Shown here: one piece after another, positions 1 to 64,000 of the stretch | How positions within the stretch are numbered: the stretch's first letter is position 1 | Layout of the letters: each line of letters opens with the position of its first letter | Source: Methylophaga sp. | GTDB taxonomy: Bacteria > Pseudomonadota > Gammaproteobacteria > Nitrosococcales > Methylophagaceae | Direction: 5' to 3' | Assembly (NCBI GenBank): GCA_011053005.1 | Contig: DRHW01000015.1 | Location: forward strand, 1 to 64,000 | DNA: 64,000 nt | The notes under the pieces: generated by a model | What the model was told of the DNA's origin: nothing | Databases searched by the model: none | What the model saw: the letters and a program-made list of their open reading frames with translations, nothing else | Position numbers and translations under genes: made by a program

Positions 1-138
1 GCTAAACAAGCGATGTTTCATTACATCGAAATGTTTTACAATCCAAAACGTCGTCATACCAGTAATGGACGAATATCACCTAATGAGTATGAACGACTGT
101 ATTTTCAGAATCAGAAAAGTGTCTAGTAAACTCAGGCC
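1..138 (+). mobile_element. IS3-family insertion sequence, right-hand end (partial)
   Basis: Frame 1 is open from the window edge to a TAG at 124-126 and encodes the last 41 residues of an IS3-family OrfB (DDE) transposase, with the typical tail FYNPKRRHTSN...SPNEYER. The stop lies inside TGTCTAGTAAACTCAGG (about 120-136), which has the look of an IS3-type terminal inverted repeat; the exact end is inferred. The element enters from the left and abuts the APAZ gene fragment that follows, so it probably truncated that gene. It differs from the second IS3 remnant at 2.5-3.06 kb, whose OrfB tail is not the same. Confidence 0.75.
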
Positions 139-907
139 TTACCATGCACTTCCGATAACTCAGTTTCCAGTAAATTGCATTGAACTTGATTTTAAAGAAA
201 CAACCGAAAGAGATAGTATTCGACAAGTTGAAGGCGATTACATCGAGTCTGTAATTACCTCTAGGACTAGCCCTTACTATTGCTGGGGAAAGGAACAGGT
301 AATTCAGAAAGGATTTGGTGAACTCTGTAAAACTATTAAGCATGTAGAAATACCATCAGAGAGTAGTATTTTAGAAAATGATTCTTTGAAAGGCTTTTAT
401 GAAAATGCTCTTAGTAGATCATTATCTAGAAACTTACCTTTACTATCTCGCTACACAAGACACACAGCATGGTTGATTGCTGATTCGCATGCGGAAGACC
501 AAACTAGGCTAGACCCACTATTTAAGGTTGTTGGAAAAGAATTCGGCGATATTAAAGGATTATATACGGAAGCTAGTGAGCAATATCCAGATTCACAGCA
601 AGTATCTTGGTCAGAAGCATTAAAGCTGTCTATTGATGTGAAGGCCGGTCGGGTATGGCTTTTGATTGAGCCTGATATTTGGATCTGGCCAATGCGGGCA
701 AGAAGGCTTGCCGTTCAATTCCTAGATGAACGGAAAAAAAATAGATATAACAACAAATATAATCAGTTATTAGATGCCTGGATAAGCATTTTATTTGAAG
801 AGCAGGCAGAAATAAAAGTTACACCATTTAAGGATGGTAACCTTGATGAAAACCCTGGTTTCAAATTACATAGAAGGACTGCATATTCAAAGAGATCTCA
901 TGTATGA
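65..907 (+). pseudogene. APAZ-domain protein of a short pAgo system, N-terminal effector lost to an IS
   Basis: The open frame is 280 codons, but the first ~25 are IS sequence read out of frame. The native part starts near 139 with LPITQFPVNCIELDF, which resembles the first strand of an APAZ domain, and carries the APAZ-like stretch VSWSEALKLSIDV...RVWLLIEPDIWIW at residues ~177-208. In known short pAgo systems APAZ is the C-terminal half of an effector fusion (SIR2, TIR or a nuclease) that heterodimerises with the Argonaute. No such effector remains here, because the IS junction falls almost exactly at the effector/APAZ boundary. The stop overlaps the pAgo start by 4 nt (ATGA), so the two were translationally coupled. 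A residual APAZ polypeptide from ATG 65 is possible. The APAZ call is by pattern recognition plus context. Confidence 0.72.
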
Positions 908-2322
908 CTACTTTATCTAGTGCTTTAAGTGGATATTCTATAATTCCTGAGCCTGATCTATTATTTGCTAATGGTTCTTCAAACAAACACCCACTTGTTG
1001 GGTTGATTGAGAATGGACCATACAGCTCTAAATTTAGTTCGCCAAGTCAATTAAGGTTGGCGTTAGTCGCACCTCTAACAGAAATGCCTAAGTTGGATGC
1101 ACTGGTAAATGAGTTGAGTAATACATTTAACCCAAAAGAGGCCGCGAATTATTATCCAAAGTACCCTGGGTTTCAAAGTGTATTTAGAATCCCAATCAAG
1201 AATGTGCTCGATAATCACAAAGTTTTCCTGCCTGACACTTTATATACGTTAGCTAAAAACCTACAAAAAATTGAGCTTGCCAAGCAGCTTTTGGACTCAA
1301 TTTCTCCCTTGAGGGCCAGAAGAAGTGAGTTTGATGTAGCCTTGATATTTTTACCAGAAGATTGGAATAGTTGTTTTGAGGGAGAAAGCTTCGATCTCCA
1401 CCATTACTTAAAAGCTGTATGTGCACTGACAGGGATGCCAATTCAGATTATTACCCAAAAAGCACTAAATAGACCGTGCAGAGCAAATGTTATGTGGGGG
1501 TTAAGTGTTGCACTTTATGCAAAAGCTGGTGGTGTCCCGTGGAAGTTAAGCGTTATCAATGAAGATGAAGTCTTTATAGGCATAAGCTATGCGATGAAAA
1601 TTAGTGAAGATGGTGTTATGTATAGTACATGTTGTAGTCAAATATTTGATCCTGATGGCACTGGCTTTCAGTTTATTGCTTATGACGCGAAGGAATTTAC
1701 AAAAGATGCTTTCAACAATCCTTATTTATCATACTATGAAATGCAATCAGTTCTATCTAGGAGCTTAGAAGTATACCAAAGGAGCAACTCAGGAAGAATC
1801 CCTAAAAAAATAACTATCCATAAAAATACTAAGTTTACTAATGAGGAAATTTTAGGAGCTTTGGACAGTTTCAATAATGGGACTGAAGTAGAGTTAGTTC
1901 AAGTTGTTAAAACAACAGATTGGAAAGCGGTTAGTTATAAGCATAAAGGTAAAGAAAGACCTTTTCCAGATAATTATCCTGTGCAAAGAGGAACGTACCT
2001 CCCACTCGATAAAAATGAGGTGTTACTATGGACGCAGGGTAGCGTCCAAGGTGTTCATATAGAAAATAAATGGTTTAACGTCTACAAAGATGGTGCGTTA
2101 AAACCTACACCATCTCCATTATTATTGAGAAGATATACTGGAGCTGGTGGTTGGCATAATACCTGTCAAGGAATTTTAGGTTTGACTAAGATGGATTGGA
2201 ACAACAATACACTGTACAAAAAACTCCCTGTTACTCTTGTGTATTCGAAGACTTTTGCCGATATTTTGCAGCAAAACCCCAACCTGGTGGATACAGTGTA
2301 TGATTTTCGTCACTTTATGTAA
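904..2322 (+). CDS. Short prokaryotic Argonaute (MID-PIWI), catalytically inactive
   Basis: At 472 residues it has the usual length of short pAgos, which hold only MID and PIWI domains. MID hallmarks are VALIFLPEDW (~145-154), DLHHYLKAVCALTGMPIQ (~164-181) and YAKAGGVPWKL (~205-215). PIWI features include IHKNTKF (~305), LTKMDWNNNTLYKKLPVTL (~428-446) and the family C-terminus YDFRHFM. At the usual first catalytic Asp there is GIS, and after the conserved IH the second acidic position is KNT, so slicing is not expected. Known short pAgos bind guide and target nucleic acid and switch on a partner APAZ-effector, often an NAD-degrading one. Here that partner has been truncated by an IS, so the system is probably non-functional or relies on an effector elsewhere. 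The ATGA overlap with the upstream frame fixes the start. Confidence 0.9.
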   Translation: MTTLSSALSGYSIIPEPDLLFANGSSNKHPLVGLIENGPYSSKFSSPSQLRLALVAPLTEMPKLDALVNELSNTFNPKEAANYYPKYPGFQSVFRIPIKNVLDNHKVFLPDTLYTLAKNLQKIELAKQLLDSISPLRARRSEFDVALIFLPEDWNSCFEGESFDLHHYLKAVCALTGMPIQIITQKALNRPCRANVMWGLSVALYAKAGGVPWKLSVINEDEVFIGISYAMKISEDGVMYSTCCSQIFDPDGTGFQFIAYDAKEFTKDAFNNPYLSYYEMQSVLSRSLEVYQRSNSGRIPKKITIHKNTKFTNEEILGALDSFNNGTEVELVQVVKTTDWKAVSYKHKGKERPFPDNYPVQRGTYLPLDKNEVLLWTQGSVQGVHIENKWFNVYKDGALKPTPSPLLLRRYTGAGGWHNTCQGILGLTKMDWNNNTLYKKLPVTLVYSKTFADILQQNPNLVDTVYDFRHFM

Positions 2323-2521
2323 TTTAAAAGTACTTCTTTTCCTGCTTTCAAGTTCTTAGCCTGGTGGCAAAATCAAAATGCTGAATGATTTGATTGTAAT
2401 CAGCTATTGAAGAGAAACAAGTTATACGAGGTAAATGATTGACAGCAATAAATATTCTATCCTTAACGCAAGCAGACTTGTACTGGTCAAGTTTTAATGA
2501 AATAAGTTTAAGCCGCTTTTT
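2323..2521. other. Intergenic stretch between pAgo and IS remnant
   Basis: Non-coding except for a possible 20-codon reading frame from an ATG near 2437, preceded by GAGGTAA and ending inside the IS-like sequence. This could be the surviving start of the RES gene disrupted downstream, but it is too short to decide. TGTACTGGTCAAG near 2478 looks like an IS3-type terminal repeat and probably marks the IS edge. Confidence 0.3.
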
Positions 2522-3061
2522 TCAATTCTGCCATTTTTGCACAGGGGTAATGTAACCAAGCGAGGAATGTAATCGCTTGTACTTATAAAAATGAATGTAA
2601 CTCTCAACGGTGCTGACTGCTGCAACATGATGGATAAAGGTTAAATGATTGAGTCTTTCTGATTTTAAGCTTCTAAAAAAGTTCCATTACGCTATTATCC
2701 CAGCAATTGCCACGGCGACTCATGCTTTGCTTTATCTTCAATATGTTCAAATAATTTATAAATAGTTTGGCTGAATATTGCACGCCTTGGTCCTTGGTCG
2801 GAATGAAACATCAGCTTACTCGTATCTGGTTGTTGTCTTCGGATGGCGTGACTTAACGCCGCTTTGGCTAATTCAGCATTAAGGCTTTTTGACATGGCCC
2901 AACCCACGATTTCTTTAGTTGCCAGACCAAGTACATAGGCCAAGTAACGCCAACCTTGATGGGTGCGGATAGTGGTAATATCACCCACCCAATGGGTATT
3001 CGCCTGTCAAGCATTAAGCTGCCGTTCAAGAAGGTTAGGAGCAATAGAGTTCGCATCTGTT
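2522..3061 (-). mobile_element. IS3-family orfB transposase remnant (degenerate)
   Basis: Read on the minus strand this is the C-terminal half of an IS3 OrfB: TDANSIAPNLLERQLNA, a TGA, QANTHWVGDITTIRTHQGWR, then IVGWAMS...LMFHSDQG, a frameshift, SRRGNCWDNSVMELF, an in-frame TAG, and finally SYIHFYKYKRLHSSLGYITPVQKWQN ending at 2522. At least two stops and one frameshift make it a pseudogene, and the N-terminal half and OrfA are missing. The junction with the RES-domain frame lies near 3055-3065. It sits between the pAgo and the RES gene, in opposite orientation to both. Confidence 0.85.
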
Positions 3062-3676
3062 GGCAGAGCAAACTCATCTGGGAAACCTATTTTGTACCTT
3101 GCAGATCGCATTGAAACTGCACTTAGTGAAATTCGGTTGCAACAAGGTCATGTGATCACCGCAAACTTTCAAATTCAAGCTAATAAAGTTTGTCAAATAT
3201 TACCAATTGGTGAAATGCTATCAATTCAACGGACAGGGAAAAGTCGTTTTGTTCCAGATGCTGGTCCAATAAATGACATAATAAATGCGTGTGAACATGA
3301 AGATGCTCAATCTTATCTAATTACAGATTCTTTTTTGCATGAAATCTTGGTTAACGATAAGGCACCTTATCAAATATCGTCATATCTATGTGATGCACTT
3401 TATAAAAAGTATCCATCAGTTACGGTTATAGCTTATCCAAGTGCCCAACTGAATGCAGCTATCAATTATGCAGTAAAAACGGATGATTTTTGGAATGTCT
3501 GGGGAGTATCTGGTATTAGTAAATTTAATGGAGAACATTTAGTTCAAGGGGTCTATAAAGTAACTCAAAGAAAAAATGTCATTAAAATATATGATAATGA
3601 CCAATTAGCATGGGGAAATTTTCTCGAAGATCAAAGAATTACAGATTTACCAAAACACCTTTGGACGCCGTTATAA
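3062..3676 (+). pseudogene. RES-domain protein, 5'-truncated by IS remnant
   Basis: The open frame begins at 2963 inside the antisense of the IS remnant, but homologous-looking sequence starts at GRANSSGKPILYLADRIETALSEIR, the RES-domain signature (conserved Arg, Tyr and Glu around the NAD pocket). About 205 residues remain: the first third of the domain is lost and the C-terminal part is intact. RES proteins are NAD-degrading or ADP-ribosylating enzymes, best known as toxins of RES-Xre pairs. No Xre antitoxin is adjacent. Whether an IS-derived start at 2963 gives a stable product cannot be told. Its position beside a pAgo locus fits a defence island. Confidence 0.65.
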
Positions 3677-3835
3677 ACTATTAAATAAGTGGATTATAAT
3701 CAGATTCAATTGAGTCATTAAATTAACTATTTAAAATACATAATCATAGATAAGCTTCATTAAATTTTGTTTGTCTAAGAACAATGTGAAATTTGAAAAG
3801 TCTTATTCTTTTTAAAGATAATTAAAGAGGGCGCG

Positions 3836-4693
3836 ATGAGTAATCAATACGTATCACCAAAAATTTGGGTTAACGAAACATCAGGTGATAATAAATGGGC
3901 TAATATTAACAGCCCTGAATCTGGTGCACGATACGATAAAGCATTACCGGTTGGTAAGCATGCTTTTCAGCTTTACTCACTTGCAACGCCTAATGGGCAG
4001 AAAGTCACTATTTTGTTTGAAGAGTTACTTGCATTAGGGATTAAAGAAGCCGAATACGATGCTTATTTAATCAATATCGGTGATTCTGAACAGTTTTCGT
4101 CAGGTTTTGTAGGTGTAAACCCTAACTCAAAAATCCCTGCTTTGCTTGATAAGTCTGGTGATGAAGACGTTAATGTATTTGAATCAGCATCTATTTTGGT
4201 TCATCTTGCAGAAAAATTTGGCCATTTCCTGCCTAAAGATGGCGCTGCAAGGACACAGACATTTAACTGGCTATTTTGGGCGCAAGGTTCAGCGCCGTTC
4301 TTAGGCGGTGGCTTTGGTCATTTTTATGCTTATGCAGATGAGAAACAAGAATACCCAATAAACCGGTTTGCGATGGAAGCTAAGCGTCAGTTAGATGTCC
4401 TGGACAAACAGCTGGCAAAAAACACTTTTGTTTCTGGCGAAGAATACACCATAGCAGACATTGCAATTTGGCCTTGGTATGGCAATTTAGTGCTCGGTAA
4501 GTTGTACGATGCTGCGGAGTTCTTACAAGTAGAAACGTATACTCATGTTGTGCGCTGGGCAAAAATGATTGAACTTCGTGAAGGTGTGCAACGCGGTCGT
4601 ATTGTTAATCGTTCATCTGGTGAAAAGTGGGAGCAGTTATCAGAGCGTCATTCTGCGGGTGATATTGATAAGGTATTGAAATTAAAGCCATAA
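3836..4693 (+). CDS. yghU: Glutathione S-transferase, YghU-like
   Basis: This 285-residue protein has the long N-terminal extension typical of YghU/Nu-class GSTs (about 45 residues before the thioredoxin-like fold at HAFQLYSLATPNGQKV). The glutathione site motif NPNSKIPALLD is at ~95-105, followed by ESASILVHLAEKFG, and an all-helical C-terminal domain with VSGEEYTIADIAIWPWYG. The family is cytosolic and reduces disulfides or organic hydroperoxides with glutathione. AGAGGGCGCG just before the ATG is a plausible ribosome site. It is monocistronic, with ~140 nt of AT-rich sequence upstream. Confidence 0.88.
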   Translation: MSNQYVSPKIWVNETSGDNKWANINSPESGARYDKALPVGKHAFQLYSLATPNGQKVTILFEELLALGIKEAEYDAYLINIGDSEQFSSGFVGVNPNSKIPALLDKSGDEDVNVFESASILVHLAEKFGHFLPKDGAARTQTFNWLFWAQGSAPFLGGGFGHFYAYADEKQEYPINRFAMEAKRQLDVLDKQLAKNTFVSGEEYTIADIAIWPWYGNLVLGKLYDAAEFLQVETYTHVVRWAKMIELREGVQRGRIVNRSSGEKWEQLSERHSAGDIDKVLKLKP

Positions 4694-4877
4694 AAACAAT
4701 GTGTAAGTATAGTATTTATAAGTCAATTTAATATTCGCGTTGCATATATTTAATCGCTACAAATAGTCCTTTCAGTATGTTAAATAAATCAGCGAGCAGT
4801 ATGATTTACTCTGAGAAATAGCGTTATACTAATTACACTGAGAAAATTAACTATTTAAAGAAAGGCTCCGTAAGTTT

Positions 4878-5330
4878 ATGAGAATAAATATGAAAAAAAT
4901 AACGACAAGTCTAATCATTTTATCATCCACTTTATTACTTGCTTCATGTATGCCACCGCCTACAAAAGCGTCCGGCCCTCGTACGATAGTATTGAATAAT
5001 CAAACTTATAATGAAGCTGATTTAGGACAATTTACATCGTGGATTTGTAACGATGGCGATGAAGACAAAGGCACATTAATTGAAGTAGGTAAATTTAGTA
5101 ATGCCGATCTAAGCGGATCAGGTTTTATACTGTTTGATGGTGGTTTCAAAGGTGATTTAACAAAATTCCGTCGCGAAGGGGTAAATAGCCGCTGGGATTG
5201 GGGACCAAACAAAACAGATTATGCTTTTATTATAAAGCCTGATGGTACAGGGTTTTACTATGATTTTACTTCAACTATTGAAGGTGGCGTAGCAAATGCG
5301 CCTGGTGATTATGAGTGTGAAGAAAAATAA
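4878..5330 (+). CDS. Putative lipoprotein of unknown function
   Basis: An N-terminal hydrophobic signal followed by the lipobox LLASC (Cys at ~24 from the first Met) marks a type-II signal peptide. Attachment to a membrane after processing is expected. The mature ~125 residues are Gly/Asp/Phe-rich (FILFDGGFKGDL, DWGPNKTDYAFIIKPDGTGFYYDFT) and look beta-rich. I do not recognise a family. A second in-frame start (MKK...) four codons in, at 4890, gives a more classical signal peptide and may be the real start. Two Cys (WICND near the middle, YECEE at the end) could form a disulfide. Confidence 0.65.
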   Translation: MRINMKKITTSLIILSSTLLLASCMPPPTKASGPRTIVLNNQTYNEADLGQFTSWICNDGDEDKGTLIEVGKFSNADLSGSGFILFDGGFKGDLTKFRREGVNSRWDWGPNKTDYAFIIKPDGTGFYYDFTSTIEGGVANAPGDYECEEK

Positions 5331-5409
5331 GTTAAATCTTATCAGTTAACTATTTTTTCTGATGGTTCAAATTCAGAAAAGCACTTTTATATAATTAGTT
5401 GTATAACTT

Positions 5410-5450
5410 GGTCAGAATCAATGGTGATTAATACTTCATTGATTCTGACC
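5410..5450 (+). terminator. Inverted repeat, likely terminator of the lipoprotein gene
   Basis: GGTCAGAATCAATG at 5410-5423 is perfectly complementary to 5437-5450, a 14-bp stem with a 13-nt loop. The T-run after it is weak (ACTACTTTTG), so termination may be partial. It lies ~80 nt after the lipoprotein stop and ~170 nt before selO. Confidence 0.6.
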
Positions 5451-5618
5451 ACTACTTTTGAATGCAGTGATTAACGTATTTTCTTCGGTCTAAATCACCG
5501 TATCAAATTAAAATAGATCGTTTTTTTCACAATTTAATAGCAATTAATAATTGAATTTGGAATTTATTGGATCTCGCAGTTGGGGAATCAGCCCTTCTAA
5601 ACAAGGCATGAGGAGCCC

Positions 5619-7340
5619 ATGAATAATCACACAACCCCAGAACTATCACCAACGGTCGAAACGCTTGATGATCTTGCTAAGTTTGCAGATTACTCATTCA
5701 CTGACTCACTTAACTGCGATCCTGATGCACAAGCAAACGGTGCCGATCATGGGCCACGACAAGTGTTCTCTGGTCATTATGTTTTAGTTAAACCAACACC
5801 AATCCCTGATCCTGAATACATTACACACAGTAAGACTTTTTTTCGCGAATTGGGCTTTGCCGACAGCATGGCTCAATCAACGGATTTTATTAACATGTTT
5901 TCAGGCGATAGTTCGCAACTTCCAGAGCCGATGCGTAAGGTTGGTTGGGCGACGGGATATGCACTTTCTATTTATGGTACTGAATATTATCAACAATGCC
6001 CGTTTCAAACGGGTAATGGCTATGGCGATGGTCGGGCAATTTCTATCTTTGAAGCCGTTATCAATGATCAACGTTGGGAAATGCAGTTAAAAGGTGGCGG
6101 ACGTACGCCATACTGTCGTGGTGCAGATGGCCGTGCCGTTTTGCGATCAAGTATTCGAGAGTTTCTGGCACAAGATTATATGCACGCGTTGGGTGTGCCA
6201 ACATCACGCTCGCTGAGTTTATATGTTTCGAAGACAGAAAAGGTAAGACGTCCATGGTATTCGGAAGGGTCAAATTCAACCGATCCTGACACAATGATAT
6301 CGGAAGCGGTGGCCATTTCAACACGCGTTGCACCGTCGTTTCTTAGGGTGGGTCAATTAGAACTTTTTGCTCGTCGTGCCCGTAAAAATGAACATCCAAA
6401 CGCGATGGAGGAGCTAGAGAAGGTTGTGATGCACGCAATCGATCGTGAATATAGTGATGTCATCGATAATGAATTAAGTTCCCCTGAAAAAGTCGTGTTA
6501 TTGGCACGTGAGTTTCGTCATCGTCTTACATCGCTTGTGGCCAATTGGATCCGTGTCGGATATTGCCAAGGTAATTTCAATAGTGATAATTGTGCTGTCG
6601 GTGGTTTTACGCTCGATTATGGTCCGTTCGGATTTTGCGATGTGTTTAACCCATATTACCAACCTTGGACCGGCGGTGGACGTCACTTTGCGTTTATGAA
6701 TCAGCCTGTAGCGGCTGAGCGTAATTTTCATATGTTTTATACTGCCATACAGACATTGCTGGCAAACCATCCAGAACCTTTGCAACAGCTCAACGATATC
6801 CGAAATGATTTCGCAAAAGAGATGCAAATAAAAATGGAAAAAATGTGGGCGGCTAAACTTGGGTTAGATACGTTTGCTCCCGCTTTATTTAGCGAATTAG
6901 AAGCACTGATGATGCAAATGCCCGTTGATTACACGATTTTTTTCCGTGAACTTTCAGCGATACCTGACGATATTAGTTCACTCAAAAAAAGCTTTTACGA
7001 AGATTTGATCGCTGAGAAAGATCTTGGGGAATTCGACAAGCGCTGGTCAGCGTGGCTGATTAAGTGGACATCGATTATCGATAGTATGCCAAGATCACGT
7101 GATGAGATCTCCAATCAGATGAAATTGGTGAATCCTAAATACAGTTTGCGAGAGTGGTTTGTTGTGCCAGCATATCAACAAGCAAATGTGGGTAACTATG
7201 CTCTAGTTCGAGAATTACAAGACGTGATAACACAGCCCTATGCCGAGCAATCAAAGGAAGTGGAAAAGAAGTTTTATAGATTAAAACCTTACGAACTCTT
7301 TGAAACAGCGGGTTTATCGTATTACAGTTGTTCATCGTGA
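5619..7340 (+). CDS. selO: Protein adenylyltransferase SelO (YdiU/UPF0061 family)
   Basis: SelO is a pseudokinase-fold enzyme that moves AMP from ATP onto Ser/Thr/Tyr of target proteins, linked to redox stress. Seen here: the glycine-rich segment [28 protein letters not shown] (~155-182), [16 protein letters not shown] (~237-252), and the metal-binding region [23 protein letters not shown] (~323-345) with the conserved Asn and Asp. The protein ends in SCSS, matching the C-terminal Cys/Sec-Ser-Ser tail of SelO. At 573 residues it is longer than E. coli SelO (478). ATGAGGAGCCC just upstream gives a good ribosome site for ATG 5619. It appears monocistronic. Confidence 0.92.
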
Positions 7341-7485
7341 TATTGGTTTTATATCGATAAAATCCAGTTTCAAATACTCAATTTAATATCACTAAAAAAG
7401 ATACTAACTTATCTTGATCCTTCTTTGGCTTGTCATTAGTTGGATGCAATTTACATTTTATTTCAACTTATGGAGCAAGCTTGCT

Positions 7486-7926
7486 ATGTCATCGAAATCG
7501 ATGTCGGTAAAAGAGCGAATTTTTCACAGCGTATTATTCGAAGGGTTGGCATTATTGATTGTCGTACCATCTTCTGTTGTATTAATGACCGCGGAAACGG
7601 TCACCATGACGTGGCTTGCTGTGGCGATGTCGCTATCAGCGATGGTATGGAATTATATTTACAATCTTGGCTTTGATACCTTTTTTGGTCATCAGCGTAT
7701 TAAACGAGGACTTGTGATGCGGATTTTTCACAGCCTTGGTTTCGAAGTAGGTTTGTTGATAGCGACGGTGCCGTTAATCATGTGGATGTTGGATTTGGCT
7801 TTTTGGCCTTCGTTGGTGTTTGCGGTCGGTTTGGTATTTTTCTTTTTAATTTACGCCATCATTTTTAATTATGGTTATGACCATATTCGGTTTAGATTGG
7901 TTGAAAAAGGTTCGCCATCAAAATAA
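7486..7926 (+). CDS. PACE-family multidrug efflux protein (two BTP domains)
   Basis: Two tandem bacterial transmembrane pair domains are visible: RIFHSVLFEGLALL...WNYIYNLGFDTFF and RIFHSLGFEVGLLI...YAIIFNYGYDHI. Each contributes two helices and a conserved Glu in the first. This is the four-helix architecture of PACE transporters (AceI-like), which expel biocides and polyamine-like cations from the inner membrane by proton exchange. The open frame extends upstream to 7414, but ATG 7486, preceded by GGAG at 7472, gives the family-typical ~146 residues and starts just before the first BTP. Substrate cannot be inferred. Confidence 0.85.
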   Translation: MSSKSMSVKERIFHSVLFEGLALLIVVPSSVVLMTAETVTMTWLAVAMSLSAMVWNYIYNLGFDTFFGHQRIKRGLVMRIFHSLGFEVGLLIATVPLIMWMLDLAFWPSLVFAVGLVFFFLIYAIIFNYGYDHIRFRLVEKGSPSK

Positions 7927-7950
7927 TAATTCATCCTGAGCAGGCGATTA

Positions 7951-9735
7951 TTAGTTTTCAAACTGTAATTCAGCCAGTCTTGCATACAAGCCGCCTTTTT
8001 TGCGTAGCTCTACGGCATCACCTATTTCGACAATTTGACCATTTTCCATTACGACAATTTTGTCGGCCTTTTGAACAGTGGCTAAACGGTGTGCAATGAT
8101 TAAAGTGGTTCGGCCTTTTATCGCGGCATTAAGTCCTTGTTGTACCAATATTTCAGATTCGGCATCAAGCGCGCTGGTCGCTTCATCTAATAATAAGATT
8201 GGTGCATCTTTTAACATGGCTCGGGCAATCGCAATGCGTTGGCGTTGGCCGCCGGATAAACGTGTGCCGCGTTCGCCTAGAAAGGTGTTATAGCCTTCAG
8301 GTAATTGCATTACAAATTGTTCAACTTGAGCAGCCTGAGCAACTTTTATTACTTCTTCATCGGTCGCATCTGGCTGGCCGTAGCGAATATTATCAAATAC
8401 ATTCGCTGAAAAAATAATCGGATCTTGCGGCACAATCGCAATGAGTTGACGTAAATCATGCAAGCTAATGTCATTAATATTTTGGCTATTAATGGTTATG
8501 CTGCCCGATTGGGCATCGTAAAACCGCAATAGCAATTGAAAAATAGTGGTTTTACCAGCACCTGAAGGCCCAACTAATGCAATGGTTTCACCTGTATTAA
8601 TGTGTAGGCTAATATTGTTTAATGCTGGATTAAGGGGGCGTGAAGGATAGTGGAATTGCACATGGTTAAATTGAATATCAGCTTCAGATTTATTAATAAT
8701 GGGGGATGGGGTTACTGAGTCAATAACGACCGTTTCTGTGTGTAATAACTCAAGCAATCGTTCGGTTGCACCAGCGGCACGCATAATGTCACCCCAGACT
8801 TGGGCCATTGTGCTTACGCTTCCTGCGACCATCGCAGCATATAAAACAAAGGATGCTAATTCACCTCCGGTCATTACGCCTGCACTGACTTGACGTGCGC
8901 CTAACCATAATACGAATATAATTGATCCCATCACGGCAGTAATAATGACCGCAGTGAGTAAAGCCCTGACTTTAGTTCGACGAATCGCTGTTAAAAAACT
9001 TAACTCTGCACTATGGGCAAAGCGATTTGTTTCACGTTTCTCTTGTGTATAAGATTGTACGGTTGGCATGGCATTTAAGATTTCACCGGCCATCGCTGAA
9101 CTATCAGCAATGCGATCTTGTGATTCACGTGAGAGTTTTTTGACGGAGCGACCAATCAAAATGATCGGAATAATCAAACAGATCATTAAGCCAATATTGA
9201 TTGAAAACAAATAAAAGCTAGTCACCGCAAGCATAATCATGCCGCCAGTAAACTGAAATAAACTGCGTAAACCCATTGATGCGGAGCTACCCACGACGGT
9301 TTGAATCAGTGTCGTATCACCGGTTAAACGCGACAGTACTTCGCCCGTTTGCAGTGTTTCAAAAAACTGTGGTGATTGTCTTAATACGCTAGCATAAACA
9401 GCGCTACGCAAATCCACGGTCACACGCTCACCGATCCATGACACCATATAAAAACGCCACGCAACCATGATCGCCCAAAAAGCGGCTAAACCAAATAATA
9501 CGCCAAACTTGGTATCGATACTTATGGTGGGTACAGCGCCGTGATTACTGCCAAAGCCGACATCAATTAAATCACGAAATGCCAGAGGCACTAATAATAG
9601 CGTTGCCGAAGCCAAACATAACAGCACAAAAGCAATGCCGATTTGTAAACGATAAGGTTTTAAAAAGGGTTTTAAATCTTTAATCGAGACAACACGTTTT
9701 GGTTTTGGTCTGTCTTGTTTATTTCTTTGCGCCAT
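7951..9735 (-). CDS. ABC exporter, MsbA/BmrA-like half transporter
   Basis: This 594-residue half transporter has an N-terminal transmembrane domain (six helices, ~25-330) fused to an ATPase domain. Walker A is GPSGAGKTT (~389-397), the signature LSGGQRQRIAIARAML (~493-508) and Walker B ILLLDEATSALD (~514-525), followed by an H-loop IIAHRLATV. Such homodimers flip lipids, drugs or polyketides across the inner membrane. A lysine/arginine-rich N-terminus (KQDRPKPKRVVSIKDLKP) precedes helix 1. The substrate is not evident and there is no dedicated partner gene, so it is not confidently MsbA (no lpxK beside it). Confidence 0.9.
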   Translation of the reverse strand: MAQRNKQDRPKPKRVVSIKDLKPFLKPYRLQIGIAFVLLCLASATLLLVPLAFRDLIDVGFGSNHGAVPTISIDTKFGVLFGLAAFWAIMVAWRFYMVSWIGERVTVDLRSAVYASVLRQSPQFFETLQTGEVLSRLTGDTTLIQTVVGSSASMGLRSLFQFTGGMIMLAVTSFYLFSINIGLMICLIIPIILIGRSVKKLSRESQDRIADSSAMAGEILNAMPTVQSYTQEKRETNRFAHSAELSFLTAIRRTKVRALLTAVIITAVMGSIIFVLWLGARQVSAGVMTGGELASFVLYAAMVAGSVSTMAQVWGDIMRAAGATERLLELLHTETVVIDSVTPSPIINKSEADIQFNHVQFHYPSRPLNPALNNISLHINTGETIALVGPSGAGKTTIFQLLLRFYDAQSGSITINSQNINDISLHDLRQLIAIVPQDPIIFSANVFDNIRYGQPDATDEEVIKVAQAAQVEQFVMQLPEGYNTFLGERGTRLSGGQRQRIAIARAMLKDAPILLLDEATSALDAESEILVQQGLNAAIKGRTTLIIAHRLATVQKADKIVVMENGQIVEIGDAVELRKKGGLYARLAELQFEN

Positions 9736-9823
9736 TTTGTGATGTTTCTGAGAGAGAAGATAGATATGACCGTTTAGCTGCTTTAACGTTCGGCCTTATA
9801 TGGATTTGTTAAAGCAAAAAGAT

Positions 9824-10054
9824 TTATTCGTGCAATTGCACATTAAGCTGATCAACAACTTCAGCCCAGTCAGAATCTAAGTCTAAACATTCTTTAATGA
9901 ACTGTGCCTGTGATGTACTCCAAAAACTGGCTTGATCTAATGGGGTCTCTTTATCGAGTTTATGCTGGCTTATAAATTCAGCAATAGCATGGTCACTATT
10001 ATCTAAACCAAGTTGAAGAAACAAGTTTTCCAGTGTGTGCATAGATGTATCCAT
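9824..10054 (-). CDS. DUF2789 family small protein
   Basis: This 76-residue acidic, helical protein has the DUF2789 pattern: HTLENLFLQLGLDNS at the N-terminus, then LDQASFWSTSQAQFIKECLDLDSDWAEVVDQLN. Function is unknown in the family; members are short cytosolic proteins of proteobacteria. A GGGAGATAAC ribosome site lies just upstream of the ATG. It is 88 nt upstream of the ABC exporter in the same orientation and may be co-transcribed with it. Confidence 0.75.
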   Translation of the reverse strand: MDTSMHTLENLFLQLGLDNSDHAIAEFISQHKLDKETPLDQASFWSTSQAQFIKECLDLDSDWAEVVDQLNVQLHE

Positions 10055-10154
10055 TGTTATCTCCCGTAATTAGAAATTAGTTTTAAAACTACCACTAACG
10101 ATATAGATAAACAAGCGGACAAGTCCGATACTAGCGCTGCTAAGAATTTAGGCT

Positions 10155-10187
10155 ATAAAAAAGCCGTAATGACGAATCATTACGGCT
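10155..10187 (-). terminator. Rho-independent terminator of the VPLPA-CTERM gene
   Basis: AGCCGTAATGA (10162-10172), loop CGAA, TCATTACGGCT (10177-10187) form a perfect 11-bp stem. On the minus strand it is followed by a run of T, 25 nt after the stop of the exported-protein gene. Confidence 0.9.
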
Positions 10188-10211
10188 CAGATATTTTGAA
10201 CTGTCTAGCGA

Positions 10212-10730
10212 TTAAGCAAGGATGTTTTTAGCCTTACGACGTAAACCCATGAAGCCTAATAGTGCAGGAGCAAATAATAATGCTGCTGCTGGAACTGGAA
10301 CTGCTGATACGTTTAATGACATACCACCAACATTATCTTTAAAGTTGCTATCGTTAATAAACAACTTAACAGTAGCATCAGATAATAATGTGAATGTAGC
10401 GCTAATTGAATTTAATAGTGCTAATTGTGATGTAGAGTATCTAACACCATCAGTGATAAGCATAACACCAGTTTCTGGTGTTTCAATTGAGTAGCTGTTG
10501 ATCCAACCTTTTGAACAATTTGCACCAGCAGCATTACAGCCTGTAGTTTTTCCCCAAGCATTCCATGATGTAAATGTACCTGCGAACGCATTTACATTAT
10601 ATGTGCCTGCCGCAAGGTTAAGCTCAACGGCATTAAGGTTATTTGTGTTTTTTGCAGTTAAATCAACTACTGCTGCATTTACTGTCATTGGAGCCAATAC
10701 GAATAGGCCCAATAAGAACAATTTTTTCAT
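10212..10730 (-). CDS. Exported protein with PEP/VPLPA-CTERM sorting signal
   Basis: A signal peptide (MKKLFLLGLFVLAPMTVNA|A) precedes ~120 residues of Ala/Asn/Thr-rich, probably beta-rich sequence with two close Cys (TTGCNAAGANCSKGW) that may pair. The C-terminus shows the tripartite sorting signal: VPVPAAA, a hydrophobic helix (LLFAPALLGFMGL) and the basic tail RRKAK. This is the VPLPA/PEP-CTERM class processed by an exosortase/archaeosortase, usually in strains making an exopolysaccharide. No exosortase gene is in the window. The leader carries a probable c-di-GMP riboswitch, tying the protein to surface or biofilm life. Confidence 0.85.
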   Translation of the reverse strand: MKKLFLLGLFVLAPMTVNAAVVDLTAKNTNNLNAVELNLAAGTYNVNAFAGTFTSWNAWGKTTGCNAAGANCSKGWINSYSIETPETGVMLITDGVRYSTSQLALLNSISATFTLLSDATVKLFINDSNFKDNVGGMSLNVSAVPVPAAALLFAPALLGFMGLRRKAKNILA

Positions 10731-10754
10731 GTCTAATCCTTGGATATAGATTTG

Positions 10755-10836
10755 TGCAACCCAGCCATCTTTTAAGTCGCGAACTCAAAGACCTGCAGCT
10801 TTCCGTTACTTGACTCACGCCAAGGTTGGCTTGTTG
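10755..10836 (-). ncRNA. Probable c-di-GMP-I (GEMM) riboswitch
   Basis: Read on the minus strand toward the exported-protein ATG, the leader holds GCCAACC, then AACGGAAAGCTGCAGGTCT, a variable stem and GATGGCTGGGTTGC. These match in order the class-I c-di-GMP aptamer core (GCAAACC, ACGCAAAGC-N-GGGTCT, GATAGCCGGGTTGCC), with some substitutions such as GGAAAGC for GCAAAGC. It ends ~20 nt before the start codon, so control of translation initiation is more likely than termination. GEMM switches upstream of PEP-CTERM and extracellular proteins are known. I matched by eye; no covariance model was run. Confidence 0.7.
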
Positions 10837-10955
10837 ATATTTAAATTAATTTAAATAGACTAAGAATTTAGTCTAAGCATATTATAGCGTAATTTCACGC
10901 TGTAGCTACTGTACCTTGGTACTAGAGGCTACATATTTAGCTGTTTATTGATACC

Positions 10956-13874
10956 TTAATACTTGCTTGAGTACGCCTTATCTAAATCGATAAATTGTGT
11001 TTTATAGCTACACGAAAATTCACTATCACTACGATAGTTCGTGCAGGACCAAAACTGCCCATATTGACCTTTGCGTAACTTTAATTTGCCATGGCATTCT
11101 GGGCAGATAGGTTCGACATAGTTACATTTTGAGTTTTCACAGGTTCTAAACTCGCCGTTTTCTATCAAACTACTTTGGCACCATTCACAAGCGGTTTCGG
11201 TATGAGTACAAAGTGGAAACTCACTACAGCCAAAGAACTGACCGTATTGACTGTCTTTTGCCACCATGTAACCTGTTTCACATTGGCGACATGGAATATT
11301 GGCCATTTTGCTTTGAAAGTGTGGTTTATCGGTTTGGTGATCAATGATGTCATAGTCACTTTCTATTAATTCACGAACAAAGTCTGAAGCGTTATTACCA
11401 TCACTGATTAAATAGACATGATGTCTTGCTCGGGTGAGGGCAACATAGAATAAACGCCGTTCTTCGGCAAAAATAAATAGATCTGTATTAGGTAACATCA
11501 TGTCCAATAATAGATGATTTGCTTTTTCAGATGGGAAGCCGAATTTCCCTTTTTGTAAGCCTAAGATAATCACAAAATCGGCTTCTTTTCCTTTTGAACC
11601 ATGAGCGGTCATTATGTTGAGTTGTAGTTTGGGGTAGTGATTTTTTAGACGTGAGATCTCAGGTCGGTCATGAGTAAATCGAACAAGTATTAATACCGAT
11701 GCGGTTGTTTTAACCTGGTCATTAATCAATGATAACGCTTCTTCAATACCCGCATTATTGTTAGCTGTTTTTAGTAGCGAAACCGCAGCTTGTTGCACGT
11801 GATGAAAGCTTTGAATTTGTTTGCTTATCTGAGCAGGGTTTTGCATAACAAATTTAGATGCAACATCGCCAATCTTATTATTAAAGCGAAAAGTCGTATC
11901 TAAAACCGAGATTGCGGCAATGCCAAAGTGAGTTTCAAATTGTTTGGTAATCGAGACATCACTTCCGGTAAATTGATAGATTGCTTGCCAATCATCGCCC
12001 ACACAAAACAATGTGCTATCGGCTTGTTGTGTGAGCAGGGCTTTGATCATTCTCGCTCTGCTTGCTGAGATATCTTGAAATTCATCAACAAGAATATGCG
12101 TGAAGTCTGATTGGTATCTATTTGATTCTATATAATAAATAGCCTTACCGATCATATCGTCAAAATCAATGGTTTGGGTATCACTTAAATGTTGTTGGTA
12201 AGCGGCATAAATAGGTTCGAATAATTTTGTTGCAGCTAATAGCCGTTCATTATCTTCATGTTGAGTGGATTTAATGATTAACTCTTGTACTGTCAAAAAC
12301 GCTGACTTGAGCAAGCTTAACAATTGGGAAAGTAACAGACTAAAAGCTGAAACTTGACCAAGTTCATTAAGGGTTTTAAGCAGCATATCATCGGACAATG
12401 GCTCAAACTTAACGCCAGAATCAAGTAATTTAGCTTCTAGTTTTTTAAGTAAAATCCCCTGACGTTTTTGGTAGCTATAGGTTTCAATTAAGGGTGTTTG
12501 ATGTTTTAAATGTAATTGCCGCTTCCACGCCATATCAGCAACATATTTTGTTTCATCGATAAAAGTGGGCGTGTGATTATTTTCATCTACTGCAAAGTGC
12601 TCGATATAAATGCCATAGTCTGGCAAATAAAAATCCGGCTGATAGCGTCGAAAATCAGGCCCAGAAGTATTAACGTGATAATTGGCTTCGTATTGATAGG
12701 CAATGCCTTGCTGAAATAAAAAATTGGCAATTTCACATTCTTCATAACTTTTTACCAACTCACCTTGTAAGGTACGCAGCTCATTGTCACGAATGTATTT
12801 GTTATAAGCCCCTAGGCTTTTAAACTGAAATGGGTCTTTATAGGGATGAGCAAAGTGAATAAAATAGTCAATAATTAAGGGTTTATAATCAACCTGTTGC
12901 ATTAATAATTGGAGTTGTTCATCGATAAATTTTGTTTTTAGTCGCTCATCTTCTGCCATTTTATTGATAGCAGGTACGACACCTTCAACCTGCGTGATGA
13001 TCTGCTTGCCGAGACTATGAAATGTTTTAACTGTAAAGCCGTCGATATTAAGTTTCAAATTGATGCGTTCAGACATTTCTTGAGCAGCATCATTACCAAA
13101 TGCCAACATCAGTACTTGTGATGGCTCGGCGATATGAGCTTTAATCAAATATCCGGCACGGCCAACCATCGTGCTGGTTTTACCGGTGCCAGCGCCAGCT
13201 AACACTAAATTATATTGTTCATTTTTAACACAAGCTTCACGTTGATTTTGAGTTAACGGTTGGCTTTCAACGTGGTCAAAAAAATCTTTAAACTCGGCGA
13301 GCTGGGTTAAGACAAATTGCTGATTATAGCTAGCAAAAAAGGTGGGGCCTTGGTCAAACAATTGCTGTAGTGCAGGAATATAGCGTTGATACTCTTTAGC
13401 GATCAAAGCATCGATATTGGGGTGTGTGACGGGGACTTTTAAATGATTATATTGTTCGAACCACTGTTCGCCATGCGATTGTCGAATATACGATTGCTGA
13501 TGTACAATTTTTGATACATCGTGATAAGCCTGTTTAAACTGGGTTTGAAAACCACTGATATAGTTTTGTTGTTGCAGATAACTGTAATGTTGAATAGTAC
13601 TGACGAGTTGGTTGGATTGTTGTTTATTAATACCGCCTAAGGTCAGGTGCTGACCATCATGTAACTCAATGACAAGCGTTGACCAGAAACGACCATCTGA
13701 AATTTCAATATTTTTACCGAGTTCGATGAGTGAAATGTCACGTTGCAGTCGTAGGCGTTCAAATAAGCTTATTTTATCTTGATAAATATGGATTATAGGG
13801 TAGCGAATATGTTTGGCAAAGATTCTTGCAAGCAGGCTAATTTGATAGGTGAACACCGGTATTTCAGTCGACAC
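10956..13874 (-). CDS. helD: DNA helicase IV-like UvrD/Rep helicase with zinc-ribbon tail
   Basis: This is an SF1 3'-5' DNA helicase. After a HelD-type N-terminal region (~1-205) come QREA and Walker A LAGAGTGKTST (~225-235), HSLGKQI, a nuclease-like insert (YQPDFYLPDYGIYIEHF, ~428-444) typical of helicase IV, motif II LVDEFQD (~603), GDDWQAIYQFTG, and the late motifs TAHGSKGKEADFVI and LFYVALTRAR. Beyond the usual HelD length (~690) there is a ~110-residue tail with repeated Cys pairs (CRQC...CSEFPLC, CEWC...C, CPEC...CSC) resembling topoisomerase-I zinc ribbons, probably for ssDNA binding. Total length is 972. Role: recombination or repair. Monocistronic. Confidence 0.88.
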   Translation of the reverse strand: MSTEIPVFTYQISLLARIFAKHIRYPIIHIYQDKISLFERLRLQRDISLIELGKNIEISDGRFWSTLVIELHDGQHLTLGGINKQQSNQLVSTIQHYSYLQQQNYISGFQTQFKQAYHDVSKIVHQQSYIRQSHGEQWFEQYNHLKVPVTHPNIDALIAKEYQRYIPALQQLFDQGPTFFASYNQQFVLTQLAEFKDFFDHVESQPLTQNQREACVKNEQYNLVLAGAGTGKTSTMVGRAGYLIKAHIAEPSQVLMLAFGNDAAQEMSERINLKLNIDGFTVKTFHSLGKQIITQVEGVVPAINKMAEDERLKTKFIDEQLQLLMQQVDYKPLIIDYFIHFAHPYKDPFQFKSLGAYNKYIRDNELRTLQGELVKSYEECEIANFLFQQGIAYQYEANYHVNTSGPDFRRYQPDFYLPDYGIYIEHFAVDENNHTPTFIDETKYVADMAWKRQLHLKHQTPLIETYSYQKRQGILLKKLEAKLLDSGVKFEPLSDDMLLKTLNELGQVSAFSLLLSQLLSLLKSAFLTVQELIIKSTQHEDNERLLAATKLFEPIYAAYQQHLSDTQTIDFDDMIGKAIYYIESNRYQSDFTHILVDEFQDISASRARMIKALLTQQADSTLFCVGDDWQAIYQFTGSDVSITKQFETHFGIAAISVLDTTFRFNNKIGDVASKFVMQNPAQISKQIQSFHHVQQAAVSLLKTANNNAGIEEALSLINDQVKTTASVLILVRFTHDRPEISRLKNHYPKLQLNIMTAHGSKGKEADFVIILGLQKGKFGFPSEKANHLLLDMMLPNTDLFIFAEERRLFYVALTRARHHVYLISDGNNASDFVRELIESDYDIIDHQTDKPHFQSKMANIPCRQCETGYMVAKDSQYGQFFGCSEFPLCTHTETACEWCQSSLIENGEFRTCENSKCNYVEPICPECHGKLKLRKGQYGQFWSCTNYRSDSEFSCSYKTQFIDLDKAYSSKY

Positions 13875-13962
13875 TAAAGCCTCTTTATTAAAATAAGATG
13901 AATAACAAGAAAACCGTGCATTATCCTTACTTATTTATAGAGAGTGAAGGGTAAATAACAAC

Positions 13963-14003
13963 AAAAAGGATAATACAAAGCAAAACGATTGTATTATCCT
14001 TTT
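13963..14003. terminator. Perfect hairpin, terminator-like on both strands
   Basis: AAAAGGATAATACAA pairs perfectly with TTGTATTATCCTTTT across a 10-nt loop. On the plus strand it is followed by TTTTCTATTTTT, on the minus strand by T-rich sequence. It separates the helicase promoter region from the end of the minus-strand cupin gene, and best serves as a shield against read-through of the cupin transcript into helD. Confidence 0.65.
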
Positions 14004-14092
14004 CTATTTTTACAGTCTTGTTATTTTTATCTTATCTCTACTGCTTAGGGTACTTTTAAGTAGGTGAAACTAGATGACAAAACGGTCTGATA

Positions 14093-14473
14093 TTATTTTA
14101 TTTTTATAACAAAATGTTTTTTAACAGGTGTTTTAATTTCCCAGACACCTTTAAAGCCGGCATCAACAACAAAACCATCACCAGGTCCAAAGGTTTGTGT
14201 TTCTCCGCCATCAGGTGTGATGGTAAGACTACCTTCAATAAGATGAACAAATTCATAGGCAGCATAAGTGGTGTGCCAAAAACCGGGTGTCGCCTGCCAT
14301 ACACCTGAAATAATAGAACCATCTGCAGAAGTATGTTGGATCCATGTTTTCATGGTAGCTTTTGGTTTGCCTGGTACAGCGGCCCAGCCTGCAAGATCGT
14401 CGACAATTGGATTTGAATCAAGTGCAGGAAGTTTAAAAAGTAAAGTTGAATCAGTCATTTTAATAATATCCAT
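14093..14473 (-). CDS. Cupin-domain protein (DUF861/Cupin_3 type)
   Basis: A single small beta-barrel cupin. The conserved features are GWAAVPGKPKATMKTWIQHTSADGSIISGVWQATPGFW, then YEFVHLIEGSLTITPDGG and GPGDGFVVDAGFKGVWEI, as in the ethanolamine-utilisation/(S)-ureidoglycine-type Cupin_3 family. Its exact substrate is unknown. Several starts are possible; the open frame reaches 14503 through a TTG, but ATG 14473 or 14458 (MTDST) fit the family better. It lies downstream of the Fae-like gene on the same strand, separated by a terminator, so it probably has its own promoter. A second small cupin of similar type sits at 55.9 kb. Confidence 0.7.
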   Translation of the reverse strand: MDIIKMTDSTLLFKLPALDSNPIVDDLAGWAAVPGKPKATMKTWIQHTSADGSIISGVWQATPGFWHTTYAAYEFVHLIEGSLTITPDGGETQTFGPGDGFVVDAGFKGVWEIKTPVKKHFVIKIK

Positions 14474-14725
14474 AGTGATAAATAGAAGTTGTTTGTCCAC
14501 CAAAGTTGGGGAATGATATGAATAGCTATTAAATCAATATAGGTTGCCCACGACAATTACACTTAAGTGATACTTATTAAGAAGTAAGTTTGCAATTTTA
14601 TTAATTAATGGGCTAAGTATTTATGACGTTTTGTTATTGGTGATAACGTAGTTGAGTGAAATGCTGAGCAGCGTCATGCTTTTCCAAAAATTAGATAGCT
14701 GTTTATATAGATTTCTAAAATAGAA

Positions 14726-14755
14726 AAGGTCTATCCATGCCAGGAAATAGACCTT
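14726..14755 (-). terminator. Rho-independent terminator of the Fae-like gene
   Basis: AAGGTCTAT (14726-14734) and ATAGACCTT (14747-14755) form a 9-bp stem. On the minus strand it is followed by TTTCTATTTTAG, about 30 nt beyond the Fae-like stop. Confidence 0.8.
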
Positions 14756-14785
14756 CTTTAAAGGTTAAAGCTAAGTTTTAACTGT

Positions 14786-15334
14786 TTATTTTTTTGCATC
14801 TAATGCATTTTGATAATATTTGTGTACGAGTTTATCTTGGTTTTCTAATAGAAAATCAATGCTGGGTTCATTGTTCATTGCTTTTTCAATCGCTCGTCGT
14901 GTGGCTTCGCGGTGAATGTTAAATAACGCTTCGTGATCTAAATCTTCAACCGTTGTAATTTGAGGGTTTAGCCACACGGAGCAGATAATACCCAGATCGT
15001 TTGCCTTTTCTTTTGGAATAGTGCCATTACGAACGGCATCTAAGACACCATTAGCAATCGCGCCTTGCACTGTGCCCATTAAAATAGTGGTGTAGGCTGT
15101 TTTTTTCACCGTGACTTTACTGACCATAATGGTGGCAGGTTTTACCATCATATCTGTATTCATTAATGCTAATACGCGAGAATGACCTTGAACTTGATCG
15201 CCCAACAAATTAGCAAAAGCTGTACCGAATGGACCATCTAATTCGCCGATGATGACTTCTGGTTCTGCCGCGGTAAAGGCTGGGCCGCCGGCAACTAAGC
15301 ATTCGCCCATTCGCATGATGAATCTTTCACTCAT
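14786..15334 (-). CDS. Formaldehyde-activating enzyme (Fae) homologue, divergent
   Basis: Fae condenses formaldehyde with tetrahydromethanopterin. The middle and end follow the Fae fold: ALMNTDMMVKPATIMVSKVTVK (~55-77), VQGAIANGVLDAVRNGTIPKEKANDLGIICSVWLNPQI (~88-125), and EATRRAIEKAMNNEPS. However, the N-terminal segment that in canonical Fae carries the catalytic His (pattern EVAHIDLIIG) reads AAEPEVIIG here, so that His appears replaced, with a two-residue insertion nearby. It is therefore a Fae paralogue whose activity is uncertain: it may bind formaldehyde or a pterin, or act in sensing. It has its own terminator and a strong AGGAGAAG ribosome site, and lies at the edge of the methylamine genes. 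Confidence 0.8.
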   Translation of the reverse strand: MSERFIMRMGECLVAGGPAFTAAEPEVIIGELDGPFGTAFANLLGDQVQGHSRVLALMNTDMMVKPATIMVSKVTVKKTAYTTILMGTVQGAIANGVLDAVRNGTIPKEKANDLGIICSVWLNPQITTVEDLDHEALFNIHREATRRAIEKAMNNEPSIDFLLENQDKLVHKYYQNALDAKK

Positions 15335-15428
15335 GTAATCTTCTCCTCGTTAAATTTATAGAAACCAGAACTTATTCTGGCGTGTTACTTTTGAATAGCG
15401 TTTTTAATACTCTAATTTTGTATATTAC

Positions 15429-15477
15429 TAATGCCTGTTAGAAAAAAATTATTCATTTTTAGCCCTAACAGGCATTA
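15429..15477 (-). terminator. Long inverted repeat, terminator of the outer-membrane protein gene
   Basis: TAATGCCTGTTAG at 15429-15441 pairs perfectly with 15465-15477 across an A/T-rich 23-nt loop. On the minus strand it lies ~20 nt after the outer-membrane protein stop. Confidence 0.7.
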
Positions 15478-15497
15478 ATTTAATTGCTTATATTTAC

Positions 15498-16301
15498 TTA
15501 GAAAGAACGTGAAACAGTGAAGGTCACCGTGTCATCGGTATTATCGGTTGCGCCGCCCCAGAAATTAGCATTGAGGCTATCCGTTGCTTTATCAGCAGAG
15601 GTATCGCTGTACATTAAGCTAAGATCGAAACCTGCAACACTTTTTGCAAGTGTGACATCCCAATGGGTGTAATCCCAACCTTGTCCATTAAGCCAATTAG
15701 CGTTATCACCTTCAACATCTTGGTAACCAAGGCCGGCATTTAAGCTAAAGCCTTGTGGTAGTTGTACCGTTACATCACCTTTAATGTAGTGAGAATTGCC
15801 ACTTTCGAAGAAGAAATCAGGTGAATAAGCATACATACCATGCACACTAACGGTGTCATTAATCGCATAAGCAGCATCTAACCAAAGCTCAAATACATCA
15901 GCATCTGCACCGCCTGTGTTTTTTGGATCAAAAGAGGAGAATTTGTAATAAATAGGCATTACAAACCAATCGACTCCTGCATAAGAGTTAGCATAACCAG
16001 CATAAAAATCTGTTTCTAATTCATAACCATCACTGTCTTGATCTGCTAAGCTTGATGACCATGCTCCAGCAAAAAAGTTACTGTAACTCCAGTCAAAACT
16101 ACCTTGCAAAGCTGGTTTGTCATTAGTGAATGACATACCACGATACATATAATTCGATGTCATAGTTAATGTGGCACTGAAATTTTCAGTGGCAAATGGT
16201 CCTGTTTCGACAGCTTCAACTTGATCTTCAGCTATTGCTGTGCCGATACTACCGATTGCTAAGGTTCCAGCTAGGCATAATTTAGTTATTTTTTTTATCA
16301 C
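15498..16301 (-). CDS. TIGR02001-type outer-membrane beta-barrel protein
   Basis: A Sec signal peptide (MIKKITKLCLAGTLAIGSIGTAIA|E) precedes ~240 residues of alternating, aromatic-rich strands. The characteristic start is FSATLTMTSNYMYRGMSFTNDKPALQGSFDWSYSNFFAGAWSSSL, and the protein ends in a terminal Phe (FTVSRSF), as outer-membrane barrels do. The family (Gcw_chp/TIGR02001) has no proven function. In many proteobacteria it stands next to ammonium transporters or glnK, and here it is divergent from the Amt-like gene. A role as porin for small nitrogen compounds such as methylamines is an inference from that context. Confidence 0.82.
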   Translation of the reverse strand: MIKKITKLCLAGTLAIGSIGTAIAEDQVEAVETGPFATENFSATLTMTSNYMYRGMSFTNDKPALQGSFDWSYSNFFAGAWSSSLADQDSDGYELETDFYAGYANSYAGVDWFVMPIYYKFSSFDPKNTGGADADVFELWLDAAYAINDTVSVHGMYAYSPDFFFESGNSHYIKGDVTVQLPQGFSLNAGLGYQDVEGDNANWLNGQGWDYTHWDVTLAKSVAGFDLSLMYSDTSADKATDSLNANFWGGATDNTDDTVTFTVSRSF

Positions 16302-16839
16302 TTTATAAATCCTCTTTAAATTTTATATTTCTTATTATGAAAGTTAAAAATTGTGCATTACCTTATTTTTAAGCTTAGAGATTGCTGAAAATAAACTAAA
16401 AAAGCATACTAGTAGCAGCCAGAAACAAGCTATCAACATGCTGTTTTATCAAGAAAATTTCGATATCTCGTGGTAATACATTGTCTGGACTGCACACAAT
16501 GCCGTCAATCATCTTAAGGTAGTATTACTTAGGTATTAGTTTCTTAAAAAAAGGATTTATGGCGTGGGAAAGTCTTGGCTATAGAGTTAAGTACTAAAAG
16601 ATGCTATCTGAACTAACATGTAAAAAATGAATGATGAATCGATCTTATTCACAAATATTTAGAGTCAATAGATAATCGACGTTGGTTAGATGCCTTGTAT
16701 AGTTAGGCTGGATTAATGCTTGTTTGTTTTTACACCTAAGGTAGTAACCTCAACGTGTAATTTACTGTTGTGTTGAGTGGTGATAAATTTTTAATCTAGC
16801 GGCTGGCCTTCTCCATCCGCAAGTATTAAGGAATTTTTC
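16302..16839. promoter_or_regulatory. Divergent control region for the outer-membrane protein and amt, with two TTAAGGTAGTA elements
   Basis: This 538-nt region holds no gene. Two related sequences stand out: CTTAAGGTAGTATTAC at 16513-16528, and CCTAAGGTAGTAAC at 16735-16748. The latter is followed by CTCAAC and GTGTAAT (to 16761), about 80 nt before the amt ATG. The second resembles the site before mgdA (GTAGTAAT-CACAAC-AGAGAAT), with five of the six spacer bases shared. AGGAATTTTTC precedes the amt start. Function as an operator is inferred. Confidence 0.5.
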
Positions 16840-18192
16840 ATGGCAATAGAACTCGCAACTCAGTTTGCTGAGCAGGTCAGCTTAAATCAACTTGTGCAAA
16901 ACCTCATCTACGCTTCTGGCGTTGTAGGGGCCATCTTCGTCGTAATCGGTCTTTTGTTAGTTGACATAGGTGGTACTCGAAAAGAAAACTCTTTCAACTC
17001 GGGTATTGAAAAGGTTATTGGCTTTTTTATTGGTTTTTCAGCCTATTTTTTGATTGGTTTCGCTTTTTGGGCCTCTCAGTATTACATTATGGAAGGCTAT
17101 ACACTGACTGATACCATCAAAGACTGGTGGGCAGGTGGTGTTCTCTCTAATTCGCTAGCTCAACATGTTGATCCTGCCGTATTTCCTGGGATAAATAACT
17201 TCCAGATATTCATTTTCTTTTTGGCTTGTTTCGCGGGTATCATCAATATCTTGTTACATTTTGCTGTATCAGAGCGAATGAAGGCATCAGCGTTTTATAT
17301 CACGTCATTTTTTGCCGCTATTGTTTCATCTGTTTTGAGCTGGATCACTTGGGGATCGGTTGGCCCGTTGACTAATCTAGGCTTCCACGACTTTTTTGGT
17401 GTCGCTTTTGTTTATTTGTTCCCTGCTGGTATGGCGATGGTATTTGTACGTAAATTAGGTGCACGACCAGGTATGTTCAAACCTCATCCCAAAGTGTTTG
17501 AGTACCATCCCCCAAATAATGCAATGTTAATGATCGGTATCATGACCATTTTTGCTGGTTTACCAATGATCATTTTTTCTTGTATGTTTTTCTTTGATCC
17601 GGAAGCCTTAGCTGTAAGTGTCACTATGGCAGATACCAGTATAGGCATCGCTTTAAATAACTATGCTGCGGCATGGGCAGGCGGAGCGATGATGGGTGCT
17701 ATTCTTGCTTACTCAACACGTAAATACAGCTATTTGCTATTTGGTCCTTTAGCTGGCTATGTTGCGGGCGCAGCGGGTTTAGACATTTATTTACCTTGGC
17801 AAATCTTCTTTGTCTCTTTTGGCGCACCCATTGTCGCTTATGTGATTTATGAATATATGCAAAAACGTAATATAGATGAACATAAGCTACTTCCATTGTT
17901 TGCGGGAGTAGGTTCATATGGATTAATTATGGTTGGCTTAACGCATGCTGGCACGCCTGTTGGGGGCTATGTCGGTATTGAAGAAGGCATTTATGCTTTT
18001 CAACATGCGAGGATTAGCTTAATGATGCAGCTAGTAGGTGTGGTAGTAAGTCTAGGTTTTGGTATTGTCACGGCTTGGATTTTGTCTGTCATTCTTGAGC
18101 GAACAACCGGATTGCGTGTCTCTGATGAGGATCAAGCTGAAGGTTTAGATAAAATCATTTGGGGACTTAATTCCGATGAACCAACAGCCTAG
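16840..18192 (+). CDS. amt: Amt-family ammonium/methylammonium transporter homologue lacking the twin histidines
   Basis: This 450-residue inner-membrane protein has about eleven helices in Amt order, e.g. AAWAGGAMMGAILAYSTRKYSYLLFGPLAGYVAGAAGLDIYLPW (~270-315). Two pore histidines normally control NH4+ passage. The first, expected after an acidic-Phe-x-Gly segment, falls where this protein reads DFFGVAFVYLFPAG (Tyr). The second, expected in GVHG, falls where it reads AGVGSYG. Both seem absent, so transport properties may differ (for example charged methylammonium). It lies between the outer-membrane protein and the mgd-gmaS-mgs operon, supporting uptake of methylated amines or ammonium handling. 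No glnK follows. The alignment is by eye. Confidence 0.82.
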   Translation: MAIELATQFAEQVSLNQLVQNLIYASGVVGAIFVVIGLLLVDIGGTRKENSFNSGIEKVIGFFIGFSAYFLIGFAFWASQYYIMEGYTLTDTIKDWWAGGVLSNSLAQHVDPAVFPGINNFQIFIFFLACFAGIINILLHFAVSERMKASAFYITSFFAAIVSSVLSWITWGSVGPLTNLGFHDFFGVAFVYLFPAGMAMVFVRKLGARPGMFKPHPKVFEYHPPNNAMLMIGIMTIFAGLPMIIFSCMFFFDPEALAVSVTMADTSIGIALNNYAAAWAGGAMMGAILAYSTRKYSYLLFGPLAGYVAGAAGLDIYLPWQIFFVSFGAPIVAYVIYEYMQKRNIDEHKLLPLFAGVGSYGLIMVGLTHAGTPVGGYVGIEEGIYAFQHARISLMMQLVGVVVSLGFGIVTAWILSVILERTTGLRVSDEDQAEGLDKIIWGLNSDEPTA

Positions 18193-18260
18193 AACAATGC
18201 TTGTTAAGATTGTGCTGATTATCATTAAAGCTTAAAACAGTAAACTATTTGTTTTGATTG

Positions 18261-18289
18261 TGCCCGTTAAGTTTAATGCTTAACGGGCA
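18261..18289 (+). terminator. Rho-independent terminator of amt
   Basis: TGCCCGTTAAG (18261-18271) pairs perfectly with CTTAACGGGCA (18279-18289), and TTTTC follows. Confidence 0.85.
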
Positions 18290-18418
18290 TTTTCATATGG
18301 ACAACTAGTAATAGCTTTTAGTTAGAAAATAAGACGATTGGGGGAAACTTATTTTGCATGTAAGCATTATCAATTTTCTCATTCGTTTTGAACAATACTT
18401 ATAGCGAATAATAGAAAG

Positions 18419-19012
18419 TTAGTGAGGTTTATTATTGTGATTAATGATCGCCAAATAACGAATCGGTGTTTTTAATTGCTTGCCTGGCCGGTGAGGTATT
18501 TCAGCATTAAAAGTTAGGGAATCACCAGGTTGAAAAGTAAACGTTTCATCGCCAACAATATATTCGAGTTCACCTTCAAGCATGTATAAAAATTCAATAC
18601 CAGTATGTTGAAATTCTGAGAATTCTTCAGCTTCTTCTAAGCTGATTAAAAAAGGCTCAAATACTTTACTCGGGCCGTGTTCATAAGCCAGTAAATGATA
18701 GGTATGGCCAGATTTAGTACCTCGTCGAACCACCTCTAAACCTTTACCGCTTTTTACAAATTGAGCAGATTCAATGGGTTTATTGTAATCCTGAAATAAG
18801 CGGGACAAAGTCACACCCAATGCATTAGCAATGTGTTCCAGTGTTTCCATACTGGTTGATGTCAGTCCGTTTTCAATCTTACTCAGCATGCCTCGACTTA
18901 TGCCGACAAGCTTAGACACTTCTGCAATCGTAAGATTATGCTGGGTACGTAGTTCTTTGATTGTAAAACCTAAATACGCATTTAAACCAGAGCTTGAATT
19001 TTGTTGTGTCAT
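18419..19012 (-). CDS. XRE-family regulator with C-terminal cupin sensor domain
   Basis: An N-terminal helix-turn-helix (~13-68; IKELRTQHNLTIAEVSKLVGISRGMLSKIENG) is joined to a cupin (~110-190; HTGIEFLYMLEGELEYIVGDETFTFQPGDSLTFNAEIPHRPG). This PuuR/SutR-like layout is common for repressors of amine, amino-acid and sulfur catabolism; the cupin binds a small effector. It is transcribed away from the mgd operon, with 552 nt between the start codons, and is the nearest DNA-binding regulator to it. Control of the methylamine genes is a reasonable inference. Its own ribosome site is AGGAATAG. Confidence 0.88.
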   Translation of the reverse strand: MTQQNSSSGLNAYLGFTIKELRTQHNLTIAEVSKLVGISRGMLSKIENGLTSTSMETLEHIANALGVTLSRLFQDYNKPIESAQFVKSGKGLEVVRRGTKSGHTYHLLAYEHGPSKVFEPFLISLEEAEEFSEFQHTGIEFLYMLEGELEYIVGDETFTFQPGDSLTFNAEIPHRPGKQLKTPIRYLAIINHNNKPH

Positions 19013-19564
19013 GCTTGAGCTATTCCTTTGATTCTTTGTTATTTCGACATTGCCGAGCTATTTATTAGATACACCATTCTTTGTGAAAATCAAAGAAAAA
19101 ATCATTTTCTGACCGACTAATTCAGCACCGAGCGCTTAGTATGTTACAGCAAAGCGTTCATTGAAAATTAAGATTGTATCTATCAATCACCTAATAATTC
19201 ATCCCGCGTGATGACAAAAAATCTACTTCTAATATCAAAAACAGACCCTCTACTTAAGTAGTAATCACAACAGAGAATATCGTCTTTTAATTATATGTAA
19301 TATAGTTTTTATGTCATTTTAAATCAATTGCTTAATGTCATTTTTGGTTCTGTTTTGATGTTATTTTTTTGCACCAAAATAATGCGTTTTACTGTCCATA
19401 AATTAATTGAAATTGAATATTTCAAAAAAGTTGACATACAGAAAAAGGTGGCGTAACTTTGGTTACACAGTTTCATCACATGAAGCATTGTTTCATAGAG
19501 GTTACTTGGGCAGGGGGAATTCTGACCTAGTAAATCATTTGATTTTAAATAGCGGGAAGTAGTA
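19013..19564. promoter_or_regulatory. Divergent control region of the XRE-cupin regulator and the mgd operon
   Basis: No gene is seen in these 552 nt. A palindromic element TACTTAAGTA (19251-19260) sits inside CTACTTAAGTAGTAAT, followed six bases on by AGAGAAT (to 19278); a near-copy precedes dmmD. A good sigma-70 promoter follows: TTGACA (19431-19436), a 17-nt spacer, TAACTT (19454-19459). A small palindrome GTAAC-TTTG-GTTAC (19452-19465) overlaps its -10. The mRNA leader would be ~100 nt. GCGGGAAGTAGT precedes the mgdA start. Confidence 0.6.
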
Positions 19565-20806
19565 ATGCCTTATAAACTGCTTAAATTTGGTTTCGGTCGT
19601 GAGTTTAATGAATCACGTTATTTTGAAGACGTTCAAACACCTAAGAAAACCTATGATGTAGTCATCATAGGTGGTGGTGGTCACGGCTTAGCGGCAGCGT
19701 ATTACCTAGCAAAAGAACATGGTATTACAAATGTTGCCGTTTTAGAGCGTGGCTATATCGGTGGTGGTAATACCGGCAGAAATACCACTATTGTCCGATC
19801 AAATTATCTAACACCTGAAGGTGTGAAATTCTACGATGCCAGTGTGAAATTATTTGAAGGTTTATCGGAAGAGTTAGATCTCAATATGTTTTATTCGACT
19901 CGTGGCCATTTTACATTGGCTCATACCGATTCATCGATGCGTACCATGCGGTGGCGTGCAGAAGTGAATAAACATGTAGGCGTTGATAGTAGAGTCGTTG
20001 GCAGAGATGAAATAGCAAAAGCTTGTCCACAAATGGATCTTGATTGTAGTGGTCATGCTGCTATTAAAGGTGCTTTGTATCACAATCCTGGATCGGTTGC
20101 TCGTCATGACGCGGTTGCCTGGGGTTATGCACGTGGCGCTGCTAATTTGGGTGTCGATATTATTCAAATGACGGAAGTACAAGATATCGATGTTCGTAAT
20201 GGCAAAGTTCATGGCGTACAAACAAGTAAAGGCTATATCTCTACTGGTAAAGTCTTATCTGCTGTTGCTGGCTTTACACCTAGAATCACTAAGATGGTCG
20301 ATATTAAAACACCGATTACCATCCATCCATTACAAGCTTGTGTGACAGAGCCAATGAAGCCATGGTTAGACACCATAATTGTGTCGGGCAGTTTACATGT
20401 TTATGTCAGCCAATCATCACGTGGTGAACTTGTTATGGGATCTTCTTTAGATCCTTATGAACTTCACTCAACACGTTCAAGTTTTGATTTTGTTGAGGGT
20501 TTAACGTCTCACATCGTTGATATGTTCCCATTCCTTTCGAATGTCAAAGTGGTTCGTCAGTGGGCGGGCATGGCCGATTTAACCCCAGACTTTGCTCCCA
20601 TTATGGGCAAAACAGAAATAGAAGGCTTTTATCTTGATGCCGGCTGGGGGACATGGGGCTTTAAGGCGACGCCAATCAGTGGCAAAACCATGGCAGCCAC
20701 TATTGCCAATGATAAAGCACATGATTTGATTCATTCATTCCGCCTGTCTCGCTTCGAAGATTACGAACTTACAGGCGAAAAAGGTGCGGCTTCGGTTGGC
20801 CATTAA
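19565..20806 (+). CDS. mgdA: N-methylglutamate dehydrogenase subunit A (sarcosine oxidase beta-like)
   Basis: This 413-residue FAD-dependent amine oxidase/dehydrogenase has its dinucleotide-binding motif VVIIGGGGHGLAAAYYLA at ~32-49, then GGGNTGRNTTIVRSNY, typical of heterotetrameric sarcosine oxidase beta. It catalyses oxidation of the N-methyl group of N-methylglutamate, giving glutamate and a C1 unit. It is the first gene of a four-subunit set (beta, delta, alpha, gamma order) followed by gmaS and mgsABC. That context distinguishes it from true sarcosine oxidase and makes N-methylglutamate the likely substrate. Upstream lies a sigma-70 promoter and the TTAAGTAGTAAT element. Confidence 0.9.
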   Translation: MPYKLLKFGFGREFNESRYFEDVQTPKKTYDVVIIGGGGHGLAAAYYLAKEHGITNVAVLERGYIGGGNTGRNTTIVRSNYLTPEGVKFYDASVKLFEGLSEELDLNMFYSTRGHFTLAHTDSSMRTMRWRAEVNKHVGVDSRVVGRDEIAKACPQMDLDCSGHAAIKGALYHNPGSVARHDAVAWGYARGAANLGVDIIQMTEVQDIDVRNGKVHGVQTSKGYISTGKVLSAVAGFTPRITKMVDIKTPITIHPLQACVTEPMKPWLDTIIVSGSLHVYVSQSSRGELVMGSSLDPYELHSTRSSFDFVEGLTSHIVDMFPFLSNVKVVRQWAGMADLTPDFAPIMGKTEIEGFYLDAGWGTWGFKATPISGKTMAATIANDKAHDLIHSFRLSRFEDYELTGEKGAASVGH

Positions 20807-20825
20807 TTCAAATAGGTATTGAGAT

Positions 20826-21101
20826 ATGAAATTACTTAAATGCCCAATAAACGGCACAAGACCCATCAGCGAATTTGTTTACGGCGGCACGTATCGGGAT
20901 ATGCCAGATCATGAAATTGTGACAGATTCTGAATGGGCGTCTTATGTTCATTATCGTGACAACGCGCCAGGCTTAAAAAAAGAATGGTGGTATCACGGAC
21001 CCAGTGGAACCTGGTTTATTGCAGAACGAAACACACTTACTGACGAAGTTAAAGATACCTACCTTTTTAATAAGCTCGTTGAGCAGGAGTCAGTAAAATG
21101 A
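20826..21101 (+). CDS. mgdB: N-methylglutamate dehydrogenase subunit B (SoxD-like delta)
   Basis: This 91-residue protein has the SoxD pattern: CPINGTRPISEFVYGGTY, EWASYVHYRDNAPGLKKEWWYHGPSGTWF and ERNT. In sarcosine oxidase the delta subunit binds zinc through three Cys and a His. Here only Cys6 and His57 remain: the second Cys is Asn9, and the last is Gly61. The zinc site is probably lost, leaving a structural role. The stop overlaps the mgdC start (ATGA, 4 nt), so translation is coupled. Confidence 0.88.
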   Translation: MKLLKCPINGTRPISEFVYGGTYRDMPDHEIVTDSEWASYVHYRDNAPGLKKEWWYHGPSGTWFIAERNTLTDEVKDTYLFNKLVEQESVK

Positions 21102-24001
21102 ACATGCGTATTAATAAACAAACTGGCGAATGGCTTGAGCGGGAAAAGCAAATTAACTTCACTTATGAAGGTAAGAAGTTTACAGCTTATGAAGGCGACA
21201 CGATTACCAGTGCATTATGGGCATCAGGTGAAAAAGTATTAGGCCGAAGCTTTAAATATCATCGTCCGCGTGGCGTATTAAGTTTAGCGAATCATGATAT
21301 TAACGTGATGTTAACTGATGGTGTGGATACTAATATACGTGGTGACGTTATTACGGTTAAAGAGGGCATGTCTTTAACCGCGGTCAATACATTAGGTGGC
21401 GTAAAAAAAGATAACTTACGTTATATCGGTAAGCTACTATCGCCATTTTTGGTGGTTGGTTTTTACTATAAAGCCTTTTTTAGACCAAGATTTATGTTCC
21501 CATTTTGGGAAAATATTATTAGACATGGTGCTGGTTTAGGTAAAGTTAATTTCAATTACCCAAGAATACCGAAACCTAAATTAAATGAACATTATGATGT
21601 TCTAGTTGTTGGGGCAGGGCCATCGGGTTTAGCAGCAGCATTAGCCGCTTCGCTTGATAAACAACTTAAAATCTTAATTGTTGATGAAAATAAACAAGCT
21701 GGTGGTAGTTTGGGTTATGACCGTGCTGGTAGTGTAACGCCACAATCTCAACTGGAAGAACTGCTTAGCGAAGTGAATATTACGCCCAATATCACGTTGC
21801 GAACAGATGCTTACGCGGGTGCTTATTACACGGATCATCTTATCCCAATTATTGAGTTTAGTGGCATTACTAAAGTGCGTACTAAAACATTGATCATTGC
21901 GACGGGTGTTTTTGAGCAACCGCCCGTCTTTCGTAACAATGATTTACCCGGCGTAATGAATGGTTCTGCTGCACAGCGAATGATTTATCGCTACGGTATC
22001 AAGCCATTTAATGATGGTGTTGTATTTACGGCTAATGATTATGGTTATCGCGTTGCTTTAGATTTAATCCATGCCGGAACAAATGTAAAAGCAGTGGTTG
22101 ATTTAAGAAAAACACCTGTTTCCAGTATATTGACAAGAGAACTGGCTAATCACGACATACGTATTTATTCGGGTCATTGCGTTTATGAAGCGTTAGCCAC
22201 TTCAGATGATATGGCTGTAAAAGGTGTCGTCATATGTCCATTTGATGAAGAGACTAATCAAGCCGATTCTGAACAATCATTCACTATTGAATGTGATGGC
22301 GTAGCAATGAGTGCCGGTTGGGCATCTGCTGCAGCCTTGTTATACCAATCTGGTATGAAAGTTAAATACGATTACACCATCGAACAGTTTATTCCTGATT
22401 CATTACCTAATGGCATATTCGCAGCAGGTAAAGTAAATGGTGTTTATGATTTTGACCAACGCATTGCTGATGGCGCACGAGCAGCAGCTGAAGCGATGCG
22501 TTATATGGGGATGGATAACGCGCCTGTTATTACAGTACAAGCTCATAGCAATGTATCACCGAGTCATTCTTTTCCTGTCGTGCCACATCCTAAAGGCAAG
22601 AATTTTGTTGATTTTGATGAAGATATTCAAGCTAAAGATTTTATTAATGCCGCAAAAGAAGGGTTTGATAATATTGAGTTGATGAAGCGATTCACAACGG
22701 TGGGAATGGGACCAAGTCAAGGCAAACATTCTAATATGAATGCCATTCGTATTTTGGCGAGAATTCGTGAGTTGCCCGTTGAAAAAATTGGTTCAACAAC
22801 ATCTCGACCTTTCTTTCATCCAACACCGATTGGTCACTTAGGTGGTCGAAACTTTCATCCGGTACGTCAATCTTCAATCCAAAGCTGGCATGCCGATGCG
22901 GGAGCCGTATTTGTTGACGTGGGTGCATGGTCTCGTCCAGCTTACTATCAAAAACCGGGTGTAGATCTTGCTGAAATTATTCAACAAGAATCAATGGCGG
23001 TACATAACGCTGTCGGCATTATTGATGGTAGTTCACTCGGTAAGATAGAAGTATGTGGTCCGGATGCCGCTCAGTTTTTAGAAAAGTTTTTTACTGGGAA
23101 ATTCGCTGACCAAAAAGTAGGTGAAATTCGCTACGCTTTATCTATTGATGAGTCTGCTGTTGTGGCTGACGATGGCATTGTAAGCCGGGTAAAAGATGAA
23201 CTGTTTTATATCACTATCGGCACCTCTAATGCAGCGATGGTCTACCGTGAAATGCAACGCTGGTTGCAAATGTGGCAGCTAGATGTTGGGCTAATTAATG
23301 TGACTGGCAGCTACGGCATCATTAACGTTGTTGGTCCTAAAGCTGTACATGTAGTGTCATCGCTTACACAAGATCCTTTAGTTTCAAAACTAACGGCAGG
23401 TAAGGTCGGCGAGACGATAATTTCAGAAGTGCCTGTTCGGATTATGTGTGTAACTTTTGTATCGAATATTGGTTACGAAATTCATGTGCCCGCAGATAGC
23501 ATGTTGGCTGTTTGGGAGAAACTGATCAAAGCAGGAACGGCTTATGATATTCGCCCATTTGGCACCGACACACAACGCTTATTAAGACTAGAAATGGGCC
23601 ATTATTTACCGGCTTACGATACTGATGGACTCACCATTCCTTATGAATTGGGTTGTGAATCTGAATTGGCTATGGATAAACCTTTCTTTGTCGGACAACG
23701 CAGCTTGAAAATTCTAGCTAAGAAAACGCTTAAAAAACGTCTTGTTCCTTTTGTTCTTGCTGACAATTTTTCTGGTCAAATGCCTGAAGATTGTAATTTG
23801 GTTATTGAAAACGGTGAAATTAAAGGCCGTGTCACCAGCATTTCTTATAGTAGCAAAGTCGATCGGGTTATTGGTTTTGCCTATGTTGATCCAAATAAGG
23901 TGGAAGCCGGTTCTCAATTTGAAATTAGAACTGACAATGGATCAATGGTGAAGGCTACCGTTGTTAACACTCCATTTTTTAATAGTAAAAAGGAGTTTTG
24001 A
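21098..24001 (+). CDS. mgdC: N-methylglutamate dehydrogenase subunit C (sarcosine oxidase alpha-like)
   Basis: This 967-residue three-part subunit starts with a ferredoxin-fold-like N-terminal domain (~15-90; KKFTAYEGDTITSALWASGE...SFKYHRPRGV). A pyridine-nucleotide/FAD domain follows, with [18 protein letters not shown] at ~167-184 and the second motif TLIIATGVFEQPP. The C-terminal GcvT/tetrahydrofolate-binding domain (~590-960) includes VNVTGSYGIINVVGPKA-like sequence and GYEIHVPADS. In the sarcosine oxidase family the C1 unit is transferred to tetrahydrofolate in this last domain, giving 5,10-methylene-H4F. It works with MgdA, MgdB and MgdD in the cytosol. Length matches the family (~970). 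Confidence 0.92.
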   Translation: MNMRINKQTGEWLEREKQINFTYEGKKFTAYEGDTITSALWASGEKVLGRSFKYHRPRGVLSLANHDINVMLTDGVDTNIRGDVITVKEGMSLTAVNTLGGVKKDNLRYIGKLLSPFLVVGFYYKAFFRPRFMFPFWENIIRHGAGLGKVNFNYPRIPKPKLNEHYDVLVVGAGPSGLAAALAASLDKQLKILIVDENKQAGGSLGYDRAGSVTPQSQLEELLSEVNITPNITLRTDAYAGAYYTDHLIPIIEFSGITKVRTKTLIIATGVFEQPPVFRNNDLPGVMNGSAAQRMIYRYGIKPFNDGVVFTANDYGYRVALDLIHAGTNVKAVVDLRKTPVSSILTRELANHDIRIYSGHCVYEALATSDDMAVKGVVICPFDEETNQADSEQSFTIECDGVAMSAGWASAAALLYQSGMKVKYDYTIEQFIPDSLPNGIFAAGKVNGVYDFDQRIADGARAAAEAMRYMGMDNAPVITVQAHSNVSPSHSFPVVPHPKGKNFVDFDEDIQAKDFINAAKEGFDNIELMKRFTTVGMGPSQGKHSNMNAIRILARIRELPVEKIGSTTSRPFFHPTPIGHLGGRNFHPVRQSSIQSWHADAGAVFVDVGAWSRPAYYQKPGVDLAEIIQQESMAVHNAVGIIDGSSLGKIEVCGPDAAQFLEKFFTGKFADQKVGEIRYALSIDESAVVADDGIVSRVKDELFYITIGTSNAAMVYREMQRWLQMWQLDVGLINVTGSYGIINVVGPKAVHVVSSLTQDPLVSKLTAGKVGETIISEVPVRIMCVTFVSNIGYEIHVPADSMLAVWEKLIKAGTAYDIRPFGTDTQRLLRLEMGHYLPAYDTDGLTIPYELGCESELAMDKPFFVGQRSLKILAKKTLKKRLVPFVLADNFSGQMPEDCNLVIENGEIKGRVTSISYSSKVDRVIGFAYVDPNKVEAGSQFEIRTDNGSMVKATVVNTPFFNSKKEF

Positions 24002-24002
24002 T

Positions 24003-24656
24003 ATGAGCATGATGAAATCGACACCCGTTGCATATTTCCAAAAAAATCTTAATCCGAAATGGGGAGAAGTCAATGGCACGCAAGTCGCCATGAGCTTTGA
24101 TACACCAGAGATAGAGCAACAAAGAAAAAAAAATCTAGGTGTGACAGATGTGAGTTGTCGTCAACGATTTGGTGTTAAAGGGCCAAAAGCCAATCAATGG
24201 TTAGCGACACAAAATATTAAAACGCCTGATTCAATTAATTCATGGGTTTTAGATAACGATGTTCTCGTGTTAAGGCTCGGTAGTTCTGAATTTTTAATTG
24301 AACAACAGGTTTCTGGTGATGTTTGTAAACAGCTCAATCAAGTTAGTCAAACCGCGGCGGTAGGTGTTTATAAAGTCTTACGTGCAGATGCTGCTTTTGT
24401 AATTAGTGGCGATCAAATACTGACTATGTTTTCAGAGTTATGCAAATTGGATTTGAGTGCTGAAGCACTTAAGCCCAATCAATTAATCATGACTCAGGTA
24501 GCAGATATTTCAGCCACGATAGTGTCTGAAATAACAAATGGCCAGTTAGTTATTCGTTTGTGGTGCGATGGCACCTATGGCGCCTACATGTGGAGAGTGC
24601 TACATCAACTTGCCGAAGAGTTAGGTGGTGGAGCAGTGGGTTTAACTAATTGTTAA
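24003..24656 (+). CDS. mgdD: N-methylglutamate dehydrogenase subunit D (SoxG-like gamma)
   Basis: This ~217-residue protein of the sarcosine oxidase gamma (SoxG) type has a reduced GcvT-like fold without a cofactor motif, e.g. VTDVSCRQRFGVKGPKANQWLATQNI and VLRLGSSEFLIEQ. The open frame extends back to 23961 inside mgdC, but ATG 24003 starts one base after the mgdC stop and has AAGGAG seven bases upstream. It completes the heterotetramer. The gene before gmaS, its stop is 38 nt from the next start. Confidence 0.85.
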   Translation: MSMMKSTPVAYFQKNLNPKWGEVNGTQVAMSFDTPEIEQQRKKNLGVTDVSCRQRFGVKGPKANQWLATQNIKTPDSINSWVLDNDVLVLRLGSSEFLIEQQVSGDVCKQLNQVSQTAAVGVYKVLRADAAFVISGDQILTMFSELCKLDLSAEALKPNQLIMTQVADISATIVSEITNGQLVIRLWCDGTYGAYMWRVLHQLAEELGGGAVGLTNC

Positions 24657-24694
24657 TAATGATTAAACATAATAATTAAACATAGGGTGAATAT

Positions 24695-26035
24695 ATGAAG
24701 ACGGTACAAGAAGCTAAAAAATTTCTTAAAGATAATGATGTTAAATATGTCTTAGCACAATTTGTAGATCTTCATGGCGTAGCCAAAGTGAAGACTGTAC
24801 CAGTTGCCCATGTTGAGACTATTTTGAGCCCAGGTGCAGGGTTTGCGGGTGGAGCAATTATCGGTTCGGGTATTGAGCCAAATGGTTCAGATTATTTTGC
24901 TCGTGGTGATTTATCCACATTATCATTATTACCTTGGCAAAAAGGTTATGCACGGATCATTTGTGATGGTCATGTTGATGACAAACCGTATGATTATGAC
25001 ACTCGTGTTGTTTTGAAAAATCAAATGGCTCGTTTGAAAGAAAAGGGATGGTATTTGTATACAGGTTTAGAACCTGAGTTTTCACTTCTTAAAATCACTG
25101 AATCAGGCGAAATCGTGCCTGCAGAAAAAACTGATACGCTGACTAAACCTTGTTATGACTATAAAGGTATAACACGTAGTTGTGAATATCTAGAAAGAAT
25201 GACGGAAGCTTTAATTGAAGCAGGCTTGGACATATACCAAATCGATCATGAAGATGCCAATGGTCAGTTTGAAATTAACTACACCTTTGATAACTGCTTA
25301 AAAAGCGCCGACGATTACATCATGTTCAAAATGGCTGCCAGCCAAATTGCTCATGAAATGGGCATGATTTGTTCATTTATGCCTAAGCCATTTACTAATA
25401 AACCAGGTAATGGCATGCATATGCATATGTCGATTATGGATGAAGGTGGTAAGAAAAGTTTATTCCATGATGATAGTGATAAAACCGGTCATGGTTTATC
25501 TCCACTAGCCTACCATTTTCTTGCTGGTATTTTAGAGCATGCTCCTGCGATTTGTGCGATTGCCGCACCGACGGTGAATTCCTACAAACGCCTAGCTGTT
25601 AGTCATTCTGTAACTGGATCCACATGGGCACCAAGCTATGTTTCTTACGGTAATAACAACCGTTCAACGATGGTACGAATTCCATACGGTCGTTTAGAAC
25701 TACGCCTCCCGGATGGTGCGTGTAATCCTTATTTAACAACCGCTGCGATCATTGCAGCAGGTCTTGACGGTGTAGAACGTAAATTGAATCCAGGTGCTGG
25801 TAATGCTGGCAACTTGTTTGCTCACACTCATGCTGAATTAGAAAAAATGGGCATTGGTATCTTACCTCAAACTTTAATCGAAGCGACTGACGCTTTGGAA
25901 AAAGACACCATTCTTTGTAAAGCATTAGGTGAAGGAGTCAGTAAAGAATTTATTAACTTAAAACGTGCTGAATGGGCTGAATATCAACGCCATGTTTCAG
26001 ATTGGGAAATTAAACGCTACGTAGAATTTTTCTAA
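24695..26035 (+). CDS. gmaS: Gamma-glutamylmethylamide synthetase
   Basis: A glutamine-synthetase-fold ligase (446 residues, shorter than GlnA at ~470) joining methylamine to glutamate with ATP. GS hallmarks are the N-terminal beta-grasp ([18 protein letters not shown]), [22 protein letters not shown] (metal site), [11 protein letters not shown] and the late loop [26 protein letters not shown]. Absence of a GlnA adenylylation-loop signature, and the position between mgdABCD and mgsABC, indicate GMAS rather than ammonium-fixing GlnA. This is the entry step of the N-methylglutamate pathway. AGGGTGAATAT precedes ATG 24695. Confidence 0.93.
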
Positions 26036-26051
26036 AAATTAGGAGCATATT

Positions 26052-26948
26052 ATGTGTGGAATTGTAGGGTTATTGATTAAAAATGAAATACTGAGACCCC
26101 AAATAGGTAAGTTAATGTTGCCTATGTTAATTGGGATGACAGAACGTGGGCCTGACTCGGCTGGTTTAGCAATTTTTGGTTCAGCAGCGAAAGATAATGA
26201 GCGGAAAATCAGCTTATATACCTTTGATCCTGAGTTTATCTGGAAAAAATTAAGTGATGATTTTCTTGATCACTTAGGTAGTGATGTACATCTTCAACAG
26301 GTTGCCAACCATGCGGTTATGACAACAACCCTTGATGTGAACTTAGTGAAAATATGGCTTAAAGAACATTATCCTTCGGTACATATTTTGTCAGTAGGAC
26401 AATTGATGGAAGTCTATAAAGATGTAGGAACGCCAGCACAAGTTGCTCAGCGTTATGGCTTTGAAGGCATGAGTGGCACACATCTTATTGCTCATACCCG
26501 TATGGCAACAGAATCTGCAGTTACACCTGAAGGTGCTCATCCATTTACAGCTGGCGAAGATTGGGGCCTTGTTCACAATGGTTCATTTTCTAACCCAAAT
26601 AGCATCCGTCGTATGTTGGCACATAAAGGTATTAATTGTGTAACTGATAATGATACGGAAGCGGCGTGTCGCTTTTTAGAATGGCGCATGCGTGAAGGTG
26701 ATGATTTAGAAGCAGCATTACATGCTGGTTTTGAAGAGTTAGATGGTTTCTTCACTTTACTGATGGGAACAAAAGATCAACTTGCGTTAGTTCGTGATCC
26801 TTTTGCATGTAAACCAGCCGTTGTTGCTGAACATGATGATTATGTAGCGATTGCATCTGAATATAGATCGTTAGCTCACTTACCAGATGTTAAAAATGCC
26901 AACATTTATGAACCTAAGCCAGAGGAGCTTTACATATGGAAAGTTTAG
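26052..26948 (+). CDS. mgsA: N-methylglutamate synthase subunit A (class-II glutamine amidotransferase)
   Basis: Begins MCGIVG, so Cys2 is the N-terminal nucleophile of a class-II (Ntn) amidotransferase. GMTERGPDSAG (~29-39), THLIAHTRMATESAVTPEGAHPF and LVHNGSFSN complete the glutaminase site. It would release methylamine from gamma-glutamylmethylamide and channel it to the synthase site. At 298 residues it corresponds to the first domain of glutamate synthase split into a separate gene. AGGAGCATATT precedes the start. It overlaps mgsB by 13 nt. Confidence 0.92.
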   Translation: MCGIVGLLIKNEILRPQIGKLMLPMLIGMTERGPDSAGLAIFGSAAKDNERKISLYTFDPEFIWKKLSDDFLDHLGSDVHLQQVANHAVMTTTLDVNLVKIWLKEHYPSVHILSVGQLMEVYKDVGTPAQVAQRYGFEGMSGTHLIAHTRMATESAVTPEGAHPFTAGEDWGLVHNGSFSNPNSIRRMLAHKGINCVTDNDTEAACRFLEWRMREGDDLEAALHAGFEELDGFFTLLMGTKDQLALVRDPFACKPAVVAEHDDYVAIASEYRSLAHLPDVKNANIYEPKPEELYIWKV

Positions 26949-27619
26949 ATCTTGAGAAAATGAGCGTTAGGGATATCAACCAATATCTTCATAAAACGCT
27001 ACCTGGAACGGATGTAACCGAGCTGGAAATTATTAACCCAACAGGTGAACATAATATCGCGGTGGGTATGGACACTGAATGTACGATTGATGTTCGTGGC
27101 CATGCAGGTTACTACTTAGGCGGCATGAACAAAAAAGCCAATATTACGGTACATGGCAATGTGGGTAATGGTGTTGCTGAAAACATGATGTCAGGCAGTG
27201 TACATGTTAAAGGTTTTGCTTCTGCTTCTGCAGGCGCAACTGGCCATGGTGGAACTTTAGTTATCGATGGCGATACTGGTTTGCGTTGTGGTATATCAAT
27301 GAAAGGTATCGATATTGTCGTTGGTGGCAGCATTGGTAACTTCTCCGGTTTTATGGCACAAGCAGGTCGGATGGTGGTTTGTGGTGATGCCGGTGAAGGT
27401 TTGGGTGATTCACTTTATGAAGCAGTGATCTATGTTAAAGGAACTATAAAATCATTGGGTGCAGATGCCCAGTTAGAACCGATGACAGAAACGGATCACA
27501 AGGCACTTAAAGAGCTACTTGATTTTGCTGGATTTGATCATGATCCAAAAGAATTCAAACGCGTAGCTTCAGCAAAACAGTTATATAACTGGAATGCTGA
27601 TGCCAACCAAGAATATTAA
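26936..27619 (+). CDS. mgsB: N-methylglutamate synthase subunit B (GXGXG domain)
   Basis: This 227-residue protein equals the C-terminal GXGXG right-handed helix domain of glutamate synthase. Repeating turns are visible at HAGYYLGGMNKKANITVHGNVGNGVAENMMSGSVHVKG, GATGHGGTLVIDGDTGLRCGISMKG and GSIGNFSGFMAQAGRMVVCGDAGEGLG. The role is structural, bridging glutaminase and FMN domains. The start overlaps mgsA, with its ribosome site AGAGGAG inside that gene. Confidence 0.9.
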   Translation: MESLDLEKMSVRDINQYLHKTLPGTDVTELEIINPTGEHNIAVGMDTECTIDVRGHAGYYLGGMNKKANITVHGNVGNGVAENMMSGSVHVKGFASASAGATGHGGTLVIDGDTGLRCGISMKGIDIVVGGSIGNFSGFMAQAGRMVVCGDAGEGLGDSLYEAVIYVKGTIKSLGADAQLEPMTETDHKALKELLDFAGFDHDPKEFKRVASAKQLYNWNADANQEY

Positions 27620-27636
27620 TACTGGAGTCTATCACT

Positions 27637-28986
27637 ATGAGTAAACATCAACATTTAGAAGAAAGCGTTGGCTTTAGCAGCAAGACCAGAGACTACATTC
27701 AACGTGCTTCTTCAACAGGTCTATATGAAATAAGAGGGATTGGTGCAAAAAGAGCGTTGCCATCATTTGATGACTTAGTTTTTCTTGCTGGTTCAGCATC
27801 ACGTTATCCCTTAGAAGGTTACCGTGAAAAATGCTCGACAAAAACAGTATTAGGTACGCGTTTTGCGAAAAACCCTATCGTGTTGGATACGCCTATTACT
27901 GTTGCTGGTATGAGTTTCGGTGCATTGTCAGCCAATGTGAAAGAATCATTAGGTATGGCCGCGACCAACATGGGTACGTCTACAACGACTGGTGATGGTG
28001 GTATGACGCCGGAAGAACGTAACTCATCTAAAACATTAGTTTATCAATGCTTGCCATCACGTTATGGTTTTAATCCTGATGATGTTCGTCGTGCTGATGC
28101 GATTGAACTGGTTATCGGCCAAGGTGCTAAACCTGGCGGCGGCGGTATGTTGTTGGGACAAAAAGTAAATGCAAGGGTTGCAGGTATGCGTACTTTGCCA
28201 CAAGGTGTTGATCAACGCTCAGCATGTCGTCACCCTGATTGGACTGGCCCTGATGATCTTGCTATCAAAATAGCTGAATTACGTGAATTGACTGATTGGG
28301 AAAAACCTATTTACATCAAAATAGGGGCAACTCGCGTCTATCATGATGTCAAATTAGCGGTGCATGCAGGTGCTGATGTAATTGTTGTCGATGGTATGCA
28401 AGGTGGTACGGCAGCAACACAAACGGTCTTTATCGAACATGTTGGTATTCCAACGCTAGCAGCACTTAGACAAGCAGTTGAAGCCCTAGAAGACATGGAC
28501 ATGTTTGGAACGGTACAGTTAATCGTATCAGGTGGTATCAGATCAGGTGCTGACGTTGCTAAAGCGTTAGCGATGGGTGCTGATGCGGTGGCAATTGGTC
28601 AAGGCATGATGATTTCATTGGGCTGTAATAGTGAAACATATATTAAAGATGGTGAACATCATTCTGCTGAAGCTGATTATGCGGCGCTAGGTACTAAAGC
28701 TGGTTTTTGTCATCATTGTCATACCGGTAAATGTCCAACAGGTGTCACAACACAAGATCCGATTCTAGAGCAACGTATTGAACCTAAAGTGGGTGCTAAA
28801 CACGTTACCAACTATATCAAAACGCTCACTATGGAATTAACAACCGTAGCACGTGCTTGTGGTAAATCGAATGTTCATCATCTTGAACGTGAAGATTTAG
28901 TGGCGTTAACCATTGAATCTGCTGCGATGGCGAAATTGCCTTTAGCAGGAACATCCTGGATCCCTGGCGTTACTGAAAACAAGTAA
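27637..28986 (+). CDS. mgsC: N-methylglutamate synthase subunit C (FMN/Fe-S glutamate-synthase domain)
   Basis: This 449-residue counterpart of the central FMN-binding domain of glutamate synthase contains VAGMSFGALSANVKESLGMAA, TGDGGMTPEERN, GQGAKPGGGGMLLGQKVN, VVDGMQGGTAATQTVF, ISGGIRSGADVAKALAMGADAVAIGQ-type phosphate loop and a Cys cluster CHHCHTGKCPTGV for the iron-sulfur centre. It makes N-methylglutamate from 2-oxoglutarate and channelled methylamine with reducing power. It is the last of mgdABCD-gmaS-mgsABC; a hairpin follows the stop. Confidence 0.93.
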   Translation: MSKHQHLEESVGFSSKTRDYIQRASSTGLYEIRGIGAKRALPSFDDLVFLAGSASRYPLEGYREKCSTKTVLGTRFAKNPIVLDTPITVAGMSFGALSANVKESLGMAATNMGTSTTTGDGGMTPEERNSSKTLVYQCLPSRYGFNPDDVRRADAIELVIGQGAKPGGGGMLLGQKVNARVAGMRTLPQGVDQRSACRHPDWTGPDDLAIKIAELRELTDWEKPIYIKIGATRVYHDVKLAVHAGADVIVVDGMQGGTAATQTVFIEHVGIPTLAALRQAVEALEDMDMFGTVQLIVSGGIRSGADVAKALAMGADAVAIGQGMMISLGCNSETYIKDGEHHSAEADYAALGTKAGFCHHCHTGKCPTGVTTQDPILEQRIEPKVGAKHVTNYIKTLTMELTTVARACGKSNVHHLEREDLVALTIESAAMAKLPLAGTSWIPGVTENK

Positions 28987-28995
28987 TGTTTTAGA

Positions 28996-29027
28996 GAAGA
29001 ACTAAACCAAGGATGGTTTAGTTCTTT
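28996..29027 (+). terminator. Hairpin after mgsC (weak terminator)
   Basis: AGAACTAAACCA (28998-29009) and TGGTTTAGTTCT (29014-29025) form a perfect 12-bp stem with a 4-nt loop. Only TT follows before A's, so it may stabilise the 3' end or only partly terminate, allowing read-through toward the small membrane genes. Confidence 0.6.
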
Positions 29028-29096
29028 AAACAATACAGGGAAGTGGGGCGCTATGTGACATTGTTAAACATAGCTACGTCAATTTTCAAAGATCTA

Positions 29097-29109
29097 GTAC
29101 TACCTTAAG
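29097..29109 (-). promoter_or_regulatory. TTAAGGTAGTA element, inverted
   Basis: On the minus strand this reads CTTAAGGTAGTAC, matching 12 of 13 bases of the element at 16513 before amt. It lies 157 nt upstream of the first small membrane protein gene of the permease cluster, in the 279-nt gap after mgsC. Operator function is inferred from recurrence only. Confidence 0.4.
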
Positions 29110-29265
29110 CAATAAAGGGGGCCAGATGTCTAATGAAATTTTTTTAATCAACTATGCTCATTCTGGGCAAGTTATCTACTACCAAAACGCGCTTCCTTTT
29201 TGGTGATTCATCTCGTTTAAAAATCAATTAAAACCTTTGTAATAAATTTAAAAAGGAATGATCAG

Positions 29266-29604
29266 ATGAGCGAAAATTTAGATAAAAGAATCCACGCACT
29301 ATATCGACAAGACTTCATGTTTGCCTGGTTTGATGTTGCATTTTTATGGGCAGCGATCGGCTTTGTTTTGTATTTTGTTTTACAGATTGTTGATAACAGT
29401 GCCATTCGTATAGCTTTATATTGTAGTAGTGCCGTTTTACTGATTTTTAATACCGCATCAGTGAAGGCAATGACCAATCATTACTGTGAAGACAAGGATT
29501 ATATTTATGGTCTAGATATCAGACACATGGATATGAATCGTCAAATTAAATTAGCTAAAAAAAATAACGATAAAGTAGAAACTTACGTTATCAATCATAA
29601 ATAA
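29266..29604 (+). CDS. Small two-helix membrane protein of the permease cluster
   Basis: I do not recognise the family. This 112-residue protein shows a cytosolic-looking N-terminus (SENLDKRIHALYRQDFM), two hydrophobic segments (~24-44 and ~50-68) and a charged tail with HYCEDKDYIYGLDIRHMDMNRQIKLAKK. A good AAAAGGAATGATC ribosome site precedes ATG 29266. It is the first of three consecutive small membrane genes leading into an APC permease, suggesting an accessory or assembly role for transport of the cognate amine. Confidence 0.75.
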   Translation: MSENLDKRIHALYRQDFMFAWFDVAFLWAAIGFVLYFVLQIVDNSAIRIALYCSSAVLLIFNTASVKAMTNHYCEDKDYIYGLDIRHMDMNRQIKLAKKNNDKVETYVINHK

Positions 29605-29653
29605 AAAGAGCTGAAAAAATAAATAATATAAATTAAGAAGAGAGAAAATAATT

Positions 29654-30052
29654 ATGGAAAACATATATAAACCGCCGAAGCAAAAATGGTTCGGCCAAGC
29701 ATTTGATAGTATTTTCATTTTAGTTTTAGTTTACGCAAGTTTAATGGCCCCTTTACTTCTCGATTCAGACGATGAAGTCATCAATCCGGATAATCTCTCC
29801 GTTCAAGTTAGCCCAACCTGGGAAGCACTCAATGTCAATGCTGTAGAACAACAGCAGTGGGAAAAGTTAGGCTTCGATGCTGAAAAAGCAGCAGAGCTCA
29901 TTAATAAACGCTTTGACTACACCATTGAACCAATATCGCTCATTGTTACCGCACTGTTCATCATCGGCTATTTCTTTTTTATGCTCAAAGTATCTAAAAA
30001 GCAATATCTAGAAGTCATCGCCGAAAAATTTGGGTCTTCATCACAAGACTGA
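29654..30052 (+). CDS. Small two-helix membrane protein of the permease cluster
   Basis: 132 residues of unknown family. A positive N-terminus (YKPPKQKWFGQAF) precedes helix 1 (SIFILVLVYASLMAPLLL). A ~65-residue acidic loop with DSDDEVINPDNLSVQVSPTWEALNV probably lies in the periplasm, then helix 2 (ISLIVTALFIIGYFFFML) and a short charged tail. AAGAAGAGAG lies upstream of the ATG. Spacing to neighbours is under 50 nt, so it is probably in one transcript with them and the permease. Confidence 0.75.
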   Translation: MENIYKPPKQKWFGQAFDSIFILVLVYASLMAPLLLDSDDEVINPDNLSVQVSPTWEALNVNAVEQQQWEKLGFDAEKAAELINKRFDYTIEPISLIVTALFIIGYFFFMLKVSKKQYLEVIAEKFGSSSQD

Positions 30053-30075
30053 AACTAATACAACGAGGTAACGTT

Positions 30076-30270
30076 ATGAATATATGGGATATGTTGAGTT
30101 ATGCCGCATGGGTGGCAGCAGGTTTATTTCTTCTGTGGATAGTTGTTGATGCTATAAAAGTATCACTCACCTATGACGAAGATTTATTAATGAGTTCACG
30201 TGAAGGTTTGGATGAATTAGATCCAGATCAAGCCCAATCTCATGCCGTGGAGAATAGTCATGCAAAATAA
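30076..30270 (+). CDS. Single-helix small membrane protein of the permease cluster
   Basis: 64 residues: one hydrophobic helix (MLSYAAWVAAGLFLLWIVVDAIKV) followed by an acidic C-terminal half (TYDEDLLMSSREGLDELDPDQAQ). The family is unknown. Its end overlaps the probable permease start at 30260 by 11 nt, and CAACGAGGTAAC gives a ribosome site. Small one-helix partners of transporters are known in other families; that is the likely role here. Confidence 0.72.
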   Translation: MNIWDMLSYAAWVAAGLFLLWIVVDAIKVSLTYDEDLLMSSREGLDELDPDQAQSHAVENSHAK

Positions 30271-31660
30271 TACGACAACGGAAAGCACGGGCACAGGCAC
30301 GCATATGAACATGCTTAAAGTGCTTACACCTTTTCATGTGTGGGCATTGGGTGTGGGTATTGTGCTCGTCGGTGAATTCATGGGATGGAATTTTTCGGTT
30401 GCAAAAGGGGGCGCTTATGGCGCCTTAATTGCTTGTTGGGTTATCGGTCTGCTTTATTCTTGCGTGGCGATGATAGATTCAGAAGTGACATCTACAGTAG
30501 CGGCAGCAGGAGGTCAATATACGCAAGCGAAACATATTGTTGGCCCATTAATGGCGTTTAATGTTGGGCTATATCTTGTTATGGCTTACACGATGCTTGA
30601 AGCAGCAGATGCCTTAATTGTCGGTGATTTAATGACGGCGATGGCGGCGACATTTGGTCATGAAGGCTTAGATCCTAAACCATTTGTTGTACTGACGATT
30701 GCATTTCTTGCTTGGTTAAATTATCGAGGTGTATTCACGACATTATCATTGAATTTTGTGATTACTATCATTGCCTTTGCATCTATTTTAGTGTTGTTTG
30801 TTGCCGTTGAACCAACCAATCCGGGTGCTGTATTACAACATGAAGGGCTATTAACCGATTTGCCTTATGGCTGGATTGGTGTCGTGGCATCGTTACAATT
30901 TGGCATGTGGTATTACCTAGGTATTGAAGGTACGTGTCAAGCAGCAGAAGAAGTGCGATCAGCAGGGCGATCTATTCCACTGGGCACGATGGGTGGAATG
31001 ATGACATTGCTTATTGCTGCAACATTGACTTGGTATATTTGTACTGGTTTATTACCTTGGCAATATTTAGGTCAGGCATTTACACCTTTATATGATGCGG
31101 CGAGTATTTTAGGTAATACAAAACTACAAGTCTTGTTATTTGTTGCGACCATGTTTGCTGCTATTGCGTCTGCTAATGGTTGTATTAATGATGCGGCTAG
31201 AGCGTGGTTTTCTATGGGACGTGATAGTTATATGCCATCGTTCTTTGGCGCTATTCATCCTAAATATCGGACACCTTATCGTGCGATTATATTTTTGGTG
31301 CCTATCGCGGTGTCATTTGCCTTTACCGGTTTACTTGATCAGGTTATTACCTTCTCTATTTTATCTGGGTTATTGGGCTATACCTTCATGTCACTCAATG
31401 TCATTAAGTTTAGGAAAATGTGGCCATTAGGTAGTATTCATCGTGGTTATGTACATCCTTTCCATCCACTACCTGCTTATACATTGTTAGCACTTTGTTC
31501 TACAACGTATTTTGCAACGTTTCTTGGTTATGGTTCATCGTTGCTGTCTATTTTAGCCTTTTATATTGTGGCTTCTATTTGGTTTACAGTTCGTCGTTAT
31601 AAGTTTGTAAAACGTGGCGAGCAATTCACTATGTCATGGCCTCGTCCCAAAGGGTTCTGA
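30260..31660 (+). CDS. APC-superfamily amino acid/amine permease
   Basis: About 466 residues with twelve expected helices. The APC-fold start is LTPFHVWALGVGIVLVGEFMGWNFSVAKGGAYGALIACW, with helix-1 break GEFMGWN, followed by SEVTSTVAAAGGQYTQAKHIVGPLMAF, as in ethanolamine/amino-acid permeases of the EAT type. The frame opens at 30242, but ATG 30260 has TGGAGA at a normal distance and is preferred. Located directly after mgsC and three small membrane genes, it probably imports methylamine, another methylated amine or a glutamate derivative. Substrate assignment is by context. Confidence 0.85.
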   Translation: MQNNTTTESTGTGTHMNMLKVLTPFHVWALGVGIVLVGEFMGWNFSVAKGGAYGALIACWVIGLLYSCVAMIDSEVTSTVAAAGGQYTQAKHIVGPLMAFNVGLYLVMAYTMLEAADALIVGDLMTAMAATFGHEGLDPKPFVVLTIAFLAWLNYRGVFTTLSLNFVITIIAFASILVLFVAVEPTNPGAVLQHEGLLTDLPYGWIGVVASLQFGMWYYLGIEGTCQAAEEVRSAGRSIPLGTMGGMMTLLIAATLTWYICTGLLPWQYLGQAFTPLYDAASILGNTKLQVLLFVATMFAAIASANGCINDAARAWFSMGRDSYMPSFFGAIHPKYRTPYRAIIFLVPIAVSFAFTGLLDQVITFSILSGLLGYTFMSLNVIKFRKMWPLGSIHRGYVHPFHPLPAYTLLALCSTTYFATFLGYGSSLLSILAFYIVASIWFTVRRYKFVKRGEQFTMSWPRPKGF

Positions 31661-31739
31661 TAATTTCAGTGAATTAAATGTGAAACAAGATGAGTGGAAG
31701 CTGACTCATCTTGTTTTACTTCCAATGAGGAAACAAATT

Positions 31740-32408
31740 ATGACTGCTGAACTGTCATTTTTCGCCATTGCTCCATTGATAGCAATGTCGGTTTATTACT
31801 TATTTCAACGCTCACAAATTGCCATTAAAAATAATCGGGCGATGTTGTTGAGTGACTGTAATTCGATGTTAGATAACAGTGCTACCTCTTATGAAAGTAA
31901 TGGCTTTCCTATTATTAAAGGTCGTTATCGTGATTTTGATGTTCAACTTAATCTGATCCCAGATACCATTGTGATGAGAAAAGTACCACCTCTATGGCTA
32001 ATGGTTAGTATCAAAGCCAATAAACAATCTAAAGGTAGTATGGATTTCATTGTTAGGCCACAAAACAGTGAGTTTTATAGCCCTGGTTGGCGTTGGGATG
32101 GTTTATTCAAAGTACCCGCAACGTGGCCACAATATTCTATTGCTAAATATAACGACACAACAGCATCAATCTCAGTATTAGATAAATTTGTACCTGACTT
32201 ATTTAAAGATGAAAAAGTAAAACAATTATTAGTGATGCCTGACTCCCTAAGAATTACCTATATGGCTAAACAAGGGATAAGAGGGGAATATTTATTAACA
32301 CGTGGTGCCGTATTTGATGAGCATGCTATTAATAGCGATGAAGTCAAAAAAATCATTGAATATGCCATTGAAATTAGAAAAAACATAGAAGAAGAGAGCA
32401 CGTTATGA
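31740..32408 (+). CDS. Membrane-anchored protein of unknown function
   Basis: The track of open sequence starts at 31614 inside the permease gene, but ATG 31740 has AGGAAA eight bases upstream and gives a natural N-terminus. One N-terminal helix (AELSFFAIAPLIAMSVYYLF) is followed by ~190 soluble residues with two segments resembling a beta-rich fold (GFPIIKGRYRDFDVQLNLIPDTIVMRKVPPLWLMVSI). I do not recognise a family. The end overlaps the next small membrane gene by 4 nt (ATGA). It belongs to the permease operon and precedes the globin gene. Confidence 0.72.
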   Translation: MTAELSFFAIAPLIAMSVYYLFQRSQIAIKNNRAMLLSDCNSMLDNSATSYESNGFPIIKGRYRDFDVQLNLIPDTIVMRKVPPLWLMVSIKANKQSKGSMDFIVRPQNSEFYSPGWRWDGLFKVPATWPQYSIAKYNDTTASISVLDKFVPDLFKDEKVKQLLVMPDSLRITYMAKQGIRGEYLLTRGAVFDEHAINSDEVKKIIEYAIEIRKNIEEESTL

Positions 32409-32695
32409 CACATATATATGAAGAATCAAAACAACGAAAAGCGCCGTTATCTCCTTATTTAGTCTTATTTATTGCCATTGTATTACCCGGCATGGGTCAA
32501 GTATTAAATAATACACCGTTGCGTGGTTTGATCATGCTTGGCTTTATGCTGATGCTTGGGGTTTTAACGTATCAGGTCGCTAGCCCTGAAGTCTCCGTTA
32601 TAGGTAAGTTCGCTGGTGGGATATTTCTTTATTCTATTATGATTTTTGATGCTTATTATTGGGCAAAATATCGTTCGCTTATTTTTGACAATTAA
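32405..32695 (+). CDS. Small membrane protein (TM2-like)
   Basis: 96 residues with a polar start (THIYEESKQRKAPLSPY) and three hydrophobic stretches (LVLFIAIVLPGMGQVLN, LIMLGFMLMLGVLTYQV, FAGGIFLYSIMIFDAYYWAKY). PGMGQVLNNTPLRGLIMLG recalls TM2-type proteins. Function unknown. It is translationally coupled to the upstream gene by an ATGA overlap, so the two products may interact. Confidence 0.72.
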   Translation: MTHIYEESKQRKAPLSPYLVLFIAIVLPGMGQVLNNTPLRGLIMLGFMLMLGVLTYQVASPEVSVIGKFAGGIFLYSIMIFDAYYWAKYRSLIFDN

Positions 32696-32800
32696 AACGG
32701 TTTTTGATGATTAAGCGGTCTAATAGTTAGAATTTATAAAGATAAATGCAAAGATCATCACGAGGATAATAGATCAAGGTTTCAAGAAGGTGGGAGACAG

Positions 32801-33223
32801 ATGACGGGCATTTCAACAGTCAATATTAACAATAAAAAAAGTAAGCAATGGCTTTATGATGCCGTCGGTGGACAAGATGGCATCATCATTGTCGTCAACT
32901 TATTTTATGATTTTGTTGAGTCGACACCTGAGGGGAGACCGGTTGCTAAGCTACATCTACGCGGACATGGTATTGCTCATGCTCGTATAGAGTTGGTTAA
33001 TTTTCTATCGGGTTTTTTAGGTGGACCTAGTTTATTTGCAGAGAAATGGGGTCATTCAAATGTAAGACTGATTCATGAGCATGTCAGCATTAATAAAGAG
33101 GCAAGAGATTCGTGGATGGCCTGCATGGAGATGGCAATGACACAATTAGATTATGACGATGAATTAAAACAACGCTTAACCGAAAACTTTCTGGTTATTG
33201 CCACTTTATTGATTAATCATTGA
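32801..33223 (+). CDS. Truncated hemoglobin (group II-like)
   Basis: The 140-residue 2-on-2 globin has LYDAVGGQDGIIIVVNLFYDFVESTPEG at its start, FLSGFLGGPSLFAEKWGH, and the F-helix region VRLIHEHVSINKEARDSWMACMEMAM with the probable proximal His at ~91. The cofactor is heme; functions include O2 or NO handling. It lies ~100 nt after the small membrane genes, with a GGTGGGAGACAG ribosome site. Beside oxygen-dependent DMA oxidation and heme-containing DmmC, a role in O2 delivery or NO defence is imaginable, but unproven. Confidence 0.85.
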   Translation: MTGISTVNINNKKSKQWLYDAVGGQDGIIIVVNLFYDFVESTPEGRPVAKLHLRGHGIAHARIELVNFLSGFLGGPSLFAEKWGHSNVRLIHEHVSINKEARDSWMACMEMAMTQLDYDDELKQRLTENFLVIATLLINH

Positions 33224-33286
33224 TAAACAAGTCTTACTAACTTGGGTTTAAATTAAAGTTGTTACGCGACACCAAAACCATACACA

Positions 33287-33322
33287 CATACTCTTTTGGG
33301 AGTAACGCCTAGTAGGAATAGC
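33287..33322 (+). promoter_or_regulatory. 36-bp element upstream of folE2, near-copy of the one before tmd
   Basis: 26 of 36 positions are identical, without gaps, to 40141-40176 upstream of tmd, including GTAA and the block TAGTAGGAAT. It lies 155 nt before the folE2 ATG and before a terminator-like hairpin. This makes it either a promoter-proximal operator with a leader between, or a site serving another transcript. Detected by eye. Confidence 0.55.
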
Positions 33323-33397
33323 TACGTTTGCCAGCAAGATTGATAATGTACCTGCAACATAGTTGTTTTCTCTTAACCCAGCTTATGGGTGTTTTTG

Positions 33398-33424
33398 AGG
33401 GATCTTAATTGATCCCTTTTTTTT
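33398..33424 (+). terminator. Rho-independent terminator in the globin-folE2 gap
   Basis: AGGGATC (33398-33404), loop TTAATT, GATCCCT (33411-33417), then eight T's. A smaller hairpin ACCCA-GCTTA-TGGGT (33376-33390) precedes it. It may simply end the globin transcript, but if the promoter lies near the element at 33287 it would be an attenuator in the folE2 leader. Confidence 0.8.
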
Positions 33425-33477
33425 AAAACAACGATGAATAACATTATTTTTTAATCTACGGATATAAGGTTTATGCC

Positions 33478-34272
33478 ATGAATTTTCCATTGCAATTAGA
33501 ATTAGTTGATGTTCAGAACACGCCAGATCTACGCGAGTTTTTAATCGATCAAGTAGGCATCAAAGGAATCAGACATCCGATACGGTTTAAAAGTAAAGAG
33601 GGTGAAATGCAATCAGTAGTGGCAATGTTCAATATGTATGTGCGTTTACCCGATCATGTTAAAGGTACGCATATGTCTCGTTTTGTTGAGATCCTCAATG
33701 TGCCTAACCGGGTTTTTTCTTTAGAGACTTTTGAAAATCTTACCCGAGAAATGCTTGATAAATTAGATGCTAAAGCCGGTGAGATAGAAATGCGTTTCCC
33801 ATTTTTTGTCAACAAGACAGCACCAGTATCAGGTGTTGAAAGTTTGATGGATTATGATGTGGCACTAACCGCTAAGGTGCAAGACAATCTGTTTAATTTG
33901 ACGATTAATCTGATGATTCCGGTGACTAGCTTATGTCCATGTTCTAAAAAAATAAGTGAATATGGGGCTCATAATCAACGCTCGCACGTAACAATTACCG
34001 TTAATTCCTCACAATATATTTTGCTAGAAGAATTGATTACCTTGGTTGAAAATCAAGCATCTAGTCAGCTTTATGGATTACTTAAACGGACAGATGAAAA
34101 GTATGTCACAGAATATGCCTATGACCATCCTAAGTTTGTCGAAGATATGGTGCGCGATGTAGCAGGCGAGCTTTCAAAGGATCGCCGTATTATTAATTAC
34201 GTTGTTGAGTGTGAAAATTTCGAATCGATCCATAATCATTCTGCTTATGCAAAAATTGAGAGGACACTATGA
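33478..34272 (+). CDS. folE2: GTP cyclohydrolase FolE2 (type IB)
   Basis: This 264-residue enzyme converts GTP to 7,8-dihydroneopterin triphosphate, the entry to folate and other pterins. The FolE2 hallmark is PVTSLCPCSKKISEYGAHNQRSHVTI (~146-171) with the catalytic Cys, and PVSGVESLMDYDV. FolE2 is metal-flexible and often used when zinc is short. Here it heads a pair with a RibB-type gene (4-nt overlap) inside the methylamine island, so it may supply extra pterin for the tetrahydrofolate-dependent Mgd and DmmD reactions. Confidence 0.92.
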   Translation: MNFPLQLELVDVQNTPDLREFLIDQVGIKGIRHPIRFKSKEGEMQSVVAMFNMYVRLPDHVKGTHMSRFVEILNVPNRVFSLETFENLTREMLDKLDAKAGEIEMRFPFFVNKTAPVSGVESLMDYDVALTAKVQDNLFNLTINLMIPVTSLCPCSKKISEYGAHNQRSHVTITVNSSQYILLEELITLVENQASSQLYGLLKRTDEKYVTEYAYDHPKFVEDMVRDVAGELSKDRRIINYVVECENFESIHNHSAYAKIERTL

Positions 34273-35441
34273 ATAATACCGTTTATCCAGCATCCTTCAG
34301 AGCAAATTCTATGAACGGAATTTCGCCTATTACTGACATTATTAAAGACATGAGTCAGGGTAAAATGATCGTGCTCATCGATGATGAAGGTCGTGAGAAC
34401 GAGGGTGACTTAATATTAGCAGCCGAATTTGTGACACCTGAACATATTAACTTTATGGCTCGATACGGAAGAGGGCTTATTTGCCTGACATTGAATGAAG
34501 CGCGTTGTCATCAATTAGATTTGCCGTTAATGGTCAAAAAAAATAAAGCCAGTATGGGCACTAATTTTACTGTTTCAATTGAAGCGGCTGAAGGTGTGAC
34601 AACAGGCATTTCAACAGCAGATCGTGCTCGAACTATCCAAGCGACAGTGGCAAAAGATGCGAAGCCACAAGATATTGTTAAGCCGGGGCATATTTTTCCA
34701 TTAATGGCTCAAAATGGTGGTGTGTTAGCGAGGGCAGGACATACCGAAGCAGGCTGTGATTTAGCTGAACTTGCTGGTCTTGAGCCTTCTTCCGTTATTT
34801 GTGAAATATTGAAAGAAGACGGCAACATGGCAAGACTACCTGATTTACTTGAGTTTGCTGCTGAGCATCATCTTAAAATAGGCCGAATTGCCGATTTGAT
34901 TCAATATCGAAATCAGACTGAAACACTGGTTGAGCGTATTTCTGAACGTACTATCAAAACAACTTATGGTTATTTTAATCTGATTGCATATCGTGATAGA
35001 ACAACTCAGCAAATTCATATTGCACTTGTTTATGGAAAACCCGATCCTAAACAAGCGACATTGGTACGTGTCCATGAGCCATTATCTCTAATCGACTTAT
35101 TGGATATGGGCAGTTCGACCCATAGTTGGGGCATTAATGGCGCGATGGCGGCAATTGAAGATGCAGGTTGTGGTGTGATTGTTTTATTAAGAAGAAACGA
35201 AGACGAAGATGATTTACTCAAACGGATAGAAGATACAGCGATTGTGCAAGATGCTGACTATGAATTGCGAGACTTTGGTATTGGTGCTCAAATTTTAAAA
35301 GATATTGGTGTTAAACGGATGCGTCTAATGACTAATCCAAAGAGAATGCCTAATTTGACGGGGTTCGAGTTGCAAGTAGAAGGTTATATCTCACCAAAAA
35401 GTGATGATGAAATGATGGAGTATCAGCGTCATTATTCTTAG
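34269..35441 (+). CDS. ribB: 3,4-dihydroxy-2-butanone-4-phosphate synthase with degenerate RibA-like domain
   Basis: The N-terminal ~220 residues are a full Rib[20 protein letters not shown] (acidic active-site loop), [20 protein letters not shown], and [23 protein letters not shown]. It makes the 4-carbon unit of riboflavin from ribulose 5-phosphate. The C-terminal ~165 residues keep the GTP-cyclohydrolase-II outline ([23 protein letters not shown]) but lack the zinc Cys segment (SECLTGD...RCDCG), so that half is inactive, as in RibBX-type proteins. Coupled to folE2 by 4 nt. The likely purpose is a flavin supply for Tmd (FMN), MgdA/C, MgsC and ETF. Confidence 0.9.
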
Positions 35442-35486
35442 CTAAATGTAACATTTCTGCGTGTATTCAAAGTACGGGATTGAACC

Positions 35487-36551
35487 ATGACAAAGAGCTC
35501 ATTAGAACTAGCCACCCATAAACATTATTTGCGTAATCAACGTTGGGGTTTTACATGGGCTTTGTGGACAGCTGTACTTTGGGGTGCATGGTATATACCG
35601 GGAACCGCAGTTTGGTTTGAGCATCCCTACATTGATATCGACATTAATGACTCGGCATTAAGATTATCAGCCACGGCAGTCATGACTTGGATCCATGCGA
35701 TATTAGTATTTTTATTCCTTTTAATATGGAATGGAATGCTGGGTAAAATAAAGGATTATGGACGCACTATCGTTCGTTTTCGGCATATTTCTAAATGGTA
35801 TGCGTTGGCTTCATTGTGTGGTGGTCCAATGGCTATTTTTGGGTCATATATGGCAATGGGCTATGTTGGCCCTGTATTTGCGGCCATTACTTCGTTGTTT
35901 TATCCCGTCGTTGGGGCGGTAATAGCACGATTATGGTACAAGGAAAAAATATCCAAACAAGCCGCTTTGGGCATGGCGATTATTATCATGGGTGGGATTG
36001 TTATTTACGGGCCGGGATTATTTGGCACAGCCGATCCTACTAATAATCTTGCTTGGTTAGGCTATGTTGGCGGCATTATGTCTGCAATTGGTTGGGGCGC
36101 TGAAGGTGCTGTTGCAGCTAGAGCGATGGACGTAACTGATCCTGATGTTGGTATTCAATGCCGTTTTAGTTTTGAAATCATGTTTTGGGGTATTTTGATC
36201 TTACCCATATTGTCTATATTCACCGATATTCCTATCGGCTCTTTAATTATTGATACCTTGTCGAGTGGTAAAGCGATGCTGTGGATGGTGTTGGCTTCAA
36301 TCTGCCACGCTTATTGTTATACGGCATTTTATAAAAGTTTTACTTTGATAGGTGTTGGTCGAGGTGAGGCAATTGGTAATTTATATGGTGTATTTGCGGT
36401 GATATTTGTAGCTGCTGTAACCTTAGAATTGCCAGAATGGTATTTTGTTGTTGGTCTTGCATTCACTGTGTTGGGTAGTTTTGTCATGTTCCGTGAGTCT
36501 GCAGAATCAATTTCACAACTTCGAGATGTGACAACAAAGGACGGTGTCTGA
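35487..36551 (+). CDS. EamA/DMT-superfamily permease
   Basis: 354 residues with ~10 helices in two repeats (LYPVVGAVIARLWYKEKISKQAALGMAIIIMGGIVIYG closes the first; GNLYGVFAVIFVAAVTLELPEWYFVVGLAFTVLGSFVMF the second), the EamA arrangement for small-metabolite exporters or importers. It opens with a long polar N-terminus and an unusual large loop. Substrate unknown. It starts 45 nt after the RibB-type gene, so riboflavin or a pterin would be an obvious guess, but methylated amines are equally possible. It overlaps the next frame by 1 nt (TGATG). Confidence 0.82.
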   Translation: MTKSSLELATHKHYLRNQRWGFTWALWTAVLWGAWYIPGTAVWFEHPYIDIDINDSALRLSATAVMTWIHAILVFLFLLIWNGMLGKIKDYGRTIVRFRHISKWYALASLCGGPMAIFGSYMAMGYVGPVFAAITSLFYPVVGAVIARLWYKEKISKQAALGMAIIIMGGIVIYGPGLFGTADPTNNLAWLGYVGGIMSAIGWGAEGAVAARAMDVTDPDVGIQCRFSFEIMFWGILILPILSIFTDIPIGSLIIDTLSSGKAMLWMVLASICHAYCYTAFYKSFTLIGVGRGEAIGNLYGVFAVIFVAAVTLELPEWYFVVGLAFTVLGSFVMFRESAESISQLRDVTTKDGV

Positions 36552-36838
36552 TGAAAATACACCAGAAAGGATTTTTACTTATTGAATTATCCAAACATGA
36601 TTGTTTGTGGGACGGCGATTTAATTGCAATAGTTTTAAATGAATACAATCTAGCGGGTCATTATTGGGTAAACAGCATTTGTGTGACCTTAGATGAATTG
36701 TCATCAGCAGGATTAATAGCCCGAATTGATAGCCGTTTGGAACAAAGCCTTTTTGCGACAAAAGAACGCGTGATGTTTAAGTATCAGTTAACCGACTTTG
36801 GCCGAACTAGAATGCACAGCACAGGCTTATTAACTTAA
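36551..36838 (+). CDS. Small winged-helix-like protein of unknown function
   Basis: 95 residues with no family I recognise. The pattern (KGFLLIELSKHDCLWDGDLIAIVLNEYNLAGHYWVNSICVTLDELSSAGLIARIDSRLE...FKYQLTDFGRTRM) resembles a PadR/MarR-like winged helix: two helices, a recognition helix, a wing and the TDFGR-type C-terminal strand. A DNA-binding role is an inference from that resemblance. Its start overlaps the stop of the EamA permease, implying co-translation. Confidence 0.68.
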   Translation: MKIHQKGFLLIELSKHDCLWDGDLIAIVLNEYNLAGHYWVNSICVTLDELSSAGLIARIDSRLEQSLFATKERVMFKYQLTDFGRTRMHSTGLLT

Positions 36839-36871
36839 CGTGAAAATATTGGCGAACTCAAGGAGAATCAA

Positions 36872-36982
36872 ATGAGTGAATTCTGGGGATATCCATATGC
36901 AGATGTATTGGCACTAGTGATTATTAGTGCATTGAGTCTTGGCTCTTTAATTTGTGCATGGATTTATGTTAAAAATTATTAA
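36872..36982 (+). CDS. 36-residue single-helix membrane peptide
   Basis: This small frame starts MSEFWGYPYADVLALV and continues with a hydrophobic helix (VLALVIISALSLGSLICAWIYV) ending KNY. The ribosome site AAGGAG lies six to seven bases before the ATG, and it follows the winged-helix gene by 33 nt. Strong RBS, clean hydrophobic profile and operon position support a real gene. It may be a subunit or regulator of the EamA permease. Family unknown. Confidence 0.65.
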   Translation: MSEFWGYPYADVLALVIISALSLGSLICAWIYVKNY

Positions 36983-37120
36983 GTTATCGAGCAATATTTA
37001 CAATTAATGTGTAGTATCAAAAGCTTAAGATGCTAGTTGAAAGCTTATAGACTGTTTCAAAAAATCAAAGCAGATGAATTTTTTCATGAAAAGCTTTGAC
37101 TATAATTATGTTTATAAACG

Positions 37121-37790
37121 TATACCAATGGAGTCTGACTCCGTTGATTTTATTGATTTCTCACGACTCTAAAAGGATGCCCAAGAATGACTGTTTATAT
37201 TATTGCCGACGTTGAAGTTACCGATGAAGCATGGATACCTGAATACGCTAAAAAGGTTCACGATATCGTTCATAAGCATGGAGGAAAGTATTTATCTCGT
37301 AGTGCAAACATTGAAGTTTTAGAAGGTGAACCACTTCCAACGACATTAATTGCACTTTTAGCATTCCCTACTGCTGAAGCCGCTAAAGCATTTGCCACTG
37401 ATCCGGAATATGCACCATTTGGTTCTTCAAGACAGGCTGGATCAAACAGCAGATTTCAACTGATTGATGACACCGATGTTGCTGGCACGATTCCATATCT
37501 TGGTAAAGGCTAATATGAAATTAACGGGGTCAGACGGAATTGGTTTTTATTTATACCAATGAAGTCTGACTTTATTGATAAGCTTACAACATTAATAGAA
37601 AGTCAGAAAAATGGAAATAGCTAAACTATATAATGTGGTCTTTACAACAGGTCGCTATGAAATTGAGTATGAAAATAATGTCCGATGTATTAAAAAAGCA
37701 CCGAAGTCATATCGTGTAGAAAGACCGAATGGCTCGACGAGACTTATTGGACTCGATTCCATTATGGAACTGAAAATAATTGGGTCAGAC
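37121..37790. repeat. Dispersed TATACCAATG-RAGTCTGACT direct repeats and inverted GGTCAGAC boxes
   Basis: TATACCAATG then GAGTCTGACT at 37121-37140 recurs as TATACCAATG then AAGTCTGACT at 37552-37571. The complementary box GGGTCAGAC occurs at 37527-37535 and 37782-37790. The set brackets the DUF1330 gene and a 60-residue frame. Such GGGGTCAGAC boxes often occur at ends of small non-autonomous elements, but no transposase is present here. Confidence 0.6.
37187..37513 (+). CDS. DUF1330 family protein
   Basis: 108 residues with the DUF1330 ferredoxin-like alpha+beta pattern: YIIADVEVTDEAWIPEYAKKVHDIVHKHGGKYLSRS, then EGEPLPTTLIALLAFPTAEAAKAFATDPEYAPFGSSRQAGSNSRFQLIDD. The biochemical role is unknown. 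AAAAGGATGCCC precedes the start. It is flanked by short repeats, so it may have been inserted as a small module between the EamA operon and the second APC permease. Confidence 0.8.
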   Translation: MTVYIIADVEVTDEAWIPEYAKKVHDIVHKHGGKYLSRSANIEVLEGEPLPTTLIALLAFPTAEAAKAFATDPEYAPFGSSRQAGSNSRFQLIDDTDVAGTIPYLGKG

Positions 37791-37793
37791 TAG
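37611..37793 (+). CDS. Hypothetical 60-residue protein
   Basis: A short basic frame (EIAKLYNVVFTTGRYEIEYENNVRCIKKAPKSYRVERPNGSTRLIGLDSIMELKIIG) with alternating strands. No family recognised. There is no strong ribosome site (AGTCAGAAAA), and it is bracketed by repeats. Its codons near the end overlap the GGGTCAGAC box. May be genuine or spurious. Confidence 0.35.
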   Translation: MEIAKLYNVVFTTGRYEIEYENNVRCIKKAPKSYRVERPNGSTRLIGLDSIMELKIIGSD

Positions 37794-38263
37794 AATCAGT
37801 TCCATAGCCTTTATAAATCAATATGCTCGATAACTAGTAGCTGTAAGCTTTCTGTACAAGCTATATTTAAATATCAATAATTAACAAGTCATAATGCCTG
37901 ACTTATCAATATACCTCCCTCCTATAATCCCCGGTCATATTCCACTGAGATAATTTCAAGCCTCACATTAAATAATATTCACGATCACGTTATAGCCCAT
38001 TCTTTTTTAATACTCCCTATGTAGTAATACGTGCAGAGAATTGTATTGCAAATATATTAATAACATTATGGCTAACATAGCGAGATTGAGTGTTTTATAA
38101 GTTAATAATCTCAATGCTATCAAAGATATCGTCTTAATTATTAAAAGAATATCGACATAATTTATCTTGACCTCTCATTATGTATCTATGCTTTTTAAAC
38201 AATAAATATTATAGATTTGTAATCGAGAAGCCTTAATTATAAGAAATAAAGAGAGAGGGTTAT
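37794..38263 (+). promoter_or_regulatory. Long AT-rich upstream region of the second APC permease with a GTAGTAAT element
   Basis: No gene is visible in 470 nt. At 38011-38043 lies TACTCCCTAT-GTAGTAAT-ACGTGC-AGAGAAT. The GTAGTAAT-N6-AGAGAAT part matches the site before mgdA, and 23 of 33 positions match the tmd upstream element at 40143, linking the two sub-patterns. It is ~220 nt before the permease ATG. AAAGAGAGAGG is a plausible ribosome site. Confidence 0.5.
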
Positions 38264-39997
38264 ATGACTAACAATTCAGGTTCAAATGATGGGACTAGCG
38301 GAGGTGCCTATACTGATGCAATTACTGCTGATTTATATGAAGATGTGACGGCACAAAACGCGACACTTCATCGAAAAATTGGTTGGCAAGGTGCATTTTG
38401 GGTGGCAAGTGGTGTACCTGCTTTAGTACTATTTTCAATGGGAGCGATATCAGCCACGGTGGGAAAGCCGGCATGGTTAATATGGATGATCTCGATTAGT
38501 TTTGGTTTTATTCAAGCATTTACTTATGCAGAAATTGCAGGGTTATTTCCACATAAATCAGGTGGTGCGTCAGTCTACGGGGCAGTTGCTTGGGTGAGGT
38601 ACAGTAAGTTTATTGCCCCAGTGTCGGTGTGGTGTAACTGGTTTGCTTGGTCGCCAGTATTAGCAATTGGTTCAGGTTTAGCAGGTGGTTACATCATGGG
38701 CGCATTGTTTGAGCCTGATGCTGTAATTAATACTTGGCAAATTACACTCATCGATCTCAGTGGTCTCAAAGAAGGTCTATCGTTGCGTATTAATGCAACC
38801 TTTATTGTTGGTGTGACCTTATTATTATCCGTATTTGCTATTCAACATGGCGGTATTCTCCGTTCAGCTAAGACAACAACGGTACTAGGTTTAACGGCAT
38901 TAGTGCCATTAATGTTGATCGGTATAGTGCCGTTAATTACTGGCGACGTGATGACCGAGAATTTTTTCCCTTTATCACCACTTGCATTTGATTCTGTTGG
39001 TAATGTAATTGATGGTGCATGGGATCTTCCTGCTTGGTCATTAATGGCGGGCGGTCTTTTTATTGCTGCATGGTCTACCTATGGTTTTGAGACAGCAGTT
39101 TGTTATACCCGTGAGTTTAAAAATCCTAAGACTGACACATTTAAAGCAATTATTTACTCTGGATTGTTATGCATTGCGGTATTCACTTTAGTACCTATCG
39201 CTTTTCAAGGAAATCTTGGATTAGGCGAGATGGTAACACCGGCTGTGGTTGATGCTGCAGGAACGGTTATTTCACCTGCTGTTTATGATGGTATGTTGGC
39301 GGCAGATGTTTATAGCGGAATGGGTATTGCGAAAATTCTTTCTGGTATGTTGGGCGATAGTGCAGTTATTGCCAATATTCTGGTGGTAATGTTTGTACTG
39401 GCTTTATTGTTATCAATTATGACATCGATGGCAGGCTCATCTCGTACTTTGTATCAAGCTTCTGTTGATGGTTGGTTGCCTAAATATCTTTCTCACGTAA
39501 ACGAGCATGGTGCTCCAACTAGGGCAATGTGGACTGATTTAGCCTTCAATTTATGTTTACTGATGATGTCAGATTATGTGTTTGTATTAGCTATTTCAAA
39601 CGTTGGTTACATCATCTTTAACTTCCTCAATCTTAATTCTGGTTGGATACATCGAATGGATCGACCTGACTGGTCTCGACCTTATAGAGCGCCGACTATT
39701 TTGTTAGTTTTTGGTGGAATATTGGCCTATGTAAATCTTATGTTAATGGGATTGGGTGCTAATATTTGGGGTGAAGGTACATTGATGACAGGTCTGATTT
39801 TTGCAACATTGATTATTCCTGTCTTTATGTATCGTCATTATGTTCAAGATAAAGGCGTATTTCCTAAGGCGATGCTAGAAGATATGCATTTAACTGGTGA
39901 AGAAGTAGGTGTTTCTAGTCGTGCAGGAATGTTGCCATATATTGCATTGTTAGCAGGAATATTTGTTGTTTATTACTCGCACAGCTTAGTGAGCTAA
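38264..39997 (+). CDS. APC-superfamily permease upstream of trimethylamine dehydrogenase
   Basis: 577 residues, longer than the usual ~450-500, with an acidic polar N-terminus (~45 residues) and about twelve to fourteen helices. APC features: GWQGAFWVASGVPALVLFSMGAISATVGK (helix 1), FTYAEIAGLFPHKSGGASVYGAVAW, WSTYGFETAVCYTREFKNPKTDTFKAI and MAGSSRTLYQASVDGWLPKYLSHVNEHGAPTRAMW. It is divergent from the first APC permease in the window. Sitting alone just before tmd, with a shared type of upstream element, it is a good candidate for the TMA/DMA importer. Terminator follows. Confidence 0.85.
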   Translation: MTNNSGSNDGTSGGAYTDAITADLYEDVTAQNATLHRKIGWQGAFWVASGVPALVLFSMGAISATVGKPAWLIWMISISFGFIQAFTYAEIAGLFPHKSGGASVYGAVAWVRYSKFIAPVSVWCNWFAWSPVLAIGSGLAGGYIMGALFEPDAVINTWQITLIDLSGLKEGLSLRINATFIVGVTLLLSVFAIQHGGILRSAKTTTVLGLTALVPLMLIGIVPLITGDVMTENFFPLSPLAFDSVGNVIDGAWDLPAWSLMAGGLFIAAWSTYGFETAVCYTREFKNPKTDTFKAIIYSGLLCIAVFTLVPIAFQGNLGLGEMVTPAVVDAAGTVISPAVYDGMLAADVYSGMGIAKILSGMLGDSAVIANILVVMFVLALLLSIMTSMAGSSRTLYQASVDGWLPKYLSHVNEHGAPTRAMWTDLAFNLCLLMMSDYVFVLAISNVGYIIFNFLNLNSGWIHRMDRPDWSRPYRAPTILLVFGGILAYVNLMLMGLGANIWGEGTLMTGLIFATLIIPVFMYRHYVQDKGVFPKAMLEDMHLTGEEVGVSSRAGMLPYIALLAGIFVVYYSHSLVS

Positions 39998-40064
39998 ACA
40001 AGACTAAGTTTACTTAATTTAAACGTCATTATCAGTAGCAATATATCTGTTGATGACCACCAAT

Positions 40065-40097
40065 AAAAAAGCGGGGAGTATTATTACTTCCCGCTTT
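40065..40097 (+). terminator. Rho-independent terminator of the second APC permease
   Basis: AAAAAAGCGGGGAGTA and TACTTCCCGCTTTTTT (to ~40097) form a 16-bp stem with one G-T pair and a T-run; the loop is short. Confidence 0.92.
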
Positions 40098-40140
40098 TTT
40101 TTATCATTTTTTTAGTGAGTTATAACAGTATTTTTAAGTA

Positions 40141-40176
40141 CCTACTCCCTTAGATGTAAGACGTAGTAGGAATTGC
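40141..40176 (+). promoter_or_regulatory. 36-bp element upstream of tmd
   Basis: CCTACTCCC...AGTAGGAATTGC: near-copy of the folE2 element (26/36 identical). It contains an imperfect inverted repeat (CCTACT / AGTAGG) and ends 61 nt before the tmd start, right for an operator or promoter. AACTTGGAG precedes ATG 40238 as ribosome site. Confidence 0.55.
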
Positions 40177-40222
40177 GGTGCTACTCGACAAGTATGAAAA
40201 TGAAAGTCCAAACATTAATTAA

Positions 40223-42430
<2,208 letters not shown>

Positions 42431-42445
42431 CTGCTAGAAATTGAA

Positions 42446-42477
42446 CAATGCTGCCATGGCTTTGCATGGCAGCATTG
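42446..42477 (+). other. Intercistronic hairpin between tmd and the Fe-S oxidoreductase
   Basis: CAATGCTGCCATG (42446-42458) and CATGGCAGCATTG (42465-42477) form a perfect 13-bp stem with a 6-nt loop. No T-run follows, so a 3'-end stabiliser or RNase stop is more likely than a terminator, giving more tmd mRNA than of the downstream part. Confidence 0.6.
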
Positions 42478-42525
42478 AATCAACATCAAACACTTTTATA
42501 ACCTAATGCATATATAGGTATATTT

Positions 42526-44670
42526 ATGAACGAAATAACAGAGCCAACTCGCATCCTGTTTGAAGGATTTCAGTTACAGACAATTTATTTGTTTTATGCC
42601 TTTGGTTACGCAGCTATCGCTGTATTTATTTATGGTTGCTATGTACAAATAAGAAAATATCGACGTGGTCAACCTGATCCATCGTGGAATAACTTTGTAA
42701 CACGCTTTGGCAGTATGGTCGTCACCATGCTGACTCACCGAACTATTAAGCGTCGTGACTCAGCAGCAGGTAAGGCACATGCGTTGATTTTCTTTGGTTT
42801 TATCTTGTTATTTATCGGTACGGCAACGATTACCCTTGAATATGACATTATTGAACCCTTATTCGGTGTGACTTTTTGGAAAGGCTCATTTTACCTATGG
42901 TTCTCATTGATACTAGATGTAGCTGGTTTGGCATTTATCGCCGGTTTACTTTATATGATGTATCGCCGTAAGTGGATGCATTTACCTAAGCTAGACTACA
43001 AGCGCGTGGATCGCGAGCCAGGTGATCCTGACTACGATCGTAGTGAGTATCGTCGTGAAGATTGGGCGTTTTTATGGACACTTATTATTATCAGCGTAAC
43101 AGGCTTTGTTTTAGAAGCAACACGTTTGGTATGGCTGAGCGAAACAGCCTCTGTTTGGGATGTCCGTATGTGGTCTCCCGTTGGTGCTTTTCTAGCGATG
43201 ATCATGAAAGGTATTGGCTTTACACCTGAAGCTGCCGGTGTATTTAGAACTGGGCTTTGGTGGTTCCATGGCATGTTAGCTTTAGCCTTTATCGCCTTGA
43301 TTCCCTATACAAAAGTTAAACATATCTTTACTGCATCGGCATCGTTGATGTTCCGTGATGAAATGGCAGGCCGCCGCTTGCCAATGGTACCTGAAGATCA
43401 AGTAGAAGCCGGCTATAAAAAGATTGATGATTTAACGTGGAAGTCATTATTACATTTAGATGCGTGTACTAAATGTGGTCGTTGCCAAGATGCATGTCCT
43501 GCAAATGCTGTGGGAGCACCACTTTCACCGCGCGACGTTATCTTGTCATTACGCGAATTTGCGAATAAGGCTTTAACTAAAAAAGAGTTACCCGAAGAAG
43601 CAGAGTTAGATATTCACGGTAAAGATGTTGGCCAAGTATTTATGGAAACATTATGGTCATGCCGCACTTGTTTAGCCTGTGTAGAAATTTGCCCTGTTGC
43701 CGTTGAACATGTGCCTATTATCGTGCAAATGCGTCGTCAATTGGTAGAACAAGGCGATATGGATCCTATTTTACAAAAAACATTGGGTACTATTCATAAG
43801 AGTGGTAATTCATTTGGCGAATCAAAACGAAAACGTGCGAAATGGGCTCAAGATCTACCATTTGAAATTAAAGATGCTCGTAAAGAACCGGTCGATGTTT
43901 TGTGGTTTGTCGGAGACTATGCGTCGTTTGACCCTAGAAATCAGGTGGTAACACGATCGTTTGCCAAGCTTTTAAATCAAGCAGGCGTCAACTTCGGTCT
44001 GTTATTTGAAGCCGAAATGAACTCAGGAAATGATGTACGCCGCGTGGGTGAAGAAGGGTTATATGAGTTCTTAGCCACATCAAATATCGGCACTTTACAA
44101 TCCTGCGATTTTAAATCGATTGTAACTACGGACCCACATTCATTTAATACGATTCGTAATGAGTATCCTGATTTTGGTGGTGAGTTTGAAATTCAACATT
44201 ACACCACCTTGGTTAAGGAGTTATTTGAGCAAGGAAAACTGAAACTCAATAAACAGAACAATAAACGTGTGACTTTCCATGATCCTTGTCACTTAGGCCG
44301 TTATAACAAAGGCTATGACGCACCACGTGAAGTTATTAAATTACTGGGTTATGACTTAGTAGAGATGGATCGGAATCGTGATAACTCATTCTGCTGTGGT
44401 GCCGGTGGTGGTCGTATTTGGATCCCAGATCCAGTAGGTATTGAAAAACCATCAGCAAATCGGATGCGTGAAGCAGGTGCCATTGAAGGGTTAGAAGTGT
44501 TTATTGTTTCTTGTCCAAAAGACTTAACCATGTTTGAAGATGCACTGAAAACATCGGGGTTTGAAGGTCAGTTTGTAGTACGTGAGTTAATTGAGTTGAT
44601 TAATGATTGTGTCGAATACGATGACTCAATTATTGAAACACAAGAAACTGCAGAACACGTTGCTGTATGA
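42526..44670 (+). CDS. Membrane-bound Fe-S electron-transfer oxidoreductase (HdrDE/DgcB-like)
   Basis: 714 residues. The N-terminal ~270 residues have about six helices (LQTIYLFYAFGYAAIAVFIYGCYV, AHALIFFGFILLFIGTATITL and others) of cytochrome-b/NarI type. A ferredoxin domain follows with two 4Fe-4S sites: CTKCGRCQDACP (~313-324) and CRTCLACVEICP (~380-391). At the C-terminus are two CCG-type cysteine-rich segments, FHDPCHLGRYNKG and NSFCCGAGGGRIW. This is the architecture of quinone-linked oxidoreductases such as DgcB that take electrons from ETF or flavoproteins. With tmd upstream and etfBA downstream it would carry Tmd/ETF electrons to the quinone pool, replacing ETF-QO. The stop overlaps the LRV gene by 4 nt. 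Confidence 0.88.
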   Translation: MNEITEPTRILFEGFQLQTIYLFYAFGYAAIAVFIYGCYVQIRKYRRGQPDPSWNNFVTRFGSMVVTMLTHRTIKRRDSAAGKAHALIFFGFILLFIGTATITLEYDIIEPLFGVTFWKGSFYLWFSLILDVAGLAFIAGLLYMMYRRKWMHLPKLDYKRVDREPGDPDYDRSEYRREDWAFLWTLIIISVTGFVLEATRLVWLSETASVWDVRMWSPVGAFLAMIMKGIGFTPEAAGVFRTGLWWFHGMLALAFIALIPYTKVKHIFTASASLMFRDEMAGRRLPMVPEDQVEAGYKKIDDLTWKSLLHLDACTKCGRCQDACPANAVGAPLSPRDVILSLREFANKALTKKELPEEAELDIHGKDVGQVFMETLWSCRTCLACVEICPVAVEHVPIIVQMRRQLVEQGDMDPILQKTLGTIHKSGNSFGESKRKRAKWAQDLPFEIKDARKEPVDVLWFVGDYASFDPRNQVVTRSFAKLLNQAGVNFGLLFEAEMNSGNDVRRVGEEGLYEFLATSNIGTLQSCDFKSIVTTDPHSFNTIRNEYPDFGGEFEIQHYTTLVKELFEQGKLKLNKQNNKRVTFHDPCHLGRYNKGYDAPREVIKLLGYDLVEMDRNRDNSFCCGAGGGRIWIPDPVGIEKPSANRMREAGAIEGLEVFIVSCPKDLTMFEDALKTSGFEGQFVVRELIELINDCVEYDDSIIETQETAEHVAV

Positions 44671-46028
44671 GTCCAGAAAATGCCCATGCATTAGTGAAGG
44701 TTGCCATAGAGTCGAAAGATATTTATGCGGCTGTCGCTGTTTATGATATTGCACACGGCGATGATCGAACTGCATTAGAAGCGATTTTTACTCATGAGCG
44801 ACGCCATATATTGAAGTTGGCACGCTGGGAACATACCCCAGCCAGCGTGCTCAAGGCTCTATCAAAGTTACATGATGAAACGGTTCAGTTACGGATTGAT
44901 AAAAATCCTAGTACTGACGGATCAACATTAGAGCAACAATATTTGGAAGTGGGTAGTTCTAAACTGATTGATTTGATCGCACAACATGGCAATGCTTCAG
45001 TAGAAGTATTGTTGGGTATCGCGACACGTGAAGATGATGTGCAGATTGTGAAAGCGGTGTGTAGCAATCCTAACTCAGATGACTGGATTCTGATTACCAT
45101 AGATCGACGGTTTAAAAGCTATTTTGATCGTGAAATAGCGGTACATTTGAATGCGCCTAGTGCTTTATTAGAAACGATTTATGCACGAGGTAATGCTTAT
45201 ATTAAAGCGGCAGTAGTAACACATAAAAACTGTCCACAAACGTTATTAGAAAAAGCCTCTAATGAGTCAGATCTCACGATATTGCGACATTTAGCAGGTA
45301 ATGAAAATATTGCCAAAAATGCGTTGGTAAGACTAGCACAACATACGGATCCTTCGGTCAGGCGAGTAGCGGCGAGTAATCCTTTGTTATGTCATTCAGA
45401 AGTTGAAAAACTAGCTAGAGATAAAGTAGTTGCAGTAAGACGAGCTGTTGCTTCACGAAGTGATCTTACGCCCTCGTTACTTGGCTATTTGGCTCAGGAT
45501 TCTTATCACTGGGTGAGACTTTGGGTTGCTCGTAACCCAGCAATGCCGATTGATTTACTGGCGGTATTAGCCCAAGACGACAATATGGAAGTAAGACGAT
45601 CGGTTGCAAGGAATGCTGAGTGCCCAAAAGAATTACTAAAACAATTAGCCGAAGATGACGTTTCATGGGTTAGAGCAGCAGTGGCATACCAAAAAAATGC
45701 AGCCGTTGATTTGTTGAATAAATTACAGGATGACGATGATGTGGATGTGTTGTGTGGAGTTGCCAATAATGGCCATACACCACAAACGGTGTTGCAAAGA
45801 TTAGCTAAATCGAAAAATGATGATATTCGACGAGGGATTATTTTGAATGTTAATGCCTCACGTAAAACATTATTGCCGTTGCTACAAGATCCTTATTATT
45901 TACACCGTTTGTTATTGGTCGGTAATAAGGCATTGCTCGATGAGGATAGATGGACTATGCACGACGACGCTGATCCTTCGGTCAGGTTCATCGTCTTTAA
46001 ATGGTTTGCTAAAAAATTTATGCAGTAA
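44667..46028 (+). CDS. LRV-type helical-repeat protein in the tmd-etf operon
   Basis: 453 residues built largely of ~24-residue helical repeats such as NPAMPIDLLAVLAQDDNMEVRRSVARN, NAECPKELLKQLAEDDVSWVRAAVAY and NNGHTPQTVLQRLAKSKNDDIRRGIILN (from ~160 to ~430), matching the leucine-rich-repeat variant (LRV) pattern. The Azotobacter LRV protein has an N-terminal 4Fe-4S cluster; no such Cys cluster is seen here. The start overlaps the Fe-S oxidoreductase stop (ATGA), so the pair is co-translated. A scaffold or assembly role for the electron-transfer complex is inferred; no function is established. Confidence 0.82.
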   Translation: MSPENAHALVKVAIESKDIYAAVAVYDIAHGDDRTALEAIFTHERRHILKLARWEHTPASVLKALSKLHDETVQLRIDKNPSTDGSTLEQQYLEVGSSKLIDLIAQHGNASVEVLLGIATREDDVQIVKAVCSNPNSDDWILITIDRRFKSYFDREIAVHLNAPSALLETIYARGNAYIKAAVVTHKNCPQTLLEKASNESDLTILRHLAGNENIAKNALVRLAQHTDPSVRRVAASNPLLCHSEVEKLARDKVVAVRRAVASRSDLTPSLLGYLAQDSYHWVRLWVARNPAMPIDLLAVLAQDDNMEVRRSVARNAECPKELLKQLAEDDVSWVRAAVAYQKNAAVDLLNKLQDDDDVDVLCGVANNGHTPQTVLQRLAKSKNDDIRRGIILNVNASRKTLLPLLQDPYYLHRLLLVGNKALLDEDRWTMHDDADPSVRFIVFKWFAKKFMQ

Positions 46029-46078
46029 TCACTGCATACGAAAGATTAATAACTGATAAGTAGATTAGGAGAGTACAC

Positions 46079-46873
46079 ATGAAAATACTAGTAGCAGTTA
46101 AAGAGGTTGCGGCCTTAGATGAGGATTTTGAATTACGCGATGATGGGCGTGATGTTGATGAAGATTTTTTACTGTACGACCTAAACGAATGGGATGATTT
46201 TTCACTAGAAGAAGCGATGCGGATCAAAGAAGAATCGGATACCGACGTTGAAGTTGTCGTGGTTTCTATTGGACCAGATCGCATTGAAGATAGTCTTCGT
46301 AAATGCTTGGCGAAAGGTGCCGATCGGGCAATTAGAGTATGGGATGATTCAATGGAGGGTTCTGACTCTATTACTATTGGTCATGTTTTAGCGGCAGTGG
46401 CTAAAAAAGAATCGCCTAATATGATTTTTGCCGGTGTGCAATCTTCTGATGAAGCAAACGCTTCAACAGGTATTTCATTAGCCAGTAAATTAGGTTGGCC
46501 TCATGCCGCTGTGGTTGCAGGCTTAAAATACGCTGCAAATGATAGTAAAGCGCTGATCTCACGTGAACTTGAAAGTGGCTTATCGCAAGAAGTTGAAATC
46601 GTTTGTCCTTCTGTTTTAACGATTCAATTGGGTATTAATACGCCTCGTTACGCTTCTTTACGCGGTATAAAACAGGCTGCCAAAATCGACATTGAAGAAT
46701 TATCACCTAGTGATTTAGGCTTATCAGATCAAGATGTGGGTCTAAATAGTGCTAAATCCAATATTCGCCGTATGTACGTGCCGGTGAAAGGTCGAGCAGA
46801 AATTATTGAAGGTACACCTGCTGAAAAAGCAGCCAAGCTGATAGATATTATTAAGAACTTCAAAGGAGAGTAG
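46079..46873 (+). CDS. etfB: Electron transfer flavoprotein, beta subunit
   Basis: 264 residues with the ETF-beta pattern MKILVAVKEVAALDEDFELRDDG, FSLEEAMRIKEE, DRIEDSLRKCLAKGADRAIRVWD and PNMIFAGVQSSDEANASTGISLASKLGWPHAAVV (AMP-binding). It forms the heterodimeric FAD/AMP carrier with EtfA, accepting electrons from Tmd. AGGAGAGTACAC upstream of the start. The acidic DDGRDVDEDFLLYDLNEWDDFSLEE replaces the common N-D loop, as in the methylotroph ETF. Confidence 0.93.
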   Translation: MKILVAVKEVAALDEDFELRDDGRDVDEDFLLYDLNEWDDFSLEEAMRIKEESDTDVEVVVVSIGPDRIEDSLRKCLAKGADRAIRVWDDSMEGSDSITIGHVLAAVAKKESPNMIFAGVQSSDEANASTGISLASKLGWPHAAVVAGLKYAANDSKALISRELESGLSQEVEIVCPSVLTIQLGINTPRYASLRGIKQAAKIDIEELSPSDLGLSDQDVGLNSAKSNIRRMYVPVKGRAEIIEGTPAEKAAKLIDIIKNFKGE

Positions 46874-46875
46874 AG

Positions 46876-47838
46876 ATGAAGACTATTTTAGTCATTACGG
46901 AGCATCGCCGTAACGAATTACGCCCAATATCTTTGGAACTCATCACAGCTGCACAAGATTTACGTCAAGCCGGTGACGATAAAGTCGTTGTAGCGGTCAT
47001 TGGCAATCAAGCTGAATCCTATATTCCTGAACTATCTGTTCAAGGCGTTGATGAAATTATCATGATTAAAGATGACACAACAGAATTTGATCCAGATATT
47101 TATCAAGCGACGGTAAGTGCATTGATAGAAAGTCAACAACCAGCGGTTGTGTTACTGCCACATTCCATTGATTCATTAGGTTATGCTGCGACATTAGTTG
47201 AAAAAAGTAATGTCGGCTTTGCAACTGACGTATTTCAACTGGAGTACGATGGTGATGATTTGGTAGCCACACGTGCAGGCTACAATCAAAAAGTAAATGT
47301 TGAAATCGATTTCCCTAATAAGGATCTTGTGATTTTGACCGTGCGTCCTGGTGTTTATAAACCAATTGAAGAATCAGCAACACCTGTGGTTTCTACTCAA
47401 CAAGCTGTGTCAGTTGAGTCACGTAGTAAAAATATACAATTTGTTGAGTTAGCCAGTGATGGTGATGTTGATATAACGACATCAGAATTTATGATGTCGA
47501 TTGGTCGAGGTATTGCCGAAGAAGATAATGTTGAGCAATTCCGTGAATTAGCAGAAATGCTAGGCGCAACCTTAGGTTGCTCCCGACCAATTGCTGATGC
47601 AGGCTGGTTACCTAAATCTAGACAAGTAGGCCAATCAGGTAAAGTGGTGGGTGCGTGTAAACTTTATCTGGCGATGGGGATTTCTGGCTCTATTCAACAT
47701 ATGGCTGGTATGAAACATGTTCCAACTATCGTGGCGGTGAATACTGATCCTAATGCTTCAATTTTCACCATAGCTAAATACGGCATTGTGGGTGATATTT
47801 TTGAAGTAGAAGAAGAGTTACGTGATCTTATAGGTTAA
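46876..47838 (+). CDS. etfA: Electron transfer flavoprotein, alpha subunit
   Basis: 320 residues. The C-terminal FAD domain carries GCSRPIADAGWLPKSRQVGQSGKVVGACKLYLAMGISGSIQHMAGM, and VAVNTDPNASIFTIAKYGIVGDIFEV, the canonical FAD site. Two nucleotides after etfB, so co-translated. Together with EtfB it is the acceptor of Tmd. A good terminator follows the stop. Confidence 0.95.
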   Translation: MKTILVITEHRRNELRPISLELITAAQDLRQAGDDKVVVAVIGNQAESYIPELSVQGVDEIIMIKDDTTEFDPDIYQATVSALIESQQPAVVLLPHSIDSLGYAATLVEKSNVGFATDVFQLEYDGDDLVATRAGYNQKVNVEIDFPNKDLVILTVRPGVYKPIEESATPVVSTQQAVSVESRSKNIQFVELASDGDVDITTSEFMMSIGRGIAEEDNVEQFRELAEMLGATLGCSRPIADAGWLPKSRQVGQSGKVVGACKLYLAMGISGSIQHMAGMKHVPTIVAVNTDPNASIFTIAKYGIVGDIFEVEEELRDLIG

Positions 47839-47862
47839 CTGACTGTAAATTTTTGATTCATT

Positions 47863-47896
47863 AAAAGGGCAGATTTCTAAGAGATCCTGCCCTTTT
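47863..47896 (+). terminator. Rho-independent terminator of the tmd-etf operon
   Basis: AAAAGGGCAG (47863-47872) and CTGCCCTTTT with more T's form a 10-bp stem over a 14-nt loop. Confidence 0.9.
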
Positions 47897-47990
47897 TTAT
47901 TTGATAAAACAAAACTAAAAACCATCATTAATAATTATTTAATCTGCTGTTTTATTTTAAATAAATAAGGTTGTTTAGTTGTTTTAACTA

Positions 47991-48019
47991 CCACTTAAGT
48001 AGTAATTCCTCATGAGAAT
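47991..48019 (+). promoter_or_regulatory. TTAAGTAGTAAT-N6-TGAGAAT element before dmmD
   Basis: CCACTTAAGTAGTAAT followed six bases later by TGAGAAT. The first 16 bases differ from the site at 19250 before mgdA by a single base, and the spacing to the second half is the same. It lies 75 nt upstream of dmmD. GGAGCAGAGAG precedes the start codon. Confidence 0.6.
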
Positions 48020-48094
48020 TTTCTAAACAATAAAATGCCGATAATCTGTGAGGTAATTCAATACTTGAAATTATCATAAACGCGGAGCAGAGAG

Positions 48095-49210
48095 ATGACT
48101 AGAAATTCAATCTTAAATGAACGACATCGGGCACTAGGATCATCTTTGGATGGCGAAACATGGAATGATATGTCTATTCCTTGGAGCTACAATAATGATC
48201 CACAAGATGAAGTTGTCGCAGTCAGAACCTGTGCAGGACTTTACGATATTTCGGCATTAAATATTCTCAACGTAACAGGATCTGATGCCGTTAGTGTACT
48301 AGATAAGTTAGTCGCGATTGATGTGACATCTATAGCACCAGGATCTTCAAAACTAGCTGCTGAAGTAGATGAATCTGGAGCCATTATCGACGACATTATG
48401 ATTATTCGTGATGCTCAAGATGCGTTTCGAGTATCACATGGCAGTGGTAAAACGCATGAAACGTTAACGCATTTAGCCAAAGGCAAAGACGTTAATATTG
48501 AGGCTGATACCGATGGCCATATCCTATCATTTCAAGGGCCTAAATCATTAGAAATACTTGCCCCCCATATTGATTGTAATCTAGCTGAACTTCCTTATTT
48601 TAAACATCAAAAAACCACATTATTTGGCTGTGATATTTACATTGCTCGAGGTGGTTATTCTGGTGAACGTGGTTATGAAGTTTATTGTGCTTCCAAAGAT
48701 GCTGTTGAGATTTGGGATACGATTTTAGAAGTAGGACAGCCTTTTGGTGCAATAGCAGCTTCTTGGGATTCACTTGATCTAGCCCGTATTGAAGCTGGTC
48801 TATTATTTTTCCCATTTGAAATGCCGGAAGGTGATACCACTCCTTGGGAAGTCAATATGGCTTGGGGAGTTGATGTTAATAAAAAAGCAGATTATGTCGG
48901 CAAAGAAGCATTATTAAAATTGAGAGGCCGTGAACGCTTTAAACAGACCGGACTAGTTTGTAAAAGCAGTTCGGCAGTTGAAGCTGGAGCTAAATTAATC
49001 AAGGATGGAAAAGAAATTGGTGTTGTAACCAGTGCATGTTTTAGCCGATATTTGATGCTTTCTATTGCCATGGTTCACATTAAACCGGAATTCTCTCAGG
49101 TTGGTACTTCACTTACCGTAGTTGGGTCGACTGAATGTAAAGCCGTAGTTGCTCGTACGCCATTTTATGATCCAATGCGACTGAGAAGTCACCCTGAAAA
49201 AAGCAAATAG
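48095..49210 (+). CDS. dmmD: Dimethylamine-linked GcvT-like aminomethyltransferase (DmmD)
   Basis: 371 residues of the GcvT/aminomethyltransferase family: ARTCAGLYDISALNILNVTGSDAVSVLDKLVAIDV, FRVSHGSGKTHETL, GYSGERGYEVYCA and the C-terminal domain FKQTGLVCKSSSAV. In dimethylamine oxidisers the first gene of dmmDABC has this fold and is thought to move the formaldehyde-level C1 unit from DMA to tetrahydrofolate. It heads the set here in the same order as reported for marine Roseobacter dmmDABC. A regulatory element sits ~75 nt upstream. Confidence 0.88.
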   Translation: MTRNSILNERHRALGSSLDGETWNDMSIPWSYNNDPQDEVVAVRTCAGLYDISALNILNVTGSDAVSVLDKLVAIDVTSIAPGSSKLAAEVDESGAIIDDIMIIRDAQDAFRVSHGSGKTHETLTHLAKGKDVNIEADTDGHILSFQGPKSLEILAPHIDCNLAELPYFKHQKTTLFGCDIYIARGGYSGERGYEVYCASKDAVEIWDTILEVGQPFGAIAASWDSLDLARIEAGLLFFPFEMPEGDTTPWEVNMAWGVDVNKKADYVGKEALLKLRGRERFKQTGLVCKSSSAVEAGAKLIKDGKEIGVVTSACFSRYLMLSIAMVHIKPEFSQVGTSLTVVGSTECKAVVARTPFYDPMRLRSHPEKSK

Positions 49211-49247
49211 ATCGACTGGGATTAAAGCCTCGTTATGTATTGAATAC

Positions 49248-49269
49248 GTTCGATTTCTTTAGATCGAAC
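49248..49269 (+). other. Small hairpin between dmmD and dmmA
   Basis: GTTCGAT-TTCTTTAG-ATCGAAC, a 7-bp perfect stem with no T-run, 20 nt before the dmmA start. Probable mRNA processing or stability element. Confidence 0.45.
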
Positions 49270-49291
49270 ATTGTAAATGTAAGGTTAAATT

Positions 49292-49894
49292 ATGGAACGA
49301 CAATACTGGATTAGAAGTAAACCTGTATACACTTCGTTGCTATGGCATGAAAAGGCGACGGCTCACTTAGTGATTGCTGAAGGCGATGGCGGAATGGCTG
49401 TATTGAAGTTATTGCAGCAGAAATATCCTACACAACAGGTCAATGGTTTTTTTGTTAAATCGCCAAACGCTTTAAAAAACTATGCCGACATTATTAGTAG
49501 CTTAGCGCCAGCCGAATTTAAGGTATTTGGTAATACTACAGAGGCATTAAATTCATTAAAAATCACTTTAGCTGATTGCTGTATGGGCACATGTTTTTAT
49601 GTTGCTGGCTCTGAGGGATTTATTTGGCAAGTAGCAAAAGTATTGGCTAGTGTTGGTGTGCAAGATGATGATATTGACAAAGAGTTATGTGGCACCTTAG
49701 CTCGCACTGTTTATTGTGTTCACTGTAAAGCGATTACTCACGATGCTCATCATAGTGTTGTTGCTTGCTCTGGTTGCCAGCGTCAATTATTTATTCGAGA
49801 CCATTTTTCAAGACGATTAGGCGCCTATATGGGCTTGATGGTGGATGCTGAGCAACCTGGCATTTTACCGAGTATTGAGGAGGTATACCCATGA
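49292..49894 (+). CDS. dmmA: Dimethylamine monooxygenase subunit DmmA
   Basis: 200 residues. Conserved-looking features are ITLADCCMGTCFYVAGSEGFIWQVA (~90-114) and a rubredoxin-like pair CVHCKAI...VACSGCQRQLFIRDHFSRRLGAYMG (~145-180), probably a zinc or iron site. The family occurs only with the other dmm genes. Identification rests on gene order (D-A-B-C), size and neighbours more than on a well-known motif. Overlaps dmmB by 4 nt. Confidence 0.78.
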   Translation: MERQYWIRSKPVYTSLLWHEKATAHLVIAEGDGGMAVLKLLQQKYPTQQVNGFFVKSPNALKNYADIISSLAPAEFKVFGNTTEALNSLKITLADCCMGTCFYVAGSEGFIWQVAKVLASVGVQDDDIDKELCGTLARTVYCVHCKAITHDAHHSVVACSGCQRQLFIRDHFSRRLGAYMGLMVDAEQPGILPSIEEVYP

Positions 49895-50844
49895 GTCATT
49901 TAAACGTAAAAGTAGCTGCTATTGAACAAGTAACTGAGCATGTAAAACACTTTACTTTTATAAGTGAAAATGGTGAAAAATTACCGGCTTTTTCAGGTGG
50001 CAGCCATGTGGTGCTAGCATTAAATATTAATGGCAGAATTCATCGTAACCCTTATTCATTGATGAGTTCACCGCTTAATACTGAACACTATGGGGTTTCA
50101 GTCAGAAAACAAGAGATGTCACGCGGCGGTTCAGTCTTCATGCATGAACAGATTAAAGTCGGTTCACGTATTCAAATAACGTATCCCGTTAATCTATTTT
50201 CTATTTCAAAATTAAGTCATAAAAATATACTAATTGCAGGTGGCATTGGTATTACGCCGTTTTTGTCTCAAATTGTTGACTTGAACAGAATGGATACAGA
50301 ATATGAATTGCATTATGCCTATCGCTCACCAGAACATGGTGCATTTCGACAACAAATTGAAGATATGTGCGGTGAGCGTAGCCATTTTTATGTGGCGAGT
50401 GATGGCCAGATATTAGATTTTTATGCGCTACTTTCAAAGCAACCTTTAGGAACGCATGTCTATGTCTGTGGGCCAGAACCTATGGTCAATGCAATGATTG
50501 CAGCAGCACGAGATTTAGGCTGGCCTGAAAAACATATTCACAACGAACAATTTACAGCACCTCAAGCAGGTGAATCATTCAAAGTAAAATTGGCACTTTC
50601 TAATATTGAGCTTGAAGTACCTAGTGAAATGAGCATGTTGGAGGCGATAGAAGAGGCGGGTGTTGATGCGCCTTATTTATGCCGAGGCGGGGCATGCGGT
50701 CGTTGCGAACTTGACGTTGTGTCGTGTGATGGTTCGATAGTTCATCATGATAATTATTTAACGAATGCAGAGAAAACCGGTGGTAAAAAAATCATGCCTT
50801 GTGTTTCTCGGGCTAAATGCCAACAAATTGTGGTTAACCTCTAG
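49891..50844 (+). CDS. dmmB: Dimethylamine monooxygenase reductase subunit DmmB (PDR/VanB type)
   Basis: 317 residues: flavin domain with RNPYSLMSSP (~50-59) and SRGGSVFMHE, NAD(P)H domain IAGGIGITPFLSQI (~115-128) and YVCGPEPMVNAMIAAA, then a C-terminal plant-type 2Fe-2S ferredoxin with CRGGACGRCELDV (~271-283) and a final Cys (MPCVSRAKC). It moves NAD(P)H electrons to the heme subunit. Such FNR-ferredoxin fusions (phthalate dioxygenase reductase) serve oxygenases. ATGA overlap with dmmA; a 9-nt gap to dmmC. Confidence 0.9.
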   Translation: MSHLNVKVAAIEQVTEHVKHFTFISENGEKLPAFSGGSHVVLALNINGRIHRNPYSLMSSPLNTEHYGVSVRKQEMSRGGSVFMHEQIKVGSRIQITYPVNLFSISKLSHKNILIAGGIGITPFLSQIVDLNRMDTEYELHYAYRSPEHGAFRQQIEDMCGERSHFYVASDGQILDFYALLSKQPLGTHVYVCGPEPMVNAMIAAARDLGWPEKHIHNEQFTAPQAGESFKVKLALSNIELEVPSEMSMLEAIEEAGVDAPYLCRGGACGRCELDVVSCDGSIVHHDNYLTNAEKTGGKKIMPCVSRAKCQQIVVNL

Positions 50845-50853
50845 GGTAATAGT

Positions 50854-51873
50854 ATGAATCAAACATTCAAAAAAGAAACATTCAGAGACGATTATACATT
50901 TAGCAATTCGCCTGAAGCAGTGAAGCGATTTCCGTTTCCTTTTCATGAAGATGAATACATGTATTCAGTCAATATCGAGCCTCATGTTAAAACTGCAGTC
51001 GGATCAATTACGGAATTTACATTCGATATAGATGAGCATTATGTTGCTGAATGTGAAGATAAAGCTATCACCTTGGCAAATGATCCTCAGCGCTATCTGT
51101 GTCTTCCACATATGATGGATGCACAGTGGGATACTTTAGAGCTAATGATGGAATCAATGTCGAACGACTATCCAGAGCAATTTAATTTGACGAAAGAGGG
51201 TGATAATTGGACATGGGTTAATAAACCATTAGGCATTACCACTAAATTTGTATTTGGTGACGAAAGTTCATTACCTATGGAACCGCTGGAATATATTGGG
51301 CGTCAAGTGCAAGGCGATTGGGTTATGCTCGATCAACGTGATAATAATTTGTTTGCCGATGGTGCAATAGTTACCTCACAAGCTGATTGGTCATTAGCGA
51401 TTGATGTCGGAATGTCTTGGCAAGAATGGCATGGACCCGTACCCATAGCAAATGAGATTGGGGTGTTTGATCGTGCACTTAAATACTTACTGAATCTACA
51501 ACTCGGTAGTCCGGTTCGTCGGCTTAATTGGACGATGACCATCAATCCTCGTTTAGATACATCACCAGAAAACTATCCTATTTGGGGACCTGATCGCCTT
51601 TCGGTTACGCCTGAAAATGTTGGTGATAAAGTACATCTTCGTGTTGAGTTACAAACATTATTTCGCTTGCCAAGAAGTAACGGCATGCTGTTTGGGGTTC
51701 GTGGTTATTTAATAAGTATGAATGAGCTTGTGACCAATCCACTTTGGGCAAAACGTTTACATCGCGTATTAAAGGGTTTGCACCCTGAACTTGCTGAATA
51801 CAAAGGCTTGTCTTATAAAGATATCACGATTGATTGGTTATCAAAATATGATGATGGTACGTCATCAGAATAA
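50854..51873 (+). CDS. dmmC: Dimethylamine monooxygenase catalytic subunit DmmC (DUF3445, heme-dependent N-demethylase)
   Basis: 339 residues of the DUF3445 family: FPFPFHEDEYMYSVNIEPHV, WDTLELMMESMSNDYPEQF, FADGAIVTSQADWSLAIDVGMSWQEWHGPVPIAN and DRLSVTPENVGDKVHLRVELQTLFRLPRSNGMLFGVRGY. Members are heme-dependent oxidative N-demethylases. With NAD(P)H and O2 it is expected to convert DMA to methylamine plus a C1 unit. The heme ligand cannot be named with certainty. It ends the dmmDABC set, convergent with the PAS sensor gene (20-nt gap). Confidence 0.9.
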   Translation: MNQTFKKETFRDDYTFSNSPEAVKRFPFPFHEDEYMYSVNIEPHVKTAVGSITEFTFDIDEHYVAECEDKAITLANDPQRYLCLPHMMDAQWDTLELMMESMSNDYPEQFNLTKEGDNWTWVNKPLGITTKFVFGDESSLPMEPLEYIGRQVQGDWVMLDQRDNNLFADGAIVTSQADWSLAIDVGMSWQEWHGPVPIANEIGVFDRALKYLLNLQLGSPVRRLNWTMTINPRLDTSPENYPIWGPDRLSVTPENVGDKVHLRVELQTLFRLPRSNGMLFGVRGYLISMNELVTNPLWAKRLHRVLKGLHPELAEYKGLSYKDITIDWLSKYDDGTSSE

Positions 51874-51893
51874 TTCGGTCATCAGCTTAGTTG

Positions 51894-53321
51894 TTACAGC
51901 TGCATGTAATAGTTAACCGATTGATTTTCAGGTAATACTAAAAGCGATTGTAAGGATAATAAAGCAGGATTAATGTTGCTGTTAGCATGGCTAATTTGCG
52001 TTATTAATCCTTCTAAAGACAATAAATCACCGGTACTGGAATAGATACCTTGTCCTTGTTCCAGTACCCATTTAATTTTGCCTGTTCGAGTGATAATTCG
52101 ATAGATAAGTTGGAATTTTTGTTCTTTTAAAATCTGTTGTTGTACATATTCCCATACATTTGTTTTGTCTTGCTCATGAATTATTTGCATATATGAAAAA
52201 CCAGGCGATTTAGCTATTTCATACGCTTCATATTCAGTTAGTTCTAGGCAACCATCACTGGTAAATTCAAAACTCCAGCTACGGTCATTTTTACAACGGT
52301 AAACCATAGAAGGAAAACCGCTCAGGATCATATCAATAGGATCTTTTCTGTTGGCTTTCATGCTGATTTCAGTTTGTTTCATTCGGCTTATATCGGTAAA
52401 TGAGCCGATTACACTAGTAAATTCGCCTTTGAGTGAAGAAGCTGTAGACGCTCTCATTTCAACCCATAAAGGACAACCATTTTTGGCAATTAAGCGTGTT
52501 TGTAAGTGACAACTTTTGCGTTGACCTCGTGACAAAGGTCCAAGGCGAGCTTCAAAAAGTTGTGTATCTTCTGGATGGATAAAAGACAAAAGCGATTTAT
52601 TGATACTTTCTACCAAGGTGTAATCAAGCATTCGCTCCCAAGATGGGTTAATAAATATAAGTTGTTGATCAACATTGATTTGAAACATTATTTGTTCAAC
52701 GCTATCAAGAATAAAACGAGAATCAAATTGATCAATAAGTGGACTAGCTACTGCTTTATGATGAGAGGAAGTTGTAAATTGTAATAAATTTAAATTCGAT
52801 TCACCGCTTTGCTGTAAAGGAGATAAAGAAATATGTACGGGAATACTTGTGCCATCAACGTATAACATACGAATCGTAGTTATTTCATTATTTTCAAGCG
52901 CACCAGTGCTCATGGCAATCATTTGTGCCAGATTATCGTGCTCTGATGGATGAACTAAATTCGTTATTGGCATACCGATGACTTGATCATTTGATCCAGA
53001 TAAACCCAGTTCATCCAGAAACATATTATTGGTGAAGATAACGGTATAACCTCGGAGGACGGCAGCTGGTGTTGAAAGCTTACTAGAAGCATCGGTACAC
53101 CAAGAAAGATGATCGAGATTGTTATGTTTGGTATTTGAAGTGAAGCGGGGTCTTAAAATTGGGTATACAGTAATTAATAAAATTAAGGAAAAGATAGTAA
53201 CGATAAACATGATTAATGCTGTCATATGAACAGTAAAGGGGGCACTGTTTTCCCACCACATTCCGAAAGTGATCATAAAAATGGTGCTAAGTGTGGCCAT
53301 GCATAAAAGAAGTAAAGTCAT
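51894..53321 (-). CDS. Membrane PAS-domain sensor without an output domain
   Basis: 475 residues. Two N-terminal helices (LLLLCMATLSTIFMITFGMWW, MTALIMFIVTIFSLILLITVYPIL) precede three PAS-like modules at ~75-185 (YTVIFTNNMFLDELG), ~205-320 (INVDQQLIFINPSWERMLDY...WVEMRASTA...IGSFTDISRM) and ~330-445 (MVYRCKNDRSWSFEFTSDGCLELTEYEAYEIA...WVLEQGQGIY). No histidine kinase, GGDEF, EAL or methyl-acceptor domain follows. Start codons of this gene and the divergent histidine kinase are only 42 nt apart. It may therefore pass signal to that kinase by protein contact. Confidence 0.82.
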   Translation of the reverse strand: MTLLLLCMATLSTIFMITFGMWWENSAPFTVHMTALIMFIVTIFSLILLITVYPILRPRFTSNTKHNNLDHLSWCTDASSKLSTPAAVLRGYTVIFTNNMFLDELGLSGSNDQVIGMPITNLVHPSEHDNLAQMIAMSTGALENNEITTIRMLYVDGTSIPVHISLSPLQQSGESNLNLLQFTTSSHHKAVASPLIDQFDSRFILDSVEQIMFQINVDQQLIFINPSWERMLDYTLVESINKSLLSFIHPEDTQLFEARLGPLSRGQRKSCHLQTRLIAKNGCPLWVEMRASTASSLKGEFTSVIGSFTDISRMKQTEISMKANRKDPIDMILSGFPSMVYRCKNDRSWSFEFTSDGCLELTEYEAYEIAKSPGFSYMQIIHEQDKTNVWEYVQQQILKEQKFQLIYRIITRTGKIKWVLEQGQGIYSSTGDLLSLEGLITQISHANSNINPALLSLQSLLVLPENQSVNYYMQL

Positions 53322-53363
53322 AATTGCAGTCTGTCGTTAACGAGCCATGAATAGAGTCATATA

Positions 53364-55187
53364 TTGTCTAATAAATACGTTGAGCTAGCCTCTAAGATCC
53401 GAAAATTCAGTAAACATGTCATCTATATAAGATTCATGTTACTCATGCTATGTATCGCGCTCACTGTCACGCTGATGCAGGCAGGATCTATGTTTTTATT
53501 AGATTATATCCCTTCTAGGCACTCAACCATAGGCAAAATTAACACCCAAGAAATCTTCTGGCATAGCCAGTTAGCCGTTGTCGAAGTTAGCCAAATTAAA
53601 GAAGCTAAAAAGAGACTAAATACCTTAACCGAGCACTTTATAAATGATTTAGAAACGGATAGGAAATTTAGATCATTGGATTCTGTTGTAGCCGTCGATA
53701 AGGTTCAACAAGCTCAGCAACAATTTTATGAAGCGCTTGGTGACCAGAAGCCTTTGATGACATTAATACAACATGCAAAAGAGGTTATGGATTCATATGA
53801 ACGTTTAAAAATGGCAATTCATGATGATATAGAAGTGAAACAATCTATAACAGCATTACTTCAATTGATGGGACTGCTGTTTATCATGATTTGTATAGCA
53901 ACGATTACTTTAGAAGGCCAAAAACTATTGATCACACGCTTGAGTAATTTAAATAAGTTTATGTTTGATAATCTTAATCGCGATGAATCAAAATTGATGA
54001 CAGATGAATTCACATATTTAGAACAAACTGTTTATGAACTTACGACGCGATTAGAAGGCTATGTGACAGAATCATCATGGGCAAATAATACGAGTGATCA
54101 TGTTAGGGCATTAATCAATGCTCAAGAGTTTTTGTTTAAGTTTGTCGAAATGGCAAATGATAATACGTTGAGTGAACGAACCTTACTCAAAATGCTTTAT
54201 TCGCTTGAAAGAACGATGAAATTCAACAATGTTGCTGTTATTTATACTGATGATGCAGCGGTTATTTCTACAGAGCGTGTCATCTTTTCAGACCATACAC
54301 CAATAGCTATTAGGAAAGAGGTTTACGATGAACTTGAAATCTCTGGTATGGCTAAATATCATGAGCTGAATATTGACGATGTCGAAGTAGGTTGTTTAGG
54401 TGTCATCTTTTCTGGCTCATCTGCTGCGATGGGCATACTGTTAGTTGAAATGGATAACGATCGTTTTTTAGAAGATTCTGAAATTAAAGTCCTTGATATT
54501 ACTGCGAAGCTTTTGACGATGGTGATTAGATTCCAAAGTCATGATGAGGAAGGACGTCGAATAGCGATACTAGAAGAACGTGCTGCAATAGGCAGAGAGC
54601 TACATGATTCTTTGGCACAATCATTGTCATATATGAAAATTCAGCTTGCTCGACTGCAATCAAAGGTGGGCAATTTGACCGATGATAATGGTGATAAAGT
54701 GGATTTGAGCGATTTGCGTGAAGGTCTCGACCATGCTTATCGTGGTTTACGCGAATTATTGTCTACATTCCGAGCCCATATGGATTTACGTGGTCTTGGC
54801 TACGCCATACAGTCAGCGATTGATGAATTCTCGCAACGTTCTTCCCTAGCAATCACCTTGGATAATCGATTGGTTAATTGCCGATTAACCGTTAATGAAG
54901 AATTCCATATTTTACAAGTTGTTCGCGAAGCATTGTCAAATATTGTGCGTCATTCAGGTGCCGATAAGGTGACTATATTAATGTTGTTGAAGCCGAATGA
55001 TTCCGTTGAAATAACTATTGATGACAACGGTAGTGGCTTTATTCCAGCTGACGATAAATATGATCATCATGGCCAAGCTATTATGAAAGAACGAGCATAC
55101 AATCTTGGTGGCACGATTGATGTTATGGCAATAAGACAAGGTGGCACACGGGTTAAATTAACATTTATGCCCAAACTGGCTCAATAG
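53364..55187 (+). CDS. NarX/DegS-type sensor histidine kinase
   Basis: ~607 residues from a TTG (53364); ATG 53436 is an alternative. Helix 1 (MLLMLCIALTVTLMQAGSMFLL) and helix 2 (SITALLQLMGLLFIMICIATITL) flank a ~130-residue sensory part containing helical segments. A cytosolic GAF-like region follows. HisKA_3 phosphoacceptor box: ERAAIGRELHDSLAQSLSYMKIQLARL (His in HD). The HATPase part carries REALSNIVRHSGADKV and DDNGSGFI. The DHp/ATPase layout is NarX-like. It pairs with the response regulator 17 nt downstream. It has no PAS domain; a PAS-only protein is encoded divergently. Confidence 0.87.
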   Translation: MSNKYVELASKIRKFSKHVIYIRFMLLMLCIALTVTLMQAGSMFLLDYIPSRHSTIGKINTQEIFWHSQLAVVEVSQIKEAKKRLNTLTEHFINDLETDRKFRSLDSVVAVDKVQQAQQQFYEALGDQKPLMTLIQHAKEVMDSYERLKMAIHDDIEVKQSITALLQLMGLLFIMICIATITLEGQKLLITRLSNLNKFMFDNLNRDESKLMTDEFTYLEQTVYELTTRLEGYVTESSWANNTSDHVRALINAQEFLFKFVEMANDNTLSERTLLKMLYSLERTMKFNNVAVIYTDDAAVISTERVIFSDHTPIAIRKEVYDELEISGMAKYHELNIDDVEVGCLGVIFSGSSAAMGILLVEMDNDRFLEDSEIKVLDITAKLLTMVIRFQSHDEEGRRIAILEERAAIGRELHDSLAQSLSYMKIQLARLQSKVGNLTDDNGDKVDLSDLREGLDHAYRGLRELLSTFRAHMDLRGLGYAIQSAIDEFSQRSSLAITLDNRLVNCRLTVNEEFHILQVVREALSNIVRHSGADKVTILMLLKPNDSVEITIDDNGSGFIPADDKYDHHGQAIMKERAYNLGGTIDVMAIRQGGTRVKLTFMPKLAQ

Positions 55188-55204
55188 ACTTTAAAAGGGA
55201 AGTT

Positions 55205-55852
55205 ATGAAAGATAAAATTAGAGTGATGTTGATAGATGATCATCCACTGTTTCGTAAAGGTGTTGGGCAGATTATCTCTGATGATGAGCATTTTGAAGTG
55301 GTGGGCGAGGCGGCGTCTGGACAAGAGGGTTTAGATCTTGCTCTGACTTTATTACCCGATATGGTATTGATTGATCTCCATATGAAAGGTATGGACGGCT
55401 TAGAAACCTTACGCAGATTTAAAGCCACTGATCTTAAGGCACGATTTATTATATTAACCGTGTCGAATGCCGAGGATGATTTATTAGAAGCACTACGAGC
55501 TGGAGCTGATGGTTATTTGTTAAAAGATATGGAGCCCGAAGAGCTGACCAGCGATTTACTTAAAGCATCATTCGGCGTAACCGTATTGCAAGATAGTCTT
55601 ACTGAAATATTGAAAAATGCATTATTAAGTCCGGTCACTAAAACTAATATTACTGATGTTTCATTGACTGCACGCGAGACCGAAATATTAGAGTGTCTGG
55701 CTGAAGGTTTGAATAATAAAACTATTGCTAATAAATTAGGAATTAGTGATACCACGGTTAAGGTGCATATTAAAAACTTATTACGTAAATTGAATTTGAC
55801 CAGCAGACTAGAGGCTGCGGTGTGGAGTCATCGGCAAAAGGCGCAACCCTAA
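55205..55852 (+). CDS. NarL/FixJ-type response regulator
   Basis: 215 residues. Receiver (~5-120): IDDHPLFRKGV acidic pocket, phosphoacceptor Asp in MVLIDLHMKG, Lys in LLKDMEPEEL. LuxR-type HTH at ~150-205: LTARETEILECLAEGLNNKTIANKLGISDTTVKVHIKNLLRKLN. Cognate of the upstream kinase. As the only classical activator beside dmmDABC, it is a candidate to bind the GTAGTAAT elements seen before the methylamine operons; NarL-type proteins bind TAC-rich heptamers. AAGGGAAGTT ribosome site; terminator after the stop. Confidence 0.92.
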   Translation: MKDKIRVMLIDDHPLFRKGVGQIISDDEHFEVVGEAASGQEGLDLALTLLPDMVLIDLHMKGMDGLETLRRFKATDLKARFIILTVSNAEDDLLEALRAGADGYLLKDMEPEELTSDLLKASFGVTVLQDSLTEILKNALLSPVTKTNITDVSLTARETEILECLAEGLNNKTIANKLGISDTTVKVHIKNLLRKLNLTSRLEAAVWSHRQKAQP

Positions 55853-55872
55853 TTAAAGGGTACTGCGAAGTA

Positions 55873-55920
55873 AAATACCCCCGATAATCATAGAGAATGA
55901 TTATCGGGGGTATTATTTTT
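55873..55920. terminator. Bidirectional terminator between the response regulator and the cupin
   Basis: AATACCC...GATAATCA (55874-55890) pairs perfectly with 55898-55914 (17-bp stem, 7-nt loop), followed by ATTTTTTG on the plus strand and T-rich sequence on the minus. Confidence 0.93.
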
Positions 55921-55943
55921 TGCGAGACTTTTTAACTTAAGTA

Positions 55944-56291
55944 CTAAACTGGAATCGGTTGACGTTGGCCCGTAAAGAAGCCAATACCAAACGTTGGAGT
56001 ATCAAACGTGATGGTGTCACCATCAGCGAAATATAATACGTCACCTTTAGTGGCATGTACTGTTTGTCCTGTTGAGTCGGTGATGAAAAATTCACCATCA
56101 ACAATGACTTTCATTTCTTCATAATCATACGTATAAACTAATGGTTTACCGCTTTTTAAATGAAAGAAACCGGCACAGATAGTTTTATCTTTGTCACCGT
56201 TGCAGACAAAAGTATCACCTAACCATGCATCTACACCTTCAACATTCATCGAAGGTTGCTTGTCTGCAATTGCTTGTTTTTTATATTTCAT
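55944..56291 (-). CDS. Small cupin protein (EutQ-like)
   Basis: 115-residue single cupin: AGFFHLKSGKPLVYTYDYEEMKVIVDGEFFITDSTGQTVHATKGDVLYFADGDTITFDTPTFGIGFFTG, resembling EutQ-type ethanolamine utilisation cupins. The metal-binding His of classical cupins are largely missing; glutamates are at the corresponding place (EEMK). Acetate-kinase activity is known for EutQ, but no eut operon is present, so function here is open. It is divergent from the PLP enzyme gene. AGGAGAATATT ribosome site. Confidence 0.78.
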   Translation of the reverse strand: MKYKKQAIADKQPSMNVEGVDAWLGDTFVCNGDKDKTICAGFFHLKSGKPLVYTYDYEEMKVIVDGEFFITDSTGQTVHATKGDVLYFADGDTITFDTPTFGIGFFTGQRQPIPV

Positions 56292-56579
56292 TGAATATTC
56301 TCCTAGTTGGGTTAATCAAATGAAGGTTCATTAAAACAAGTTTAAATAGTGTTAACAATTATCCTTAAGATGTACTCTCTAAGAGGCATATTTTTGTTAT
56401 TAGTATACCTTTTTAATCTTAAAAATCTCTTTTATATAAGTAGGTTATAAGCAATGTAGTGACAAGGTTAAATAACGAACAAGCAGTGAAACCGTGTTGA
56501 CTTTTAGAATTTATTTGAGTAATTTTGTTAAACATAGTTTCATGAAAAGAAACTTTATGATGGGCGTGACTAGGAGAAA
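56292..56579. promoter_or_regulatory. Divergent control region of the cupin and PLP-enzyme genes
   Basis: 288 nt, no gene. CCTTAAGATGTACTCTCTAAGAGGCAT... at 56363-56389 loosely resembles the tmd element (17 of 28 positions), possibly a weaker member of the same family. AGGAG at 56572 is the ribosome site for the PLP enzyme. Confidence 0.35.
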
Positions 56580-57761
56580 ATGATGGCGAAGACCGAGAGT
56601 ATGTCAACTATATGTATACATGGCGGTGATGTTAAAGACGCGTTGGGTTCACCGAACATGCCACTCTACGATACAACCACATTTTGTTTTGATTCGACAG
56701 CCGATTTGTTAGAAGTTGTTAATGGTAATAAAGAAGGGTATTTGTACACTCGTTATGGAATGAATCCATCTATAAAAGCGATCGAATCAAAATTAGCCTT
56801 GCTTGATGAAGCAGAACAAGCGTTGGCCTTTTCATCAGGTATGGCAGCAATATCAGCCGTATTTATAAGTCATGCAAGACGTGGAATTATCTGCATTGGT
56901 GAGGTATATGGCGGTACGATGCAGTTGTTGACTCAACAATTGCCGGAGTTAGGTATCGTAACTGACTTTATGGAGGCCACGGATTTACAACAATTAGAAC
57001 AACGGCTTAAATTAGGCGTTGATCTGGTTTTTTTTGAGACACCGTCAAACCCGACGCTAAAAATAATTGATATTAATCAAATTGCCATTTTAGCTCATAA
57101 ATACGGTGCATTCGTTGCTGTTGATAATACCTTTGCATCGCCAGCAAACCAAAAACCATTAAAGTTAGGGGCTGATTTTGCTATACAAAGTGCAACTAAG
57201 TTTCTAGGTGGCCATAGTGATTTAACGGCGGGTGTTGTCTCCGGTAAAGCGGAGCATTTAGATAAAGTGAATGCATGGCGTAAAAACTTAGGGCAAATTA
57301 TTTCGCCAGAAATTGCCCACAAACTTGCTCGAAGTTTATCAACATTAGCCTTGAGAATAGAACGACATAATACCAATGCATTAGCTGTAGCCCAGTATCT
57401 TGAAGCTCATCCCGCCGTCAAACATGTTTATTATCCTGGTTTACCTTCAGCGCCAAATCATCAACTAGCAACAACACAGATGTCAGGTTATGGCGGCATG
57501 TTGAGCTTTGAAATTAATGGTGGTGGCGAAGCGGCTATTGCGTTAGTTGATAATTTACATTTATTTTCATTAGCGCCGAGCCTAGGCGGAACCGAAAGTT
57601 TGGTTTCACAACCGGTGGCAACCTCACATTTTGGCATGCCAGAACAAGCGTTATTACAAAGAGGCATCACTGCTTCATTAATTAGACTTTCAGTTGGGCT
57701 AGAAGAAAAATCAGACTTGATTGAAGATTTAGAACAAGCCATAGCGCGTTTGAAAGCGTAA
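56580..57761 (+). CDS. Cys/Met-metabolism PLP enzyme (methionine gamma-lyase/cystathionine gamma-synthase type)
   Basis: 393 residues, fold type I. PLP motifs: YTRYGMNPSIKAIESKLALLDEAEQALAFSSGMAAISAVF (~58-97), FFETPSNPTLKIIDI, VDNTFASPANQKPLKLGADFAIQSATKFLGGHSD with the Schiff-base Lys (~207), and SLGGTESLVSQPV. The family splits, joins or exchanges thioether compounds; methionine gamma-lyase is as likely as cystathionine gamma-synthase. ATG 56583, three bases later, has better ribosome-site spacing. The N-formylglutamate hydrolase-like gene follows by 15 nt. Confidence 0.85.
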   Translation: MMAKTESMSTICIHGGDVKDALGSPNMPLYDTTTFCFDSTADLLEVVNGNKEGYLYTRYGMNPSIKAIESKLALLDEAEQALAFSSGMAAISAVFISHARRGIICIGEVYGGTMQLLTQQLPELGIVTDFMEATDLQQLEQRLKLGVDLVFFETPSNPTLKIIDINQIAILAHKYGAFVAVDNTFASPANQKPLKLGADFAIQSATKFLGGHSDLTAGVVSGKAEHLDKVNAWRKNLGQIISPEIAHKLARSLSTLALRIERHNTNALAVAQYLEAHPAVKHVYYPGLPSAPNHQLATTQMSGYGGMLSFEINGGGEAAIALVDNLHLFSLAPSLGGTESLVSQPVATSHFGMPEQALLQRGITASLIRLSVGLEEKSDLIEDLEQAIARLKA

Positions 57762-57776
57762 CGGAGTGGCTTTACT

Positions 57777-58586
57777 ATGATTGATGATGAAAACGACTCG
57801 GTCAATGAGATTTTTAAGCTAAAACGAGGAAGTAGCAAATTAATTGTGTCAATGCCTCATGTGGGCACGCAATTGCCTGAATGGCTAATTCCTCGTCTGA
57901 CTACACAAGCATTAAAACTGCCAGATACAGATTGGTATTTAGAAGAACTGTATGATTTTTTACAGGATTTAGATGTTACGGTCATTGTTGCAAATTATTC
58001 CCGTTACGTGGTTGATCTGAATCGTTCTACTGATGATAAGAGTTTGTATCCAGGAAGTAATGTAACAGGGCTTTGTCCTACCGATACATTTTCAAGTGAG
58101 TTGATTTATCAACAAGAAAAGTCATTAATAACGACAGAAATAAAAGATAGGCTACAGGGATTTTGGCATCCTTATCATGATGCACTGACAGCTGAAATTA
58201 ATAGAGTTCAGTCTCTCCATGGTGAAGTCATTTTATGGGATGCACATTCAATACGCTCCGAAGTGCCACGATTTTTTGCAGGTGAATTACCTCATTTAAA
58301 TCTTGGTACTGCAGATGGAACAACGTGTCAGCAAGCCTTATTAGATAAAGTAATAGACGTTATAAAATCTAATGCTAATTATTCATGGGTGGCGAATGGG
58401 CGTTTTAAAGGCGGGTTTATCACTCGGCATTATGGACAACCGTCTATGGGCATAAATACTTTACAGTTAGAAATCGCTATGCGATGTTATATGGATGAAG
58501 AAAATTTACATCCAAGTTTTGATAATGACAAAGCCCAATCCTTAAAAAGCCTACTCAAAGCCATGATGCAATCTTTATTAGACTAG
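57777..58586 (+). CDS. N-formylglutamate amidohydrolase-like protein
   Basis: 269 residues of the FGase/HutG type: LIVSMPHVGTQLPEWL (~25-40), DTDWYLEELYDFL, YSRYVVDLNRSTDDKSLYPG, YHDALTAEI, VILWDAHSIRSEVPRF (~157-172), NGRFKGGFITRHYGQP and TLQLEIAMRCYM. These are the metal and substrate residues of N-formylglutamate deformylase, a zinc enzyme making formate and glutamate. No histidine-utilisation gene is beside it, so its job may be repair of N-formylglutamate formed from formaldehyde chemistry of N-methylglutamate. This is inference. Confidence 0.85.
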   Translation: MIDDENDSVNEIFKLKRGSSKLIVSMPHVGTQLPEWLIPRLTTQALKLPDTDWYLEELYDFLQDLDVTVIVANYSRYVVDLNRSTDDKSLYPGSNVTGLCPTDTFSSELIYQQEKSLITTEIKDRLQGFWHPYHDALTAEINRVQSLHGEVILWDAHSIRSEVPRFFAGELPHLNLGTADGTTCQQALLDKVIDVIKSNANYSWVANGRFKGGFITRHYGQPSMGINTLQLEIAMRCYMDEENLHPSFDNDKAQSLKSLLKAMMQSLLD

Positions 58587-58763
58587 GCAATATGTACCTA
58601 GTTTAATAGTTTTATGATGACTGATTATTCTCATCCACCGTCTTATTAAACCTTATTTATTGATTAATCCTCATTATTCATTAGTGCTAAACTGAGCCGC
58701 TACGCAATTTGGTCTGCTTAATAATGTTTAGGCAAATTAATTTAATTAAGGGTGATAACGAGT

Positions 58764-60065
58764 ATGGAAAAGCTTTCTCAGATGATTGAAACGTTACAGG
58801 GACAAGCTTCTAGCGTATTGAGTCAGCCCGGAACGTATGTGCAGATAGCGGTTATCTTCGTGATTTACTTAGCGGCATTTGGATTTGCAAATCGAATTAG
58901 ACTCTATGCTTCATTCTTAGATGCTAGATCGCAGGCTACTCATCATCCTATTTATGTTTTTTTAGGGAAATTAGGTGACTTAATATTCCCGTTATTAGCC
59001 ATATTAATGTTACGGATTGCCAGCGAAATAAGTTCAACAACACTAGCACAAGACTGGATTATTCAAATTGCACTTATTGTAGCGGTACTGTTGTTATTTA
59101 ATTCCATAGTTCAAAAGCTTATTAAAAATAAATTAATTTGCCAGATGGTTAAGTGGATTGGTTTGCCCGTATTATTCTTACATTTGGTCGGTGGACTAGC
59201 TGGATTGATTGTCATCCTCGAAGGCATTTCGATGACAATTGGCAATATTGAGTTATCGCTATATGGGGTATTACGCGTTGCCATATTTGGATCGCTACTT
59301 TTTTGGCTGGGTCGTGCGTCGAATTTGACAGGTCAAGATCTTATTAGGAAACAAGAACGACTTGATTTTCGTACCAAGGAAGTAGCCGCTAAGTTACTTG
59401 AAGTCGCCATCACTATCATTGTATTTTTATTATTACTACAGGTGATGGGCATCAATTTAACGGCTCTCGCCGTATTTGGTGGTGCATTAGGTGTAGGTTT
59501 GGGTTTTGGCTTACAAGCTATCGCTTCAAACTTTATCTCTGGCGTTATTATCTTAGTTGATAAGTCTATTACCGTGGAAGATTACATTGAGCTAGAAGAT
59601 GGCAGAACAGGTGTTGTACGCGAATTAAATATGCGGTCTATTATTTTGGAAACCTTTGATGGCAAAAGCATCGTGGTGCCCAATGAAAAGTTCATTGTAG
59701 AAAGCTTCACTAACTGGACTCATAGAGATAAAAAACAACGATACCGTGTTGATTTTTCAGTGGCTTACAATACCAATATAAGAGAGCTCGTTGAAGTGAT
59801 CAAAGAAGTAGTTACGTCACATCCGCAAGTAATAAGTGGTGATGATGTGCCGATTGAAGAGCGTCCAGATTGTGAAATTGATGGCTTTGGCGACTCGGGC
59901 ATTAATATGTTTGTTGAGTTTTGGATGCTCGGTATAGATGATGGCAAAAACCGTGTCGGTGGCGATCTGCTGTTAATGATCTATGAAACGATGCAACAAC
60001 ACGGCTTTGAAATTCCGTTCCCACAACGTGAAGTACGTGTTTTGAATGTGCCAAACACACCATAA
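58764..60065 (+). CDS. MscS-family mechanosensitive channel
   Basis: ~433 residues. Five or six helices in the N-terminal half, then the pore-lining helix GGALGVGLGFGLQAIASNFISGVIIL (~242-267) with the glycine-alanine packing of MscS, and the beta domain VDKSITVEDYIELEDGRTGVVRELNMRSIILETFDGKSIVVPNEKF and a C-terminal domain. Opens on membrane tension to release solutes after hypo-osmotic shock. The frame opens at 58752 (GTG); ATG 58764 is preferred. 166 nt from the previous gene, so it probably has its own promoter. Confidence 0.9.
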   Translation: MEKLSQMIETLQGQASSVLSQPGTYVQIAVIFVIYLAAFGFANRIRLYASFLDARSQATHHPIYVFLGKLGDLIFPLLAILMLRIASEISSTTLAQDWIIQIALIVAVLLLFNSIVQKLIKNKLICQMVKWIGLPVLFLHLVGGLAGLIVILEGISMTIGNIELSLYGVLRVAIFGSLLFWLGRASNLTGQDLIRKQERLDFRTKEVAAKLLEVAITIIVFLLLLQVMGINLTALAVFGGALGVGLGFGLQAIASNFISGVIILVDKSITVEDYIELEDGRTGVVRELNMRSIILETFDGKSIVVPNEKFIVESFTNWTHRDKKQRYRVDFSVAYNTNIRELVEVIKEVVTSHPQVISGDDVPIEERPDCEIDGFGDSGINMFVEFWMLGIDDGKNRVGGDLLLMIYETMQQHGFEIPFPQREVRVLNVPNTP

Positions 60066-60220
60066 CGGACTCAATTTTTGTATGCATCTGGATGATAGGA
60101 CATCGACAAAAAACAATAACAATAATATCAGCGGGAAAAATGCCCGTGTTTAATAGGTGTATAGTCTGAAAGTATAACTTTGTAGTATGTTAATTAACTT
60201 AATTCACAACGGAGTAAACG

Positions 60221-62341
60221 ATGAATACATCATTAAAAACAACGCATCATGGCGGTTGTCCTCATGATTGTCCAGACACTTGTTCAATGGTGTATGAAGT
60301 CGAAGATGGCAAATTAATCAGCGTTAAAGGTAATGCCGATCATCCGATGACCCGTGGTGGGCTGTGTGTTAAATTAAAAGACTATGAAAAACGTCATTAT
60401 CATCCTGATCGCTTGTTATATCCACTTCGTCGAACCGGACCTAAAGGTAGCAAGCAGTTTGAACGCATCACTTGGGATGAAGCATTAGATGAAATTACTA
60501 CTAAATGGCAAGCCATTATCGAACAATATGGTCCGCATGCGATTATGCCAAATAGTTATCTAGGCAACCAAGGTTTAGTCCATGGGTTGAATGGTGGTGA
60601 TGCTTTTTTTAATAGAATGGGTGCAACCGTTACCGAACGTACCTTTTGTGGTGAAGGTTCATGTACTGCATGGCTATTAACCGTTGGACCAACCGCGGGT
60701 GTTGATCCAGAAAGTTTTATTCATTCAAAATACATTGTTATTTGGGCCTGCAATTCAGTTAGTACCAACCTTCATCATTGGCATATTGTTAAACAAGCCC
60801 AGAAAGCAGGGGCGAAAGTCATTGTCATTGATTCCTACGCATCTTTAACGGCTAAAGAAGCTGATTGGCATATTGCACCTAAACCAGGAACAGATGGCGC
60901 TTTAGCAATGGCAATGATTAACGTCATTGTTGAACAAGGTTTGGTGGATAAAGATTATGTTGATAATTATACCGTTGGCTATGAAGAGTTAGCTGAACGA
61001 GCTAAAGATAGAACACCAGAATGGGCTGAAAAAATTACCGGAATTCCTGCTGCTGATATCCGAAGATTCGCCCGAGAATATGCAACTACGCCGCCTGCAG
61101 CAATTCGTCTCGGTGTTGCGTTAGAAAGAAGTTATGGCGGCGGTCAAGCCATTCGCGCTGTAAGTTGTCTACCCGCGTTAATTGGTGCTTGGCGACATGT
61201 TGGTGGCGGTGCTTTACAATTTCCAGTGTGGGAACATCCCTATAAATTTGATGTGATCTGTCGTCCTGATTTAATTCCCGAAGGCACGCCAGTCGTTAAC
61301 AACCTTCAACTTGGTCGCGTACTCACCGGCGAAACGAAACTTGATACACCGATTAAATCGATGATGTGTTGGAATACAAACCCAGTTACCCAAGCGCCTG
61401 AAACCGATAAAATCATTGAAGGACTGAAACGCGAGGACCTGTTTATGGTATCCGCAGAACATTTTATGTCTGATACCGCGGCCTATGCAGATATTGTTTT
61501 GCCAGCATCAATGGGCGCCGAGATGGAAGATATGGTGTTGTCTTGGGGTCATTTGTATCTAACCTATAATGCCAAGTGTGTTGAATCTCCAGGTGAAGCA
61601 ATTCCCAATAATGAGATTTTCAGACGTTTAGCCAAACGTATGGGCTATGAAGATGAAAACTTCAAATGGTCAGATACCGAGTGCCTTGAAAACTATGTAG
61701 ATTGGAATGCACCCGCATGTGATGGCATTGATCTCGCCTATATGAAAGAGCATGGTTTTGCTCGACTCAATGTAGGAACAAAAGATAATCGTGCACCACA
61801 CAAACAAGGTAATTTTCCTACACCGTCAGGTAAGTGCGAATTCAAACTTAATGGGCCAACTAACTTTGTCGCTGGGCCATTCCGTCAAATGTATGATGGC
61901 TTTCAATCAGGAGAGCCGCTTGATGAGTTACCCGATTATGTTCGTTCTCGCGAAACGGCGGAAGCCAATCCAGAACTGGCTGCAAAATACCCTTTAAGTA
62001 TTCTTTCACCAAAGAGTCATGGTTTTTTGAATTCATGCTATGCCAATATGGAAAGCAAAATTAAAGGTCAGGGTGAACAATTTGTTTTAATTCACGCTGC
62101 GGATGCTTTATTGCGAAAAATCAAGCACGGCGATACTGTTCGAGTATTTAATGACAGAGGTGCATTTGAAGGCGTAGCAAAAATTACGGATGATGTCAGT
62201 TCAGGTATTGTTGTCGCTACATTGGGTTATTGGCGACAACTCAACAAAGGCACCGTTAATTGTATTAGCTCCGCGGAATTTGTTGATATGGGTCATGCGC
62301 CAACATTTTCAGATAATTTGGTGGAAGTGGCCTTAGCGTAA
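60221..62341 (+). CDS. Molybdopterin-dependent oxidoreductase (formate-dehydrogenase-like)
   Basis: 706 residues of the DMSO-reductase superfamily. An N-terminal 4Fe-4S motif (GGCPHDCPDTCSMVYEV, with later GGLCVKLK) is followed by ITWDEALDEITTKWQ, the Mo-ligand region TERTFCGEGSCTAW (~128-141), and the C-terminal molydop-binding domain (YPLSILSPKSHGFLNSCYAN...). No twin-arginine signal, so cytosolic. It lacks the C-terminal or partner subunits of known formate dehydrogenases, so the substrate is open. Formate, the end product of C1 oxidation, is a reasonable guess in this context, unproven. GGAGTAAACG ribosome site. Confidence 0.8.
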   Translation: MNTSLKTTHHGGCPHDCPDTCSMVYEVEDGKLISVKGNADHPMTRGGLCVKLKDYEKRHYHPDRLLYPLRRTGPKGSKQFERITWDEALDEITTKWQAIIEQYGPHAIMPNSYLGNQGLVHGLNGGDAFFNRMGATVTERTFCGEGSCTAWLLTVGPTAGVDPESFIHSKYIVIWACNSVSTNLHHWHIVKQAQKAGAKVIVIDSYASLTAKEADWHIAPKPGTDGALAMAMINVIVEQGLVDKDYVDNYTVGYEELAERAKDRTPEWAEKITGIPAADIRRFAREYATTPPAAIRLGVALERSYGGGQAIRAVSCLPALIGAWRHVGGGALQFPVWEHPYKFDVICRPDLIPEGTPVVNNLQLGRVLTGETKLDTPIKSMMCWNTNPVTQAPETDKIIEGLKREDLFMVSAEHFMSDTAAYADIVLPASMGAEMEDMVLSWGHLYLTYNAKCVESPGEAIPNNEIFRRLAKRMGYEDENFKWSDTECLENYVDWNAPACDGIDLAYMKEHGFARLNVGTKDNRAPHKQGNFPTPSGKCEFKLNGPTNFVAGPFRQMYDGFQSGEPLDELPDYVRSRETAEANPELAAKYPLSILSPKSHGFLNSCYANMESKIKGQGEQFVLIHAADALLRKIKHGDTVRVFNDRGAFEGVAKITDDVSSGIVVATLGYWRQLNKGTVNCISSAEFVDMGHAPTFSDNLVEVALA

Positions 62342-62362
62342 GATTTAGGCAAAGAAATAAAT

Positions 62363-62399
62363 AAAAAAGCCCTAGTTGCATATGCGGCTAGGGCTTTTT
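62363..62399. terminator. Bidirectional terminator between the molybdopterin gene and ettA
   Basis: AAAAAAGCCCTAG and CTAGGGCTTTTT form a 12-bp stem over a 12-nt loop with A-run and T-run either side, serving both convergent genes. Confidence 0.93.
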
Positions 62400-62425
62400 A
62401 TTAATCTTAATTCGGACGATTAAAA

Positions 62426-64000
62426 CTAGTTCATTTTGCGATATTTAATTCGCTCTGGCTGGTGGTCTTTGCCAAAACGTTTCCGGTAATCATCAGCATA
62501 TTCGCTATAGTTACCTTCGAAGAACGTAACACTTGAATCACCTTCATAAGCAATCATGTGCGTACAAACGCGATCTAAGAACCAGCGATCATGCGAGATA
62601 ACAACGGCTGAACCAGGGAAAGCTAGAATAGCTTCTTCCAATGCGCGTAATGTTTCTACGTCTAAATCATTGGTCGGTTCATCGAGTAATAATACGTTGC
62701 CGCCGGCTTTTAGTAATTTAGCCATATGCAAACGATTACGTTCACCACCAGAAAGATCCTTCACGAATTTTTGTTGATCAGACCCTTTAAAATTAAAGCG
62801 ACCACAATAAGCACGAGAAGGGGTTTGATAGGTGCCGACGGTAATCATGTCATTGCCATCTGAAATTTCTTCAAACACGGTTTTTTTGCCATCCAATTCA
62901 CGGGCTTGATTGACGTAAGCCAGTTGCACCGTACTACCAATGTCGATAGATCCTGAATCGGGTTGTTCTTCGCCGCTAATCATACGAAACAGTGTTGATT
63001 TACCCGCACCGTTAGCACCAATAATACCGACAATCGCACCAGGTGGGATCGTGATATTTAAGTTTTCAAACAATAACTTATCACCATACGACTTGGTGAT
63101 ATTGTTCAACTCAATCACCTTGTCACCTAAACGTGGACCAGGTGGAATATAGATTTCTGAGGTTTCATTGCGTTTTTGGAAATCACGAGAATTCATTTCT
63201 TCGAATGATTTTAAGCGTGCTTTAGATTTAGATTGACGACCTTTAGCACCTTGGCGAACCCATTCCAACTCGGCTTGTATCGCTTTGCGATGTGAGGCTT
63301 CTTCTTTGGCTTCTTGTTGCAAACGTGCGTCTTTTTGTTCTAACCAAGCAGAATAATTACCTTCATACGGAATACCACGACCACGATCGAGCTCTAAAAT
63401 CCAACCTGCCGCATTATCCAAGAAATAACGGTCATGGGTAATTGCGACGACAGTGCCTGGGAATTCTTGAAGGAAACGCTCCATCCATGCAATTGATTCA
63501 GCATCAAGATGGTTAGTTGGTTCATCTAATAACAACATGTCTGGGTTATCAAGTAATAAGCGACATAAAGCAACACGGCGACGTTCACCACCTGATAGTA
63601 CGCCGACATTAGCATCCCAAGGTGGCAGACGTAAGGCATCAGCGGCACGTTCCAAAGCATTTTCAAGATTATGACCATCTTTTGCTTGAATTAGGTTTTC
63701 TAACTCACCTTGTTTTTTAGCTAAGGCATCAAAATCTGCGTCCGGTTCAGCATAGGCGGCATAAATAGCATCTAAATCCGCTAAAGCTTGTTTAACATCA
63801 GAGACTGATTCTTCAATAATTTCACGAACAGATTTACTGTCATCTAGCTCTGGTTCTTGTGGTAAATAACCGATCTTGATATCCGGCATTGGCTGAGCTT
63901 CGCCAATATAATCTTTATCAAGCCCTGCCATGATTTTAAGTAAAGTTGATTTACCAGAACCATTCAAACCGAGTACGCCGATTTTGGCGCCAGGGAAAAA
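62426..64000 (-). CDS. ettA: Energy-dependent translational throttle protein EttA (5' part beyond window)
   Basis: ABC-F ATPase binding the ribosomal E site. The frame is open to the right edge of the window; upstream of the apparent start the reading FFPGAKIGVLGLNGSGKST gives the first Walker A, so the true N-terminus lies outside. First domain: LSGGERRRVALCRLLL, LLDEPTNHLDAESI, THDRYFLDN. The linker (ELEWVRQGAKGRQSKSKARLKSFEEM) and second domain (IIGANGAGKSTLFRMI, DLSGGERNRLHMAKLL, LLDEPTNDLDVE) follow. Sequence is close to E. coli EttA throughout, ending YRKMN. Only ~30 N-terminal residues should be missing. Confidence 0.95.
   Translation of the reverse strand, partial: FFPGAKIGVLGLNGSGKSTLLKIMAGLDKDYIGEAQPMPDIKIGYLPQEPELDDSKSVREIIEESVSDVKQALADLDAIYAAYAEPDADFDALAKKQGELENLIQAKDGHNLENALERAADALRLPPWDANVGVLSGGERRRVALCRLLLDNPDMLLLDEPTNHLDAESIAWMERFLQEFPGTVVAITHDRYFLDNAAGWILELDRGRGIPYEGNYSAWLEQKDARLQQEAKEEASHRKAIQAELEWVRQGAKGRQSKSKARLKSFEEMNSRDFQKRNETSEIYIPPGPRLGDKVIELNNITKSYGDKLLFENLNITIPPGAIVGIIGANGAGKSTLFRMISGEEQPDSGSIDIGSTVQLAYVNQARELDGKKTVFEEISDGNDMITVGTYQTPSRAYCGRFNFKGSDQQKFVKDLSGGERNRLHMAKLLKAGGNVLLLDEPTNDLDVETLRALEEAILAFPGSAVVISHDRWFLDRVCTHMIAYEGDSSVTFFEGNYSEYADDYRKRFGKDHQPERIKYRKMN

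Follow-up and report, generated by a model that had tools for sequence, protein, structure and literature searches.

A conserved permease block with small membrane proteins beside the N-methylglutamate pathway genes of Methylophaga, a candidate methylammonium importer

Directly 3' of the N-methylglutamate synthase genes of a Methylophaga genome lies a block of six genes, encoding a permease of the APC superfamily and five small membrane proteins, that is kept together in Gamma-, Beta- and Alphaproteobacteria. We interpret it, with a probability of about 0.6, as a dedicated monomethylammonium importer serving the N-methylglutamate pathway, in which the small proteins would act as subunits and assembly factors. 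Methylamine is an abundant source of one-carbon units and nitrogen in the sea and in soil, and the enzymes of its degradation are known; in the literature searched, Amt was the one dedicated bacterial methylamine importer found, and this six-gene set did not appear. The block offers a precise, testable importer candidate in three proteobacterial classes and gives a likely job to four uncharacterised protein families (p112, p132, p64 and p222). It also raises the possibility that APC carriers, which are usually seen as acting singly, depend in bacteria on small partner proteins and on a helper resembling TtfA or CCDC47.

The window (the whole stretch of DNA analysed, 64,000 nucleotides) contains the block together with the genes of the pathway. 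The seven open reading frames that a first-pass annotation had reported from p112 to the globin are all present on the forward strand, and they are listed here with the relevant upstream genes.

16840..18192, + strand: divergent Amt-family transporter, 5' of the pathway genes (PF00909, 98 bits)
19565..24656, + strand: mgdABCD (soxBDAG-like), N-methylglutamate dehydrogenase
24695..26035, + strand: gmaS, gamma-glutamylmethylamide synthetase
26052..28986, + strand: mgsABC, N-methylglutamate synthase, directly 5' of the block
29266..29604, + strand: p112, two predicted transmembrane (TM) helices and a conserved tail of cytoplasmic type
29654..30052, + strand: p132, a TM helix, a loop of ~55 residues predicted to be periplasmic, and a second TM helix
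30076..30270, + strand: p64, a single TM helix, N-out/C-in by charge, and a conserved tail
30263..31660, + strand: APC permease, apparently EAT (ethanolamine permease)-like, with a reading frame that can also be read from 30242
31740..32408, + strand: p222, an N-terminal TM helix and a cytoplasmic alpha/beta domain with a modelled TtfA/CCDC47-like fold
32405..32695, + strand: p96, three predicted TM helices and a PGMGQ motif, distantly DUF5683-like
32801..33223, + strand: truncated (bacterial-type) globin, PF01152, accessory and outside the core

The permease start at ATG 30263, giving 465 aa, is favoured because the homologues are 463-465 aa long, and with this start the gene overlaps p64 by 8 bp. 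At the remaining junctions, 279 bp separate mgsC from p112, 49 bp p112 from p132, 23 bp p132 from p64 and 79 bp the permease from p222, which overlaps p96 by 4 bp, and a further 105 bp lead to the globin. A pattern match located a terminator-like stem (33397-33418) 3' of the globin only, and an Rfam search of the block for regulatory RNA gave no match. Across six homologues, third codon positions mismatch at a rate of 0.62-0.68 and second positions at 0.21-0.39, which shows purifying selection acting on all six block genes. This mismatch pattern, together with the large families of homologues that align with the small reading frames over their length, identifies the latter as real genes.

Conservation of the block was assessed by scanning a permease alignment against 84,980 species genomes, which yielded 317 relatives, and by reading the best 80 of these 317 loci. 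The first-pass annotation had staked its proposal on the small genes being retained beside the permease in relatives, and this they are: p112-p132-p64-permease-p222-p96 appear in identical order and on the same strand in 70 of the 70 loci with adequate flank, and the small membrane protein genes also adjoin the transporter gene in 22/22 plasmids. The latter come from an independent collection in which searches with the permease and with p132, run separately, returned the same 22 of 22 records; in annotated plasmid records the small proteins are labelled 'hypothetical protein', and one Sinorhizobium meliloti record carries p132 and p64 without any annotation. The hosts comprise Methylophaga, Methylophilaceae, Methyloversatilis, Paraburkholderia, Oxalobacteraceae, Rhodocyclaceae, Methyloligella, Methyloceanibacter, Aurantimonas and Roseovarius. 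Overlong p64 and p132 reading frames in some loci were considered as fusions and rejected, being taken as start-codon artefacts of GC-rich DNA. The gene entourage originally proposed needs revision: a universal stress protein gene is a frequent addition (27/70 loci), and the 222-residue anchored protein belongs to the conserved block, whereas the globin does not, as it was found near the block in 12 loci only and in varying places. The globin gene lies 5' of p112 in Paraburkholderia and near EamA, on the opposite strand, in Methylophilaceae; loci with a globin near the block include the window (32801-33223), L065, L067, L070, L072, L073 and L079.

The association with methylamine metabolism is close. 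In a sample of 398 Pseudomonadota genomes, p132 was found in 14, every one of which also carries a gmaS-type gene, as against 50 of the 398 overall (hypergeometric 4e-14, a value that ignores kinship, draws many of its genomes from one genus and includes the window's own genome). In 13 of the 14, p132 and gmaS lie within ~18 kb on one contig. The reverse does not hold, 36 of the 50 sampled genomes with a gmaS-like gene having no block. Of the 57 loci flanked by 9 kb or more on each side, 45 have gmaS or mgs genes in the flanks fetched, and distant hosts, Paracoccus aminophilus (plasmid pAMI6) and S. meliloti, also have the block with mgsABC-gmaS. For genomes that have the block but no gmaS close to it, methylamine dehydrogenase was considered as the pathway and rejected, its light chain being found in 1/14 only.

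Published expression data are available from Methyloversatilis universalis FAM5, in which growth on methylamine raised the N-methylglutamate genes and 'co-clustered conserved proteins' 6-10-fold, with amino-acid permeases among the induced functions (PMC5023235). The four Methyloversatilis loci read all have the arrangement mgd-gmaS-mgs-block, and a review gives the FAM5 order as mgdABCD-gmaS-mgsABC; the FAM5 locus tags 760114-117, tabulated as mgdABCD after mgsC (PMC5023235), may for these reasons be block genes.

A further line of evidence is the exchange of the block with Amt transporters. In genome G035, of the same genus as Methylophaga relatives, genes for a universal stress protein (Usp) and an Amt stand between mgsC and folE2, in the place that the block takes in the other Methylophaga. 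Genome G013, from the window's genus, retains the order of the island (regulator, mgd, gmaS, mgsABC, folE2, ribBA, EamA), but has lost the block between mgsC and p96, where the leader sequence and a relic of p222 remain ahead of p96, itself intact (L159:13571-13952). Amt genes were found within ~9 kb in 2/57 block-positive N-methylglutamate loci as against 8/19 block-negative ones (Fisher 1.3e-4, uncorrected). For Pseudomonas sp. C5pp, a gmaS-mgsABC-amt operon has been reported, in which Amt was named the methylamine transporter (PMC8292978). Amt/Mep proteins (PF00909) thus take a position next to gmaS-mgsABC equivalent to that of the block; they differ from the permease in both fold and family. 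The window itself has both an Amt and the block, so the exchange is a tendency and not a rule. Methylammonium is a known Amt substrate, but Amt proteins transport ammonium too, and Amt replacement consequently does not single out methylammonium. As a side observation, genome G006, of the same genus, retains the island-adjacent regulator (L034:8624-9202, 94% identical to window 18419-19012) next to a 46-aa permease relic (L034:9688-9825), with no other island gene on the fetched stretch, which represents a decayed copy.

The permease itself belongs to the APC superfamily (PF00324, 85 bits against a cutoff of 24.6; PF13520, 82 bits against a cutoff of 27); these AA_permease families alone match it, with no match to PF00909, which places it outside Amt/Mep. 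Its best NCBIfam profile is the ethanolamine permease TIGR00908 (178 bits, below the cutoff of 381.75), and its top matches among solved structures are xCT and GkApcT. In APC carriers, a glycine motif in TM1 binds the carboxylate of the substrate. Where amino-acid permeases have GAGIFV in TM1, the family described here has VGE[FY]MGWN, and the glutamate (E45) is present in at least 97% of 81 permease sequences; given that the glycine motif holds a carboxylate, a conserved acid in its position suits an amine without one. An EAT-like protein (L005, itself below the TIGR00908 cutoff at 302 bits) likewise carries an acidic residue, in the sequence GDFSGWN. The permease belongs to the same superfamily as the ethanolamine permeases (TIGR00908, TC 2.A.3.5 EAT), has their profile as its best match and resembles the EAT-like L005 in the acidic residue of the TM1 break, but differs in scoring far below the cutoff, in being always accompanied by five small membrane proteins and in its linkage to methylamine genes. 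A lysine in TM5 is the proton site of GkApcT (PMC5803215); the TM5 lysine of aligned amino-acid permeases faces an alanine in the permease, and a proton site of the GkApcT type is apparently absent.

These observations make methylammonium a likely substrate of the permease. As the translocating subunit, it would hold the cationic amine at E45 in the TM1 break, where the glycine motif of amino-acid permeases holds the substrate carboxylate, and, because the TM5 lysine is missing, uptake could be driven by the membrane potential. The TIGR00908 match could instead indicate another cargo, such as dimethylamine, trimethylamine, an amine similar to ethanolamine or an intermediate of the N-methylglutamate pathway, or the system might export ammonium or methylammonium, methylamine use being a source of ammonium. 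The block also occurs in the metagenome-assembled genomes L097, L103 and L105, in which a search for gmaS, mgsC and the methylamine dehydrogenase light chain detected none of these; this, too, speaks for a different cargo. The block-bearing clusters, however, contain N-methylglutamate genes without dmm or tmd genes nearby, and the block is swapped for Amt and not for an amino-acid or betaine carrier, so that a cargo or direction of this kind appears quite unlikely. The first-pass proposal of a multi-subunit importer for a methylated amine is thereby strengthened as regards import, by the gmaS/mgsABC linkage, the amine-permease-type TM1 and the Amt replacement; its multi-subunit part is one that we infer.

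A true multi-subunit complex is to be regarded as probable, though somewhat less so than methylammonium transport. The small proteins had been described as unrecognisable, which holds in Pfam and NCBIfam searches for p112, p132, p64 and p222, none of which has a Pfam family or, in profile searches, a credible sequence relative in the PDB; p96 shows weak similarity, below the cutoff, to DUF5683/DUF7533/DUF6677. Individual members of the p112 and p132 families gave scattered, weak Pfam matches, desaturase and BCCT among them, which were for that reason rejected as chance similarities between hydrophobic helices. The model of p132 is poor (pLDDT 76, pTM 0.35) and falls below use for a fold search. 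The tails of p112 (FNTASVxAMxRHYxEDKDxIYGLDIxHLDxNR) and p64 (YDEDxLMSSREG) are conserved. We propose that p64, with one TM helix, and p112 and p132, with two each, might be permanent subunits seated on the permease, which they would stabilise or gate.

Systems in which an APC-fold carrier works with partner proteins have precedents. MetPS of Corynebacterium glutamicum is a LeuT-fold transporter that needs a single-TM partner of ~60 residues encoded beside it; the block differs from MetPS, which belongs to the NSS family, has methionine as its substrate and has one partner only. In GkApcT, the single-TM protein MgtS is packed on an APC-fold transporter (PMC5803215). This pair and the mammalian LAT/xCT light chains with 4F2hc or rBAT combine an APC fold with a single-TM partner, as proposed here; MgtS, however, came from the host and was captured during crystallisation, 4F2hc has a large ectodomain, and no resemblance of either to p64, p112 or p132 is known.

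The remaining two proteins, p222 and p96, would contribute to assembly, stability or activation. The AlphaFold model of p222 (pLDDT 93.6) matches TtfA (6t84) with Z 12.3 and rmsd 3.7 over 154 aligned residues, and CCDC47 (7tm3_4) with Z 11.9 and rmsd 4.1 over 201. CCDC47-type chains of three translocon entries, their identity being deduced from the entries, gave Z values of 11.9, 10.0 and 9.3, and the next unrelated matches, type III chaperone-like folds, reached Z 7.6; in Foldseek, 6t84 alone passes E 0.001. As judged from the model, the domain after the N-terminal TM helix shares the TtfA/CCDC47 fold, whereas a profile search of PDB sequences found similarity of p222 to neither protein, and the literature search returned no paper joining the two. 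TtfA is complexed with the transporter MmpL3 and essential to it (PMC6593404), and CCDC47 and Asterix together make up the PAT complex, which acts on multipass proteins (PMC9630114). In both precedents the clients are polytopic membrane proteins, though likeness of a modelled fold is no proof of a common job. The mycobacterial TtfA resembles p222 in having an N-terminal TM helix followed by a domain of the same modelled fold and, as proposed for p222, a transporter partner, which in the case of TtfA belongs to another superfamily (RND). Similarly, the gene after p222 always encodes a small protein with several TM helices, which recalls the pairing of CCDC47 with Asterix, but CCDC47-Asterix is a eukaryotic, ribosome-linked general chaperone, unlike p222-p96. 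A bolder version of the proposal, in which permease, p112, p132 and p64 form an obligate complex for methylammonium uptake distinct from Amt and p222-p96 is an assembly unit and bacterial counterpart of CCDC47-Asterix, is at present doubtful.

The likeness of p222 both to TtfA and to the PAT chaperone component CCDC47 also fits another arrangement, in which the permease imports methylammonium alone and the small proteins are co-transcribed factors for membrane-protein biogenesis, regulation or envelope stress. A Usp gene often lies nearby, and p96, which belongs distantly to a widespread group of small proteins, outlasts the permease in G013, where it is intact after the loss of the rest of the block and so can stand alone. 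In the loci and plasmids read, however, p112, p132 and p64 were found solely alongside this permease, whereas a factor without specificity should accompany other permeases as well, and the permease acting alone is correspondingly unlikely.

The first-pass annotation had offered an amine-sensing complex as the other option, with the permease as a transceptor whose signal the small proteins relay. Conserved charged tails of cytoplasmic type in p64 and p112 are compatible with signalling, as is the position of Usp, whose gene lies between the permease and p222 in 27/70 loci and whose domain is fused C-terminally to the permease in two Methyloceanibacter loci (L104:9962-11803 and L109:9998-11830). 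Pfam and NCBIfam searches nevertheless detected a signalling domain in none of the parts, many clusters have a separate regulator of XRE-cupin type as a candidate sensor, and the exchange with Amt, a transporter, points to transport over sensing. Nothing found favours sensing over import, and the sensing role is very improbable; within the importer preferred here, Usp, where present, might provide nucleotide-linked control.

Several other features of these regions may be recorded. The folE2-ribBA genes (GTP cyclohydrolase and riboflavin genes; window 33478-35441) recur 3' of the block in ~26 loci, and possibly supply folate and flavin to the pathway. A locus from a record titled Klebsiella pneumoniae (L113) holds a methylotroph-type N-methylglutamate cluster, and its label is probably wrong. 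In the window, a TMAO permease is encoded at 38264-39994 (NF053774, 846 bits), within a wider methylated-amine island that extends to ~51.9 kb. On the reverse strand, a c-di-GMP-I riboswitch (10752-10840, 41.2 bits) lies just 5' of a gene (10212-10730) for a 172-aa protein that has a signal peptide and, at its C-terminus, a sorting tail of VPxP type.

Follow-up and report, generated by a model that had tools for sequence, protein, structure and literature searches.

The gene for an LRV solenoid protein, encoded between an EtfD-type membrane oxidoreductase (EMO) and EtfB, is a fixed member of cassettes that encode trimethylamine dehydrogenase (TMADH), and its full-length homologues occur only inside such TMADH-EMO-LRV-EtfBA cassettes. 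We report this for a 64,000-nucleotide stretch of Methylophaga sp. DNA (the whole of which we call the window) and for its relatives in other genomes and plasmids. Our preferred reading, held tentatively and at slightly less than an even chance, is that the LRV protein is a docking scaffold that would hold ETF at EMO for the ETF-to-quinone step.

Results

The cassette in the window

The genes and sites discussed below all lie on the forward strand:

38264..39997, +, permease, cassette neighbour (NCBIfam trimethylamine N-oxide permease NF053774, above cut-off)
40238..42430, +, TMADH (PF00724; active-site residues)
42526..44670, +, EMO, EtfD-type membrane Fe-S/haem oxidoreductase of 714 residues, presumed ETF:quinone oxidoreductase (CCG and Fer4 domains)
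42985..43062, +, EMO residues 154-179, loop between the third and fourth hydrophobic segments
43555..43653, +, EMO residues 344-376, between the two 4Fe-4S motifs
44667..44670, +, ATGA overlap of EMO stop and LRV start
44667..46028, +, LRV solenoid protein of 453 residues, ATG start (Pfam and AlphaFold2)
46079..46873, +, EtfB (PF01012)
46876..47838, +, EtfA (PF01012, PF00766)

The ATG of the LRV open reading frame overlaps the TGA of the EMO frame, an arrangement that suggests translational coupling of the two genes, and a similarly close spacing is found in most homologous loci. The etfB start lies 50 bases past the LRV stop, and etfA comes next. An earlier note on this DNA had described a 453-residue LRV solenoid, joined by an ATGA overlap, between the oxidoreductase and etfBA; the reading frames, Pfam and AlphaFold2 confirm that description. 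The gene that it called Tmd is indeed TMADH, matching 1djn/2tmd from end to end (1514.8 bits), with 1o94/1o95 also listed under the sequence. A PAS protein and a histidine kinase neighbour the cassette, and a flavin-synthesis gene is present as well in some Methylophaga cassettes.

EMO has the membrane helices, two 4Fe-4S motifs and CCG domain of the EMO/EtfD family, as well as kinship to EtfD, and it has a solved relative in 9ojn (E = 1.1e-72). It has hydrophobic segments within the N-terminal 200 residues; the structure prediction for this protein (mean pLDDT 58.6) is used only for a remark on the helices. The loop at residues 154-179 carries a motif like RPDRxPxDPDY that is kept in LRV-linked EMOs and absent from the other EMOs compared, including the EMO-EtfB fusions described below, and we regard this loop as a candidate contact for LRV. 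Residues 344-376, which are longer in LRV-linked EMOs than in two fused relatives, are a weaker candidate. The loop motif may mark descent only, as the LRV-linked EMOs form one clade.

Linkage and co-occurrence

The order TMADH-EMO-LRV-EtfB-EtfA is fixed in Methylophaga relatives, Methylophilaceae, Hyphomicrobiales, Paracoccus, Azoarcus, Paraburkholderia and Cupriavidus, and every full-length homologue with a readable neighbourhood is placed between EMO and EtfB. Among 30 genome loci, EtfB lies downstream of LRV in all 30, EMO upstream in 29 (one contig stops inside LRV), and a piece of TMADH nearby in 27, the others being contig ends. The same placement is found in seven of seven plasmid records (six read, the seventh judged by coordinates), and LRV sits in the cassette in 7/7 cases among 397 Hyphomicrobiales genomes and in 4/4 cases among 399 genomes of the order of Novimethylophilus. 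When 150 Methylophilaceae genomes are searched for TMADH (at least 85% identity), EMO (at least 74%) and full-length LRV, all three are found in an identical set of 22. Within the window's genus, two of 29 genomes have all three and the remaining 27 have none; in its own genome the LRV gene is single-copy. The co-occurrence with tmd and the Fe-S oxidoreductase, to which the earlier note had looked for support, is thus strongly favourable. Homologues lying generally outside ETF-linked operons, which would have refuted the note's idea, are not seen among those of full length. Matches outside ETF operons are partial (genomes G985, G1038, G1082 and G1161), and Methylophilaceae contain nine further places with weak matches. 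In four cases LRV is in two pieces (L038, L040, L041, G507), which may reflect draft-assembly error or decay.

The existing annotation of a homologous LRV protein is hypothetical. In the open-licence literature we found no paper joining TMADH with leucine-rich repeats, HEAT repeats or Methylophaga, and none that joins LRV with ETF or describes this LRV protein.

EMO loci without LRV

LRV adjoins an EMO of 61-77% identity in 7/7 genomes, and an EMO of 42-54% identity in 0/4. Distant EMO homologues of the DgcB, fatty-acid and haloarchaeal types are without it, and none stands beside the separate dimethylamine-dehydrogenase (DMADH)-like paralogue. Across 398 sampled genomes of the phylum, a match was obtained in 31, including the window's own, and one match yielded no locus; LRV was found within 1.5 kb on either side in none of the 29 EMO loci. 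It was likewise absent from all nine EMO regions read among 42 plasmid records with an EMO not linked to LRV. On these two samples we rejected LRV as a general partner of EMO.

In Shinella sp. PSBB067 (L080) and in genome G741 (L113, L121), EMO and EtfB are encoded in one open frame, within an operon that lacks LRV, and a linker of about 110-130 residues occupies the junction where LRV is otherwise encoded. These relatives (L080, L121) share with the present cassette the order dehydrogenase-EMO-EtfB-EtfA, but differ from it in making EMO and EtfB as one polypeptide without LRV. Compared with the window's TMADH, the dehydrogenase of Shinella is 49% identical and that of G741 60%, and in G741 all seven active-site residues inspected are kept, the flavinylation cysteine included. 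No LRV match was obtained when the G741 genome was searched in its sample.

Fold of the LRV protein

The protein matches PF01816 (Pfam LRV) with E = 2.4e-18 and 65.6 bits, against a curated cut-off of 21.6, and so belongs to this repeat family, as do all 19 homologues scanned; HEAT (7.3e-8) and LRV_2 (1e-7) also match. A match to the hydrogenase-maturation model PRK10466 is attributed to chance (E = 5e-4; 19.8 bits, against a cut-off of 190). The AlphaFold2 model, made with 25 sequences (mean pLDDT 95.7, pTM 0.82), predicts 34 helices along the whole chain, that is, an all-helical solenoid of two-helix repeats. Among its best structural matches are the scaffold subunit of PP2A and designed binders of the alpha-Rep type, with importins also listed, in a list from which the absence of a family does not exclude it. 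The PP2A HEAT scaffold PR65 and the alpha-Rep binders are likewise extended right-handed helical solenoids, but the TM-scores are low (0.3-0.4), the rmsd is large for full-length fits, and the structural comparison gives no evidence of common descent with function. A solenoid fold shared with the PP2A scaffold, importins and alpha-Rep by itself shows no function.

The nearest solved sequence is the Azotobacter LRV protein (1lrv, E = 5e-5), which shares the LRV repeats and matches the model with 26% identity over 216 columns (Z 13.0, rmsd 5.5, 219 aligned). It is, however, about half as long, and matches only the C-terminal half of the present protein. The Azotobacter protein has an N-terminal part with a cysteine motif for a 4Fe-4S cluster, and its gene is linked to those of nitrogenase. 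This N-terminal part with its cysteines is absent here, just as the earlier note had said; the first cysteine comes no earlier than residue 132, and the LRV neighbours in all loci read are TMADH, EMO and EtfBA, rather than nitrogenase genes. The comparison with nitrogenase, which the note had also drawn, therefore adds little. Among the homologues there is one nearly invariant cysteine column, C189; a conserved cysteine cluster is absent, and we dropped the reading of LRV as an Fe-S protein. No catalytic or metal-binding residues are evident in the protein.

Evolutionary rate and selection

The evolutionary rate of LRV is about three times that of its cassette neighbours. Its dN/dS is 0.065-0.30 in seven of seven close pairs, indicating purifying selection, as compared with 0.008-0.049 for the other four cassette genes. 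Since homologues hold the frame and its place down to 29% pairwise identity, and since dN/dS is low in all seven pairs, the open reading frame is more than a product of chance.

A branch-rate analysis took the place of a plain distance-matrix correlation. Broken or cut loci (L038-L041) were left out of the alignments and rate analyses, L032 and L040 (contigs without TMADH) were left out of the TMADH-based analyses, and L010, L011 and L013 were also left out (duplicates of the L013/L024 genomes, or unknown residues). In relative rate over 57 branches, LRV correlates with EtfA (Spearman 0.53; 0.43-0.57 over ten subsets), less steadily with EMO (0.16-0.61) and little with EtfB (0.02-0.40), and it does not covary with TMADH (-0.11 to 0.19). 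The method is not specific, because TMADH and EMO, which have no known contact, are linked by it too (0.23-0.62), and the p-values carry no correction for how many pairs were compared.

Discussion

TMADH oxidises trimethylamine and passes the electrons to ETF, as is established for this pair, which is a textbook case of electron handover between proteins. Reduced ETF would then have to reach the Fe-S head of EMO. The LRV protein, translated directly after EMO and before EtfB, would bind the cytoplasmic side of EMO and would also bind ETF, mainly through EtfA, and this would keep ETF close to its acceptor. Mycobacterial EtfD (PMC13083937) provides the analogy for the last step, in which EMO would pass the electrons through its Fe-S clusters and haem b to quinone.

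Docking is supported because full-length LRV is always linked to EMO-EtfB and co-occurs with TMADH and EMO, because relatives lacking LRV carry an EMO-EtfB fusion at its junction, because its rate tracks those of EtfA and EMO and not that of TMADH, because the EMO loop motif is kept with LRV and missing in fused relatives, and because the predicted fold is a protein-binding solenoid. The pattern of linkage to EMO, EtfB, EtfA and TMADH suggests that LRV may hold the electron-carrying partners together at the membrane. It counts against docking that purified TMADH and ETF have been studied in the absence of LRV. Nor is a tether a general need, since, so far as is known, neither LRV nor a fusion is needed for the EMOs of DgcAB operons, haloarchaea, Agrobacterium and Bacillaceae to function.

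The earlier note had offered a chaperone as well as a docking scaffold; the fusions and the rate link to EtfA and EMO fit docking better, and neither role is proved. As an assembly factor, LRV would bind nascent EMO or apo-ETF and aid cofactor insertion or membrane assembly, outside the working chain. The overlap with the EMO gene in the window, the fast evolution under weak purifying selection that is common for such factors, the rate link to EtfA and EMO and the lack of evident catalytic or metal-binding residues all suit this role, and the flavin-synthesis gene of some Methylophaga cassettes shows that cofactor supply matters there. We rank it as the main rival, though less likely than docking, given that other EMOs with like Fe-S motifs mature without LRV, that LRV copy number tracks the EMO cassette in all 22 Methylophilaceae, and that its absence from fused relatives is unexpected under a pure maturation role.

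A partnership with TMADH, in flavinylation, folding or TMADH-ETF docking, would explain why full-length LRV accompanies only TMADH-type cassettes and why the DMADH-like paralogue has no LRV beside it. We think it improbable: the rates of LRV and TMADH do not covary, recombinant TMADH produced without LRV is active, and G741 has no LRV although the inspected TMADH active-site residues are kept. A regulatory or sequestering protein that binds ETF to limit electron flow is within a solenoid's capability, and the strongest rate link is with EtfA. Yet LRV is not patchy in its distribution but occurs in every intact cassette, and the cassette already has a PAS protein and a histidine kinase as neighbours, so that this role, or one unrelated to electron transfer, has a similarly small chance of being correct.

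The docking reading may be set beside other EMO systems. Mycobacterial EtfD, DgcAB-EtfAB and the fatty-acid EMO are modules of the family to which the window's oxidoreductase belongs, with EtfBA adjacent as here, whereas outside the TMADH clade no EMO locus that we examined has an LRV gene. In mycobacterial EtfD a C-terminal disordered region is predicted to contact ETF, and according to the authors of that work it is not known where on EtfD ETF binds (PMC13083937). A broader possibility, somewhat less likely than docking itself, is that the classical TMADH-ETF respiratory chain has in LRV an obligate component that had gone unrecognised and that tethers ETF permanently to its membrane acceptor, and that recruitment of ETF by EMO-type oxidoreductases has been solved in at least three independent ways: a solenoid partner, an EMO-EtfB fusion and the disordered tail of mycobacterial EtfD.

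Here a dedicated solenoid is fixed in the cassette and missing from the relatives in which EMO and EtfB are fused, and this offers a direct way into the question of how ETF reaches its membrane acceptor, in harmless methylotrophs of marine and fresh waters that can be cultivated. A likely process can thereby also be given to a protein of trimethylamine-consuming bacteria that is annotated as hypothetical.

Gene organization and the LRV protein

The gene studied here encodes a helical solenoid of the LRV type (453 residues), and it lies among the following genes of the window.

Genes around the LRV gene (positions, strand, product)
38264-39997, plus, TMAO permease-like protein
40238-42430, plus, trimethylamine dehydrogenase (TMADH), matching the solved TMADH end to end
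42526-44670, plus, EMO/EtfD-type Fe-S/haem oxidoreductase (EMO)
44667-46028, plus, LRV protein, its start overlapping the EMO stop
46079-46873, plus, EtfB
46876-47838, plus, EtfA
48095-49210, plus, GcvT-like protein
49292-51873, plus, dimethylamine monooxygenase subunits
51894-53321, minus, multi-PAS protein without a kinase domain
53364-55187, plus, histidine kinase, divergent from the multi-PAS gene

The earlier note had placed an LRV-type gene between EMO and etfBA, overlapping the former, and the same layout is seen here; we call the order TMADH-EMO-LRV-EtfB-EtfA the cassette. The window's TMADH retains all seven inspected positions that we take to be active-site residues (C30, Y60, Y169, H172, W264, D267 and W355, mature numbering).

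Pfam finds LRV repeats in the window protein and in 19/19 homologues scanned, AlphaFold2 predicts with high confidence an unbroken two-helix solenoid along the entire chain, and the closest solved protein is 1lrv. Since the protein has neither a conserved cysteine cluster nor a hydrophobic segment, it is most likely soluble and non-redox. The window's own genome holds one copy of this kind.

Among the flanking genes, the GcvT-like protein stands alone; it aligns with the C-terminal part of the trimethylamine N-oxide demethylase model (positions 384-761 of 763), scoring under that model's cut-off, and may transfer the released C1 unit to folate. Relatives of the PAS protein and histidine kinase pair adjoin many cassettes, in Azoarcus with a NarL-type regulator, and the pair are likely regulators of amine use. 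Lumazine synthase (ribH), absent from the window's own cassette, lies between EtfA and GcvT in 9 of 30 genome cassette loci (L014, L015, L016, L017, L019, L021, L022, L024, L038), hinting at a local flavin supply for a flavin-rich chain.

Distribution and co-occurrence

Genome contigs were first searched with an alignment of three sequences, which returned 30 LRV loci, all in Methylophaga, Methylophilaceae, two uncultured proteobacteria and Hyphomicrobium zavarzinii. The place of the gene is fixed: EtfB follows 3' in 30/30, EMO precedes 5' in 29/30 and TMADH sequence is present in 27/30, the missing genes belonging to loci cut by contig ends. The patterns of this first search came from close relatives, so the net was then widened with profiles. 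Of 28 plasmid records with an LRV match, 7 cover at least 80% of the protein, and 7/7 adjoin EMO; among 397 Hyphomicrobiales genomes 8 have a match, 7 of them full-length and 7/7 in cassette position; among 399 genomes of the order of Novimethylophilus the figures are 7, 4 and 4/4. All other matches are partial, and the 1.5 kb of flank read to either side contains neither EMO nor ETF (EtfB and EtfA). LRV-repeat proteins of a different group, about 230-410 residues long (genomes G985, G1038, G1082 and G1161, loci L096 and L101-L106, and weak Methylophilaceae places), lack EMO and ETF as neighbours in the flanking sequence that was read.

The co-occurrence with TMADH and EMO that the earlier note had proposed to examine is borne out: among 150 Methylophilaceae genomes, TMADH (at least 85% identity), EMO (at least 74%) and full-length LRV each occur in 22, and these are the same 22 genomes (LRV being split in two pieces in one), counts that are not independent events, the cassettes having spread by descent and transfer among genomes. 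The cassettes of this sample show no case of LRV loss. A further genome of the family, G577, has a 63% TMADH paralogue alone, with neither EMO at 74% or more nor LRV; its residue 60 is a glutamine, which dimethylamine dehydrogenase also has there and which we assume to be diagnostic of that enzyme. Paralogues of this dimethylamine-dehydrogenase-like kind (62-64%, glutamine at position 60) lie at L124:15313-17520, L122:8126-10333 and L123:7884-10091, with no EMO, LRV or ETF beside them in L122 and L123.

More distant EMOs occur without LRV. In 219 Hyphomicrobiales genomes (cut-off E 1e-90 or better) 11 have EMO, and LRV adjoins it in 7/7 at 61-77% identity and 0/4 at 42-54%. EMOs of 36-41% identity occur in 9 of the 150 Methylophilaceae genomes, 5 of which lack any LRV. 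Across the phylum, 31 of 398 genomes have an EMO homologue, with LRV at 0/29 readable foreign loci, and it is absent from all nine plasmid regions that carry other EMOs (Shinella, haloarchaea, Agrobacterium, Niallia, Priestia, Azospirillum).

An EMO-EtfB fusion in place of LRV

When two genes are fused, their products are classically taken to come into contact, and in two operons EMO and EtfB form a single polypeptide with a linker.

Fused EMO-EtfB frames
L080:7001-10078, Shinella sp. PSBB067
L121:4050-7217, genome G741

The linker, of about 110-130 residues, stands where the LRV gene otherwise sits, and LRV is absent from both operons. Each also encodes a TMADH-family dehydrogenase: the G741 enzyme shares 60% identity with the window's TMADH, and the seven active-site residues are conserved in it; in the Shinella enzyme (49% identity) they are not, so it probably has another substrate.

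The nearest solved EMO relative is mycobacterial EtfD, for which a published study (PMC13083937) describes ETF as not found bound and its binding site as not known, a predicted model setting ETF against the disordered C-terminal region. EtfD has this disordered C-terminus, EMO is fused to EtfB in Shinella and G741, and LRV-linked EMOs have the LRV gene at the same junction. By our own comparison, the three groups thus seem to recruit ETF differently at the same protein end.

Evolutionary rates and possible roles

Across the 30 cassettes, mean pairwise identity is 44% for LRV, 86.5% for TMADH, 76% for EMO, 74.7% for EtfB and 69.2% for EtfA; the tree of LRV has about threefold the length of those of EMO, EtfB and EtfA, and across 7 close pairs LRV shows a dN/dS of 0.065-0.30 versus 0.008-0.049 for the other genes. 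We tentatively propose that LRV is a scaffold, which would bind the cytoplasmic face of EMO and also ETF, thereby holding ETF near its acceptor. The analysis establishes the cassette, its constancy, the predicted fold and the fused alternative; that LRV binds these partners, and what it does, is inference. Relative branch rates in ten subsets correlate between LRV and EtfA in all (0.43-0.57, falling to 0.32 in the weakest subset when all other genes serve as regressors), between LRV and EMO in most (0.16-0.61), and weakly between LRV and EtfB (0.02-0.40). The main alternative, that LRV helps to assemble EMO or ETF, we regard as less likely. LRV and TMADH are uncorrelated (-0.11 to 0.19), and that LRV is a partner of TMADH seems improbable; a regulatory or other role is just as doubtful. 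Pairs known to touch are positive (EtfA-EtfB 0.16-0.45, TMADH-EtfB 0.11-0.38), but TMADH-EMO is positive too (0.23-0.62), and the method is therefore suggestive only.

If LRV is such a scaffold, one candidate contact is a motif like PKLxYxRPDRxPxDPDY common to LRV-linked EMOs, in the loop linking hydrophobic segments 3 and 4, which is predicted from its lysines and arginines to be cytoplasmic. Fused relatives have another sequence there and haloarchaeal EMOs a deletion; the loop could be the LRV binding site or a mark of common descent only.

Two annotated records call the protein a 'hypothetical protein', and among the open-licence papers searched we found none that describes an LRV protein with a constant place in the TMADH-ETF-EMO chain. 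The LRV fold and the neighbouring enzymes are of known kinds.
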